This document shows positions 1 through 64,000 of a stretch of DNA of 64,000 bases, in pieces (the stretch's first letter is position 1; every line of letters begins with the position of its first letter). A model generated the notes under the pieces. The model made no database searches. It saw only the letters and a list, made by a program, of their open reading frames with translations, and was not told where the DNA came from. Made by a program: the position numbers and the translations under genes. The DNA lies in the NCBI RefSeq assembly GCF_019320115.1, contig NC_089591.1, positions 17,834,502 to 17,898,501 on the forward strand. The letters run 5' to 3'. The stretch comes from Miscanthus floridulus (taxonomy: Eukaryota; Streptophyta; Magnoliopsida; Poales; Poaceae).

Positions 1-2589
1 CTCGATATCAGGTTGTGATAATACTAGTGCAGTTGTTAGCAATTTCTTCAATGTCTGAAAGGCTTTCTCACATTGTGTTGACCATACAAACTTAGTTTGA
101 TTTTTCAACAGTCCAGTAATTGGCTTCGCAATTCTAGAGAAGTCAGGGATGAACCGACGATAATACCCTGCCAACCCCAGAAAACTACAAACTTGATGAA
201 CAGTTGTAGGTGCTTTCCAGTTAAGGACTTCTTCTACCTTGCTCGGATCAATAGCTATTCCACCAGCAGATAGCACATGACCCAGAAATTGTACTTCCTC
301 CAACCAAAATGCACATTTACTGAATTTGGCATATAGTTGGTGATCTCTTAATCTTTGTAGAACAATGCGGAGATGTTCCGCATGTTCCTCTTTGCTCTTA
401 GAATAGATAAGAATGTCATCAATAAACACCATGACAAACTTATCCAACTCGGGCATGAAAACTGAGTTCATTAGGTACATGAAATGAGCCGGGGCATTGG
501 TCAGCCCAAAAGACGTGACTAGATACTCATATAGACCATATCGGGTAGTAAATGTTGTCTTCGACACATCTTCTCGTCTGATCTTAATCTGGTGATAGCC
601 TGATCTCAAGTCTATCTTCGAGAACACCTTAGCTCCCGCAAGTTGATCAAAAAGCAAATCAATCTGGGGTAAGGGGTATTTGTTCTTTATGGTGACTTCA
701 TTTAACGGCCGATAGTCAACACATAACCTTAAGGTTTGGTCCTTCTTCTTCACGAAGATAGCAGGGCATCCCCAAGGTGATGAACTGGGATGAATGAAAC
801 CCTTGTCTAACAACTCTTGTAGTTGAATCTTTAATTCTGCTAGTTCTTTGGGTGGCATTCTATATGCTCTTCTAGACACAGGTGTCGTTCCTGATTTCAA
901 ATCAATTCTAAACTCTACATCTCGGTCTGGTAGCAGACTAGGCAGATCATTGGGAAAGACATCCGTAAACTCACATACCACTAAAATTTTCTCAACTTCT
1001 TCAACAATAGTTGCACAGACTGTTTCCACTGTACTCTTAGGAAATGGAAGTTGGATGAGAAGTTGGGTTTTGCTGTTAGGTGCATTTACCCTTATGGTTC
1101 TACGCAGGACATCTATGATAGCCCCGTGTTGGGTTAACCAGTTCATACTAAGGATCACATCTATATCTTGATCCTTTAATATCAGCATATTGGTAGGGAA
1201 CTCATAACCTCCCAAATCAATAGGTACATGCTGAACTACCTCCCTTGTACAGATTCATCCCCTGGGCGACTGTATATGATATGGTTCTTTTGTTTCCCCA
1301 ATAGCTATCCCATGCTTCACAACAAATGTATGATTGATGAATGTATGGGATGCACCAGAATCAAATAAGGTAATTGTAGGATGCTTAGCAATGGGAAACA
1401 TACCCATCATTACTGGTTCTCCTTCTAGAATAGATTCCACCTGAGTATAGAAGACCTTTCTAGTTTTCTTCTCAGCCTAACCCTTCTGACTATTTTGAGC
1501 ATTGCCCTTGTACTGATTCTGAGCTTGAGTAACCAGAGCTTTGGGTGCATCAGGATTATTCTTCCTGGGGTACGGACATTCTCGAGAAAAGTGTCTGAGT
1601 TTACCACAATTATAGCATGGATAATTGTGATTCTGAGGAGTAGCATTGCGGTTTGCATTATCTATATTATTTTGCTGTTGCGGTGCTTGATGAGGATAAG
1701 ACGTATTAGTTGCAGGGCGAATAAAAATTTGCTGCCTGCTTTGGCCTTGTTGTGGGTGGAATGGTGCACGGCCATGATTCTGAGGATGGTAGACTATCTT
1801 TTGACATTTTCCACTCGACGATCCGGAAGCAGATATTTTCTTCTTCTTCGCCTCCTTGTGTCGGCGGTAATTCTCCTCCGAAGCAATAGCAATGTTGATT
1901 GTTTCATGATAAGTTGCGTTACCACAAGTTGCCATCATGGTCTAAAGTTTAGTGTTCAGGCCTCTAAGAAAATGATTCTTCTTCTTCCTATAAGTATCCA
2001 CATACTCTATAGCATACTGCGATAGGTGATTGAAGCGCCCAATATAATGCATCACCGGGTGCTCCCCTTGCTTAAGAGCCAAGAACTCTTCTAACTTCAT
2101 AGTCATTACACCATCTGGAATATAGTGTGCCCTGAAGGCATCCTTAAACTCCCTCTAGGTGATTTGGTGACCAACGGGCTGTACAGCTACCAAATTTGCC
2201 CACCAGGCACCAGCAGCTCCTCGGAGTTACTGTGCCACAAACCTTGGTTTCTGAACCTCAGTACAATGAATTAGCTCAAACTTTTGCTCTATTGTCCTAA
2301 GCCAATCATCAGCTTCTAAAGGCTCTTCTGCCTTAGAGAACATAGGCGGGCGTGTGTCAGTGAAATCAACATAGGTTGACTCATCATTTCCATTATTACG
2401 ACGACCATAATTAGGGTATGGTGCCTGTTGGTTCTGCGCCAATTCCCTTAACAACCTAGCATTCTCTGCCGTTGCATTGACGAGTGCGGCTATGGCATCT
2501 GCCATAGTCAAAGGCATTGGTGGAAGATTTGGGCACTCATCATCGTCATGTGAGCCACTAGCACCAGTTTGGGTGATAGGACGAGGCAT
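1..2589 (-). pseudogene. gag-protease-RT polyprotein of element 1, broken
   Basis: One reading frame runs from an ATG at 2589 to the window edge, interrupted by in-frame stops near 2227 (TAA), 2155 (TAG), 1939 (TAG), 1474 (TAG) and 1255 (TGA). In order it shows a gag capsid region, a zinc knuckle of CX2CX4HX4C form (CYNCGKLRHFSREC, about 1575-1620), a protease with an intact DSGAS motif (about 1365) and a reverse transcriptase that is open from 1254 to 1. The RT catalytic motif FIDD (about 412-423) is intact, unlike that of element 2. The protein would build the virus-like particle and copy the element RNA. Stops in gag make it non-functional, but the RT half shows little decay. RNase H, integrase and any chromodomain lie beyond the window. 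Confidence 0.9.
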
Positions 2590-2749
2590 CTGTTAGAAAA
2601 ACACGTTTACTTACATTATTCTTTATTGAAAGCATTTAAAAGGTTTCATGCTACAAAGGGTTACTTATTTAAACTACATGTCTTGTACCCCACAAGACAA
2701 CCCTGGTTTACTAGGAAAGCAGTAAAGGAACTATTACTACTCCAAGCTC

Positions 2750-3283
2750 TCAGTCTTCGGCATCCGTGCCCATATCGGACGAAACCTCATCTTCATCTGT
2801 GAAGTACACTAACTCCTCAGGATCCTCCCCTTCTTCATTCTCGACTTCTCCTGGATCTATAATCATTTCTTCATCTGTAACTTCACCATCCCCATGAGGA
2901 GGATGAAGTTGAGCGTATAGCATGTGGACATTCTCATGAAGAATGGCATTGTCCATTTCTAGGTCTTCTACATAGAATTCCAACTCATGGACACGTTCAT
3001 TGGCTGCATCCTCTCATGTCCAGGCTTCATTCCGTAGCTCCATGGTCATGGTGATGCCCCTTTGCATTTCTACCAGCTCTTCTTGATCTTTGGCATGAGC
3101 TCGACAAAGAGTGTTGAGCTCCTTGTTAAGGTTCTCGATGTTGGCGGGATTGCTTGAAGATCCTTCATCTCCTAGTTTCTTGGAACTTCCTTCACCAAGC
3201 TCATGGTTTCTTGGTGCCAACTGGTGACGAGGAACCCCATGAGGTCCGGTGGACTTGCGTGCGGTTACCTTGGTCTTTGCGAT
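2750..3283 (-). pseudogene. Pre-gag ORF of element 1 with histone H3-tail-like N-terminus, degraded
   Basis: An extra ORF between primer-binding site and gag, about 178 codons, with one internal TGA at 3014-3016. From 3280 it reads AKTKVTARKSTG, matching the histone H3 tail ARTKQTARKSTG with changes at R2 and Q5. It continues with GVPRHQLAPR, which resembles the H3 stretch KAPRKQLATK. The codon where the start is expected (3281-3283) is ATC, so the initiator appears lost. After the tail come a region rich in Glu, Leu and Asn likely to form a coiled coil (about 3180-2900) and a very acidic C-terminus (about 2880-2750). The segment RNEAWT-ED near 3020 is shared with the larger ORF of element 2 (RNEAWSVED), which shows the two ORFs are related. 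Function unknown. Confidence 0.8.
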
Positions 3284-3655
3284 AGCCTATAGAATTTAGG
3301 GTAGGACTATAAGAATAGCTTGAGGATAATGGAGGTTAGCAAGAAAGGGATTTGACATTACTTACCCAACCACTATTAAGGGGAATTATTATGCAAGGTG
3401 CTCAAGCATGATGCATAAATCGATCTTACGAATCTAGATACAAAAGATTTATATAATCATAAGTACTAGATTTTTAATACATAGGACAAACCTAATCATA
3501 TTATCCGCCATGAACTTTCAAATAAGATAGGATTGAGTCTAGATCAAAGGTAAGAAGAAAGAAATTTGAACTTTAAAATATCAAGTTTACTTTCTTTGAT
3601 CCAAATCAATTTGAAGATTTTTCAAAGTAACCTACAATGATCTTAGATAGGAACT
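3284..3655 (-). other. 5' leader of element 1
   Basis: AT-rich sequence between the primer-binding site and the pre-gag ORF. No ORF with recognisable content; presumed untranslated leader of the genomic RNA. Confidence 0.6.
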
Positions 3656-3667
3656 GCTCTGATACCA
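3656..3667 (-). other. Primer-binding site of element 1 (initiator Met tRNA)
   Basis: The minus strand reads TGGTATCAGAGC, complementary to the 3' end of plant initiator-Met tRNA. It lies two bases inside the LTR boundary, as in elements 2 and 3. It fixes the LTR end at 3670 and the element orientation. Confidence 0.92.
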
Positions 3668-3669
3668 GC

Positions 3670-6600
3670 TGTGGCAGAACCTCCTAAGAAATCAGGCCCA
3701 CGTGCACCTATAATTGTCTTAACAGACCTCGGATAGCGTTCACGAGTTCCCAACAACTTAACAGGTCTGTCGAGTGTCCTCAGGAAACCCGAATCATCCA
3801 CAACTCTCTTTTTAAATAGGATCCCAATCACAGACATTGCAGATTACAATAGTTTATTCAAATATATACATCAGAGTGAAATATAGCGGAAGTCTTAAGA
3901 TAACATAGTTTACAAACCAGTTGTTTCAAACTTACATAACCATAAGTGTCATACAACCATAGTAGCGGGATAATATTACATTAACTTTATTTATCATACA
4001 AACTAGTGCCTAGTCCAAAGGCCATTCATCATTCCTCATCATCATTGACTTCAAACACAGACATGTAGTAGGGACCAAAACAAGCCTGCGCATGCGACTC
4101 TCCTGCAACAAGGGTTAACAAACCCTGAGTACAAAGGTACTTAACAAGACTAACCCGACGTAACAGGGGTTGAAAGACTTTAAAGATGTAGGTGTTGGGA
4201 CAAGATAAGGATGTAGCAAGATTCAAAAGTTCTTTGCCAAAGCTTACTATTCTCATTCTATTTTCAAGTTTTACCCTTAAGTCTTCTTAGTTCATTATCT
4301 CAAACTAAGTGTTCATGTCCCATGTTCCAATCCTTTTCATTCCATTCTTTTTCTCAAATTTTAGTAATTCACCAGTCCTGCATTGCTTCTGTAATGAATC
4401 GAGTCTCCATATCCGTGGAGCACCAGCAATTCGAATTGATTCAAGTCCCAGCTAGGGATTCCTTATCACACGACATATGTAGAACTTAATCTTGCATATA
4501 TCAACCTCGCTACCGGATCCTCCTATACTAAGCCGTCTCCACGCCACCCGAGAGCACAGCACACCTCAAATCCAGCCACATTCCAGCCATGAGGGTACAC
4601 GCTACTCCTACCATCTCTTCACTCCCAGTGCATGGGTATTCATCTTAGTATCAGATTAGCTGAAGTAGGCTTACCGGAGTATGTGACCAGTACTACAAAG
4701 TATCTCGTTCAGAAGATCCACAATGAGTGGCCTTTAAGCGACATAGTCGGCAACATTACCCAACATTTAAGATAAGTCACCCAACTAGTCTCTAGTTCAT
4801 TCTACCTTCTTTCTTTCTTTGGCCAGTATGCCATCTTTGATTGTATCGAAACTTTTACTTTGAAAGCCTACCATAAAGCATACTAAGCATTCTACGCCTT
4901 TGTAAATGAAATCATCTTCAAGGATGGTAAACAATTAACAAGGTAGGCAATGCATCAAGTAGGTAACATTTGAATTAATCAACTTAATGCAATAGGTAAC
5001 ATAGGTGATAAACTTTTGAAAGTAAACAAGGTACTGGTTTAATGTATAAACCGGGGCTTGCCTTCGTTGACGATATCAGGTTCCGAATCAGTACCACAAT
5101 TATCGAATCCCGTGACAATTGGGGATTCTTCTAGAACTTGCTCAACTAGAATCGTTTCACTCTCGGGTTCTACATGAAATGATAACATATGTTTTAACAT
5201 GATGATAATGTAAACATGATGCTTTCACGGTACATGAAATGTAAAAACAGCCCGAATACGATTTTTCCTTCACGGTACAGTTGCAAGCCAACAAAACCAA
5301 CTTGCAATCCTACCATCAAGAACCACACATGTGACTTGACCAAATGAATCTTGAAACCCTACTAGTCACAAAACATGACCAAAACAAGATTCAACACTAA
5401 TCAAACACTTAGGGTTTGCTTTTATTTATTTTTGAATTAATTTGGAAATAAGCCCAAAACTGAACTTGTTCCAAATGACCTCAAAATTTTATGTAAGCTT
5501 CCTTATGTCAAATTAGTGTACCAAAACAAATTTCATAATTTTTGGAATTACACAGTGGCCTACAAAAATCATGGAAATTGCATTTATCAATTAATGGACT
5601 GAATATTTGAACATTAAAAATATATTCAAATTTCCAGTTTCAAATTTTTGAACCATACTAGAGCATGTACAGAAGCTACACACAAATTTTTAGAATTTTT
5701 GGAGCTATAATTATTTTCCTACAAATTTCCAAAGATTTAGCACTTTTCAAAATCAGAAAATACCAAAACCTTACTGTTCTTCTCTTTCTCTCTCACTGAC
5801 AACCCGACCCCACTCGTCAGTGTCACATAACAGGACACGGCGGTGCTGCCATCACTAGCTGGCCCAAAACACACCGATGGCGACGCTCCGGTGAGGCAGA
5901 CCACACCTAAATGATCTACACTATCCTACGAATCCATCCCAGCCCTCAGAACGACAGCAAGCGCACCGGAGAGAGCTCCACGTCGGCCATGGCGGCTCAG
6001 GCACGATGGCTCACGGCGTAACCCCAGCAATGGTGCAGTAGAGTCTAAAATGAAGCTAGTATCGCATTCAGTAGCTCACCACGATCATGCCGGTGCGTTT
6101 GGTGAAGACGAAGACGGTCTAGAACAGCTTGGCCACGTCGAGTCGATGGTGGCGGAGCTCCAGTCGGTCTCGGGGAAGAAGACATTGCGCCGGGCGATTC
6201 CGGCCAACCCAAGCAACGCGAGCAAGCCAAAGAGGAGCGCAAGACCAAGGCAATTGCATTGGCGTAGCTGGGTATGATGGACGCAGCTTGATGGTGGCTA
6301 CGGCGATCAGCGGAGCTGACTGGCGGCGGAGCAGAGCAGAGGGGAAAAACAGGGACAGCGGTGGCGGTTGCTGCTATTTATAGCCGGGAAGGGGACGTCC
6401 GGTGTCGACAGCGCACGAATGTGCTCGCCATGGTGCTGGCTACAGGTCAACGCGCGAGGAAGTGACGCAAATTGATCAACGACGACAACTGTATGGCGCC
6501 GGCGGCAAGCAAAGAGGTGGCGCTCAGCCGATTTTCAATTTTGAAGTATTTACAGAATTGCCACTGCGTTAATTTTGCAAATTACTCACAAATTTTCTAA

Positions 6601-7191
6601 AGAAGTTGAAAATATCCAAAAATGAAAGTTGCTGAACTTTTCAAACTCTACAACTTTGCTTCAAGGAACATTTTCAAATTCTGCCTCCATTTTGAAATTT
6701 GAATTTGCGGTGCATTTGAGCATTTGAATCATTTCAAAATTACTCCAAATTTTATATGTAAACTTGAAAGACTTTGAATACCAAAGTTGATCCTTATAAA
6801 ATAATCTTCAACTTTGCTTTTTGCCTCAACCACAAATTCCAAATGGATTTTGAATTAGAAAAAAGGGGCAAAAAGGACTTTTATGATATGAATTTGAATT
6901 CAAATTTGATTTGTTTACCTTTTGCTTTAATTTTGATTTTTGACCAGTAACATGGCCCATTACGATTATTTGAGTCAAATGACACATGGCCTCACATGAT
7001 CATATGAAATTTGACCCTTGTGGTCATGATCTTTATTTAGGGTTTTGAATCACATCACATAAAAAAACAACATTATGAAATAAAGCTTATTTAGTGAATG
7101 CATTCAAAATTTTCTAATTTATGAATGCTTTGCAATGCATATGATGACATGTCAAATTTTAGTGCTAGGTCAAAACACCAAAGGTGTTACA
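3670..7191 (-). repeat. 5' LTR of element 1 (3.5 kb)
   Basis: In element orientation the LTR begins TGTAACACC at 7191 and ends GGTTCTGCCACA at 3670, so it has TG...CA ends. It is AT-rich except for a GC-rich island at about 5790-6500. Short ORFs there show no family resemblance and are treated as chance. A hairpin (AACACC-aaa-GGTGTT) sits at 7174-7188 at the LTR start. The flank 7192-7196 (agaaa) should be one copy of a 5-bp target duplication; the other is off the window. Confidence 0.88.
6374..6383 (-). promoter_or_regulatory. Probable TATA box of the element 1 LTR promoter
   Basis: The minus strand reads CTATAAATAG within GC-rich sequence, a near-ideal plant TATA box in the sense direction of the element. 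If used, transcription would start about 30 bp further left, giving a U5 of more than 2.5 kb. Inferred from motif and position only. Confidence 0.55.
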
Positions 7192-10100
7192 AGAAACTAT
7201 TTTAAGTACTTTGCATCATCTTTATTATGACCTATCCATCTAGGTAAGCACCTATACTATAGCAATCACTTGATTAACCAATTACATCCAGTTACCAACT
7301 TAGATTTAGCATATCCCATACCATCTAGATAACCATCAGTGTTCCATCATAATTACTATGATGCTATAGCTCGAGTCAAGTGCTCACTATCCAGGAGCGA
7401 TGGCTATTCGAATCGATTCCTAACCAGCTGGTGATTTATTCCTCACACAAACCACACTCACCGATCAAGTGAGCTACAAATCACTAATGACACTTTCCAA
7501 GTAGCCACAGGATAACAGTCATGGACCGCACTACCCAGGGACCGCCCGACAACTAGGACACACCTTGGGCTCACTCTTCGCGTCCCCGTCATACCCCCTT
7601 CAGCACCAGTCTGCCAATCTGAGTTTATCCTGGCTCAAATAGTGTCACTAGCTTCGCGGTCGAAAGGTACTTTATTCGGCCAGCTAAATGTGAGGCATAC
7701 GTTCAATATGACAAGAGGGACGAGCAACGATCGGTCCTTAATTGACATAGATGGAAAACTAACAGCACCCCAGAATCCTGTCTGGTTGCCTCCAACTTTT
7801 CCATCCGGTCTCCAATTATCCATCACACATGGTTAATTCCAGGATATCATTCTTTCCATAGCTACATTCTTCCAGTAACCTCCTATAAATGTAGGTGACC
7901 AGAAATCACCGATTGCTACCGGTCTAAGCAAGGCTAAGCAGTTATTCGATCCCAACCTAATAGGGTAAAAAGGTAATAAGGTAGGCAAGAATAGTAATAA
8001 ATGCATCAACGGTTTGAATCAACTCCTACAACTTAATGCAACAATATATAAACTCATATATAGAAAGAATTGCTTTTATAAAGTAGGAGACTTAGAATGC
8101 TCCGGGGCTTGCCTCGTTCGAATGAACTAGGTTGATGATCCATGCACTCGGGCAAGTCCTCTCCTTGCTCCTCTTCCTCTGGCACCTCCTATGCCTGGAT
8201 TTCTTGTGGATCTGTCCTGGTCTGCTCTTCCTGAACTGCTACTAGCAACTCCTCCTACGATCCTATATGATGCAGATGTATAAGTGCTCATGCATAGGTG
8301 CATCGGAGAGATAACATGTAATGATCATGATGCATGGAATGTAGATGAACATGTTTAACTTTATTGGACATAGTAGAAGTAAAGCTCTTCTATAAGGTAG
8401 CCAACATCATCCAAGAACATGTACTACTATACTACTACTACAACCACTATACTAACATGCCAAGTCACCACAGCAAGCTAAGATGCTTCAAAGATACACC
8501 AAAGCAAACATTATTAACTAAACATGCATTAAAAAGGTTAATTAAACCCTAATTAAAACTAGGTTTGAACAGCAACACCTATTTTGGTTGCACAAAAAAA
8601 TCTGAGCAAATTACAGTAGTATAGTACTACTCTAAGTAGACTACCATAAAATTTTCATGGCATTTAGATAAGTAAAATAGCCTACACAAAAATGACAAGC
8701 TATGACATAAATATGAGCATGAAAATAATTTGTATTATGAAAAGTATCCAACAATAGATTTAATATTTTTCCTATGTTCTACACAGTAAACAATCAATGC
8801 ACAAAATTATCATACACATGTTTTATACAATTTTTGCTCTCTATCAAAATAACAAAAATCATCAATTAAAGGCGCTTGAACTACACATCAATATTTCTCT
8901 GTAGAACATGCATGACATATATTTTTCCTACAAAGTACATCACTAAAGGAGATTAACAAAACTAGAACCATATTTTTCTGATAATTATTCTATTTACTAG
9001 ACATTTTCTAAGATAACAGTAAATACAAGAATTAAATAAAACTCTATACAAAAGTATCACAAAAACCACATGCAATATTTTTCTACTATAGATCTAAGAA
9101 TAAGAAGCATATAGAAATTTGTTTCATCAAATTTGGAGCAATATTTTTCAATTTATGAATTTCCAAACCATTTAAACAAAATCTGTAAATCGTTTCTTTT
9201 ATTCCTTCTGAAAATCCCGGTTCAAAAACGCTAGATCCACCCGGATCTGTACATGCGCGTACACACATAGGGGCTGACAAATGGGCCCGGGGGTCAGTGG
9301 GACCCCACCTGTCAGCGAGAGAGGAAGAAGGGTGGCCCTGACCACGGCTAACCTCGCCGCCAGCGAGGTCTCCGGTGAGGAGGTCTACTCTATCGCACTC
9401 TCCTTCACAAGGCGAACCTACTGGTGCTGCTATCGTGGCCAGTCGAGCTCGGGAGCAAGCTCATCAGCATCCATGGTGGCGTGGTGGCCTGGCTCAACGT
9501 CGGCCGGCCATCTCCGGCCAAGATGAGGCACGGGGAGGAGCTTGGGAGCTCCACCGCGTCAGGGCGGTGCTTGAGCGCGTGAAAATAGGGAGAGAGGTGG
9601 AGCGGAGAGGGGGAGTCCACGGAGCGGAGCTCTCCAGTGAGCTCGACCGCTACTCCGGTGAGGGAATCCTGAGAAAGGGAAGTTTCCCATGGCTTATCGA
9701 GGCGAGCACGGGGTGCGAGAGGTGAAGGCGGAGCTTTGGGCAAGACGGAGCGGTCGACGGCGAGCTAGGGTGGCCGGGTGAGCCAACTCCGACGAGGCAC
9801 ATGTGGTGGCGGAGCTGCCTACACGTGTAGGAGCTGTTGCTGCTGCTATCCAAGCGAGGATAAGGTGAAGGAAGGGAGGGAATGGCGGAGTGAGGGAGCG
9901 GGGGCACGCCCGGGCTAACAAAACGGTCAGGGCATGGCGACGTCGGCGGCGCATGGCGGCCACGCGGTGGCGGGACTCTGCCACGGGCACGCGGAGGTGC
10001 GGCGCTAGCGCTGGCGTGGGCGCGCGCGCACCGGTGGGAGCATGGGCGAGTGCGTGGGCAGGCCAGGCCGGCTTCGCTAGCTAGGCTAGAAGCGGAGCGG

Positions 10101-10602
10101 TGGCCCAACTAAGGTAAGAACTGTTTTTTTTTCATTTTCTTTTCTTTCCCAAATTCATTCAAATGAAATTTTAAACCTTTTCAATGCAGTTTCAAAAGTT
10201 GGACCCAAAATAGAAGTTGCTTAGAAAAATGTACACTACAACTTTGCCAAAAAGAGTAAGGCCAAAATTCAATTAGATTTTGAACTATAGATTTAAAGTT
10301 AATTTAAATAAAAAACCCTATTTTAGAATATTATTTTTAAAACCAAAATTTGAGAAAACTTTGAATATACACCTTGCTCCAAATTGCATCCTAATTACTT
10401 CCAAGTGGTCTAAGTGATCAACCAAGGTACACACATGGCAAAACAAACATAGCATCCAATCTATTAAAACAAAACTATGCAACATACATGTTTCATTAGT
10501 ATGTTTTAATTCTATATTTCATGTCATGCTTATGAATGCATAATAATGATTATGCTCATGATTTGCAAAATGTTAATGCATGCTTAACACCGAGGTGTTA
10601 CA
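7192..10602 (-). repeat. 3' LTR of element 2, inner part
   Basis: Matches 17869-21279 along its whole length. It starts abruptly at 7192, where element 1 was inserted, and ends at TGTTACA (10602), directly before the polypurine tract. Its GC-rich island (about 9270-10090) holds several overlapping ORFs on both strands with no coherent domain. Confidence 0.92.
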
Positions 10603-10603
10603 G

Positions 10604-10614
10604 CCCTCCCCCTT
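10604..10614 (-). other. Polypurine tract of element 2
   Basis: The minus strand reads AAGGGGGAGGG, one base before the 3' LTR start TGTAACACC. This is the expected primer for plus-strand DNA synthesis, and it confirms which LTR is the 3' one. Confidence 0.88.
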
Positions 10615-13600
10615 ATAAGAATCTCGTCCTGAGATTTTGAGTTACGAACCATTTGTTATAAAAATCTTTATAAGCGTTTTGCAGATATTCTCCTGTTTCC
10701 CACATCGCATCACCATCATCGTGATGACTCCACTGTATCTTATATGTTCTCATCACTTTATTCCAAGTGACTTGGTCCTTAGTGTCCAAAACTCAAACCG
10801 GTTGCTCACGGTATTCCAAGTCTGATTTGATCCGAATTCCCTAAGGTTCTATTCTCTCTTCCGGAACACACAAGCACTTCTTCAACTGTGATACATGGAA
10901 GACTAGAAAGATTGAACCCATCGCTTCTGGTAACTGTAACTTATAAGCCATGGGACCCTTCTTCTCTATGATCTTGTACGGTCCTACAAACCTAGCAGCA
11001 AGTTTCTTCTTGATTCCAAACCATTTCTTCTTCATTGGGGGTAACTTTCAAATATACATAGTCACCAACTTGAAATTCTAGCGGTCTCCTTCTCTTATCT
11101 GCATAACTCTTCTAGCGTGACTGTGCCGCTTTCATGTTTTGTTGGATAATACAGACCTTTTTCTCAGCCTCGTCAACAAAATCGATTTCGTAAAACCTTC
11201 TCTCTCCAAGCTCAACCCAATTCAACGGTGTCCTACATTTCCTGCCATACAATACTTCAAATGGAGCCATCTTGATACTCTCTTGGTAACTATTGTTGTA
11301 AGCGAACTCTATCAAAGGTAACCATGATTCCCATGAACCCCTAGATGATAACACACAAGCTCTAAGCATATCTTCAAGAATAGCATTAACTCACTCTGTC
11401 TGCCCATCTGTCTATGGGTGGTAAGCTGTACTACGAACCAAGCTAGTACCCAAACCTTTCTGAAGATGCTCCCAAAAATGAGCGGTAAACTGTGACCCAT
11501 GGTCAGACACGATAGTCTTTGGTATACCATGTAATCAGACAATCTCTACAATGTACTTCTCAGCATACTGAGGGGGTCGAAAAGCGTTCTTGACTGGTAA
11601 AAAGTGAGCTGATTTGGTAAGGCGATCTACAATCAACCAAATTGAATCATTCCCCTTTGGTGTGGTGGGAAGACCGGTGATAAAATCCATACTTATATCA
11701 TCCCATTTCCAATCTGGTACTGACAAAGGTTGCAACATTCCTACGGGTCTCATGTGAAGAGCTTTCACTCTACAACACATGTCGCAACGAGCAACATACG
11801 CTGCAATCTCCTTCTTCATCTTCGTCCACCAATAACAACGTCTCAATTCTTGGTACATTTTGCTACTTCCAGGATGGATAGACAACTTAGAGTGATGAGC
11901 TTCATCCATCAATTTGTTCTTGAGCTCTCGATCTTTAGGTACAACCAGACGGTCCTTAAACCATAACACTCCTTGTTCATCCACTCTAAAGTGCTTGGTC
12001 GATTCTTTCTTCATTTTCTCCTTGATATGGAATATTCCCTTATCTGTTTTCTGACCCTTAATGATCTTGCTCTCCAAGGTACAACTAACCTAGATATTGT
12101 GCAACACAGCAGGATGCAACAAATTGAACCCATCTTCAAACAATGGTTGCATAGTAAGAGAATGTGACTTCCTACTTAAGGCATCTGCTACTACATTTGC
12201 CTTTCTCGAATGATAGTGCACATTCAGATTATAATCCTTTATCAGCTCTAACCATCTTCTCTATTGCATATTCAACTCAGATTGAGTAAATATGTACTTG
12301 AGACTCTTATGATCTATAAAGATATTGCACACATTCCCAAGCAAGTAGTGTATCCAAATCTTTAGAGCATGCACAATGGCCGCAAGCTCTAAATCATGTG
12401 TAGGATAGTTAACCTCATGCTTCCTCAACTGACTTGAGGCATAAGCAATGACCCTTCCATCTTGCATCAGAACACATCCTAAACCATTCTTTGATGCATC
12501 GCAAAACACATCAAACGGCTTCTCTATATCCGGTTGTGCCAGAATAGGAGCAGTGGTTAGCAAATTCCACAAGGTGCAGAAAGCTCCCTCACACTCCTTT
12601 TGTCCAAATGAACTTATGATCCTTCTATAGCAAACTTGTCATTGGCTTGGCAATCTTCAAGAAGTTCAGTATAAAACGACGATAGTAACTGGCTAATCCA
12701 AGAAAACTCCGAACCTCATGAACTGTGCTTGGTGCCTTCCAATCCATAACCTCTTGTACCTTACTAGGATCCACTGAGATTCCATTCTTAGATAACACAT
12801 GACCGAGAAAAGGAACTGTCTTCAGCCAGAACTCACATTTACTAAACTTAGCATACAACTGGTGATCTCTGAGTCTAGTCAAGACAATTCCTAGATGCTC
12901 TGCATGATCTTGTTTGTTCTCTAAGTATAATAGAATGTCATTAATGAACACAATCATGAACTTATCCAACTCCGTCATAAAGACCAAATTCATCAGATAC
13001 ATAAAGTATGCAGGAGCATTTGTCAAACCAAAGGACATGACAAGATACTCGTACAAACCATATCTGGTGGAGAACGCGGTCTTAGGTATATCTTGTGGTC
13101 TAATCTTGATCTAATGGTACCCTAATCTCAAATCTATCTTGGAGAACACCTTGGCTTTTGACAATTGATCAAACAAGATATCAATCCGAGGTAGAGGATA
13201 CTTGTTTTTAATTGTCACCGCATTTAGTGGCTGATAGTCCACGCACATTTGTAAGGAGTTATCCTTCTTCTTCACGAACAGTGCAGGACATCCCCATTCT
13301 GATGAACTTGGACAAATTAAACCCTTAGTCAATAGATCTTGGAGTTGTTTCTTCAACTCGGCTAATTCATTTGGAGGCATCCGATAAGGCCTCCTTGAGA
13401 TCGGTGGTGTTCTAGGGATTAACTCAATGGCAAACTCAACATCTCTGTCTAGTGGAAGACCGGGTAACTCATCTGGAAACACGTCCAGAAACTCGCACAC
13501 TACTAGAATCTTAGCTAGAAGAGTAGTTTGGACTGCACAAGTTGTACTGGCCAGATCTATTCTCCGAGGTAAGGTTACTTGAAATGTACCTTCTCCAATA

Positions 13601-15072
13601 GGTTCCTTGAGAGAAATGCTTCTTCCTCCAACATCAATTACTACTCCCATCTTATTCATCCAGTTCATTCCCATAATCACATCCAGAACTAGCCCTAGCA
13701 TAACTATCAAGTTAAGCTTATACTGTCTATCTGCTATACTCAGGGTTACCCCCTGGATTATCTGATTAGTTAACAGATCAGCCCCAGCTGAACTTATCTG
13801 ATAAGCACATTCCAATTCAACTATCTTTTGCTCATACTTTCTTGCAAATGCTTGACTTATGAATGAATGAGATGATCTAGAATCAAACAAAACGATAGCA
13901 GGATGATTGTTGATAGAAAACATACCGGCTATCATGGGCTCTCCTTCTGGGATGTCATCAATGGTGGTGTGGTGCACACGAGCTTGGTACTGATTCTGCT
14001 GCTTCTTGGGATATGGGCAAAACTTTGCAAAGTGTCTAGGTTGATTGCAGTTGAAACACGGTCCTCTTACTTGAGTAGCAGCTCTAGATGAACTACCTTG
14101 TCTGATCTTGGCTTGTGGCACCACCATCTTGAATGGCTTCTGATTCCTCTGAGGTTGCTGGGTATTCTGATTCCTCTGCTGGGGTGGCCTGAACCTTGCA
14201 CCAGGGGTAGGCGGACGATACGCAGAACGATTTGCCATCGGGGCCCTTGGCTGGGACAGACTTGACTCAAAAGCCCTCTTGTGAGTCTTGGATGCAGCAT
14301 ATACATTGTTGTTATTTTCTTGCTTTAAGCAGTCACTAACAAAGTCATTGAAACCAGTTCTCGTGTTGGTACCCACATGCTTCATCATCTTGGGATTCAG
14401 ACCTCTCTTGAAACTAGCGATCTTTTTGGCATCGATATTCACCATGTCAGAGGCATAGCGACTTAGATTGTTGAATGCATGTAGATACTGTGTCACTGTC
14501 TTGGTGCCTTGATTCAGTGCTAGAAATTCTCCAAACTTCATTTCTGTCAAACCAGGTGGAATGTAAACTCCACAAAAAGCCTCAGTGAATTCCCTCCAAG
14601 TAATGTGGGCATTGGGGGGAAAAGTGGTGCGGTGGTGCTTCCACCACATTCCTATAGGGCCTTGTAGCTGATGAGCTGCATACTTAGTCTTCAACACTTC
14701 TGTCATCCTTAGAACACAAAACTTATCTTCCATGGTGTTTATCCACTCTTCTGCATCTAATGGCTCTACCGCTTCTTTGAAAATTGGTGGTTTGGTGTCC
14801 ATAAAGTCCTTGAAACTTCTATACTGATTCGCTTCATGTCCACTTGGGTTAAACCTACGGTGGGTGTTGTCAGCAATGTGGCGCAATGCAGCTTCCATGT
14901 TCTGCTGCATGCCCTCCATGTTGCGTTGACTTCCAAGGAACTGTGCGAAGAACTATTCCGCGGTGTACGGTGGAGGAGGAGGTGGTGGTGGATCATGGTT
15001 CTCATTCCTAGCAGCACTGCCACCTGCCTCAGCAGCGTCATACACGGTACGGTGAGTGTTCGGCATCTGCAT
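10613..15072 (-). pseudogene. gag-pol polyprotein of element 2 with C-terminal chromodomain, broken
   Basis: Starts at an ATG at 15072 (second ATG at 15066). Order: gag with CCHC knuckle ([14 protein letters not shown], about 14020-14065), protease, reverse transcriptase (about 12620-13420), RNase H (DASKNG, about 12490), integrase with an HHCC zinc finger (about 11770-11900) and a D,D,E core with DHGSQF (about 11500), then a chromodomain ending at 10613. Damage includes about eleven in-frame stops (for example TAG 14953-14955, TAG 13111-13113, TAG near 12630, 12262 and 12090, TGA near 11535) and frameshifts near 12600 and 11045. The protease motif reads DSRSS instead of DSGAS. The RT motif reads FIND instead of FIDD, from a single G-to-A change at 12942. 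The copy cannot be active. Confidence 0.92.
10625..10815 (-). other. Chromodomain at the end of the element 2 integrase
   Basis: The last about 60 codons of pol contain LEYREQPVRVLD (R in the place of a TGA), then YKIQWSHHDD and MWETGEYLQ. This follows the Tekay-clade chromodomain pattern, with the conserved (K)VQWSHH and (T)WE motifs. In chromoviruses this domain is thought to direct integration by binding modified histone H3. The call rests on motif order. One stop (about 10792) and another upstream (about 10841) interrupt it. Confidence 0.85.
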
Positions 15073-15436
15073 ATTTCAGCAACAGTAATTATTAGGCGAT
15101 GTTGTAGAAATTGTAGGTGAATGAAAAATTATGCCGTACTGAATTCACTGGAGAGAATAAATTCATACAATAAAACAGGGGCATAATAAGTCATTCCAAT
15201 TAACGCAACATCACTAATTAGATTACTTAAGCACACACATCGCGTCCATTACAACCAAATTGCCAGCATACATACACTGGACTTTTGATGTTCAGATATC
15301 GCCACAAACACATCCAAGTTTTCCAACATTACATCAAGGTCTTAGTCTTTCTACTCATTATTACATGCTAGACATGCCAACCATGCAAAAGGTCATCGCA
15401 AACAAAACCCTAGTAGCTAGCGCAACAACCACTAGC
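15073..15436 (-). other. Spacer between pre-gag ORF and gag of element 2
   Basis: About 364 bp without recognisable coding content. It would have to be crossed by re-initiation, an internal entry site, splicing or a separate transcript for gag to be translated. Confidence 0.6.
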
Positions 15437-16492
15437 CTACTCATCGTGGTCACTGTCTAAGTCGGAGATGTCGACATTGTCACCATCCACATCATCGTTG
15501 CCATCATTAGCTGGTGCCTCAGGCTCTTCAGGATCCTCATCCTCATCTAGATCCATCTCTACTGCTCCAGGAGGAACATAAGGGTGGAGCTAGTTATTCA
15601 GCTGATGAACCTCCTCATGTAGGTTGTCGTTGTACTCTTCTGCATTGGCCAGCTGCTGCTCCAGCTCAACCTATCGAGCTCTTAGAACATCTTCTACAGA
15701 CCAGGCTTCATTCCTCTGGTAGAGCACATGGATCAACATGCGCTCAGCATTCCTGTTGGCGGTGGTCAGACGCTCAACCTGCTCTCTCAGTGCACGTATG
15801 TCTCCCTCATAGACTCTAGTCCTCTAGGTCGCCTGATCCCTCTAACGAGTCAACTGAGCCATCTCTGCATTGAGCCTCTCAATCTCGGCGTCATGATCCC
15901 TCTGAAGCTGATGTCGGTCATTATGGGCCTGACCAAGAGCACCAGACACACATCTTAGGCTACCTTCTACTCCATCGAAAGCCTTCATCACTACGAACAT
16001 GGCGCTCATAGCAGGGTTATCTCTGTTCTGTCCTTCTGCTACACCAATCTCTAGAGATCTTCCTCTTGCTTACTGCCATGAGTCAGTGGAGGGGTTGCCC
16101 CTCGGAAAGACTCCAACTATAGCGGCTGCCAACTCCTAAGGAAAACGATCCATGATATCCCTCAGTATCCCAAAGGCTGCCCTGTCAGCTGCTTCTTCAG
16201 CGGTCCTGCTAGTTGACTCATAACGCCAACCAGTTCACTCAGAACTATCACCTCGAGGATGAACAACAGCCTCCACAATAACCAAGAGACCTTCCCCCAA
16301 CTGCTCATTTGTCTAGAAATAGCGGGGCTCCATTTCATTAGGATAGCCTACATAGCTGAGCACTCTCCACAAGAGTGTAGGCATCCTAAACTCTCTAAGA
16401 AACGTGTGGTGCTGATGGGTACGTGGAGCAAACTAATGGCAGGGAGCTCTGCCTCTAGTGGACTTGCGAGCGGTCTGCTTTGTGCGTGCCAT
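15437..16492 (-). pseudogene. Pre-gag ORF of element 2 starting with a histone H3 tail sequence
   Basis: A single frame of 352 codons from ATG 16492 to TAG 15437, with nine internal stops (seven TAG, one TGA, one TAA) but no frameshift found. The start reads M-ARTKQTARKST: residues 1-11 after Met equal mature histone H3, including K4, K9 and S10. The next residues, RGRAPCH-stop-FAPR, align loosely with H3 GKAPRKQLATK. The TAG after residue 19 sits where H3 has Q19. The middle (about 16430-15970) resembles no domain I know. From about 15890 to 15600 heptad-like Leu/Glu/Gln patterns suggest a coiled coil. The C-terminus (about 15570-15440) is Asp/Glu-rich. Only the N-terminus resembles H3; there is no histone fold. 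It is not part of gag. Function unknown. Confidence 0.85.
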
Positions 16493-17269
16493 CTATAGCA
16501 AATTTTTTTATTACCCAGTGAGAACAAGGTTAAGTTGTCATTTTTATCAAAATGAGATAATCAACTTATAAGGGGAGGAACAATGCCATGAATGATATGT
16601 ACAACATGATGCATGCACGTTCCGTACGTTGTCAAAAACTTAGGAAAAATAACAATTGCTAGCGGCATAGACGGTGGCATACAACGGTCTCTCATAAACG
16701 TAGCTAATACGTACTACACGATAGCGCTGTTATGTACCTGCAAAAGATCCACTTCAGCCCAAACCCTGACAGTATGAAAAATATGCACGAAAGCAGTAAA
16801 GTAATCTACTCGCTCTACACGCATCCCCAGATACACGTACAACGGTAGCAACTACCCGAACCATCGTCCTATCGACGACATCGTCACCACAGGACGAAAT
16901 TCCCCACACATTGGATACCTTCATACAAACACGAGTATGGCATGTAAATAATCTGGCATCATATAAGCACTTCCCTAGATCGGCAGTGTATCCGATCATG
17001 CTCTCACAACTCTCACTTACCGAGGCATAAAGGCAATGGATCCATACATTACCACTCAAGTGAATGGCACTCATACAATAGCACGCCATATGAGCAACGA
17101 AATAGAAATATGATGCAAAGACCCCCAAGTCAGTACTTAAATAAGCCACCTAGAGTCCTTAATTAGGCATACAGGATATGACCACTAGCACACTATTAAG
17201 TTTTAAAACTTAGTTTTAAACACAATTTTGGTTTTAAATACTCATGGGAACAGTAACCTGCTAAACCTT
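16493..17269 (-). other. 5' leader of element 2
   Basis: Sequence between primer-binding site and pre-gag ORF. A cysteine-rich ORF at 16754-17149 has no family resemblance and is probably chance. Nothing else seen. Confidence 0.55.
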
Positions 17270-17281
17270 GCTCTGATACCA
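17270..17281 (-). other. Primer-binding site of element 2 (initiator Met tRNA)
   Basis: The minus strand reads TGGTATCAGAGC, two bases from the LTR end, the same arrangement as in elements 1 and 3. Confidence 0.93.
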
Positions 17282-17283
17282 GC

Positions 17284-20200
17284 TGTAACAGAGTCGACCA
17301 ATTATACGAGATTAAGTAAGGAAATCTTTTGCCGAAGTAGATAATTTAGCAAACTTAAGCCCATATAACCCGGTAGTCCATGAAACCACGAAGGATTTCA
17401 AACCAATCAACATACCAACCAAGATCGTACAAGTTTAGCAATCACTGTCATATGTTACATAAAGTTCATAATGACAGTTGGATACATCGGAGTTTAGAAC
17501 ATAAAGTTATTACAACCCAAGTTCAAACTGAAATAGCGGAAGCAAATAGTTTTAAAGCCACACACACACTTTTGGTTTAGATACAGTGCCACTAGGTAGT
17601 CATCTCCAACAAAAGCATCAGATGAGAGATACGGAGTGACCATTGCCCTTGGTCCTAGTTGTCGCCCATCGCCGGGTATAGGCAGTTAATGCAATAGCCA
17701 TAGTATATTTGACCATCTGCAACAACAATGGGAACAATGCCCTAAGTACGAGAAGGTACTCAGCTAGACTTACCCATCTTAAACCAAAATAAAGCGACAC
17801 CAAGGATTATGCAAGGCTTTCTTTAGTGGGCTAGCTGACTCATTTACGAAAAGCATAAGCTATCATGAAGAAACCATTTTAAGTACTTTGCATCATCTTT
17901 ATTATGACCTATCCATCTAGGTAAGCACCTATACTATAGTAATCACTTGATTAACCAATAACATCCAGTTACCAACTTAGATTTAGCATATCCTATACCA
18001 TCTAGATAACCATCAGTGTTCCATCATAATTACTATGATGCTGTAGCTCGAGTCAAGTGCTCACTATCCAGGAGCGATGGCGATTCGAATCGATTCCTAA
18101 CCAGCTGGTGATTTATTCCTCACACGAACCACACTCACCGATCAAGTGAGCTACATATCACTAATGACACTTTCCAAGTAGCCACGGGATAACAGTCATG
18201 GACTGCACTACCCAGGGACCGCCCGACAGCCAGGATGCACCTTGGGCTCACTCTTCGCATCCCCATCATACCCCCTTCAGCACCAGTCTGTCAATCCGAG
18301 TTTATCCTAGCTCAAATAGTGTCACTAGCTTCGCGGTCGAAAGGTACTTTATTCGGCCAGCTCAATGTGAGGCATACGTTCAATATGACAAGAGGGACGA
18401 GCAACGATCGGTCCTTAATTGACACAGACGGAAAACTAACAACACCCTAGGACCCTGTCTGGTTGCCTCCAACTTTTCCATCCGGTCTCCAATTATCCAT
18501 CACACATGGTTAATTCCAGGATATGATTCTTTCTATAGCTACATTCTTCCAGTAACCACCTATAAATGTAGGTGACCAGAAATCACCGATCGCTACCGGT
18601 CTAAGCAAGGCTAAGCAGTTATTCAATTCTGACCTAACAGGGTAAAAAGGTAATAAGGTAGGCAAGGATAGTAATAAATGCATCAACGGTTTCAATCAAC
18701 TCCTACAACTTAATGCAACAATATATAAACTCATATATAGAAAGAATTGCTTTTATAAAGTAGGAGACTTAGAATGCTCCGGGGCTTGCCTCGTTCAAAT
18801 GAACTAGGTTGATGATCTACACACTCGGGCAAGTCCTCTCCTTGCTCCTCTTCCTCTGGCACCTCCTGTGCCTAGATTTCTTGTGGATCTGTCCCGGTCT
18901 GCTCTTCTTGAACTGCTACTAGCAACTCCTTCTGCGATCCTATATGATGCAAATATATAAGTGCTCATGCATAGGTGCATCGGAGAGATGACATGTAATG
19001 ATCATGATGCATGGAATGTAGATGAACATGTTTAACTTTATTGGACATAGTAGAAGTAAAGCTCTTCTACAAGATAGCCAACATCATCCAAGAACATGTA
19101 CTACTATACTACTACTACAACCACTGTATTAACATGAAGTCACCACAGCAAGCTAAGATGCTTCAAAGATACACCAAAGCAAATATTATTAACTAAACAT
19201 GCATTAAAAAGGTTAATTAAACCCTAATTGAAACTAGGTTTGAACAGCAACACCTATTTTGGTTGCACAGAAAAAATCTGAGAAAATTACAGTAGCATAG
19301 TACTACTCTAAGTAGACTACCATAAAATTTTCATGGCATTTGGATAAGTAAAATAGCCTACACAAAAATGACAAGTTATGGCATAAATATGAGCATGAAA
19401 ATACTTTGTATTATGAAAAGTATCCAACAACAGATTTAATATTTTTCCTATGTTCTACACAGTAAACAATCACTGCACAAAAATTATCATACACATGTTT
19501 TATACAATTTTTGCTCTCTATCAAAGTAACAAAAATCATCAATTAAAGGCACTTGAACTACACATCAATATTTCTCTATAGAACATGCATGACATATATT
19601 TTTCCTACAAAGTACATCACTAAAGGAGATTAACAAAACTAGAACCATATTTTTCTGATAATTATTCTATTTACTAGACATTTTCTAAGATAACAGCAAA
19701 TACAAGAATTAAATAAAACCCTATACAAAAGTATCACAAAAACCACATGCAATATTTTTCTACTGTAGATCTAAGAATAAGAAGCATATAGAAATTTGTT
19801 TCATCAAATTTGGAGCAATATTTTTCAATTTATGAATTTCCAAAGCATTTAAACAAAATCTGTAAATCGTTTCTTTTATTCCTTCTAAAAATCCTAGTTC
19901 AAAAACACTAGATCCACCCAGATCTGTACACGCGCGTACACACACAGGGGCTGACAAACAGGCCCGGGGGTCAGCGGGACCCCACCTGTCAGCGGGAGAG
20001 GAAGAAGGGCGGCGCTGACCATGGCTAACCTCGCCGTCGGCGAGGTCTTCGGCGAGGTCTACTCTATCGCACTCTCATTCGCAAGGTGAACCTACTGGTG
20101 CAGCTATCGTGGCCAGTGGAGCTCGGGAGCAAGCTCACCGGCATCCATGGCGGCGCGGTGGCCCGGCTCAACGTCGGCCAGCCATCTCTGGCCGAGATGA

Positions 20201-21279
20201 GGCGCGGGGAGGGGCTTGGGAGCTCCACCACGTCAGGGCGGTGCTTGAGCGCGTGAAAATAGGGAGAGAGGTGGAGCGGAGAGGGGGAGTCCACGGAGCG
20301 GAGCTCTCTAGTGAGCTCGACCACAACTCCGGCGAGGGAATCCTGAGGAAGGGAAGCTTCACATGGCTTACCGAGGCGAGCACAGGGGTGCGAGAGGTGG
20401 AGGCGGAGCTTTGGGCAAGACAGAGCGGTCGACTGGCGAGCTGGGGTGGCCGGGTGAGCCAACTCCGGCGTGGCGCGTGTGGTGGCAGAGTTGCCTGCGC
20501 GTGCGGGAGCTGTTGCTGCTGCTGTCCGAGCGAGGACGAGGTGAAGGAAGGGAGGGAATGGCGGAGTGAGGGAGCGGGGACACACCCGGGCCGACAAAAC
20601 GGTCAGGGCATGGCGACGTCGGCGGTGCATGGCGGCCACACGGCGGCGGGACTCTGCCGCGGGCACGCGGAGGTGCGGCGCTGGCGCTGGCGTGGGCGCG
20701 CGCGCGCCGGTGGGAGCGTGGGTGAGTGCGCGGGCAGGCCAAGCCGGCTTCGCTAGCTAGGCTAGAAGCGGAGCGGCGGCCCAACTAAGGTAAGAACTGT
20801 TTTTTTTTTCATTTTCTTTTCTTTCCCAAATTCATTCAAATGAAATTTTAAACCTTTTCAATGCAGTTTCAAAAGTTGGACCCAAAATAGAAGTTGCTCA
20901 GAAAAATGTACACTATAACTTTGCCAAAAAGAGTAAGGCCAAAATTCAATTAGATTTTGAACTATAGATTTAAAATTAATTTAAATAAAAAACCCTATTT
21001 TAGAATATTATTTTTAAAAGCAAAATTTGAGAAAACTTTGAATATACACCTTGCTCCAAATTGCATCCTAATTACTTCTAAGTGGTCTAAGTGATCAACC
21101 AAGGTACACACATGGCAAAACAAACATAGCATCCAATCTATTAAAACAAAACTATGCAACATACATGTTTCATTAGTATGTTTCAATTCTATATTTCATG
21201 TCATGCTTATGAATGCATAATAATGATTATGCTCATAATTTGCAAAATGTTAATGCATGCTTAACACCGAGGTGTTACA
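17284..21279 (-). repeat. 5' LTR of element 2 (4.0 kb, complete)
   Basis: 3,996 bp. On the plus strand it runs from TGTAACAGAG to GGTGTTACA, so the ends are the inverted 7-mers TGTAACA/TGTTACA. It contains a GC-rich island (about 19960-20770) with overlapping Arg/Ala/Pro-rich ORFs on both strands that I judge non-coding. A hairpin TAACACC-ga-GGTGTTA lies at 21262-21277. Confidence 0.93.
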
Positions 21280-21649
21280 GGCTCCTAGTCTTTTTGAGCT
21301 CACTGTTTACCTTGACAATGATAATGTTGTGGCCTATGATGATGACTTTGATATCCTCAATTGGTGGCATGAGCATAAACTAACATATCCAGTTCTCTCT
21401 ACCTTGGCTAAAGATATTATGTCAGTTCCTGTCTCAACTACTTCTTTGGAGTCTTACTGGCAGGATCATTGAGGAGCGGTGACGTTGATTGGGCTCAGAG
21501 ACAGTGGAGATGTTGGTCTGCATCAAGGACTCCCGTTAGGCCAAGAAAGAGGACATCATACTGTGGAGGACAAGGAGTTAGAAGACTACTTCAAGAACCT
21601 ATGGCTTGATGAGGAAGCTGCTGCTGGTGCTGGTTCTAGTGTTGGTTGA
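21280..21649 (+). pseudogene. hAT transposase, C-terminal dimerisation region, broken
   Basis: The reading frame gives FDILNWWHEHKLTYPVLS and then AKDIMSVPVST, the conserved hAT C-terminal (Dimer_Tnp_hAT) signature. It hits a TGA at 21470-21472. Beyond it, homology switches frame (RIIEER, then SETVEMLVCIKD) and returns to the first frame for KELEDYFKNLWLDEE before a final TGA at 21647-21649. Frameshifts and stops therefore break it. Its N-terminal part must lie left of element 2, outside the window, so the retrotransposon split an existing hAT transposase gene. hAT transposases cut and paste DNA transposons and dimerise through this region. Confidence 0.85.
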
Positions 21650-21879
21650 GTGCTCTGCTGAGTCTGAGTGAGAGTGTGTGAGTCAGTGAGTGATAGCGTG
21701 AGTCATTGAGACATTTGAAACTATGTTTGTAATAACTTTGAACACTTGAATTTCAAAATGAGCTGGCAGTACTCTTTTTTCCTTTCTATGGGTTCTCACG
21801 AGGTGTGAGTTTTACCTAGAAAGGTTTTTAATGAGGCGGCATTGCACGTACAGCTCAAAATTTAATCATCTTGGTTTTC

Positions 21880-22080
21880 ATCTTTATGTGATTTGTGAAG
21901 TATGTGATCTGTGAAGTAATTGTGACTTGTGAAGTGACTTGTATACTTCGATGAAGTATTGAATGATTGAATCTGGTAATACTAGTGACTTGTAAGTTAG
22001 TTTGTTAACTTGCGACTTGTGATCTATGAAGTAATTGTAACTTGTGACTTGTATAATCTGGTATAGCGGTAACTTGTGAA
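21880..22080. repeat. Degenerate tandem repeat of an ACTTGTGAAGT-like unit
   Basis: Variants of TGACTTGTGAAGTAATTGT recur many times with irregular spacing. Position downstream of a hAT transposase is compatible with subterminal transposase-binding repeats, but this is only inference. Confidence 0.6.
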
Positions 22081-22104
22081 CTTTCAAAACTGAATTGAAT
22101 CCGG

Positions 22105-22320
22105 TGTTTTTGATGTAGCGGGCTACGGGCTAGCCCGGTGCCGTTTTGGGCTGGCATGGCCTGAAAAATGGCCTGACATGCCGTACCTGGGCTGTCACTC
22201 AGGCACGGTGGACTGGGATGGCACGGTCCAGTGGCACGACGGGCCATACCGTGTCGTGCCCTACCGGGCCATGCCTGGCACGGGCCTGGGCCATGCCGTG
22301 TCGGGCGGCCCGAATGCTCA
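22105..22320. repeat. GC-rich palindromic repeat cluster (hAT subterminal type)
   Basis: Repeated GGCACGG, CGTGCC, GGGCC and GGCCCG words in both orientations, for example CGGGCCATACCGTGTCGTGCC. Some grass hAT elements have such clusters near their ends, which fits the transposase fragment 460 bp upstream. The exact hAT terminus was not identified. Confidence 0.6.
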
Positions 22321-22972
22321 ACTTTACTGATCGTGCATTGCTAGTTTGGTACATCACGAGAAAGAGGATGGGTGCGGCACGGTCTGGCATGGGGATCTGT
22401 TCGTTGTGCTGTGAGCAGCGTGGAGTTCTTCTCGGGAGCCGGTGTCTTGGTCGTACACGAGTACCGGCGGGGGGTGGGGAGTCGATCGATTCACTAAATC
22501 AAGTAGCAGGAACACGAACACTAATAACATGGAACTCAATTGTCTGCTTGTACTTTGTTCTTCACCCCTGCTTAATTAAAAACGTGCCTCATGGCACGAC
22601 CGAGAAAAAAAGCATGGAACTCAATAAGAGTTATTGCTTTCTTTAGTTCCATAACATATAAGGCAAAATAACCCTCGCTATTAGGCTAGTCTTTCGTAAT
22701 GAATTAGATCGAAGGTTCCGGTATATTATAAGCTCTAGAAGACCTGGCCCGATACGATGGTGACCGGTGGGTATAACGAGTTGGTCGGATCCGCTGTGCA
22801 CTCTAATACCGTTTTTTTTATGAATTTGTTAGTGAATGTCCGAATGTATTTTGGAAGTATTTCTAATAGCAAACATAACTATGCCAATTTTGGGTGACTA
22901 ATAAATAGTTTTGCATATATCTTGATATACTTTCGTACGAAGGGACTACTGACCACTTACATGTCACGTTTA

Positions 22973-23416
22973 GGCCCCCTTTAGAATGGAGGATTGGCAA
23001 AGGATTTTTGGAGGATTCAGATTTCTAAGGATTTTTTCTTACACACCCCTTTGGTTCATAGGAAAACATAGGAAATATTCCTTAGGATTGTGTTCCTTTC
23101 GCATGATTTCACAGGAAAGCAAGCAAGATGTCTGATCTTTTGGAAAAAAATCCTTGCGGAAAAGCTGCCTCCTCTGGTGTGTGTCATTGGCTCTCTAGGC
23201 ACTTGTGTGTTTGGCAGGAAGGTGGCCTTTATGCTAGCAAGTTGCTCAAATTCAAAAGCTGAGAGCATCAATCCTCTATTTTTCCTGTAGTGCTACAAAA
23301 GGCCATTTCATCTTGTTTCCTGTGTTTTCTATTCCTACAGGGTTGCATAAACTTGCCAACTCAATTCTAAAATTCCTATTCCTATGTTTCCCCTACTCTG
23401 CCTTCCAAAGAGGGCC
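22973..23416. mobile_element. Tourist-like MITE (PIF/Harbinger type)
   Basis: 444 bp beginning GGCCCCCTTT and ending AAGAGGGCC, with imperfect inverted termini over about 25 bp. It is flanked on both sides by TTA (22970-22972 and 23417-23419), the preferred PIF/Harbinger target. It has no coding capacity. Confidence 0.75.
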
Positions 23417-23858
23417 TTAATTATTGTCAAAGAATATTTTGAATTGTTAAGTATGGACTGGCAAGACGTTGACTCTATCTAACATGCTATAATTGTTTTC
23501 CTTCATTGAACCTTGTTTATATGGCTATGCTGATGTTTTGTATCATTGTGTTATATTTAAGACTACCATTTCACTAGGAGCATTAAATAATTAAATGCAT
23601 AGAAACAACTCTTACAGTGTATGGTTAGAACTCTCCCAGGCTACTCAACATAATTGGTTCCATAGTCTTATTCAGTCCAACATTTATTTTTATTAAGATA
23701 TAGTAGCACTACATCTTTCGACTTTGTGCCATATGAACAGTAACAAATGCGTAAGTGAGCTACATATCATTACATTTACATTAAAATAAAAAGGATAAAT
23801 CCCTAAAACACACACTCCAACACCCCCCAATAGAACTCATTACCTAACACTCATTTAA
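23417..23858. other. Unannotated intergenic sequence
   Basis: AT-rich, no ORF or repeat of note. Confidence 0.5.
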
Positions 23859-25034
23859 GAGTAAATGTCACTAATGGTCCTTGAATTAACTTGTTCTTAG
23901 TTCTCATGCCGGTCTTAATACTTACAAATTGCATACTCTAGCTCCTTAAACTTGTCTCAAGTTCTCATCCAAGACCTCCGTACTTGCAAACTGCACACTC
24001 GGCTCCCTAAACTTATTCTAAGTTCTCATTACGGTCCCAGTACTTACAAATTGCACACCCGGCTCCCTAAACCTATATTATTGCACCATCTATGACTGTA
24101 AATGTACACTCGGCTCCCTAAACTTGTTCTAAGTTCTCGTCACAATCCCAGTACTAAATTGCAGACCCGGCTCTCTAAATCTATATTATTGCACCATCCA
24201 TGACCAAACACCCCCTCACCACATGGCCACACATCATTGTCCTCGCCACATGCCGCCGCATGAGCACATCTCACTCATGCGGCTGCTCCACACTACACCT
24301 CGCTCGTCCTGCCTGCTTGTGCTACATCGCCAATGAAGTGTCATACCCACGCCACGCCACAGCGGCACACCACCATGTTGTTCCCTTGCTGAGGTGCCTT
24401 GCCTCCACCCCCTTGGTGGTGTAGCATGCACATCTAGAAGGACGAGCTCTTTGCGGTGAGAGGTGAGGAAGGCCGAGAGGGTGGGGAGCGGGTGTGAGGA
24501 TATGGCAAGCATAAGATCCTGAGCGGCGAAGGAGAGAAAGGAGACAAGGAGTACGGTGATACCAATGTCGAGTCAAGCAAGAGTGCGGAGGGCCATGGCG
24601 GTTGGAGCCCGCCTGTCCACTCATCTATGAGAAAGCTAGGTTACATAGCGTGATGGCAGGCCCCGACAATGCAGTGTGGGTGTGGCACCGCACCAGTGGC
24701 GCAGCACAGGTAGGCATGGGGTGGTAGGACAAGTGGGGTGCAATGCAGCATGGCCACGTAGGTGAGGCAGACAAGTGACGTGCGAGGGGTGAGGGAGAGG
24801 TAGGCACAGGGCAGTCGGACAAGTGGGGTGCAGTACGACATGATGTGTGGGAGAGGTGCGAACAGGTACACTAATACAAGTTTACAGAGCTCATATACAA
24901 TTTGCTATTACCAAGATATGATGAGTACTCGGAACAAGTTCAGGGTGTACTAGAACCGGAATGAGCACTCATGCAATTTACAATCCGAGATAAGAAATCG
25001 AAACAAGTTCAAGAACCAGCAGAAAATTTACTAT
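23859..25034. mobile_element. Fold-back element with repeat-bearing inverted arms
   Basis: The two ends are imperfect inverted repeats: AGTAAATGTC...GGTCCTTGAA at the left pairs with AGTAAATTTTC...GGTTCTTGAAC read inward from the right. The element is flanked by an exact 8-bp direct repeat TCATTTAA (23851-23858 and 25035-25042). Both arms carry related internal units (cttgttc...agttctcat...aaattgca). The middle (about 24190-24860) is GC-rich and carries Arg/His/Pro-rich ORFs on both strands with no domain. A target duplication of 8 bp suggests a non-autonomous hAT- or Mutator-like element; class not settled. Confidence 0.65.
23880..24190. repeat. Tandem repeat, unit about 60-65 bp, in the left arm
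   Basis: Four to five diverged units containing CGGCTCCCTAAACTTGTTCTA and CAGTACTTACAAATTGCACA. Inverted relatives occur at about 24890-25020 in the right arm. Confidence 0.75.
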
Positions 25035-25209
25035 TCATTTAATATACATGACGCAATACACCGCGAGTTACATCCTTATGTCATCTGTTAAGAAGTTTCC
25101 ACATGATCTAAATGTTTAAAGCAAACTATATATGTTTTGTTCATTAAACCTACAATTATCTATACGAAGATTCACGTGAAAGAAAAGAACAACCAGAGAA
25201 TAGGGCACA

Positions 25210-27482
25210 TCATAGTTCATCTTGTGCTTGAGATTTCTTCACAGCAAGACCATTTTCGACCCATGCGGTGTAACTACCAATCCCTGTTTTCATAATCATT
25301 CACATGTTTCAGATAAAAAAAGGAGACATAAAAAATAATTGAGATGTTTTCTGGATTTTTAAGGCAACACTAAGGAAAGAGTAAAGCCCAATTTAGAAAA
25401 CACCTTCATACTCGAATACCGGACAACATACCCTCCCTCGACAAATTACCCCACCCCCTCCACAAAATAGTTCAAAGTGGTTTTGAGAAGGTGTTTAGAC
25501 AGAAGTTCTTTTGTTCAGCCCCTAAATTTCTCAGCCGTAGAGTTTCAGGACTTGCAATTTGCAACAAACTAAACAGCACCGCCATATAGTGTTCAGCAAA
25601 ATTTTGCTCTACCTGCCCTGATGTTTTATGCTTGAGGTCGATCTGCCTATGTGTGTTATAAACTTACAATTTTGAATTGTGTGAACATGGTTTCTCTAAT
25701 AATTTGGAACAAGAAAGCCATCCTCATTATTGAATATCAATGCAGCTAAGATTGTACCCCAAAGAAGATTATTTTACCAGTATTGGATAACCAAAATTAG
25801 TCATGCAAGAAACATAGGGTCATGGTAATTTTGTTTTCTATTAAGGCCTAAGATTCCATAAGATAAATCAGATTGAATGAACAATATGCAATCGTGTAGT
25901 CCTATACTGTACAACGTACAATTATCCAATGACAACTGAAGCCTCAAGGGGAAGCAAGGGAAAAGGTCTTACAGCTGCCATGAGATCAGCGCATGCTAGT
26001 TCAGACCTTACTCCGCTTTTGCAGCCCTTGAAAGAAAAACAGATGGATCAGCAGAAGAACAAGCAAGATAAAAAGATCATTGTGAGAATAAAAATAAACG
26101 CACACATGCCATGGTGTATAAATACAATTAATCTGATGAGCTGTGGGTAGAGATCATCAGTAATACCACAACGATGTTGTCCTCTTTGTCGAAATCTGCT
26201 GCGACCTGTGCAATGAACTGGGGGTTCTTCTCCCTTCCTGCTGAAACCATACAGGTCACATCCAGTAGAGTACAGTTCAAGCTAAAGATCTCACAGCTTA
26301 AAGGTTCAAACAGTTAGTATGTTCTTAGGGACAAGAAAGTCTTGTGATGTAAGATCTGTATTTTAATTTGTTTGTTTTCGAGACTTGCCTTGTGAAGTGA
26401 AGAAAAGATAGGGCACGTTAAAGGAATCCTCCACATGGCCATTCTTGAATTCCTCTTCCGTTCTGTTAATATAATTTGTGTAGATTAATCAAAATCAAAA
26501 GCATAATTATGCAAGAGATCCATGTGACATGCAAGAGCATAATTATGAAATCGGTTCTGGGCAAGTTTTTGTTTTTTATTCTTAATAAAAAAAAAGTTCA
26601 TTTTTCTTTTGGAAAGAAGTGAACACTTGTTTGTGACAAAAGGTTCACTGCAAGGACTGGTAACCAGTCTGCAGAAAAGAGTATGGTAGCTCTCTGACAG
26701 AAAATGGCTTTTCAGAACATTGTTTGAGAAAACTAAATCAATTTGGGAGATTGGTATTAATGGAAGCCAAATATTAGTCGACTGTAGGAAAAGCTAGTCG
26801 CTAGAGAGTGACAGGACTAACATGGTAATTAGACGAAGGTTAGAGAGGACAGGTGACATCCAAAGCAAACATAAATTCTGTTTCATTTGGTGCCTCATGG
26901 CTAATAGTAAGTTTATGTGAGGCACCTGATTCGGGAGTAGCACGACAAGAGGGCAGCTAGTTACTATACTAATGAGTGAATGCACAGAGAAAGCACACAA
27001 ACTAAGCTTGGGGCCTGTTTAGATGGCGAAAATTTTTGCAAAATGACACTGTAGCGCTTTTCGTTGTTATTTGGCAATTAGTGTCCAATCATAGTCTAAT
27101 TAGGCTTAAAAGATTCGTATCGTGAATTTCGTCTAAACTGTGTAATTAGTTTTATTTTTTATTTATATTTAATGCTTCATGCATGCGTCTAAAGATTCAA
27201 TGTGACAGAAAATCTTGAAAAATTTAGTATTTTGGAAGGGAACTAAACTGGACCTTGAGCAAGGAGAGAACAACAGTCACCTCACGGGACACGACACGAG
27301 TATAAAAAAAAAGGTCACCTGACGTCCAGGTAGCGGTGACCACCGGAGCGGATGAGATGACTGGCCGCCGCCACGCCCACGGCCACCACCAGCGCGGCCG
27401 ATGGCTCCTCCGAGCCGCGCGCCACCAGCAGCAGCGCGGACAAGGTGCAGATCGTAAGCAGGATGGCCGACCTCATGGTCAT
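25210..27482 (-). CDS. Rhodanese-like sulfurtransferase (STR17-like), spliced
   Basis: Spliced model read by eye. Exon 1 27319-27482 begins MTMRSAILLTICTLSALLLV, a likely signal peptide, and ends at HRYLDVR. Exon 2 26389-26462 (TEEEFKNGHVEDSFNVPY), exon 3 26167-26237 (REKNPQFIAQVAADF) and exon 4 25973-26026 (GCKSGVRSELACADLMAA) join in frame. The last exon, 25210-25283, encodes SYTAWVENGLAV and ends QDEL. C105 in the loop CKSGVR is the rhodanese catalytic cysteine, which carries the persulfide. CKSGVR and the hydrophobic N-terminus most resemble Arabidopsis STR17. Intron 2 has a GC-AG donor (AAG|GCAAGT). Exon 4 ends in phase 0, but the last exon needs one preceding base. About 25 nt (expected GFKNVKN-like) are missing, as an unseen microexon or a real lesion. 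Predicted length about 150 aa. Role: small single-domain thiosulfate/persulfide sulfurtransferase; secretion is inferred. Confidence 0.8.
27011..27254. mobile_element. MITE family B, copy 1
   Basis: 244 bp, GGGCCTGTTTAG at the left and CTAAACTGGACC at the right, flanked by TTG on both sides (27008-27010, 27255-27257). The core shared with the other copies includes CATAGTCTAATTAGGC and TTCATGCATGCGTCTAAAGA. The 3-bp target duplication suggests PIF/Harbinger (Tourist-like). Confidence 0.8.
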
Positions 27483-27506
27483 CCTGTTCGAGAAGAAGGG
27501 GGCTAA

Positions 27507-27990
27507 GACTGTCTCCAACAAAAAAAAAAAAAATAGCGCGTGTTTAGTTTTCATCCTAAATTTCAAAAAAGTGTTACAGTAGCCATCACATCGAATCTTG
27601 CGATACATGCATGGAGCATTAAATGTAGACGAAAAAAAAACTAATTGCACAGTTTGATTAGAAATTGCGAGACGGAACGTTTTGAGCCTAATTAGTCTAT
27701 GATTGAACATTATTTGCCAAATAAAAGCGAAAGTGCTACAGTAGACAAATTTTCAACTTTGAGCCAACTAAACACGCGCTTATATGGACATCAAACCTAA
27801 AATGGGTAGCAAGAGACCCAAAATCAATTTTCAACAGAGTTATTTTGGTTGGGTTGCCTGAGAGGCACAATTTAAATATGGGTATCCTCTCTCTTGAAAA
27901 CCCATTTGCAGAAAGGAATCTATTTTGGATTTTGTTGTTGGAGAAGATGCCAAATAGATATTGAATTTTTTGTCTGTAGCGGTAGCCAAA
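27507..27990. mobile_element. MITE family A copy, interrupted by a family B MITE
   Basis: Begins GACTGTCTCCAACA and continues after the interruption with AAAATGGGTAGCAAGAGACC, CTGAGAGGCACAA and TTGTTGTTGGAGAAGATG. This matches, in reverse orientation, the complete copy at 45013-45300. The family B MITE 27535-27780 sits inside it. The far end has diverged, so the right boundary is approximate. Confidence 0.75.
27535..27780. mobile_element. MITE family B, copy 2 (nested, 52 bp upstream of the STR17-like ATG)
   Basis: 246 bp with perfect inverted termini AGCGCGTGTTTAGTT/AACTAAACACGCGCT. The core (CATGCATGGAGCATTAAAT, GCCTAATTAGTCTATGATTG) belongs to the same family as 27011-27254 and 28700-28942. 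Its position puts it in the 5' UTR or core promoter of the sulfurtransferase gene. Confidence 0.82.
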
Positions 27991-28699
27991 GGACGAAGAG
28001 AGGCCTAAAGGGGAGGAGAGAAACAGGAGCGGTAACGGTAAGATGCGACGACGAGAGTTTGTCCAAGGTGCAGAGCAGAGGTCGGGTGTTGTACTGGCAT
28101 GAGCATGAGCATGACCATCCATCATCTAAAATAGCAAGTGCGACTGTATTGCCGGTAGAATTATGAACAAGCACACGGTCATGTTTGCTTCTGTGGGTGG
28201 GCGGAGTCCAATCCCGTCAGCTCCGCGGTTCCGTTTCAGCGCGCCAAGCCGCCGAGGGTCCACTTTTCCTGTGGGCTGGTTCTCATTCTGTATTAAACAA
28301 CCCAACAGCTGGAGGTTTCTGAAACCAAGCCCAGGCCAATCGAGACCTTTTGGGCTCCGAAATTTAGAATGCTAACAAACAGAACAAAATCGCCAACACA
28401 GATGAAGCAACTCGATTCCAGAATCAATAACGAGCCACTCTGTCCTCAAATACTACATTTTGGGCCTGTGGATAATTTATTTTCTTATACATGTGGCTGA
28501 TATGCGAGACAATATTAAAGAACATACTATCAGTGATCAGGTCTTGCATGATACGCTTCCCCCAAAGTAAGCTGGCATCCTAGTTGAACTGAATTTACCG
28601 AGGGCTCCAATCCATGGTACTTTAGCTCACTCACCAGAACCTGCCAGCCAGTCAAAGCGAGCCAAGAATCCGATTCGTTTTCGCGGTGGCTCCTGACTA
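27991..28699. other. Intergenic sequence upstream of the sulfurtransferase gene
   Basis: No gene recognised. Short ORFs on both strands lack conserved content. May contain distal promoter sequence of the minus-strand gene. Confidence 0.4.
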
Positions 28700-28942
28700 C
28701 GGCCCTGTTTACTTCCCTCCCAAAATGCCAAATTTTTCAAGATTCCTCGTCACATCGAATCTTTGGACGCATGCATGAAGTATTAAATATAAATAAAAAA
28801 TAAAACTAATTACACAGTTTAGACGAAATCCACGAGACGAATCTTTTAAGCCTAATTAGACTATGATTGAACACTAATTGCTAAATAACAACGAAAACAC
28901 TACAATAGCGTTTTGCCAAATTTTTTGGCAACCAAACTGGCC
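28700..28942. mobile_element. MITE family B, copy 3 (opposite orientation to copy 1)
   Basis: About 243 bp with GGCCCTGTTTAC at the left and AAACTGGCC at the right, flanked by CTA (28697-28699, 28943-28945). The core GGACGCATGCATGAAGTATT and AGCCTAATTAGACTATGATT is the reverse complement of copy 1. Confidence 0.78.
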
Positions 28943-30930
28943 CTACACAAACTTGGTGAGCATTCGCAATACCCACACATATGGTGCATTGGTGTGTGGG
29001 TAAATGAAATGCAAACCTGTACCGCAGCCCATCCTTCAAAGTATTAGCAAGTCCTTCACCTCAAGAAGAATAAACTGTAACTTAGTTAATACACTGGCTG
29101 GATTGACCCAGTTGAGCCAGACGGTGGGAGGTTGAAGGAGAAGCTAACTTGTGAGGTCCACACGTCAGCGAATGGAGGGGGAGAAGCAGCAAGGGTGTTT
29201 TGGTCGATCCGAAGATGGGTACACGTACAGTGCTTGACACCGGGCCTAGGCACCCAGGAGATGTAGAAAATGGCAAGGATCAGGTAGACGAAGAATTATA
29301 ATGGCAAGTTTCAGAATAAGTGAATTGTAATGCCAGATCTCACAACTTCGAAAATTGTAATGGTATGGATCCAAATAAGACCTGTGCTAGGTTGTTTTGC
29401 TATTGGCAGCTATTTGTCAATATAGAGGTAATTTTTTCAATTTCATACCTAAGGATACAAGAATATCAAGGATAACTCGTAGCTTTACCTATGCAGCATA
29501 AGCTTCCTTTGCTAGGGAACGAAGGAACCTCATAAGTGGTTTCTTTGCTTTAGAAAGCTTCACATTCTTCCCCATCTTTATTTTGTGTGCTTTCTTGGAC
29601 CATGTGAGCTCTCTTCACAAGCTTCCGCATTTCCTATTGACAAAATGTTAGAGCAACTGAAGAACCTCAAACATTGAGCCAAAACAAATGCAAGAGTATC
29701 CCATATGCCTCAATAGGTATTCATGAGAAAGTTTAGTTTTAGATTTGATGTAGACACCAGTCTTACATGTTGGATGCATTAAGCTTCAGCACTAGAAGTG
29801 TTCATCTTTGACATACTCAAAGCACAACCAATAAAAAGGCTCAAGAAGAAAAGAACACAAGTCTATGGTCCCACTTACCACATCACCAAGAAATATACAA
29901 CTAGCAGGGTTACACGTAGTTTAATTAAATACTACATTGCAATGCAAACAGTATTATTACTGGATTCATGCAAAACAATGTTAAAGATCACAATGCTACT
30001 AACCATGCTTCCCATATATATGGGATCATAGTAACCATGTTGCATAATCTGAAGGGATCAAGGGGGTGAGCGAAAGGTTTATTGTTGCTTCGATTTAAGT
30101 TCTGAGATGTTACATTAGAAATAGCAACGTGTTCTTAAACATCCTGAAAACATAACAATCATCTACAATATATAGTTTGAAATAACAACATTCATGTTTC
30201 AGTAATTTAGTTTCTTACAATTAGGGCACTTAACCTGAACTAGGATATACACTTATTCCTTAACTGTTTCTAAGATATAACATCGATTTTGCTCAGTGAC
30301 TGTTACAGTCACAATTCATAGTTACACTTGCTACATTGAATCATGCATGACTCTATTACAAATGATAATGATTTTTTTGTAAGTTTCAAATTTGAAGCGA
30401 AAAGAAGACACGAAGAGGAAGGAGAAATGGACAACTCAAGATACTTCAGAATAGAAGGAAGTTTTTTTTCGCTAGAAACTTAGAGCATCTCCAAGAGAGA
30501 AAACACTGTCAAAATATCTCAACCATCAATCTTTGGCACTTGAGAAAACTGATCCACTTGTGCAGAAATATAGACGCGCGTATGAGCGTATCAATCAACC
30601 AATTTAGAAGTGGATGGGTGCGAGGGAAGAATACAAAGTAAGGATATGATTCCAATGCAAATGTACAAGATAGAAAAATATAAAAAATAGTTGGAGTAAT
30701 TTAAAAATAATTTAGGTTTGTGATATAATTAGTGAGAATTTGAAATATTTTTTGGCCATGTGAAAAATTATTAATTTATCAATTGTTTTTTATTAAAACT
30801 CTCGAAGATGCTCTTAGCAGGCGCCTGCTCTTAGGTCTAGCAATGATGTCAAATACCGAAGATATCCATCCAACCAAATTCATTCCGCTGTTCGAGAAGC
30901 AAAGAGAGGAGCCGAGAATCTGTGCTTCTC
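28943..30930. other. Intergenic region before the RMR gene
   Basis: AT-rich, no gene established. On the minus strand around 29495-29625 one frame reads KMGKNVKLSKAKKPLMRF then LAKEAYAA, which looks protein-like and could be an exon relic, but I cannot assign a family. The last 200 bp presumably hold the RMR promoter; no clear TATA box was identified. Confidence 0.4.
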
Positions 30931-30945
30931 ATGTCCCGGCGATGA
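30931..30945 (+). promoter_or_regulatory. Four-codon uORF overlapping the RMR start codon
   Basis: ATG at 30931 opens MSRR and stops at TGA 30943-30945. That TGA overlaps the main ATG at 30942-30944 in the arrangement ATGA. Such overlaps can lower initiation or allow re-initiation. The effect is inferred only. Confidence 0.6.
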
Positions 30946-33900
30946 GCCCCCGCGTGGTCCTCCTCTTCCTCGCCGCCGCCCTCCGCCCCTGCGCCGCCCT
31001 CGTCCGCCTTCACTCCGCCACTTTTTCCTTCACTTTCCTCGACGCCCCAGCGCGATTTGGTGAGCATCGCCCTCCGCATCCCTCAATGGAGCTTACCTAT
31101 CCTCTCTCTTACTTTATATTGGTGCGTAGGGCCCCGAGTGGGCGGCGATGGGATCTGCGGCTCGCTGCGCGCCGCTGAGCCGGCCGAGGCTTGTGAGCCC
31201 ATCAAAGACCGCGGCGGCCGCCGCGGCACGGGCCGGAAGGCTTTCGTGCTGATCGCGAGGGGCAACTGCAGCTTTGAGGAGAAGGTGCGGGCGGCGCAGC
31301 AAGCGGGGTTCGACGCCGCCGTCGTTTACGACGATGAGGAGAAAGCCAGCCTCTACTCCAGTGAGTACCACCATGCCATTCTGCTTAACCCTACTCTTGG
31401 TTTCTTTGCAATTCGTTTGCTCCAGCTGAAGTTATGGTTAACTGAGCAATTTCGTTGGTGCTCATTGTATTCGTTGCATAGTAGGCAAACTATTTACCTG
31501 TTGCTGCAGAATTGTTAGTGATTTCTTATATATATATCAACTTAGACAAATATTTTTTTAGCTGAAGATGGTAGTGCCTTTTTTTTTGAGATTCTATTGA
31601 AGATGGATATGTGTATGCTTACACATCTGTGTGACTATTATATTCATCCAGTGCGTCTCCCTACAAAGGGAAAAGAATAATCCACCTCATGTAACTACAT
31701 AAGAATTTTGCAAATGTCTTGTCGGCTACTCTGCTTAGAAATTTGCAAATGTACTTAATTTTTAATTAATTTAATAAAAACAGTAAGGGGCTGTTTGGAT
31801 CCTTTCATTTGGAGGAATTAAAATCTACTTAATAAATTATGTTATTTGGCTTGGAATTTGACATTCCACCACTTTCCAAAGTTCACATATAAGCCTATCT
31901 CAAATTCATAGGGTGAGAGATGGAAATTGATTCTGTAGATCGCCATTCTATGTTTCTACTTTCCAACTTATGACACACTCTTCAACTCAACCCTCTATAG
32001 TAGAAATGCAACGCATAAGTATTGTCAGTAGTTAGCCTAGTGTTCATGTTTTCCAGCATTTACATTTCAGTCCTAATGTGGTTGGTAGGGCTTGCCTTGG
32101 TGGTGAAGTTGATAAACACCTTGGCAACCAAGTTTCCTAAAGCATCTACCATTAGGTAGTTAGAATATTCCCTGGGATAAACCCCTGGCCTATAAGAGCA
32201 CATGGGGGGGAACCACTTGTACAATTCAACTCTCTTATATTTTGCAATTCAATAGAAGGCCACAGGCCAAGTTATCCTCCTAATTACCTGTGATCTGGTG
32301 ATCTTTGCCAACAATTGGCATCAGAGCTCGGGGTTGAGAGAAAGGGAGAGGCATGGCCACCTCCGCAGAGAGAGCAGCAGCAGTCGCCGCCGCCGCCGCC
32401 GCCGAGCAGCGTGCGCAGCGTCTGGCCGCGGCAGAGGCCGCAGCCACGTAGGCGTAGCAGGCCGCGGAGGCCGCCGCCGCAGCAGCTCGGAACGCGGCTG
32501 CCACGGCCGCGGCTCTGCGTCGAGAGTTGGTGGAGGAGGATCTAGCGCGCGATCGCCGCCCGTTTCCGCGGAGGTGCCCGGAGCGCGAGCGCAGGCAGAC
32601 GCGGTCGCCCAATTGGGATCAGGATTGCCGCCGCGGACGGGCCAGGGGCCGCTCGCCGGTGATCCAGACCGTATACAAGGATTCTAGCTCAAGCTCCACC
32701 TGGTTGATGCTCACCAAGTCAAATTACCATGAGTGGGCCTCGATAATGAAGCTGAAGCTCCAAGCGCGGCAACTCTGGGATGCGATCGAGTACCAGGACC
32801 TGCCATACCAAGAGGACAGGCGCACGATGGAGGCGATCATCGCCACCGTGCCACAGGAGATGCAGATGCCGCTGTCCGAGAAGGGATCGGCCAAGGAGGC
32901 CTGGGACTCCATCGCCGCCGCACGGATCGGCGTCGACCGAGTGCGCCGTGCCACGCTCCAGTGACTCCGCAGCGACTGGGAGAAGCTCGCCTTCCGTCCG
33001 GGTGAGCAGATCGAGGACTTTACTCTTCGCTTGATGGCCATGAAGCAGCAGCTCCTTCTCCACGGCGACAACGACATCGATGAAGAGCGCGCGGTGGAGA
33101 GGCTCCTGCGCGCCGTGCCGCCGAAGTACGCCCAGCTCCGGATTGCCATCGAGACGCTTCTCGACTTCCAGGACCTCACCATCGAGGAGGTGTCTGGGCG
33201 TTTGAAGACGGTGGACGACATGGAGGCGCTGGCCGTGGAACCGGCCGCCATCGGCGGTCTGCTGCTGACAAAGGAGCAGTGGCGTGCCAAGGAGAAGGAG
33301 GAGGCTGCCGCTTCCGCGTCAGGCAAGGAACCACGACGTCGTCCACGCGGCGGCAAGAAGCAGCGCTGGAAGGGCAATCGCTGCGGAGGAGACAGAGGCG
33401 GTGGCGACGATCGCGGGGCGGACGACGACACCTGCCTCAACTGTGGTGATCGCGGCCACTGGGCGCGCGACTGCCGCCAGCCGCGCCGTGGTGGTGGTGA
33501 CCGCGGCGGCGGCGGCGGCAACCAAGGCGGAGGAGGCAACCGCGTTGGAGGTTATCGTGGTGGTGGTGACCGCGGAGGAGGCAACCGCGTTGGCGGTGAT
33601 CGAGGTGGACGGCGCGGTGGTGGGCGTGGCGGTGCTGCGCACGTCGCAGAGGCGGAGGACGATGATGGTGCTCTGTTCCTCACCCACGGCTTCCTCGAGC
33701 TCGACGAGAAGGCCGAAGCCATCTGTACAAGGCCACGGCTTCCCTCGACATCAACGAGCCACGCGCGCGTGTCTTCCTCAACACCAGCGCCAACGAGGAG
33801 GCGCTCGACGGTTGGTACCTCGACAGCGGGGCCACGCATCACATGACCGGCCGCCGGGAGCTCTTCGCCGAGCTCGACACCACGGCGCGCGGCACGGTGC

Positions 33901-36900
33901 GTTTCGGCGACTCGTCTCGAGTGGAGATCAAAGGGATCGGCTCCATCGTCTTCTAGGCCAAGAACGGGGAGCAGCGCGTCCTCCATGGCGTCTTCTACAT
34001 CCCAGCGCTCCGGAACTCGATTATGAGTTTGGGGCAGCTCGACGAAGGAGGCTCCAGGCTGGAGATTGATCATGGAGTGCTCTGTATCTGGGACCGGCGT
34101 GGTCGTCTTCTCGCCATGGTACATCGCAGGCCCAGTCGGCTGTACATCCTGCACTTGGAGGCCGCGCAGCCGGTGTGTCTTGCCGCCAGGAAGGAGGACG
34201 AGTCGTGGAGGTGGCATGAGCGCTACGGGCATCTCAGCTTCGAGGCGCTGCACCAGCTCGGCAAGCAGGAGATGGTGAGGGGGATGCCGGTGATCAAGCA
34301 TGCGGAGCAAGTCTGCGACACTTGCGTCACCACCAAGCTCCGCCGCAAGCCGTTTCCGCAGCAGGAGCAGTACCGCGCGCAGGCGCCCCTGGACCTCGTC
34401 CACGGCGACTTGTGCGGGCCGGTGACGCCCGGAGGGTGCCGCTACTTCTTGCTGATGGTGGACGACGCCACCCGCTTCATGTGGGCGGTGCTTCTGCCGA
34501 CCAAGGATGCTGCTGCGGATGCCGTGAAGCGGGTGAAGGCCGAAGCAGAGAAGGAGACGGGCCGTGAGCTCAAGGTGCTGCGGACCGACAATGGAGGAGA
34601 GTTCACCGTCGGCGAGCTGGCGCAGTACTTCGCTGCCGAAGGAGTCAAGCGGCACTACTTTGCACCACACTCACCGCAGCAGAACGGTGTGGTGGAGCGG
34701 CGCAATCAGGCGGTCGTGGCGACCACACGCGCGCTCCTGAAGCAGAGGTCCATGCCGGCCAAATTCTGGGGGGAGGCGGTGATGACGGCGGTGCATATGC
34801 TCAACCGCGCGCCGACAAGAAGCTTGCAAGGCAAGACCCCCTATGAGGCCTGGCACGGACGAGCGCCGGCGGTGAGCTATCTGCGTACATTCGGCTGTGT
34901 CACCTACACAAGGGAGCTCGGGCAGCTGCGCAAGCTCGACGACCGCGGCAAGGCTGGGGTCTTCATCGGCTACGCCGAAGGCGCCAAGGCCTACCGGGTC
35001 CTCGATCCGGCGACAGGACACGTCAAGGTGAGCCGCGACGTGGTGTTTGATGAAGGGCGTGGTTGGGATTGGTCCAATTCGGCCGTCGGGACGTCTGCTT
35101 CCGCCTCCAGCGACTTCGACATCGAGTTCTGGGGAGTCGACGCAGACGGAGCTCCGTCGCGCACGCCGTCACCAGCTCCTGTGGAGCACGATCCACCGGC
35201 CTCCTCTGCTTCACCAGCAGCAGAGACCGAGCAGGCGGACCCAGTTGAGTTCGCGTCACCGCTCGAGGACGACGACGATCCCCTTGACGCTTTCCACGAC
35301 GGCGAGCAGCTGCGGTACCGTACCATGCCCAACATCATCGGGGACGCGCCCACACCGCTGCCGGCTTCACGTCTCTTCGCCGAGCTTCACCTCACGCACG
35401 CCGGCGAGCCGGCCAATTTCGCGGAGGCTGAAGGCGATCCTGCCTGGCAGGCCGCCATGGAGCAGGAGATCAAGGCGGTTGAGCAGAACCGCACGTGGGA
35501 GCTTGTGGAGCTTCCTCCCGGTCACCGGCCCATCACCCTGAAGTGGGTCTACAAGCTCAAGAAGGACGAGCGGGGCGCGGTGACCAAGTACAAGGAGCGC
35601 TTGGTGGCGCGGGGTTTCGTCCAGCAGGAAGGGATTGACTTCGACGACGCGTTTGCTCCCGTGGCGCGCATGGAATCCGTCCGAGTCCTCGCGCTGGCGG
35701 CCCAAGAAGGATGGCGTGTCCACCACATGGACGTTAAATCGGCCTTCCTCAACGGCGACCTCAAGGAGGAGGTGTACGTGAAGCAGCCGCCTGGCTTCAC
35801 CGTCGCCGGGAAGGAGAAGTTGGTGTACCGTCTGCGCAAGGCTTTGTATGGCCTACGACAGGCTCCGCGAGCTTGGAACGCCAAGCTGGACGCCACCCTC
35901 GCGACCATGAAGCCGCGATGTACAGGCGAGGAACAGGGGAGGAGCTGCTGCTGATCGGCGTCTATGTTGACGACTTGATCATCACCGGTGCCAGCGCTCA
36001 AGCCATAGAAGGTTTCAAGGCTTAGATGAAGAAGGTTTTCGACATGAGCGACCTCGGCCTCCTGTCCTTCTACCTGGGGTCGAAGTACACCAAGATCCAG
36101 CTGGGATCACTCTGAGGCAAACCCATTATGCCAAGAGGATCCTTGAGCTAGGAGGTATGGATGCCTGCAACCCCGCCCATACACCAATGGAGGAGCGGCT
36201 GAGGTTGAGCAGGCAGAGCACGGCTGCAGAAGTGGATCCTACCCAATACAGAAGATTGGTGGGCAGCTTGCGCTACTTGGTCCACACAAGACCTGACTTA
36301 GCCTTCTCAGTAGGCTTTGTCCGTCGATTCATGGAGAGGCCGACTGCAGAGCACCAAGCTGCCATCAAGCGCATCCTGAGATATGTGGTTGGTACTCTGG
36401 AGTTTGGCCTGCACTACACTAAGGCTCCAGGGAGAGCAAGGTTTGTTGGGTACTGCGAGAGTGACTTGGCTGGGGACATTGACACCAGCAAGAGCACTAG
36501 TGGCACCCTGTTCTTTCTGGGAAGCAATCTTGTGTGCTGGCAGTCAGTGAAGCAGAAGGTGGTGGCTCTATCTAGTTGTGAAGCTGAGTACATTGCCACT
36601 ACCACAGCTGCAACACAAGCTATTTGGCTATCCAGGCTGCTGGCAGACCTCCTTGGAAGGAATGTGGAAGTGGTTGAACTGAAAGTTGATAGCAAGTCTG
36701 CACTTGCTCTAGCCAAGAATCCAGTCTTTCATGAGCGCAGTAAGCACATCAGAATCAAGTATCACTTCATCAGAAACTGCTTGGAAGATGGAAGTATCAG
36801 GGCTGATCACATATCCACCACTGATCAGCTGGCTGACATTCTAACCAAGTCTCTTGGAAGATCAAAATTTGAAGAGACGAGGGGAAGAATTGGGCTCAAG

Positions 36901-39900
36901 CAGATCACTTCCAAGGACCACAAGGCTAAAGGGAAGAATTGTCAGTAGTTAGCCTAGTGTTCATGTTTTCCAGCATTTACATTTCAGTCATAATGTGGTT
37001 GGTAGGGCTTGCCTTGGTGGTGAAGTTGATAAACACCTTGGCAGCCAAGTTTCCTAAAGCATCTACCATTAGGTAGTTAGAATATTCCCTGGGATAAACC
37101 CCTGGCCTATAAGAGCACATGGGGGGAACCACTTGTACAATTCAACTTTCTTGTATTTTGCAATTCAATAGAAGGCCACAGGCCAAGTTATTCTCCTAAT
37201 TACCTGTGATCTGGTGATCTTTGTCAACAAGTATCTCGTGTAACCAACAATAATATACAAATATAATCTGTATACAACCATATTAGCTTAATTAATATGT
37301 GTCCAAGTTATGATTATTAAATAAATTCAATTCCAATGATCCAAATGGGGCCTAAATCTAAAATGGAGATCTTCTATCTGAGACAACGATTTAGATCCAC
37401 TAACTTATGGTGACATGACTTAATAAGAAGGCCTTGTTTTTTTTTATGTAGGAAGAAATAGCAGTTTCCCTACTCTTTTTCTTGAGCTTCTTTTGCTTGT
37501 TCTCTGGAGCAATATAAGAATTGAGGCAATGTCTCAAATGCATGCAAGTAGTCGGGCCAAGGAAAAACATGGTAGCATTGTATTCGAATTGGATGGTTAC
37601 AGCCAAGCAGAATAGAAGTCGTATGCACATTATTTAGTGCATCATTTTAAACTAAGGCCACCATTCATTGTTTTTGACTTCTAAAATAGTTAATTCATTT
37701 TTTTTCTAATTATTAGCAAGTAGGAGAAGGGCGGGCCTGGTGCAAGTGGTAGAGTCTTACCGTCTGTGACCGGAAGGTCCCAGTTCGAGTCGCGGTCTCC
37801 TCGCATTGCACAGGTGAGGGTAAGGCTTGCCACTGACACTCTTCCCCAGACCCCGCACAGAGCGGGAGCTTTCTGCCCTGGGTACGCCCTTTTTATTAGC
37901 AAATAGGACTTCACTTCCAAATCAATTCATTCAGGTTTATTAGCTAGTATGATAGCAGCACTTGTTTCACTTTTGCTCCTTATTTACAGACTTTAGCTCT
38001 TTTTTTTCTCATATTTTTAAGGCAGCATCAGGAGACATATGAATCTATGCAACCTTTTTACCATTGTATTGGTCCATCATGCATGGGTATTATTGATGAA
38101 GAACTCATGTAGGGTTATTACTGATGAAGTGAGTTGGAGTCGTTGTCGGGAAGTTTTGCTTGGCTCTTATGCCACATGCTACGTCCTTAGTCATACTCTG
38201 TGCATTGGTTTAATTCTTATTGTATACTTACGGTAACAAAAAGGTTTACAGTTTAATTTTCAATTGGTTACTATAATGATCATGCAAATTTTGATGCTGT
38301 GCCAATGCAAGTTTAGTCATTGCTTTTAGGTAGACGATGACAATAACAATATGATAGAGGTGCTAAATAACATGTTAGAACAGAAAATTATACCCATGCA
38401 TAATTACAAAAATTTCCTTTGGTTACTATGTCTCTTCGCCTATGTTGTCTCAACATAGCAGGTCTCAAGCCCTGGTAAAGGAGGAGGGTTGTGTTAGGCG
38501 TGGCGAGCCAACGTTAAACCTAGCCATTCTAATGGAGATGAAACTCAAAAGAAAACCGTTGGGACGTAACCCTCTTAGCGACGCACCATATCGGAACCCG
38601 GGTATGGTGTTAAATGAGCAAGCACAGGGTCGTCACCCCCGTGACGTGTCGTGTCACGATCTGGGCACGGTGTCAAGTGAGCAAGGATCGGGTCGTCGCA
38701 TCCTTAGTGGCGCGCTACATCGGCGTCCGGGTGTAGTGAAAAATGAGCAAGGGTCTTCACATTTGAGTCGACGGGTGCGAATGGTAAGGAAGCTAGTCGA
38801 ACCAACTAGGATCCGTTTAGGTAGTTGAAATGTAGGGTCACTTACAGGTAAGTTAAGAAAATTAGTTGATACCACGACTAGGTGGCGTGTAAATATATTA
38901 TGCGTTTAAGAGACTAAATGGAAGGGTCAGAAGGCGAAGGAGGTGGACAATACATGTTTCAAGCTTTGGTACACAGGGACAGTCGCGAATAGAAATGGAG
39001 TAGGAGTTTTGATTGATAAGAGCCTCAAAAATAGTGTGGTGGGAGTGAGAAGGCAAGGAGATAGGATTATCTTAGTCAAGCTTGTCATTGGTGATATGGT
39101 CTTGAACGTAATTAGTGCGTATGCCCCCCAAGTAGGCCTCGATGAGAGTGCTAAGAGACAGTTCTGGGAAGACTTAGATGGCCTAATTAGAGCTGTACCT
39201 AGTAGTGAGAAGCTTTTTATAGGAGGAGATCTTAATGGGCATGTAGGTACTACAAGCGTAGGTTTCGAAGCAGTTCATGGAGGTTTTGGGTATGTTAGTA
39301 GGAATCAGGAGGGGGAGGAAGTTCTGGACTTCGCGGTAGATTTTGACCTGATGATAGCCAACACTTTCTTTAGAAAGAGAGAATCTCATCTAGTGACCTT
39401 CAGTAGCGGACAACACTCTAGCCAGATTGACTTTGTCCTCGCAAGAAAAAAGGACAAACGAGCATGCTTGGTTTGCGAGGTGATACCAGGGGAGTGTGTC
39501 GTTTCTCAACATAAGCTTTTGGTGGCAGACTTTCGTTTTCAGGTGTGTGCCCGTAGGGATAAACAAGCTAAGATTGAAAGAATAAAGTGGTCGAAACTGA
39601 AAGGAAAGACGTCAGAGGTATTCAGGGAAAGGGTTATCAAAGAGGGCTTTTGGAAGGAAGAAGATGACATAAATAACATGTGGGAGAAGATGACAACCAA
39701 CATTCGGAAGGTGGCCTCAGAGGTGTGTGGATTAACCAAAAAAAGTGGAGGCAAGGCTAAAGATACTTGGTGGTGGAACGAGGAAGTCCAAAGGGCTATT
39801 AAGGAGAAGAAAGAATGCTATAGACGCTTGTACCATGACAAGAGTGTTGACAACATAGAGAAGTACAAGTTGACAAAGAAGACTGCAAAGCGAGCTGTAA

Positions 39901-42900
39901 GTGTGGCAAAGGGTAGAGCGTATGAGGATCTTTGTCAACATCTGAGTACGAAGGAAGGAGAGAAGGGCATTTATAGGATGGCTAGGGTTCGTGAGAGAAA
40001 GACAAGGGACTTCAACCAAGTTAAGTGCATTAAGGATGAAAGTGAGTATCTCTTGGTGAAGGAGGATGAGATCCGACATCGATGGCAAGAGTATTTTGAC
40101 AAATTGTTCAATGGTGAGAATACGGACACGACCTTTCAGTTGGATGATTCTTTTGATGACATCAATAGTTGCTTTGTGCGGAGAATCCAAGAATCTGAGG
40201 TCAGAGAGGCATTGAAAAGGATGAAAGGTGGTAAGGCGATGGGACCGGATGGTATCCCAATCGAGGTGTGGAGATGCCTTGGGGACATAGCTATAGTATG
40301 ACTAACCAAGCTGTTTAACCATATTTTTCGATCGAACAAGATGCCTGACGAGTGGAGGAGAAGTATATTGGTACCGATCTACAAGAATAAATGGGATATT
40401 TAAAGTTGTACTAATTACCGGGGAATTAAGTTGATGAGCCATACTATGAAGCTATGGGAGAGAGTTATCGAGCATCGCTTGAGAGCAATAACGTGGGTCT
40501 TTATGAACCAATTTGGTTTCATGCCCGGAAGGTCAACCATGGAAGCCATTTTCTTAATAAGATAAGTTATGGAGCGGTATAGGGAGAAGAAGAAGGACCT
40601 ACACATGGTTTTTATTGACTTGGAGAAGGTTTATGATAAAATACCAAGGAATGTTATATGGTGGGCTTTGGACAAAAATAAAGTCCCAACGAAGTACGTC
40701 GGGCCTATTAAGGACATGTACAACAATGTTGTTACTAGTGTTCGAACAAGTGATGGGGACACGGATAACTTTCCGATTAGGATAGGACTACATCAAGGTT
40801 CAGCTTTGAGCCTTTATCTGTTTGTCTTAGTGATGGATGAGGTCACAAGGGACATACAAGAAGACATCCCTTTGGTGTATGCTTTTCGCGGACGATGTAG
40901 TGCTAGTTGATGAAAGTCGGACAGGAGTGAATCAGAAACTGGAGTTATGGCGGGAGACTTTGGAGTCCAAAGGTTTTAGACTCAGTAGAACTAAAACTGA
41001 GTATATGCGATGTGACTTCGGCACTACTACTCGGGAGGAGGAAGATATTAGTTTGGAAGGTCAGGTAGTGCCTAGGAAGGATACCTTTCGATATTTAGGA
41101 TCAATGCTACAGAGAGATGGGGATATTGATGAAGATGTTAGCTATAGAATCAAAGCAGGGTGGATGAAGTGGCGCCAAGCATCTGGTGTCCTATGTGACA
41201 AAATGGTACCACAAAAGCTAAAAGGCAAGTTTTATAGGACGACGATTCGACTTGCTATGTTGTATGGTGCAGAATGTTGGCCTACGAAAAGACGACATGT
41301 TCAACAGAGAAGTGTCGCGGAAATGCGTATGCTGCGTTGGATTTGCGGTCATACAAGAAGGGATCGAGTTCGGAACGATGATATACGTAATAGATTAGGG
41401 GCAGCATCAATTGAAGAAAAGTTTTTCCAACACCGGTTGAGATGGTTTGGACATGTTCAACGGAGACCTTCAGAGGCACCGGTGCGTAGTGGGATCCTAA
41501 GTCAGAATAGTAACGTGAAGAGAGGCAGAGGAAGATCGAAGTTGACTTGGGTAGAGGTAATAAAAGGAGACTTGAAAGGATGGAATATACCCAAAGACTT
41601 AGCCTTAGATAGGAGTGCTTGGAAAACAACTATTCACGTGTCCGAACCTTGTTTGCTTCTGCTGGGTTTCAACTCTAGCCTACCCCAACTTGTTTGGGAC
41701 TTAGAGGCTTTGTTGTTGTTGTTGTTGTTGTTACTATGTCTCTTCGAGCTTTCTAAAATTGACCTATGGAATATAAATAAAGAGCTAAAAGGGAGAAAGA
41801 GACTTTATGTTCTAGTTCTAATTCTAAGGAGACTGAACTCGGCTAATAATTCCAAATTCATTGATTGTGAAGTGAAAAATGCTGAATGCTTGATTTCATT
41901 AAAGTTGTTCAAGACTCTAATCTCATATAGTTATAGTAATTTTTGTCTTGTGTTTAATTTCTTAGCCATACAATTTTCATTTGTCAGTTTCACTTCTTCT
42001 AAACTGAGAAACACATAACTAACACCAGCACACGACTAAAATGTTTGGCTGCCCTTAGAAAAATGATTTCCATGATCTCTGGCTGAACATTGCTACCAGC
42101 TTAACAAGTTACTCTAATGCTGCTCAATCTATTAGCAATACTCAATACCTCCCTGATTTAATTGTAAGTAAATGATATTTCTTTTAGTTGTCTATCATAG
42201 GGAAAACACAGTTGAGCTAACACTGGTGTACATGTTTTCAAATTGTATAATCGAGCCTAGTCAGACATGTCCTAATACCCAAGATGTATATACTCACAGC
42301 ATTGGTAAAGAAAGAAAAGCACGCATCAAGATTCGAACATGGACCGTCAGAGGAGGAGCTCATCTTCATAATCCCTTTGAGTTGGTGGTGTGAGCATAGG
42401 CTCCTTAGGGCTGATCAGGATGGACCCTGGCATCGCTCGATGCCCGGCTGAGGCAGGGATGGAGCCAGCAGCTTCCCTGTGTGTGCTCCTAGCCTGGGGA
42501 TATTGGGAAGAGGAGCAATGGCTTGGGATGGATGAGGTGGCAGCAGCAGCTGGGAAAGGTGCAGGGTGGTGAGAGCTTCTCCTGCCCATTCGAGCTCCTG
42601 CAAGGCGGTGACTGCAGTCTGCAGTGAAGGGGATCCAATGAGAGAGCAGTGGAGGAGGTATACAAGTGAAACCCTATTGGGCTGGAAAACACTAAAGCCC
42701 AAGTGTCCAAGTGACCAGGTGCCAGCCTAGTTTGCATTCTCATCTCCCCAGGCTAGTTGTTCATGTCTTAATCGGTCGAAAATCACTAATCGGACAACTA
42801 GAGTTTTTATCGGCCTAGTTGACTCAGTGTTCCTAATTGAGCTGAGCGGACTGATAAGCCAACTAATCACGATTAGTCAGACGACCTGATTACATTGCTG

Positions 42901-43948
42901 GTGTAGGATGTCCCACTATGCACATCAATGTACTGAGGTTTCTATAGGTACCTAGGTAAAGAGCTTGTCATCGCATGAGAATCTCAATACCAGAATAAAT
43001 CCTATCAATGTTAGACATGAGAAAATGATTTTTGTGCTGTTTAGCGTAGACATTTTTTCTGTGTTCATCTATTCAGTTCTTGTAGCATTGTGGGAGATTC
43101 CCTGTTTAGTTAATAGTTTCCTCCTTTATGTTAATTTAGTGGTTGGTGAATCTGAGGGCATACACATACCTGCGATATTCGTTTCCAAGATGGCTGGCGA
43201 AACACTAAAGAAGTTTGCTAGGGGTGAAGATGATGAGTGCTGTATTAACTCATCGATGGATGAGACTGCAGGGACAGTGTTGGTAATGTCATTCGTATCA
43301 CTTGTTGTCATCATATCAGTTCTTGCTTCTTTTTTGTTTGCTCGAAACTGCCGACTTCTACGCCATGGAGTTGATAATCACCCAACTTACGTCAAGAAAC
43401 ATGTGGTGGAAAAGCTTCCTTGCTCAGCATACAGTGCTCCCTGTTCTAGTGAAGATAATTTTCAGGAAGCTTGTGCAATTTGCTTAGAAGACTACAATAA
43501 TGGTGATATGCTTAGACATCTCCCATGCAAACATGGTAAGAGCTTGAGATATTTTAGTACTTGCTATCTTAAATTATTATTGCTGACTCAGTAGTTACCA
43601 AAGATATTGAGGTGCTCAGTCATATAACTGTTACTGTTTGTTTCTCAGTGATAAATACAAATGTACCAATATAATCTTATATATTGAGTGACCCTGATGG
43701 GTAGATGCATATTTTCTCTTTTTGCATAATTCATTTGTTTCAAGGCAGACAATGATTTTGGGAACCAACATAATGATATCCATTAGCAGCAAGTGTGCTC
43801 GAAACTTTTCATTTCTTATAGCTCCTCCACTATCTTATCATCAATAATTTTATTTACAGAATTCCACAAGACCTGTATTGATTCCTGGCTCACAAAATGG
43901 GGCACCTTCTGCCCTATATGCAAGCTTGATGTAACGTTGGGCGAATAG
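30942..43948 (+). CDS. RMR protein: PA domain, transmembrane segment and RING-H2 (putative vacuolar sorting receptor/E3 ligase)
   Basis: Four exons, 30942-31059, 31130-31360, 43140-43535 and 43860-43948, join with consensus GT-AG sites into 834 nt encoding 277 aa with no stop. Residues 1-20 form a signal peptide. A protease-associated (PA) domain follows ([37 protein letters not shown], and [18 protein letters not shown]). Residues about 162-183 are a transmembrane helix ([18 protein letters not shown]). A C3H2C3 RING-H2 has C228, C231, C246, H248, H251, C254, C266 and C269. Family members act in the secretory path as receptors for storage proteins bound for protein storage vacuoles; the RING may confer ubiquitin ligase activity. 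The size is near the shortest RMRs (about 280-310 aa), without a long tail. Intron 2 is 11,779 bp and packed with transposons, yet splice sites and reading frame are intact. Confidence 0.92.
31361..31786 (+). other. Start of RMR intron 2
   Basis: Donor GTGAGT at 31361, then AT-rich intron sequence with no feature until the MITE. Confidence 0.7.
32023..32313 (+). repeat. 5' LTR of the intronic Copia
   Basis: TGTCAGTAG...GCCAACA, 291 bp. A primer-binding site TGGCATCAGAGC (32316-32327; one mismatch to the initiator-Met consensus) follows directly. Confidence 0.93.
32353..36948 (+). pseudogene. gag-pol polyprotein of the intronic Copia, broken
   Basis: Starts at ATG 32353 with a long alanine-rich stretch. 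Gag has stops at about 32450 (two TAG) and 32964 (TGA), then a CCHC knuckle [14 protein letters not shown] (about 33451) followed by an unusual Gly/Arg-rich RGG-like tract (about 33480-33640). A frameshift near 33720 precedes protease DSGATHHM (about 33820). Integrase has HGDLCGP and RTDNGGEF, then QQNGVVERR, and RT has [11 protein letters not shown] and DVKSAFLNG. One long frame spans 34023-35954. A frameshift near 35930 puts the catalytic YVDD (35963-35974, intact) in another frame. RNase H ([18 protein letters not shown]) is open at 36157-36948 and its stop codon lies 9 bp inside the 3' LTR. The copy cannot transpose by itself. Confidence 0.92.
36940..37229 (+). repeat. 3' LTR of the intronic Copia
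   Basis: 290 bp copy of 32023-32313. It is preceded by the purine-rich AAAGGGAAGAAT, the likely polypurine tract, which also encodes the last residues of pol. Confidence 0.93.
37726..37893 (+). mobile_element. tRNA-derived SINE (Au-like)
   Basis: 168 bp with pol III promoter boxes: A box TGGTGCAAGTGG (about 37738) and B box GTTCGAGTC (about 37782). It continues with CCCCGCACAGAGCGGGAGCT and ends in a T run. Flanks carry a 15-bp target duplication TATTAGCAAGTAGGA (37711-37725) and TATTAGCAAATAGGA (37894-37908) with one mismatch. The sequence matches the widespread plant Au SINE as I recall it. Same orientation as the host gene. Confidence 0.88.
37909..38421 (+). other. RMR intron 2 between SINE and LINE
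   Basis: AT-rich intron sequence, nothing recognised. Confidence 0.55.
38439..41729 (+). mobile_element. RTE-type LINE, apparently full length
   Basis: About 3.3 kb flanked by a 17-bp duplication GTTACTATGTCTCTTCG (38422-38438, 41730-41746). It ends in a (TTG)n run, a tail typical of plant RTE elements. It carries an AP-endonuclease followed by RT and no RNase H, matching the RTE clade. A complete-looking 5' end plus target duplication suggests the whole element was inserted. Confidence 0.9.
38442..41658 (+). pseudogene. Endonuclease-reverse transcriptase of the RTE LINE, broken
   Basis: Endonuclease motifs are visible: NVGSLTGK (38830s), [15 protein letters not shown] (about 39225), SSQIDFVLA (about 39420) and [10 protein letters not shown] (about 39505). 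The RT has [41 protein letters not shown] and the catalytic FADD (about 40886-40897). The C-terminal part includes [15 protein letters not shown]. Stops occur near 38829, 38915, 40299, 40400 and 40563, and a frameshift lies near 40870 just before FADD. The main open pieces are 38943-40301, 40569-40910 and 40837-41658. Active RTE proteins nick the target and prime reverse transcription there; this copy cannot. Confidence 0.9.
41747..43139 (+). other. Distal RMR intron 2
   Basis: No gene or recognised element. A GC-richer patch at about 42340-42740 has overlapping ORFs on both strands (about 60-95 aa) without family resemblance. It may be an unidentified repeat. The acceptor TTTAG lies directly before 43140. 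Confidence 0.5.
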
Positions 43949-44404
43949 GCATTACTGCATCCAAGTGCTGGCAGTTCTATTGAAGTTTGTTGATCTGTTG
44001 ATCCATTGCTAGGTCCAATATTCATTTTAACCGTTGATCTTGAGAATGAAGTACAGATCACAGTTCCTCAGGTTGGACCTTATAGTGTGCTACTAGACTG
44101 CTGACTTTGAGGTCAATAATATTTGGATCATCTGTTTTAGCTCCTTGTTTGGTGTGTGGAAGACCTCAAGAAGCTCTGCTGCTGATAAATGTCAGCACTT
44201 CTGTCGCTGTGCTCTTCTGGTGCAGTGTGTTGCCCTGTATTCCTCGAGAAACTAGGTGTTGTGTGCAAACAAAGTGTAATCGTACTTCCAACGTAAACCC
44301 CTTTGTATACCAGGTCACATTACTTTGTTCATTTTATTTTATGCGCCCACAGAGAAATGTTCATTAATAAGACATGGGTTGATCCCACTCAAAAAAAAAA
44401 AAAA
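43949..44404 (+). other. RMR 3' UTR and downstream
   Basis: Follows the TAG at 43946-43948. It ends near an A run at about 44387-44404. No firm polyadenylation signal was identified. Confidence 0.45.
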
Positions 44405-44754
44405 TGCTTGAAGGCAGCAGGTAAGTTGCCGATTCTGTTTGGTGCATCGCCGAGTAGCAAGTAATACTGTGGCTAGTTGGATGGTGAATGGGGGTGTTTG
44501 ATCATCAATTAGCAAGTACAGTAATACTGTGGTAGTTGGATCGTGAATGTGTTTGGTCATCAATTTGCTACGATAATGAGCAGAATGTTACAAGCTTTTC
44601 ACAGCAAAAATAACAATAATAACGGAAGGAATCAGTTAAATGCGGCATGTTTTCTTTTTAACTGCTGATACTGCCACGATAAATGACAAGGGTGACACAC
44701 CATAGTTTGGATAGGATTGTTAGACATGTTCGTGTCTTCTGATTTTCGAGAGTG
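44405..44754. repeat. Short local duplication
   Basis: Two diverged copies of about 57 bp, GCAAGTAATACTGTGG...GATCATCAATTA (44457-44511) and GCAAGTACAGTAATACTGTGG...GGTCATCAATTT (44512-44567). The remainder to 44754 shows nothing. Confidence 0.6.
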
Positions 44755-45012
44755 CGCTGGAACATACCGAGGCCGGGGGAGCTCAAGCTGAACACTGACG
44801 GTGCATTTGACAGTTCCAGGAAAGATGGGGTGGGGTTTCGTCCTCCGAGATGATCAAGGGCGTGTGGTGAGCCCAGGGGCAGGGCGAGAGAATTTCCTCC
44901 TCGATGTGATGCCTTTCAGTTCCAAGCCGACTTGTTGGGCTGCCTTTCAGTTCTACAGCAGGCCGTGAAGCTGGGAAACCGATTATTACAGGCTGGCTTT
45001 CGTAGGAGTCAG

Positions 45013-45300
45013 GCTATCTCCGACAACAACGTCCAAAATACAAAACATATTTGTTATTTGGGTAGCGCTAAAGGCAAAATATTCAATACCTATTCGACAT
45101 CTTCTCCAACAACAAGACCCAAAAGAGAATTCTTTCTGTAAATGGGTTTCCAGGAGAGAGGATGTCTATATTTGAGTTGTGCCTCTCAAGCAACCCAAAA
45201 TAGGTCTCCCGTATAGGTACTCTGTTGGAGGCTGATTTTAGGTCTCTTCCCACCCATTTTGGGTTTGGGTGCCCATATGAGTTCATTGTTGGAGACAGTC
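45013..45300. mobile_element. MITE family A, complete copy
   Basis: 288 bp with inverted termini GGCTATCTCCGACAACA and GACTGTCTCCAACAATG (read inward from the right). Its reverse complement aligns with the copy at 27507-27990. No clear target duplication was found. Confidence 0.8.
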
Positions 45301-45344
45301 TTATCACCGAGATCAAACATATTATTACCAGTGCTGACCTAGCA

Positions 45345-45459
45345 CCCTATTCGCTTGACTTATAAGCCGTACTTTTTCAGCCAATAAATAGTATTTTTCT
45401 CTCACAACAAATCAGTTTACAGTACTTTCAGTCATGACTTATCAGCGTAGCGAACAGGA
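45345..45459. mobile_element. Small MITE, family C
   Basis: About 115 bp with termini CCTATTCGCTTGACTTATAAG and, inverted, CCTGTTCGCTACGCTGATAAG. The core includes TTTTCTCTCACAACAAATCAG, which I recognise as a very common grass MITE. Target duplication not resolved. Confidence 0.75.
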
Positions 45460-45733
45460 CACTTAGCCCTTCTACCATCTTTATTTGCAAGCAAGATAGT
45501 AATAGATTCGCTCATGCTCTAGCTGCTTTGGGTTGTAATGTGCCAAGTGGTTGTTATAACACTTTGGAGAGGGGCTTCCTCAATATTTCGAAGACTTGGT
45601 GACCCACGATTTTGCTAGTCAGCTGAGTAATAAAAACATCTCCAAAAGTTTTTTTTGAAATCTACTATCTAAATTATTATTTAGAGAGTTATTTACGTAA
45701 AAATCATTTTTATATCTTTATACTCTGCAATAG

Positions 45734-46861
45734 TGTCGGTGTTTCGAGTAAACACCAACGAGTAAATTTATGTTATTGCGCGTCTGGCCCGGATGATGTG
45801 CTAAAAAGACACAAGGTTTATACTGGTTCGGGTAAAATGTCCCTACGTCCAGTTCGTGGCTGCTGCTCGTGTTATTAGCACTGAAAAGTTCGTAGTAGGG
45901 GTTATAAACGGACGAGAGAGGAACATGTCCCAAGTCTCTGATGGAAAGGTCAAAAGGGTGCTGAGAGCTTGATTGCTGCTCAGTTATATGTTCGAGGTTC
46001 GATGCTAGTGATTCTGATGTGGTGAAATCGATCCCATTAGTAGGGTGCTCTGCTTTCCCTTTTATAGGCCAAGGGAGAGCAGGGATTACAGATGAGAGAA
46101 AAAAGAAAGAAAACCAGAGGCAAAGGAGGTCATTCAAGGATGTCGGGTCTTCCTTTTTCTCTGTGCGGGCCCTGCTGACATGGCAGGCGGTGGCAGGGAT
46201 AGCCCCACACCGGGTGCATGTCCGCTGACCCTGACAGGGCCGCGCTGAGCATCTGTTCGCTGACGATGCCATGTCCTGGCATTGTCAGCGAGTTGTCAAG
46301 TCCCATCTCGCCCGACGGGCGGCGCAACGGACCAGGGTGCTCATCCGTGGCCATACAGGGAGCAGACGGCGCAGTGACCGCACGTCCGTTACTGTAGGTG
46401 ATGCGAGTTTCCTCCTAGACCGTAGTGGTTGTCGTGAGCTTCCATCAGGATCCATGCCCGAGGGCAAATGGCGGCGCCCACAACACTGCAAGATAAATAT
46501 CGGCGCCTACAACACTAAAGCGCCTTTTCTGTCATGTCCTAACGGTACTTTCCTGCAGGCGTGCAGGGTACGGTCCTCGGTATTACGGTTGACTTGAATG
46601 CCCTGCCTTATCTGCGTGGGTCGTTATGAAGAAGTCATGCGCAGACGTCGGGCGAGGCAGAGCCGGCCCCCAGACATCGGGCAAGACGGAGCCAGCCCCC
46701 AAACATCAGGCGAGGCGGAGCCAGCCCTCGGACGTTGGGCGAGGTGGAGCTGGCCCTTGGATGTCAGGTGAGGCGGAGCCGGCCCTCAGACATCGGGCGA
46801 GGCGGAGCCAGCCTCCAGACGTCTGGCGAGGCGAAGCCAGCCCTCAGACGTTGGGTGAGGC
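45734..46861. repeat. LTR-like fragment of an unidentified retrotransposon
   Basis: Begins TGTCGGTGTTTCG with a perfect hairpin GGTGTTT-cgagt-AAACACC (45738-45756). TACTGGTTCGGG and CCTACGTCCAGT inside are phrases common in grass LTRs. It has a TATA-like TTTTATAGG (about 46050) and a minisatellite at its right end, where element 3 interrupts it. No coding content. Family and full extent unknown. Confidence 0.5.
46642..46861. repeat. 29-bp GC-rich minisatellite, 7.6 copies
   Basis: Seven full 29-bp units of type CAGACGTCGGGCGAGGCGGA plus GCCAGCCCC, then 17 bp of an eighth. The array stops in mid-unit exactly where the element 3 LTR starts, so that element was inserted into the array. The long + strand ORF across it (46626-46925) is a by-product of the repeat. 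Confidence 0.9.
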
Positions 46862-49800
46862 TGTAACACCTCTGGTGTTACGAGCTCGTTTAACACCGAG
46901 ATTTAGGCCTAAGAAAAGTTTTTGAAACGAGTTTCTCAGATTTTTGATTTAAAACATACTTGATGTGATAACTGAATCCTGTGTGACTCAGTTTTGTGGA
47001 CTTGAATCAACGCCAAGTTAAATTGCTCAGTGCGTAAAGATATTTAGGAATGTCCGATAATGATTCTAGCAAGTAAATGGCGAATGGCTTGTTCTGTTGG
47101 ATGGAGCATGAAAACAATTTTTATAAACAAAATAAAACATAACTTGTATTTAGAACGTAAATAAGAGTTGGAAGTGCAAGTTAGTAGTTAAAAATGCAAC
47201 TGTTGATGTGGCGTGTGGATGTTGTTCCATGGTAGGTTTGATAGCTCAAAATCAGAAATTATATTTTAAAGCATTGTTTGTGGCGATTTGTTTTGCACAA
47301 AAATAATTACATAACGCCTTAATATTTTGTTCCATGGCTTGGCATGGAGTATGAGCTATCGCGTGAAATGTTTAGTGATGGAAGTCGCTAGGATTTAGAT
47401 CTTTTGGAGTTGCCGATGATGTATCACTCTTCACATCCGCGTTGCGTCGTCTCACGCGTAGGCAGGCAGGCAGCAGAGCCACGTGACGCCCATGTGTTCA
47501 GCTGATGCCTGATCTCTCGTGTCCTTGCTGCTGCAGCTGCTGTCCTTGCATCACTGCCGTCCTGGTCGCTTGAATACGGTGATGCATTTCCCCTGCTCAG
47601 GATCAATCATCAGAGTTATTTGTGTCATGCCGCGACACAGCTGCACGCCTGGCCGCTTCATAATTTCATGTGATTGGTGTGAAACACGTAACAGACGTGA
47701 GATAGCGCAGCAGCTTAGCAGGCTTCATTTACTTTTCCTAGCGCGGGGTTCAGCGTACTTGCCTTGCTTTGCAATTATGCACTGTCTCGTCTTCCGTCGT
47801 GGCTCTGCACCCCGGCGCGTCGTTTTGCCTACGTCACTGTCCTTCACTCCATCGCTTGCGTCGCGTCTGAATTTTTAATGGGAGCACATGGCTCTGTCGT
47901 GCCCACGCCCCACTGCTCCCTCTCCTCGTGCTCCTTCTTGTGCACGTGGAGGCCGAGCTGCTGTCTAGCTCTGCTTGTCTATGCCGAGTTGGCCGGGTCA
48001 CCTTCAAGTTGCTGCTACTACTCCAGCTCTGTACCAACGCACCTCCTTTTTCCTCGCTGCAGCACCATCAATGCCTTGCTTGTCTTGACTGACTCTACCG
48101 AGCCGACTACAGTCGTGGCAGCGCCCATGTCACCTTGGCCTACTCCCTGCACCCCTCCTTTTTCCTCTCCATGGCACACGCCATGCGTAAGCCCACAGCG
48201 CTGCCCTCCCTGCTCCTCCGTAGCTCCATAGCATGCCTGAGCCGCCTCGCCAGCCACCGCAGCACTCACCGTGCCGTGCTGCCTCGATCCGCACGTGGCT
48301 CTGCCTTGCCTCGCTCCTCCTCGCACGGGTGCCCCTTCCTAGTCCACGTTAGACCACGCCCCTCGATGTTGCCCCTCCTAGCGCGACAGCTACTGCGCCT
48401 GGGAGCACCATTGCCGGTTTTCTCCCCCCTCTCGTGGGTGCCCCCATGTCGCAGCGTCTCCCGCCGTGTGTGCTATGGGCTCGAGCTACGTAGACCCACG
48501 CCGCTCCACCTCTGTGCCTCGATCGTGAAGCCCTGCCATGGTCCGCGCCCTTCTGCGCTCCTTCCTCGGCGTCGCAGCGCCATTGTCGCCACATCGGCTT
48601 GCACGGGTAGGCTGTCGGGGGCTGGCTCGGGTCTTGCCGTGGCCAAACCAAGGCCGCACGGGTCCTGTGTATCTCGCTGGTGGGTTGTCCGCCACCTCCG
48701 TGCCTTCCCCGGCCCCACAGCGCCGTTGTCGCCGCCGCCGGCCGGTGCCTCCACTCCATGCTTTGCTTTTGGGGAGAGAGAGCAGGTGAGAATATCAAAA
48801 TAGATAATGCTTCAGAGTTCCGAATGCAAAGTACGTGACTCAAATGAACAGCGCTTGAGGATCTCAGGTTGAATAGAGAAAAGCGTGGGGTTCTTTCTGC
48901 AAAATACGCGTCGCGCCTGTGGGCTGGTCTGCGCTGGGCCGGCCTGCCGCCGTCGCGCCTACGCCGCGCATAGGCCGTCGGCTGCTCTGGCTGGGCCGCT
49001 CACGCCCGTGCGTGGGCCCCGCCGTGCTGGGCTGCTGTGTCAGTTTCGTTGCCGCCAGCCTTTTTGAATTGCTGAGCACTTTCTAATTTAGCTTGCAAGG
49101 TAAATTTGTAAATTTAAAATAAAATTGCGTAGGTATCCAAAAATGGTGAAACCAATTTTGTTGGTCTCCTAAAATCATGATCTATCTACTAGTATATTTT
49201 GTTCACATAGTTTGATAATATTCTTAGAAGCTATATAATTAATTTGAGATACTTAATATCGTTAAGACATAAATTTGTGGGAATTTCTGTGATAAATCGG
49301 TGATAGTGTTGACTCTAAAAATTTTTCAATAAATTCCTAATATAATTAGCTTCCCACTGTAAATTTTGTCGCTCTGGAATAATTAGTTTGCTAGATAGGT
49401 AATGATGCCCTATTTTGAATAAAGATTAAATCGAGAATAGAATAAAGAAACACCTTGGAACTTTATAACTAAGAGACTTGTTGGGAACTGACACCTTTCT
49501 CGATGATGTGATACGTAGCCTAAGTACGATCGTCGTTAGAACTAGCTCGTTAACTTGAAAGGCATAAATCGTATTTTTATGAGTCACGATTGCAGTCCAT
49601 TAATTATGTCTTTGCATTGCATCGCTTTGCATATCATAATAGGGACGTCGATGGATCGTGGAGTCATTGGGATTTGCTGGAGAAATGGTACTTTTGGAGA
49701 TCATGTCGCCATGATGGAAAGCTAACTTCTGATTAAATCTTACCCAGGTAAGCCCCAGTGCATAACCCCTACTTTTCTGCACTTTAAATTATATTTGTGC

Positions 49801-51267
49801 ATTAAATTTTAAGGAGTTGAATGAAACCCACTTGCATATATATATATATATCCTTATCCTATGAGTCTTACTAGTATGACAGGATCGTGTAGATTGCTAT
49901 GCTATAGGACTCCGGTAGAAGTCGATTGCCTATCACTCCGAGAGATAGGAAATATATTACTGTAATATTATCACTTGGAAAATATAAATGGTGGAAAGGA
50001 AAAATGGTGACTAGGCAGGGATATGGTTTGGGTATTGGTGGGGGTAAGAGGTTGTGTCCTGCAGCCGACGGAACATAGCATGGTTACACTGTGTTCTCTG
50101 TTTATGTCGGTTAAGGATCGACCGTTGCATAAGACTCTAGGCTAGTCACAGACTTATTATCTCACGCACATACTTGGGTATATGCGCTTGGAAGACTTGT
50201 TACTCTCTTATCATGGGTTCCGGCTCTTTTCGGACCGACTGTCAGAGTGGTTTTTGGCTAGGAGGTCCTTGCACCGCACTGAGTCCGGGACTTAGCGGCG
50301 GGGGCTTGGAGTCCTAGTTTGGACAGGGACCTAGACCCTATGATAGGAGGGTAGTGGGTTGGCCCTGCTTGTGCCTAGGGTACAAGCGGGGCGTGTGTTT
50401 TTGGGGTACCCAGCTGGGGGCATTGATTCACAAATCGCCGGTGTTTCGGTACGGCTTGTCTACGGTCTAGCACCGTAGTAAGAACTGAAAGAGGAAATGT
50501 GAAGAAATGGAAATCTGATTGCTTACCACCTACTTGAAAGTAGCATAGGTTCTTACATAGAATGGTTAGTTAATGAACTAATGCGACTGCTAATAAAAAT
50601 CGAATATAAGGACGCACGCTTAGTAATGCTTCCTACAGATGTAATAAACCCATAAGCCAGATAGCCTTGCATATCCTTGAAATCTTTGCTTTCCTCCTAT
50701 CGGGTAATTCTTACTGAGTACAATTGAGTACTCAGGGTTTTATTTCCCCATGTTGTAGGTGACAGGTGGAGGCTAGAGCTGACTTTTGTGTGTGGATTCA
50801 TCCTGGTGGGCTCAGAGAGGATTTTCTTTACGTTGTGATAATAGTTTTCATTTATAACTCTTACTAAATATTTTTATAAATGAAAGTTTTAAAATCTATT
50901 GTCATAGTTTATATATCAATATTTTATCATGTCATAAATGGATGTTTAATTCCGCTGTAACTCTGTTCACATATTTATATTCCGATGTTCAATTAATTGT
51001 TCATAACTCTGATAATATAATTACATTTCGTTGTTAAATAATAAATGTTATACTCTGATGTTACATGTAAAGTGATGTAAGAAATGGTTAATAATGATGT
51101 AAGCTTTATTCTCTCATTTGTGATCCTAATGGAAAAATGTGGATTTTGGGTTCTCCCTTGGGGTGTGCCCGACGGGACCACGTGATTTGGTGTCCTCCCT
51201 TGAGTGCTTAGTGTCTAATGAAAGACGAGCACTCCTGAGAGGCATTAGATTAGGCGGTTCTACCATA
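46862..51267 (+). repeat. 5' LTR of element 3 (4.4 kb)
   Basis: Starts TGTAACACC with a perfect hairpin GTAACACC-tct-GGTGTTAC (46863-46881). It ends GGTTCTACCATA, with TA where CA is expected, a likely C-to-T change. It contains a GC-rich island (about 47400-48780) with overlapping ORFs on both strands that look non-coding, and an (AT)n run at 49836-49851. Confidence 0.8.
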
Positions 51268-51269
51268 GG

Positions 51270-51281
51270 TGGTATCAGAGC
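51270..51281 (+). other. Primer-binding site of element 3 (initiator Met tRNA)
   Basis: TGGTATCAGAGC, two bases after the LTR end. Confidence 0.9.
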
Positions 51282-52044
51282 ATAAATGAGGAAATAAAGC
51301 TTCAAAAACCTTTCCTAAAGTAAAAATTGACAACAAATTCTTTTCAAAAGAATAGGACGTTTGTATGCGAAGTTATATAAGTAGCCCTATTACTATGGTT
51401 ATGTATCCAGGGTAGATGGCACTCTGCTGACTTAGGTAGGCTTAATCAATTTTTTGCAGGTACACTGACCCGAGCATAGTTCTATAGTATTGGCTAGCTA
51501 TAGGGAGAGAACGTTGTGCCAAAAATCTAAGAATGGTTGCCCTATATGTTGGCAATAGTGGAAGGATGTATAGGACGTGCATTCATGCATATCCTGGTTG
51601 TGCATTGTAGTGTCGTATTGCTTGCAGATCCGCCTTACATAGGTGTCACGCGTGTCGTATTGTGCACAACTGACTCGTTCTTGTTCTAGAGTTACCGCTA
51701 AACTATGGCTTCATGCTCCGCGTTCGCCCGTGGTTCACACCGGTCGTGACCCATGTCTCCCTGTACTCTTTTCTACACTCTTATCGGACCCTTGCCCTAT
51801 AGTCATACTAGTCAGTAATGGCCTTGGACATTGCTCACCTTGAACACACAGAATTTTGGTTGAGTCATTCATAGTGATCAAGCATAGGAACCCTAGTGGA
51901 CCGTGCTAGGACCACTGAACGCTCTGCCTTTATAAGTAGGGCTTGGCTTAGCCATTGGTACCACCACTTGATGTACTTTAGCTCACTTAGCTTTTCTTTT
52001 GAGCAAGCTTTTCACTTAGTCCTTCCTCACAACCACCGCTAGGG
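51282..52044 (+). other. 5' leader of element 3
   Basis: No convincing coding region. Part of it (about 51500-51580, TATAGGGAGAGAACGTTGTGCC) is weakly repeated at about 53055-53140 on the far side of the ORF. Confidence 0.5.
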
Positions 52045-52950
52045 ATGGCAGGAGCCTGGGTTAGTAGTTACTACCTGAACATTGAGGGTTTTTCTAGAAT
52101 CCTACATGCCACCCTACAAAAGATTGGAGTCAAAGATCATCCCAAGTATGAGGGCCATGAGTATGAGAAGCATGGCACCGAGCGGTGTGAGGTTATCGTC
52201 TACATTGGGAAGAGTGAAGAGTTCCCCGACCTCACTGAAGCCTGGAATGTGACCACAACTGGGTTTCGCTTCATCGACATCTACCAGGTTGTGGCCCACA
52301 AAGCCTTGCGGTACCTGTGTCGAATCTATGAGGAGCCCATTGCCCGTACCCCCATGAGGTTCTTTCCACCTTTGGACAAGAATCAGCGGGCATGGAGGGC
52401 TCGCATGGAGGCTTTGCAAGGGCGGGATGCGCAAGAGGATAGTCCAATCATGGTGCACTTGACCACGTACCTGCTTGCTCTGGATGAGCAGTATGACCGA
52501 CAAGTCTTGGAGCTGAGGATGTGCCTCCATTGAGTTGAGGAAGCCGAGATCTTCTCTAGGATGCTCTAGGTGTAGCTTGCTGAAGCGCATGCCAGTGCAG
52601 TAGTCGCTGAGAGTTGGGAGACTGCCATATCGGAAGCCCTGAAGGAGGCTGAAGATCGGCATGTCGATCAGTTGGGTGAGGCCTATCTTATCACTAGGGC
52701 CAAGCGGAGGACGCTGGCTACTGAATGGTGGGATCCCTTGATTGTGGAGGGAATCCTTGTCCACCCACCAGAAAGAGAGGAGAACCGGTGTTGCAACGCT
52801 ACCAGCACCTCCACCCTCAGAAGTGTCAGAAGTAGAGCCCTTGGTTCCTCTCACTCAGCCACTACCAAGAGAGGAGGCAGATCCATAGGCAGGGCGGCAG
52901 AAGAATGCATCGAGCCTAGGAATGAAGATGCGTGGTCCAAAGTAGATTAG
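52045..52950 (+). pseudogene. Pre-gag ORF of element 3: unknown globular domain plus coiled coil
   Basis: ATG at 52045 opens 162 codons beginning MAGAWVSSYYLNIEGFSRIL, ending at TGA 52531-52533. The frame continues with two TAG codons (about 52567-52575) and then stays readable to about 52950. N-terminal motifs include HGTERCEVIVYIGKSEEFPD and ARTPMRFFPP. From about residue 140 the sequence turns into a likely coiled coil (YDRQVLELRMCLH, then LAEAHASAVVAESWE). I recall similar proteins in grass retrotransposon annotations but no named domain. The position, directly after the primer site, is the same as the H3-tail ORFs of elements 1 and 2. The sequence shows no H3 tail. Confidence 0.65.
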
Positions 52951-54649
52951 TTGCTTGGGATTGTTGTACCATAGTAGTAGTACTTTTCGTCGTTGTTCTC
53001 TGGTATTATACTTTTGCCGTTGGTTTCATTCATAGTTGTTGAGATCATCCACCTATAGGGAAGGTGAATGTTGTGTCAAAAATGGGAGACTAGATGCCTG
53101 TATGATGTACCCATATAAGGCCGTTGGATGTGCATTTTATTTATTCGCTGTGTTTATTGCGTCCATCCGCTCTTAAGTTTCATTAGACGTACTTAAAGTT
53201 TTCAAGGACGATGTTAAGTGAGTTACAAGAGAAGTTGTCGTTTAGATACCAGCAGACTAGCCATGATTGGATAACATAGGACACTGTATCGACTAATTGT
53301 AGATGTCCTAGTAGAACACTTGAATCTCTTCAAAATCCAATCTGTTGTTGGATTTGAAATTCCTTGTTCCTTGTTATGAAAGGATCCCTTGTTGTTTGAA
53401 TCTTCCCTTGCAATACTCCCCTTACTCTGTGGTCTATGACCCCACTGCCTTCATGGCGTGTAAGTTGGTAATAGTTGCATGGTTAATAGCTTATAGTGCC
53501 GCGACGAAACCGAGGGCTCTCTGTGGAACAAATGCCACATGGTGACGTTGCTCGGCACACGCTGGTACCAAGGTTGTGGACCAAGTACCTTTACCAAGTT
53601 ACACCGCCATACCGCTCTTGAATCAAAATATTTTCTTGAAAATATTTGGGTGTTCGAACGGGAAATCCACAACGGGTTGATGAAATAGTGTTATCTCAAA
53701 GTAAGCAAGAGGAGGTGGTTTTGGAGGATGCATGTATGTTGTGATCTCAGTTCATACAAAGGTTGGTGCATACTGTGGTCAAGGAAGGGAAAGAAAAAGA
53801 AGAGTAGTAAGGAAAGTAGCCGTGGGTGGTTGGGAGAAATTGTAGAGCCTGAGTGGACATAATGTCCCAAGACTTGTGTTTAGTTTGACCACGCTACACA
53901 TGCCAGGTTATTTCGCCACGTGCCCTACGAACGCCATCTATGTCGGGCCCATGAGCGCACCGTCTTCGCGTGGCTACGGCATCGTGTCGCACTCGCTGTC
54001 TTTATGCACTGCGCATTTCTCCTTTTCCCCAGCATCCGGTTGGCTCTTGACCCCCACACCTCGTCCCCTGTATCGGACCCCCTTCCCTCTCCTTTTTCTT
54101 CTCTTGGGGACCCGGCCGCCGCACGCTTGCCTCGTCAAGCGAACCCTCTCCTTTCCTCCCCTTTATCCTCTCTGCCACTCGTGTAGGAAGCGCACCATGG
54201 CCATGTTTATCCCCCATAGCATGACTTGTCTATGTATCGCATCCGCACCGTCTCCACTTCTGGTGTGTTGCGCCCCACCTCTGTTCGCCACTATAAGATG
54301 CCCTTGGTCCTTGCTCTTCTTCTTCATCCCCATCCTCTTGAATCTAAAGCAGAGCTACGAGATCTAGTCGCCATTATGGAACTAGGTTCGTCAGTCAGAG
54401 GTGATGGTGTAATTTGAGAAGAAGAAGGATCTAGTTATTGAAGAAGTTCAAGTTTCCTTTGGATAGTTTAGCTTTAGGGTTCACGATGTTTGACTTCTTA
54501 GTCTCCTGTTTCTGGATCTATTGGTCGTATGCCATGTTTTGGATAATCATTATCTTGTTGTTTCTCCATTGCTCTCGTCTATCTCGCCTTCTAGATTAAG
54601 TCTCAGTTGGATTAGGTTGCTCTGAACCATGTACCCCTAAATCCTAGTG
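52951..54649 (+). other. Internal region of element 3 after its ORF
   Basis: No retroviral domain recognised. A GC-rich patch at about 53900-54320 carries overlapping ORFs on both strands without family resemblance. Ends where the Copia LTR begins. Confidence 0.45.
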
Positions 54650-56126
54650 TGTTGAAAGGATCAAGATGCCCAAGAGGGGGCTGAATTAGGCTAATTCTAA
54701 ATTTCTTTGCAATAATTAAGTACTATGGTTAGCCCAATTAACCCCTTGTGCCTAGAAAGTGTTTCTATTGATCTACCGCACAAAAGTTTAGCAACATATG
54801 TTCCAATCCTACTCTAGCATGGCAATTCTATGAATGTAAATGACAAGAATTGAATTGCTCAAAGTAAATGCTCAAAGTAAAGAGAGGAGGAGGAAAGCGG
54901 TGATGTTTTTCCGAGGTATCAGAGAGTCACCACTCCCCACTAGTACTCGTTGGAGAACCCGTGCAAGGGTGTTAGTCCCCCTTGATCTGCACAAGGATCA
55001 AGTGCTCTCTAGGGGTTGATTCTTTAACCCTCCATCGCGGTGAATCACCCACAATCGCTCACAACTTGAGTTGGGTCATCCACAAGCTCCGCCAGATGAT
55101 CACCAAGCTCCCAATCACCACCAAGCCGTCTAGGTGATGGCGATCACCAAGAGTAACAAGCACGAACTCTCACTTGACCATAACAAGCCTAATGAGAAGG
55201 GTGGATGCACACTTTGCTACTCTTGCTTTCACTAATGAGGGCTCTCTTTGGGATTCTCAAATCTCAATCACCTCACAAGGACCATGCTCTTCTTGGCACT
55301 CTCAAAGGTGTTTCTCAGCTGTTGAAATGAGCAAAAGTACCCCACACACAAATAGAGGAAGTATTTATAACCATGGCTGAAAAATGAACCGTTATGTGCC
55401 TCTGCGGGGTGACCGGACGCTCTAGTCATGTTGACTAGATGCTCTGGTCATGTTGATCGGACGCTCTGATCAGTTCTCCCCAATCTCCAGTGTTTAAGTT
55501 GTGACCGGATGCGTCCAGTCATAATTTTACCTCTCTAGAACCTTACTGGAGTCAACCGGACACTGGGACCCAGCGTTCGGTCACTCACCTCTCAGCGTCC
55601 GGTCGCACCAGGCGATTTCACCTTGATCAAATGAACTGACCGGACTCTGCGCCAGCGTCTGATCACTCTAGAACCATCGTTCGGTCAGCATTTGACCCTC
55701 CATTCACTTTCAACTCTCGATCATACATGAATGAAGTTTGCTCCAATAGATCTAAGGGCTTTTTAGGAGCTACCTAGTGCTAGATTTAGCAAGTGTGCAC
55801 CACACCTAACTCACTAGACTCACCTTGGTCAAGCTACCCATCCATACCCCCCTTAATAGTATGACCAAAGGAAAAACAAGGTCCTAAACTACTCTAAGTG
55901 TCTCCTCAACACTAAACAACACTTAGAACTAGTCCATCCTTAACCTTGTTGTCCATCCTTTGAAAACCGAAATGATTTCCATCGTAGGGGCATGACCACC
56001 ATGATAGCCCAATCGATCTCCATTACCGTGACCTAACTTAATTGCCTCTACAAAACACACGTTAGTCAAGGTAATCACATATTGTCATTAATCACCAAAA
56101 CCCAACTAGGGGCCTAGATGCTTTCA
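54650..56126 (-). repeat. 3' LTR of the SIRE-like Copia (1.48 kb)
   Basis: On the minus strand it reads TGAAAGCATC...CCTTTCAACA. Around 55400-55690 it holds many imperfect copies of a TGACCGGACGCT-like word. Confidence 0.88.
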
Positions 56127-56142
56127 ATCTCCCCCTTTTTGG
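56127..56142 (-). other. Polypurine tract of the SIRE-like Copia
   Basis: The minus strand reads CCAAAAAGGGGGAGAT directly before the LTR start TGAAAGC. It marks 54650-56126 as the 3' LTR. Confidence 0.87.
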
Positions 56143-56600
56143 TGATTGATGATAATACCACCTCGAGTATGTGAAAGAGATGAGGTTTTTAACATGCTTG
56201 GTTCATATAAGCTTTTGACAATAAGAGCAAAGTGTTAGGCAAGCTTATATGACCCAAGCCACCATGTTGTACTCAGAAGATATGAAATAAACAAGAGTAC
56301 AAGTAATAAAGCTCATTTGCATCGGAGTAAAACACGGAAGCAAAACAAATGAGCATGACACAAGTGATATGACATATAAAATATTTAAAGTAGAGAGCAC
56401 ACATGTCAAATATCACGATCACGTAGATATCACTATCACATAAAAATAGTTTGATGCATAAAAGTAAACACACAAATGCATAATAGTGTATCACACATAA
56501 AAACCAAATATAATAGATAAACTTAGCTCCCCCTAAGTCATTCCCCCTAAATCTAACATACTCGATCCCTCTCCCCCTTTGGCGTCAAACACCAAAACCT
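56143..56600 (-). other. Sequence between extra ORF and polypurine tract
   Basis: AT-rich, no ORF of note; presumably 3' untranslated sequence of the element. Confidence 0.5.
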
Positions 56601-59052
56601 AAGGGTTGGTCGGTGGGGATACAGCGGACGAGTCGGGCGCTGAGGTGCGAGCTAGAACTGTGTGCCATCATCATCTGATCCTAAGCTCTGAGTTGTCTGA
56701 CCCTCTATAGCTGGAAGCGACGCTAAAGCGGACTAGGTCAGATCAGGGACTGGTGTGGCCTGAGACTCTACAAGTATGACTGTTGTAGGCGGCTCTGATG
56801 ATGCAACTGAAGAAGGGAGCGTTTCTATAGTCCTAGTAATAGGTGCAACTATGGAAGGACCTAGGACATGAAGATATGGTGGAGTAGGCTGTCCTGTCAA
56901 CTCGCTGAAGGTAGCACCAAGGCTCCTAGAAACTATGGTATCTAGCGCTAACAACGAGGAAGTCTAAGCCAGTGTGAAGCCCATCTGAAGAGGTGTGAAC
57001 TATGGGGCTGGCACTGGCGAAGCAAACCACTAGGACACCTGCTCTATAGGAGAAGGAAACTATGCTGGTGGCTATCCTAGACTCTGAAGCCCACTGGGTT
57101 GTAAAGCTAGAGTCATAGAAGTGGTGGCAGGCTGACCAAGCTGGGGCGAAGGCTATGGCGGTGGGGCCCTAATAGCTATCACAACATGCTGCATAAACCC
57201 AAGTAGCTACTGCTACATGAGAAGCTATTGCTGATGCATGGCCTACTGCTGCTGCTACTGGATCGCCTGCTGCTATCACTATAACTCATCCTATCAAGTC
57301 TGAAACTATGCAAATGTAGCAGTGGTCTCCTGAGCCTGGCGAGCCTGATCCTGCCTCATCTGCTCAAGTCTGGCAAGTAGAGCGGGGTCTGTCTATGGTG
57401 CAGGTGGAGCTAAACTGGAGCTACCGGCCTCATGGTCATGTCATCATGGAGGCATCTGAGGGATATCCCGGTAGTCCTCATCTGAGCTATCGCTGGGGTC
57501 GCTCTCGACCATCCTCTCCTGCTGAGCATCTAACTGCTCCTCCTCTGTGGCTGCAATGCCCCTGATAGTCTCATCCTGCTAGGCTATAGTCTCTAGCACC
57601 TCTAGACGGTGGTGTGGCTGGCTGGGTGTCCTCACTGCACTATGGCAAATCATCTAAGTCATGTTGTATGCTAGGAACTCTGTAGCACACTACACTCTAC
57701 CAGCATCTTAGGTGGCCTCACAGTAACTATCTTGTGGATCAAGAATGTAATCCAGTGAGCATATGACAGCTGCCTGTGACCCCTAAACCCCTTTGCAATA
57801 GTATCCTCCATCTCTAATAGAAGGAGATCCCAAATGTCAAACATAGTCTGCTGCATCAGAGAGTTTAGTAGCCATAGCTATATGTGAGTCAAGCCCTCGC
57901 GATACGCCATCCTCAGAAGCAGTGTCCTCCTTATAATAGCATCAAGCACTCTAGCAGTAGGAGTGAGATAAATAGGTGTCCTGCTCGACCCCTCACCAAA
58001 AGGCTCTATGAAGCAATGGCAGACTAGATCTATAGGAGGCCCAAGACCGCCATGAGGGCGTCTAGGAGGCACTGTCTGTCCATTGCAAACCTCATGAAGA
58101 CAGATGGGCTGCTCCTGAAGCCCGAGTATCTCTCTGACCCTAGAGCTCATCAGCCTGTAATCTCTGCCTCTAAAAGCAAAGTGAATAAATCTATGATGCA
58201 GGTCAATCCAAAGTGTAGCATAGAACTCATGGACCCAAGATGGAACATATAAGCCTATCCATCCAAGTAAATCTATCAGCCCTGGTAGGTAAGATAGATA
58301 AGGGCAAATATGCTCTCTAGCTACTGCTACAATGGACTCAATGTTGCACAATCGCTGAGATCTGAATACTGCCCCACTGTTAAGGTATGCATTATAAAAA
58401 TCTTCTTGTAGTGGTGTGTAGAAGCCCTCTGAAGCTCTATCATCCCTCCTCGGCGGGAACCACTATTCAAAGTCCACAAATCTGAGCTGCTGCACCTGCT
58501 TGGCCATGGCGGCCCTCAAATCTAGATGAGTCACTGGAGGTAAACCCTATGGTCTAGGTGGTGGACGAGAACCCCTCCACTGTGTCTCTGACCTCGGTGT
58601 GATTGAAGCACGGGTATGACCAGAGCGGTGAAGCTGTGGCTGAGGTGCTTGCTCTGTCTCCTTGTCCTGCTCTCCCTCCTAAGTCTACTCTACTGACTGT
58701 GGCTGCTGCTATGACTTCCCTGAGGCTGACTCTCATCAATAGCCACACGCCATCCTCCAACCATGATAATCCTAGCTAGACCACAATGACGGTGCTCAAC
58801 CTGCTCAAGTGCAGCCCTCGTAGATGGAGAAAGCTGATCTGCAATAACAACACCACTCCTAGCACCTTCTCTCTCTATGTGCTCTGTGACCTCTACAACT
58901 ACGGCTGCTCTCGCTGTATCTACATTAGGGTACTTGCGCTTCTTCATCGCTAACTTCTTCATCGCCTTGCCTTTTGCATCTGTAGGCTGGCGAGGCGGGG
59001 GTCTTGGATCCTCATCACTAGGACCTCCTCCAACATTCTTAACACGAGCCAT
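56600..59052 (-). pseudogene. Extra post-pol ORF of the SIRE-like Copia, broken
   Basis: Starts at ATG 59052 (MARVKNVGGGPSDEDPRPPP). The basic N-terminal part is open to 58690. A frameshift then moves homology to another frame, readable from about 58560 through 58351-57878 and 57856-57671 with several TAG stops. Its core has VHEFYATLWIDLHHRFIHF, GRDYRLMSSRVREILGL and DTIAKGFRGHRQLSYAHWI. This FYA...G...I..LLG arrangement recurs in plant retrotransposon proteins sometimes labelled 'putative plant transposon protein'. Downstream (about 57400-57180) it becomes Gln-rich. I see no clear signal peptide or fusion peptide, so calling it an envelope is not supported. Function unknown. Confidence 0.7.
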
Positions 59053-60488
59053 CTGATTAAGCTAAAAAACAACTGCCCCGACAAGAATCAACTGCCAACT
59101 GTCACTTTTGAGGCTTGGCCTCGATCCGTACTCACGAGCTTGGCCCTGAGTTAACTGACAATTGCCAATGGGACCACAACGGCACCGACTCGCTGCACGA
59201 TAGAATATATAGGATGTACAAATAAATACAATATATCTAGAGATATGAAACCCTAAGAAAGCAAGCAATAGATATGAAATTGGAAACAAGGGCTTGCTAC
59301 CTTATGAACCGTCGAATCAATGAGAAGAGGAACGAATCAAAGAACCACCGGATCGACAATGCAAGGCAAGGGTTTCAACAAGGCAATGCGGCGCAGTGGT
59401 GGCTCGGCGAGGCAGTGTGGCACTAGGGCGTGAGCGCACGCTGGTGAGGTGGGGCACAGTAGTGCTAGGGCACGGCATGGGCGTGGATGGTGCGGGCGCG
59501 GCGGTGCAAGCACGCTGGTGAGGTGGGTGGCGGTGTGGTGCACGGCACGGGCATGGCGTGGACAGCGCAGGCATGGACGGCACGGTGGTTGCTGCCGCAG
59601 GAAGGCGCGGCGAGCGGTGGCGGCGTATGGGTGCTGGAGTAGGGTGGTGTGGGTAGGAGCGATGTGGGGTTAGGTCATGGTGCGTAGGGTGGTTATAAAG
59701 GGTCCCCCAGCGGAACAGATAAGGAAACAGAGAAGAATCCAGATGCCGCACGATTTCTACTGACCAGATGCTCTGGTGGCAATGACCAGACGCTGCCACC
59801 CAGAGTCCGGTCGATTCTAGAGAGGTCCAAAACCCCTGAAATCATGACCGGACGCTCCGGTGAACCCCGATCGGACGCATCCAGAGTCCGGTGCAACCTG
59901 CCTCCTTTGGCTTTGATCGACTAGATGCTGAACCACCATCTGACCAGACGCTGAACAGCAGAGTCCGGTCACTCCATCGTAATAGGTTCACCTCCTGTGA
60001 ACTGACCGGACGCTGGACTTTAGAGTCCTGTGCAGTGTCCGGTCACTCTTTTTCTAGCAAATCTTCAAAGTCCTTTGTGCTGCCTGTTCCCAATTAAGTC
60101 CCAACTTCAATAAGATCCAAATAAACACCACTTGGGACTGATGTGAGTGACCTCTCTCAAACCCTCAAAAATTTCAAAATATTTTGCCTTAGGCTATAAT
60201 TCTTTTTAAGAAAATAGGCAATAAGAGGGCAATTTAAGATAAATGACAAAGCACCATTCATGCATATGCAATGCAATACTTGAAAGTAAATCTAGTTGCT
60301 TATCAAGTTTGATCCAAGGTTAAACTTCTTCACACGCTTTATGACGGTTATCTTAACCATGTTAGACAAGCCCTAGGTGCATTACCATAAAGAAAACATG
60401 TTGTATATTACAATGCAATGCAAAAGACAACACAAGCTCATTTTTTAGTGAAGTTACTAAAATCAAGCACATTGAGCTCATTCCGCAA
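59053..60488 (-). other. Gap between pol and the extra ORF of the SIRE-like Copia
   Basis: No pol or extra-ORF coding. 59320-59680 is GC-rich with His/Pro/Ala-rich ORFs of no recognisable family. 59750-60060 again contains many TGACCGGACGCT-like words, as in the LTR. It may hold the promoter or splice acceptor for the extra ORF (inference). Confidence 0.5.
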
Positions 60489-63400
60489 TCAACAAAAAGT
60501 CGCCTCATCTAGCGGTTTAGTGAAGATATCCGCCAATTGATCCTCAGTCCTTACACCTTCTAATGAAATATCATTCTTTGCAACATGATCTCTAAGAAAG
60601 TGATGGCGGATATCTGTGTGCTTGGTGCGAGAGTGTTGAACTGGATTATTTGCAAGTTTTACCGCACTTTCATTGTCGCACAAAAGAGGTACTTTTTCTA
60701 GAACAACTCCATAGCCTAGCAAAGTTTGTTTCATATAAAGAATTTGTGCACAACAAGCACCCGTGGCATTGTATTCCACTTTGGCAGTGGACAAAGCCAC
60801 ACTATTTTGTTTCTTGGAGGACCAAGACACAAGTGATCTACCAAGCAAATGACATTCTCTGAATATGCTTTTTCTATCAACTTTGCAACCGGCATAATCC
60901 GAATCAGAATAGCCGATTAATTCAAATATTGCTCCTTTGGGATACCAAAGGCTAATGCTTGGTGTGTGCTTAAGATACCTAAGGATTCTTTTAACGGCAA
61001 TCAAATGAGTTTCCTTAGGATTAGCTTGAAATCTAGCACACATACACACACTAAACATGATGTCGGGCCTAGATGCGGTTAAATATAACAAGCTACCAAT
61101 CATAGAGCGGTAGAGAGTTTGATGAACCATGTTACCTCCCTCATCTAGGTCGAGATGTCCATTAGTTGGTATTGGTGTCTTGATTGACTTACATTCATCC
61201 ATTTTGAATCTTTTGAGAAGATCCTTAGTATACTTTTCTTAAGAGATGAAAATCCCTTCTCTCATTTGCTTGACTTGAAAACCAAGAAAGAATGTAAGCT
61301 CTCCAATAGTTGACATCTTGAACTCTTTCGACATCAATTCACCAAACTCTTTGCAAGAATCTTCATTTGATGATCCAAAGATAATATCATCAACATACAC
61401 TTAAGAAATGAAGATATATCCATCAAGCTTCTTGGTGAATAGTGTGGTGTTGACCTTCCCAATGGTGAAGCCCTTCTCAATGAGGAAGTCCCAAAGGCAC
61501 TCATACCAAGCTTTTGGGGCTTGCTTAAGCTCATATAACGCCTTGGACAACCTATAAACATGATTAGGATATCTAGGGTCTTCAAACCTAGGAGGTTGAT
61601 CAACATAGACTAGTTCATTAATAAGGCCATTTAAAAATGCACTTTTCACATCCATTTGATATAATTTCATTTCATGATGTGATGCATATGCAAGGAGGAT
61701 ACGAATGACTTCTAGTCTTGCAACTGGTGCAAAGGTCTCTCCAAAATCCAAACCATCAACTTGAGAGAATCCCTTTGCAACTAGTCTTGCCTTGTTCCTC
61801 ACAACAACGCCTTGATCATCTTGCTTGTTGCGGAACACCCACTTTATTCCAATGACTCTTGCACCTTTTGGTCGCTCTTCAAGAATCCAAACTTCATTGT
61901 GGGTGAAAATATTCAACTCTTCATGCATGACATTTATCCAATCCGGATCTTGAAGAGCTTCTTCTACCTTAGTAGGCTCAAAGCAAGAGACAAAAGAGTG
62001 ATGTTCAATAAATGAAGCAAGTTTTTGTGAGCGGGTTATTACTCCCTTTGATAGACTCCCTATGATGAGATCTTGTGGATGAGCTTGAAGTAGAGGTGAA
62101 TTTCTTCTATCAACCACTTGAGGGGGAGGTTGTGGAGCATCAACATCTTGTGCTTGTACCACCATTTGCTCATGGGAGACATGAGTGTCTTCATTTTCGA
62201 CTCTCCCATCTTTTTCACCATCTTGTGGTACACTTGATGAAGATGGAGGATTGATCACTTGTACATCATCTTCATCATCATTCGGCTTGATGTCTCCAAC
62301 TGGAATGTTCTTCATAGCCTCTCTCAATGGTTCATCACCTACATCATCAAGATTCTCATGTGCTCCTTAGGAGCCATTAGATTCATCAAATTTCACATCA
62401 TATGTTTCTTCAACCAAGCCAGTGGCATGATTAAATACTCTATATGCTTTGGACTTTGATGAGTAACCAACAAGAAAACCAATATCACAACATCTTTGGA
62501 ACTTCCCTAGGTGTTGCCGCTTCTTGTAGATGTAGCATTTGCAACCAAACACCCTAAAGAAGGAGACGTCCAACTTCTTCCCATTGAGCAACTCATAAGG
62601 TGTCTTGCCAAGAAACTTTTGAAGGAATAGGCGGTTGGATGCATAGCATGCGGTGTTGATAGCTTCCGCCCATAGAGCTTCGGGAGTGTTGTACTCATCA
62701 AGCATTATTCTTGCAAGAGTGATCAATGTCTGGTTCTTCCTCTCAACTACACCATTTTGTTGAGGAGTATATGTTGCGGAGACCTCATGCTTGATCCCAA
62801 TTTCATCACAATAGGCTTCTATGTTTGTGTTGTCAAATTCTTTGCCGTTGTCACTTCTAATCTTTTTAAGCTTCACTTCAAATTCATTTTGTGCTCTCTT
62901 GGCAAACTTCTTGAAGCATGATGCAACTTTGGATTTGTCATGAAGGAAGAATACCCATGTGTATCTTGAATAGTCATAAACAATCACAAGATAATAAAGA
63001 TTTCCTCCCAAACTCTTGTACGTTGTTGGTCCAAATAAGTCCATATGAAGGAGTTCTAGTACTCTTGTGGTTGACATGAAAGCTTTGGTTGGGTGAGTAT
63101 TTGCAACTTGCTTTCTGGCTTGACATGCACTACAAAGCTTGTCCTTCTCAAACTTCACATCCTTCAACCCTCTCACCAAATCATTCTTCATTGGCTTCTT
63201 GAGTGAGCTCATCCCAATATGAGCAAGTCTTCTATGCCATAGCCACCTAAGTGTTGTTTTGGTGAATAGGCAAGTCTTCAAATTTGCTTCTTCGGAGGTG
63301 AAGTCCACTAGATATAGGTTGTTGTATCTAAATCCTTTGAATATCACTTGATCATCATCCTTCTTAGATACAACAACTTCCTTCTTAGTAAACAAGCATT

Positions 63401-63681
63401 GGAAGCCAAGATCATACAATTGTCCAATGGTTAGCAAGTTGAAGCTCAATGAAGCAACATATAGCACATTTGAGATAGAATGATCATTTGATATTGCCAC
63501 TTTGCCCAATCCTTTAACCTTACCCTTCGAATTATCTCCAAATGTGATTCTTTCTTGTCCATCTACTTCTTCATCTAGTGAGGTGAACATACTGAGGATC
63601 ACTGGTCATATGTTGTGTGCAACCACTATCAATAACCCAATGACTTCCATCGGTCTTGTAGTTCACCTACACACAAGAGAT
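60489..63681 (-). pseudogene. pol (protease-integrase-RT-RNase H) of the SIRE-like Copia, broken
   Basis: Protease motif DSGCTQHM (about 63630) is followed by a one-base frameshift near 63600. One frame then runs to 60489 with three TAA stops (near 62367, 61403 and 61240). Integrase: zinc finger HRRLAHIG...CSACQARKQ, core LLHMDLFGP, IRSDNGKEF and [33 protein letters not shown] and the intact catalytic YVDD (61386-61397). RNase H: YSDSDYAGC, SWSSKKQNSVALSTAKVEY, CDNESAVKLANNP, and DQLADIFTKPL. All three stops are TAA where relatives have Gln, which suggests CAA to TAA. Apart from these few lesions the copy is well preserved. Confidence 0.92.
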
Positions 63682-63995
63682 CAAGCTTTAGGAACCCAAA
63701 CTTGTTGAGGGCCCTTCACCTTCTCAACAAGTGACTTTGCTACCCAAATTTTCTTAGGCCTATTCTTGTTGGGAGATCCTAAGAACATGACTTTCATCTT
63801 CCCACTAGAATCCTTTCTAAGCATGTAATGAGCATTGAAGGCAAAAGGTCTAGCATGCTTGGGCAAGGGTTGTGGTGGTGGAGTTTGGCACTCATGAGCA
63901 AAGTGGCCTTCTTGTCCACACTGAAAACATCTCTTTGGTTTTGGCTTTGACTTATGTTGTTGTTGAGCTTGAGCCTTCTTCTCTTGGTTTGCCAA
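63681..63995 (-). pseudogene. gag C-terminal part of the SIRE-like Copia
   Basis: Contains a CCHC zinc knuckle CFQCGQEGHFAHEC (about 63890-63935) followed by basic sequence ending VKGPQQVWVPKA at a TGA (63681-63683). Whether this stop is the natural gag end or a lesion cannot be told; the frame runs to the window edge. Confidence 0.85.
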
Positions 63996-64000
63996 GTACC

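What the first reader, a model, noticed from the sequence alone, without database searches (positions are those of the whole stretch)
15437..16492. Retrotransposon ORF that begins with the exact histone H3 tail
Seen: ATG at 16492 is followed by ARTKQTARKST (16489-16457), identical to residues 1-11 of mature H3 with K4, K9 and S10. The similarity continues loosely to about H3 residue 23 (APCH-stop-FAPR against APRKQLATK). A likely coiled coil and an Asp/Glu-rich tail follow; there is no histone fold. Known: after Met removal an A-R-T-K N-terminus is what H3K4 and H3K9 writers and readers recognise. Inference: the intact ancestor may have made an oligomeric H3-tail mimic that engages or titrates host silencing or chromatin readers, or tethers the element to chromatin. 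I do not know of a description of this, but could not search.
Basis: partly seen in the sequence, partly recalled or inferred. Interest (0 to 1): 0.9.

Follow-up and report, generated by a model that had tools for sequence, protein, structure and literature searches.

The report
Retrotransposon protein wearing histone H3's tail
A large family of grass retrotransposons carries an extra gene whose first 23 residues look like one exon copied from the host's histone H3 gene and then kept by selection, which suggests that these elements imitate the chromatin tail that plants use to mark and silence them.

Summary
Confirmed, and stronger than reported. The window ORF (9 premature stops) is a dead copy of ORF0/5'aORF, the known accessory gene upstream of gag in Tekay/Retrosat2-type elements. 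Its H3-like start is a family trait: it is present in window-type copies (A) and in three further subfamilies (B, C, D) of the same genome. B is mostly open: 119 of 150 scored matches have no stop. A and B tails differ mainly at synonymous sites (pS 0.70, pN 0.13). Similarity covers H3 residues 1-23 and stops there; in 8 of 8 intron-bearing host H3 genes fetched, the first coding exon is exactly Met plus residues 1-23. The tail is most simply a captured H3 exon. Behind it lie a dsRBD-fold domain (long form), a long helix and an acidic end. ORF0 and its DRBM-like fold are published; four papers on such ORFs or on gene capture that I searched never use the word histone. Likely function, inferred only: an H3-tail decoy or docking peptide for host chromatin readers or writers, or for the element's own chromodomain. 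Against: lineage C has lost part of the match, and no protein data exist.

The parts
15437..16492 (-). ORF0 (5'aORF), long form, dead copy with 9 premature stops (7 TAG, 1 TGA, 1 TAA)
16457..16489 (-). ARTKQTARKST, identical to H3 residues 1-11
16421..16456 (-). Positions matching H3 residues 12-23 (one premature stop here); end of the H3-like stretch
16493..16502 (-). TTTGCTATAG, splice-acceptor-like string directly before the ATG; CTAYAG or CTAYAGT precedes the ATG in 84 of 88 copies
   Evidence: function inferred
16130..16384 (-). dsRBD-fold domain (MPTLLWR...RDIMDRF), boundaries transferred from the models of P0011 and P0077
15587..16015 (-). Long helix, likely coiled coil, boundaries transferred from the model of P0011 (residues 124-266)
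   Evidence: oligomerisation inferred
15440..15586 (-). Acidic C-terminal region
   Evidence: relatives have 14-24 Asp/Glu in the last 50 residues
13111..14919 (-). gag, protease and start of RT
12261..13110 (-). RT and RNase H pieces
10841..12089 (-). Integrase pieces
10616..10792 (-). Possible chromodomain remnant (Pfam Chromo E 0.026, below cut-off)
17868..21280 (-). 5' LTR (extent from self-comparison, ends not refined)
7191..10603 (-). 3' LTR, 95.3% identical to the other

Best explanation
ORF0 of this Tekay/Retrosat2-type family begins with a captured first coding exon of a host H3 (H3.3-type) gene: Met plus residues 1-23. Selection on the mobile lineages has kept it as a free N-terminal H3-like tail carrying K9 and nearly always K4. 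In the long form it is joined to a dsRBD-fold domain; in all forms it is followed by a long helix and an acidic end. Predicted mechanism: after Met removal an oligomer displays several H3-like tails in the nucleus and competes for, or recruits, proteins that write or read the H3 N terminus (K9 enzymes and readers first), protecting the element from silencing or docking it on chromatin. Shown: sequence, gene position, constraint between lineages, exon-sized match, predicted folds. Inferred: expression, splicing, Met removal, oligomerisation, nuclear site, partners and effect.
For: Family-wide tail, found also with tail-free queries. Constraint on the peptide between lineages: A versus B tail pS 0.70, pN 0.13 (27 x 30 copies); Fisher p 1.7e-5 on mean counts, and tail pN 0.135 against 0.162 for the best-conserved helix block (30 x 30 copies). 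Within B, tail variants shared by 3 or more copies are 3 synonymous and 0 nonsynonymous. Position 4 is Lys in 85 of 85 and position 9 in 84 of 85 unshifted copies (3 of 88 left out), whereas the counterparts of K14, K18 and K23 are mostly Arg, His and Arg in A, B and D, so charge alone does not explain the pattern; K9 is present in 24 of 24 tail-bearing database proteins. Identity to H3 stops at residue 23 (12-18 of 23 before, 0-3 of 21 after, 14 proteins), and 8 of 8 intron-bearing host H3 genes fetched have AAG|GT after K23. ORF0's ATG follows CTAYAG(T) in 84 of 88 copies; host genes L100 and L101 have TTAATTAATGCAG directly before the ATG. The model of P0077 leaves the tail disordered.
Against: No expression, processing or binding data. 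Lineage C has P7 in 20 of 20 and A3 in 10 of 20 copies, which should harm known H3 readers (recalled). Position 5 is not Q in B, C and D; position 11 is Ala in B. K4 is missing in 3 of 24 and S10 in 2 of 24 database proteins. 25 of 30 B and 5 of 8 D copies have an in-frame ATG 36 bases upstream, which would mask the tail unless spliced out or skipped. Within A, tail variants shared by 3 or more copies are 2 synonymous, 8 nonsynonymous and 2 stops, as expected of dead copies but no sign of constraint. B against D gives a weak ratio (dN/dS 0.43; 0.77 over residues 1-11). Synonymous sites are near saturation between A, B and C. C-to-T decay spares AAG codons, so lysine retention within a subfamily is weak evidence.
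Confidence: 0.5

Rival explanations
1. The tail is an adaptor for the element itself: the integrase's type II chromodomain, which lacks the aromatic cage, binds the ORF0 tail (plain or modified) and so brings integrase, RNA or capsid to an ORF0 scaffold or to chromatin.
For: Type II chromodomains lack cage residues and their partners are stated to be unknown (PMC6317226, passages). ORF0 sits just upstream of gag in 67 of 68 flanked copies. A chromodomain-like remnant follows integrase (below cut-off).
Against: No binding data. Kazancev et al. found sunflower Tekay groups 1 and 3 with a type II chromodomain but no 5'aORF (PMC11728184, passages), so the pair is not obligatory.
Confidence: 0.15
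2. The tail is only a nuclear-import or nucleic-acid-binding basic leader taken from H3, without reading by H3 enzymes or readers.
For: The tail is basic. H3 tails act as import signals (search listing of PMC5677370, and recall). Grass 5'aORFs are predicted nuclear (PMC11728184, passages). Lineage C tolerates changes at 3, 5 and 7.
Against: K4 and K9 stay Lys while the counterparts of K14, K18 and K23 become Arg or His; neutral residues T3, T6, A7, S10 are kept in A, B and D; T3 is kept in 24 of 24 database proteins. A generic basic leader should not need this.
Confidence: 0.2
3. The protein works like an acidic histone chaperone or RNA-silencing suppressor; the H3-like start is secondary, e.g. 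folded back on the acidic end.
For: Long helix and acidic end; dsRBD fold in the long form; DRBM likeness and a silencing role were suggested for maize and sorghum members (PMC11728184, passages).
Against: The dsRBD domain is absent from the B short form, which keeps the tail. The recalled RNA-contacting lysines of dsRBDs are not evident. No chaperone family matched.
Confidence: 0.1
4. Chance or convergence, or a fragment of an H3 gene inserted in one dead copy.
For: None found.
Against: Present in four subfamilies with synonymous divergence and ending at the host exon boundary.
Confidence: 0.02

Closest known systems
ORF0 / 5'aORF of Retrosat2, RIRE3, RIRE8, FRetro3 and grass Tekay elements (Gao et al. 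2012, PMC3485330, abstract and passages; Kazancev et al. 2024, PMC11728184, abstract and passages)
   Same: Sense ORF between 5' LTR and gag, LTRs above 3 kb, ORF0 far more divergent than gag-pol; predicted nuclear, and DRBM-like structure reported for maize and sorghum members.
   Different: Neither text contains the word histone; Gao et al. proposed hydrolase-like functions. Their ORF0 sequences are not held here, so whether they start with an H3 tail was not tested.
Histone mimicry: influenza A H3N2 NS1 (ARSK) and host mimics such as G9a automethylation sites
   Same: Short H3-tail-like stretch on a non-histone protein (G9a: passages of PMC9768651; NS1: listing and recall).
   Different: Those are motifs of a few residues at a C terminus or inside a protein (recalled). 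Here the likeness starts at the initiator Met and covers 23 positions in register, apparently a whole captured exon.
Domain capture by plant LTR retrotransposons: AlkB m6A demethylase of orchid Ty3 elements (PMC9289625, abstract)
   Same: Extra ORF of likely host origin fixed in a Ty3 lineage and proposed to act in host-element conflict.
   Different: There an enzyme domain with activity tested in vitro; here an unstructured tail without tested activity.
VANDAL (VANC) anti-silencing proteins
   Same: Transposon accessory ORF that counters silencing (mentioned in a passage of PMC11728184).
   Different: Those act in a sequence-specific way on DNA transposons (passage and recall); no sequence relation was tested.

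Membership tests
Tekay/Retrosat2-type Ty3 element with ORF0 | LTRs longer than 3 kb | tested here: met
   about 3.4 kb, 95.26% identical
Tekay/Retrosat2-type Ty3 element with ORF0 | Extra sense ORF between 5' LTR and gag | tested here: met
   window anatomy; gag downstream on the same strand in 29 of 30 A, 30 of 30 B, 8 of 8 D copies; the 20 C loci carried too little flank and were not tested
Tekay/Retrosat2-type Ty3 element with ORF0 | Ty3-type gag, protease, RT, RNase H, integrase | tested here: met
   Pfam matches to pieces
Tekay/Retrosat2-type Ty3 element with ORF0 | Chromodomain after integrase | tested here: inconclusive
   Chromo E 0.026, 14.9 bits against cut-off 25.1, on a broken piece
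Tekay/Retrosat2-type Ty3 element with ORF0 | RT in the Tekay clade; ORF0 homologous to Retrosat2/RIRE3 ORF0 | not tested
   reference sequences not held; no tree made
Histone H3 | Histone fold after the tail | tested here: not met
   no histone family among Pfam matches at E<=1 for 6 relatives and 4 more; predicted fold is a dsRBD plus a long helix
Histone H3-tail mimic | H3-like sequence in register at the N terminus | tested here: met
   degraded in lineage C
Histone H3-tail mimic | Met removed, tail free, modified or bound like H3 | not testable with these tools
   needs protein chemistry
dsRBD protein | a-b-b-b-a fold | tested here: met
dsRBD protein | RNA-contacting lysine motif before the last helix (recalled) | tested here: not met
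   by eye, that place reads TAEEAADRAAF, TPFHGASRAAF and similar; some A relatives keep one Lys (TAKEAAERAAF)

The most novel reading that the evidence does not exclude
A retrotransposon lineage of grasses captured the first coding exon of an H3 gene, perhaps with its splice acceptor, and uses it on its own oligomeric accessory protein as a free, multivalent H3 tail that subverts the host's H3K9/H3K4 machinery or is the missing partner of the element's own cage-less type II chromodomain: a transposon-encoded N-terminal histone-tail mimic, for which I found no description in the library searched.
Probability: 0.4. Interest if true: 0.95.

Novelty: new variant of a known kind. Interest (0 to 1): 0.86.

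Why it matters
ORF0/5'aORF is a gene without an established function (PMC3485330, PMC11728184, passages); the tail gives it a testable role. If right, a transposon family copied the very substrate of the silencing system that marks it. The finding also offers a candidate partner for type II chromodomains, whose partner is stated to be unknown (PMC6317226, passages), and a natural panel of H3-tail variants (positions 3, 5, 7 and 11 vary while K9 and mostly K4 stay) for asking which contacts plant H3 readers need.

Tried and rejected
Chance match: rejected. Match confined to one dead copy: rejected. Conservation for a DNA-level reason alone: unlikely, since A and B tails differ at most synonymous sites, although GCTCGCAAGTCC is the commonest reading in A, B and D alike. 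Donor gene type from tail DNA: not decided (A against 8 intron-bearing H3 genes 51-56 of 69, against 3 intronless ones 50-53 of 69). Viral contigs: tail pattern 0 matches; long-form profile 215 pattern matches, none confirmed. Bacterial genome contigs: 9 matches, of which 7 read as H3 and 2 as chance. Intact long-form copies in the own genome were not counted: that search (P0077) did not complete. The 30 A copies are those most like the decayed window copy, so their stop counts are biased upwards. Of 260 profile hits only 120 were listed. In the structural comparisons other folds are not excluded. A species relationship was inferred from a contig length only.

Full report
What is there. The window ORF at 15437-16492 (-) starts MARTKQTARKST, as described, and has 9 premature stops. 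It lies in an LTR element on the minus strand with LTRs of about 3.4 kb at 95.3% identity, upstream of gag, protease, RT, RNase H and integrase pieces recognised by Pfam. This is the anatomy of Retrosat2-type elements: LTRs over 3 kb and an extra ORF0 upstream of ORF1 (Gao et al. 2012, PMC3485330; abstract and passages). The genome is a 2.68 Gb assembly. Its contig C18 has 137,204,425 bases, the length of the contig of P0018, which a source names Miscanthus floridulus; I infer that species or a close relative.

Is the tail a family trait? A search with the broken ORF, X at stops, gave 32 homologs; 14 of them (P0019-P0032) begin, within the first 14 residues, with MARTKRTARKSAGGRAPRH or variants. 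To avoid circularity I searched with P0032 residues 40-238 only: 5 hits including itself; of the 4 others one is a fragment without the N terminus, and the 3 that reach it begin with a version of the motif. A profile without any tail gave 260 hits, 120 listed. Among the 143 proteins then held, 24 match H3 1-11 at 5 or more positions within the first 40 residues. Of the other 119, many are fragments or are called from an internal Met: 24 of the 143 start at MPTLLW. Four (P0077, P0080, P0101, P0125) run from the tail through the MPTLLW start in one open frame. Proteins without the N terminus neither support nor contradict the tail.

Copies in the own genome. I read 88 copies: 30 of type A (window type; 40 of 2648 candidates scored), 30 of B (150 of 11885 scored), 20 of C (chosen by me from the rows listed, 18 from body matches and 2 from rows that match the tail) and 8 of D (150 of 12288 scored). 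Matches to H3 1-11: A 14 of 30 exact; B 8-9 of 11; C 6-9; D 8-10. Three A copies (L011, L022, L026), frameshifted in or near the tail, were left out of the tallies. In the other 85, position 4 is Lys in 85, position 9 Lys in 84, position 10 Ser in 84. By my count of the listing, 119 of the 150 scored B matches have no stop inside. Gag follows on the same strand in 29 of 30 A, 30 of 30 B and 8 of 8 D copies, mostly about 1.57 kb after the ORF0 ATG in A and about 1.08 kb in B and D. Gag identity to the window is 85-91% in 27 of the 28 A copies other than the window's own (75% in one) and 42-54% in B and D.

Selection. A and B tails differ by 13.4 synonymous and 6.3 nonsynonymous changes on average over 19.2 and 48.9 sites, dN/dS about 0.07; A and D give 0.06; A and C over residues 1-12 give 0.09. 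Fisher's test on the mean A-B counts gives 1.7e-5; the best-conserved helix block (66 codons) has pN 0.162 against 0.135 for the tail (which includes the three shifted copies). Synonymous sites are near saturation, so ratios are rough. Within B, tail variants shared by 3 or more copies are 3 synonymous and 0 nonsynonymous. Against: within A the shared tail variants are 2 synonymous, 8 nonsynonymous and 2 stops, as expected of dead copies, and B against D gives a weak ratio (0.43; 0.77 over residues 1-11), driven by positions 5 and 11.

Results against a strict mimic. Lineage C has Pro at 7 in 20 of 20, Ala at 3 in 10 of 20 and Met, Val or Lys at 5. B has Ala at 11 in 30 of 30 and Arg or Leu at 5. 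Among 24 database proteins K4 is missing in 3, S10 in 2, A7 in 2, A1 in 1, R2 in 7; T3 and K9 are present in 24 of 24. Many of the Arg losses (to His, Cys or Gln) fit decay of methylated CpG. The constant core is K9 with its neighbours, and nearly always K4. Lysine codons are little touched by C-to-T decay, so retention among dead copies says little; the comparison between lineages carries the weight.

Origin. Identity to H3 runs through residue 23 and stops: 12-18 of 23 before, 0-3 of 21 after, in the 14 proteins examined (the five GPKGVP-type ones compared with one inserted residue removed). Of 10 rows that look like a separate first exon I fetched 8, and 3 intronless genes. In 8 of 8 the first coding exon is Met plus residues 1-23 with GT directly after the K23 codon; in 3 of 3 intronless genes the H3 sequence runs on. 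Whether the 8 are H3.3 by their core residues was not checked; I call them H3.3-type because of the introns (recalled). In two of the 8 the ATG directly follows TTAATTAATGCAG, in two more GGACTAG; the other four show no such T-rich context. In ORF0 the ATG directly follows CTAYAG (A, B, D) or CTAYAGT (C) in 84 of 88 copies. The simplest reading is capture of that exon, perhaps with its acceptor. Splicing itself was not tested and the donor was not sought.

Mechanism. I favour a nuclear, multivalent H3-tail decoy or docking protein aimed at H3 N-terminal writers and readers, with the element's own type II chromodomain as the chief alternative partner. Shown: sequence, constraint, exon extent, predicted folds. 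Inferred: everything in the cell. An in-frame upstream ATG in 25 of 30 B, 5 of 8 D, 2 of 30 A and 0 of 20 C copies would mask the tail unless spliced out or skipped; its absence elsewhere and a one-base shift in L052-L054 and L057 argue that it is not coding.

Literature. In the library (open PMC papers only) the searches listed no paper that, by title and start of abstract, describes a histone-tail start on a retrotransposon protein. The word histone does not occur in PMC3485330, PMC11728184, PMC7264820 or PMC13317346; it occurs once in PMC6317226, about chromodomains. In PMC12786077 aORFs are mentioned twice, with no mimicry. Steinbauerova et al. 2011, which catalogued such ORFs, and the RIRE3/RIRE8 paper were not read.

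Noticed in passing
window 16493-16502 and the same place in L010-L097: Splice-acceptor-like CTAYAG(T) directly before the ORF0 ATG in 84 of 88 copies of four subfamilies, suggesting expression from a spliced leader; the donor was not sought.
   Followed up: partly
P0018 (Miscanthus floridulus annotated protein): An annotated host gene model joins an integrase C-terminal piece (precomputed PF24626) to the ORF0 C terminus: annotation artefact or chimera.
   Followed up: no
L001-L005, L008, L009: Seven contigs of bacterial genome bins read as eukaryotic-type H3, L002 apparently interrupted by an intron: probably contamination of those bins.
   Followed up: no
window 1-990 and 12522-13512: 71.5% identical stretches: a second pol-like fragment at the window's start.
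   Followed up: no
window 32017-32314 and 36934-37230: 97% identical direct repeats of about 298 bases some 4.9 kb apart around long ORFs: looks like another young LTR element.
   Followed up: no
window 27011-28943 and 45057-45281: Inverted and direct repeats of 160-240 bases at 78-91% identity, with one copy near 45.1 kb: perhaps MITE-like elements.
   Followed up: no
window ORF0 and A copies: 7 of the 9 premature stops in the window are TAG, and tail Arg codons have often become His or Cys: the pattern of decay of methylated C.
   Followed up: partly
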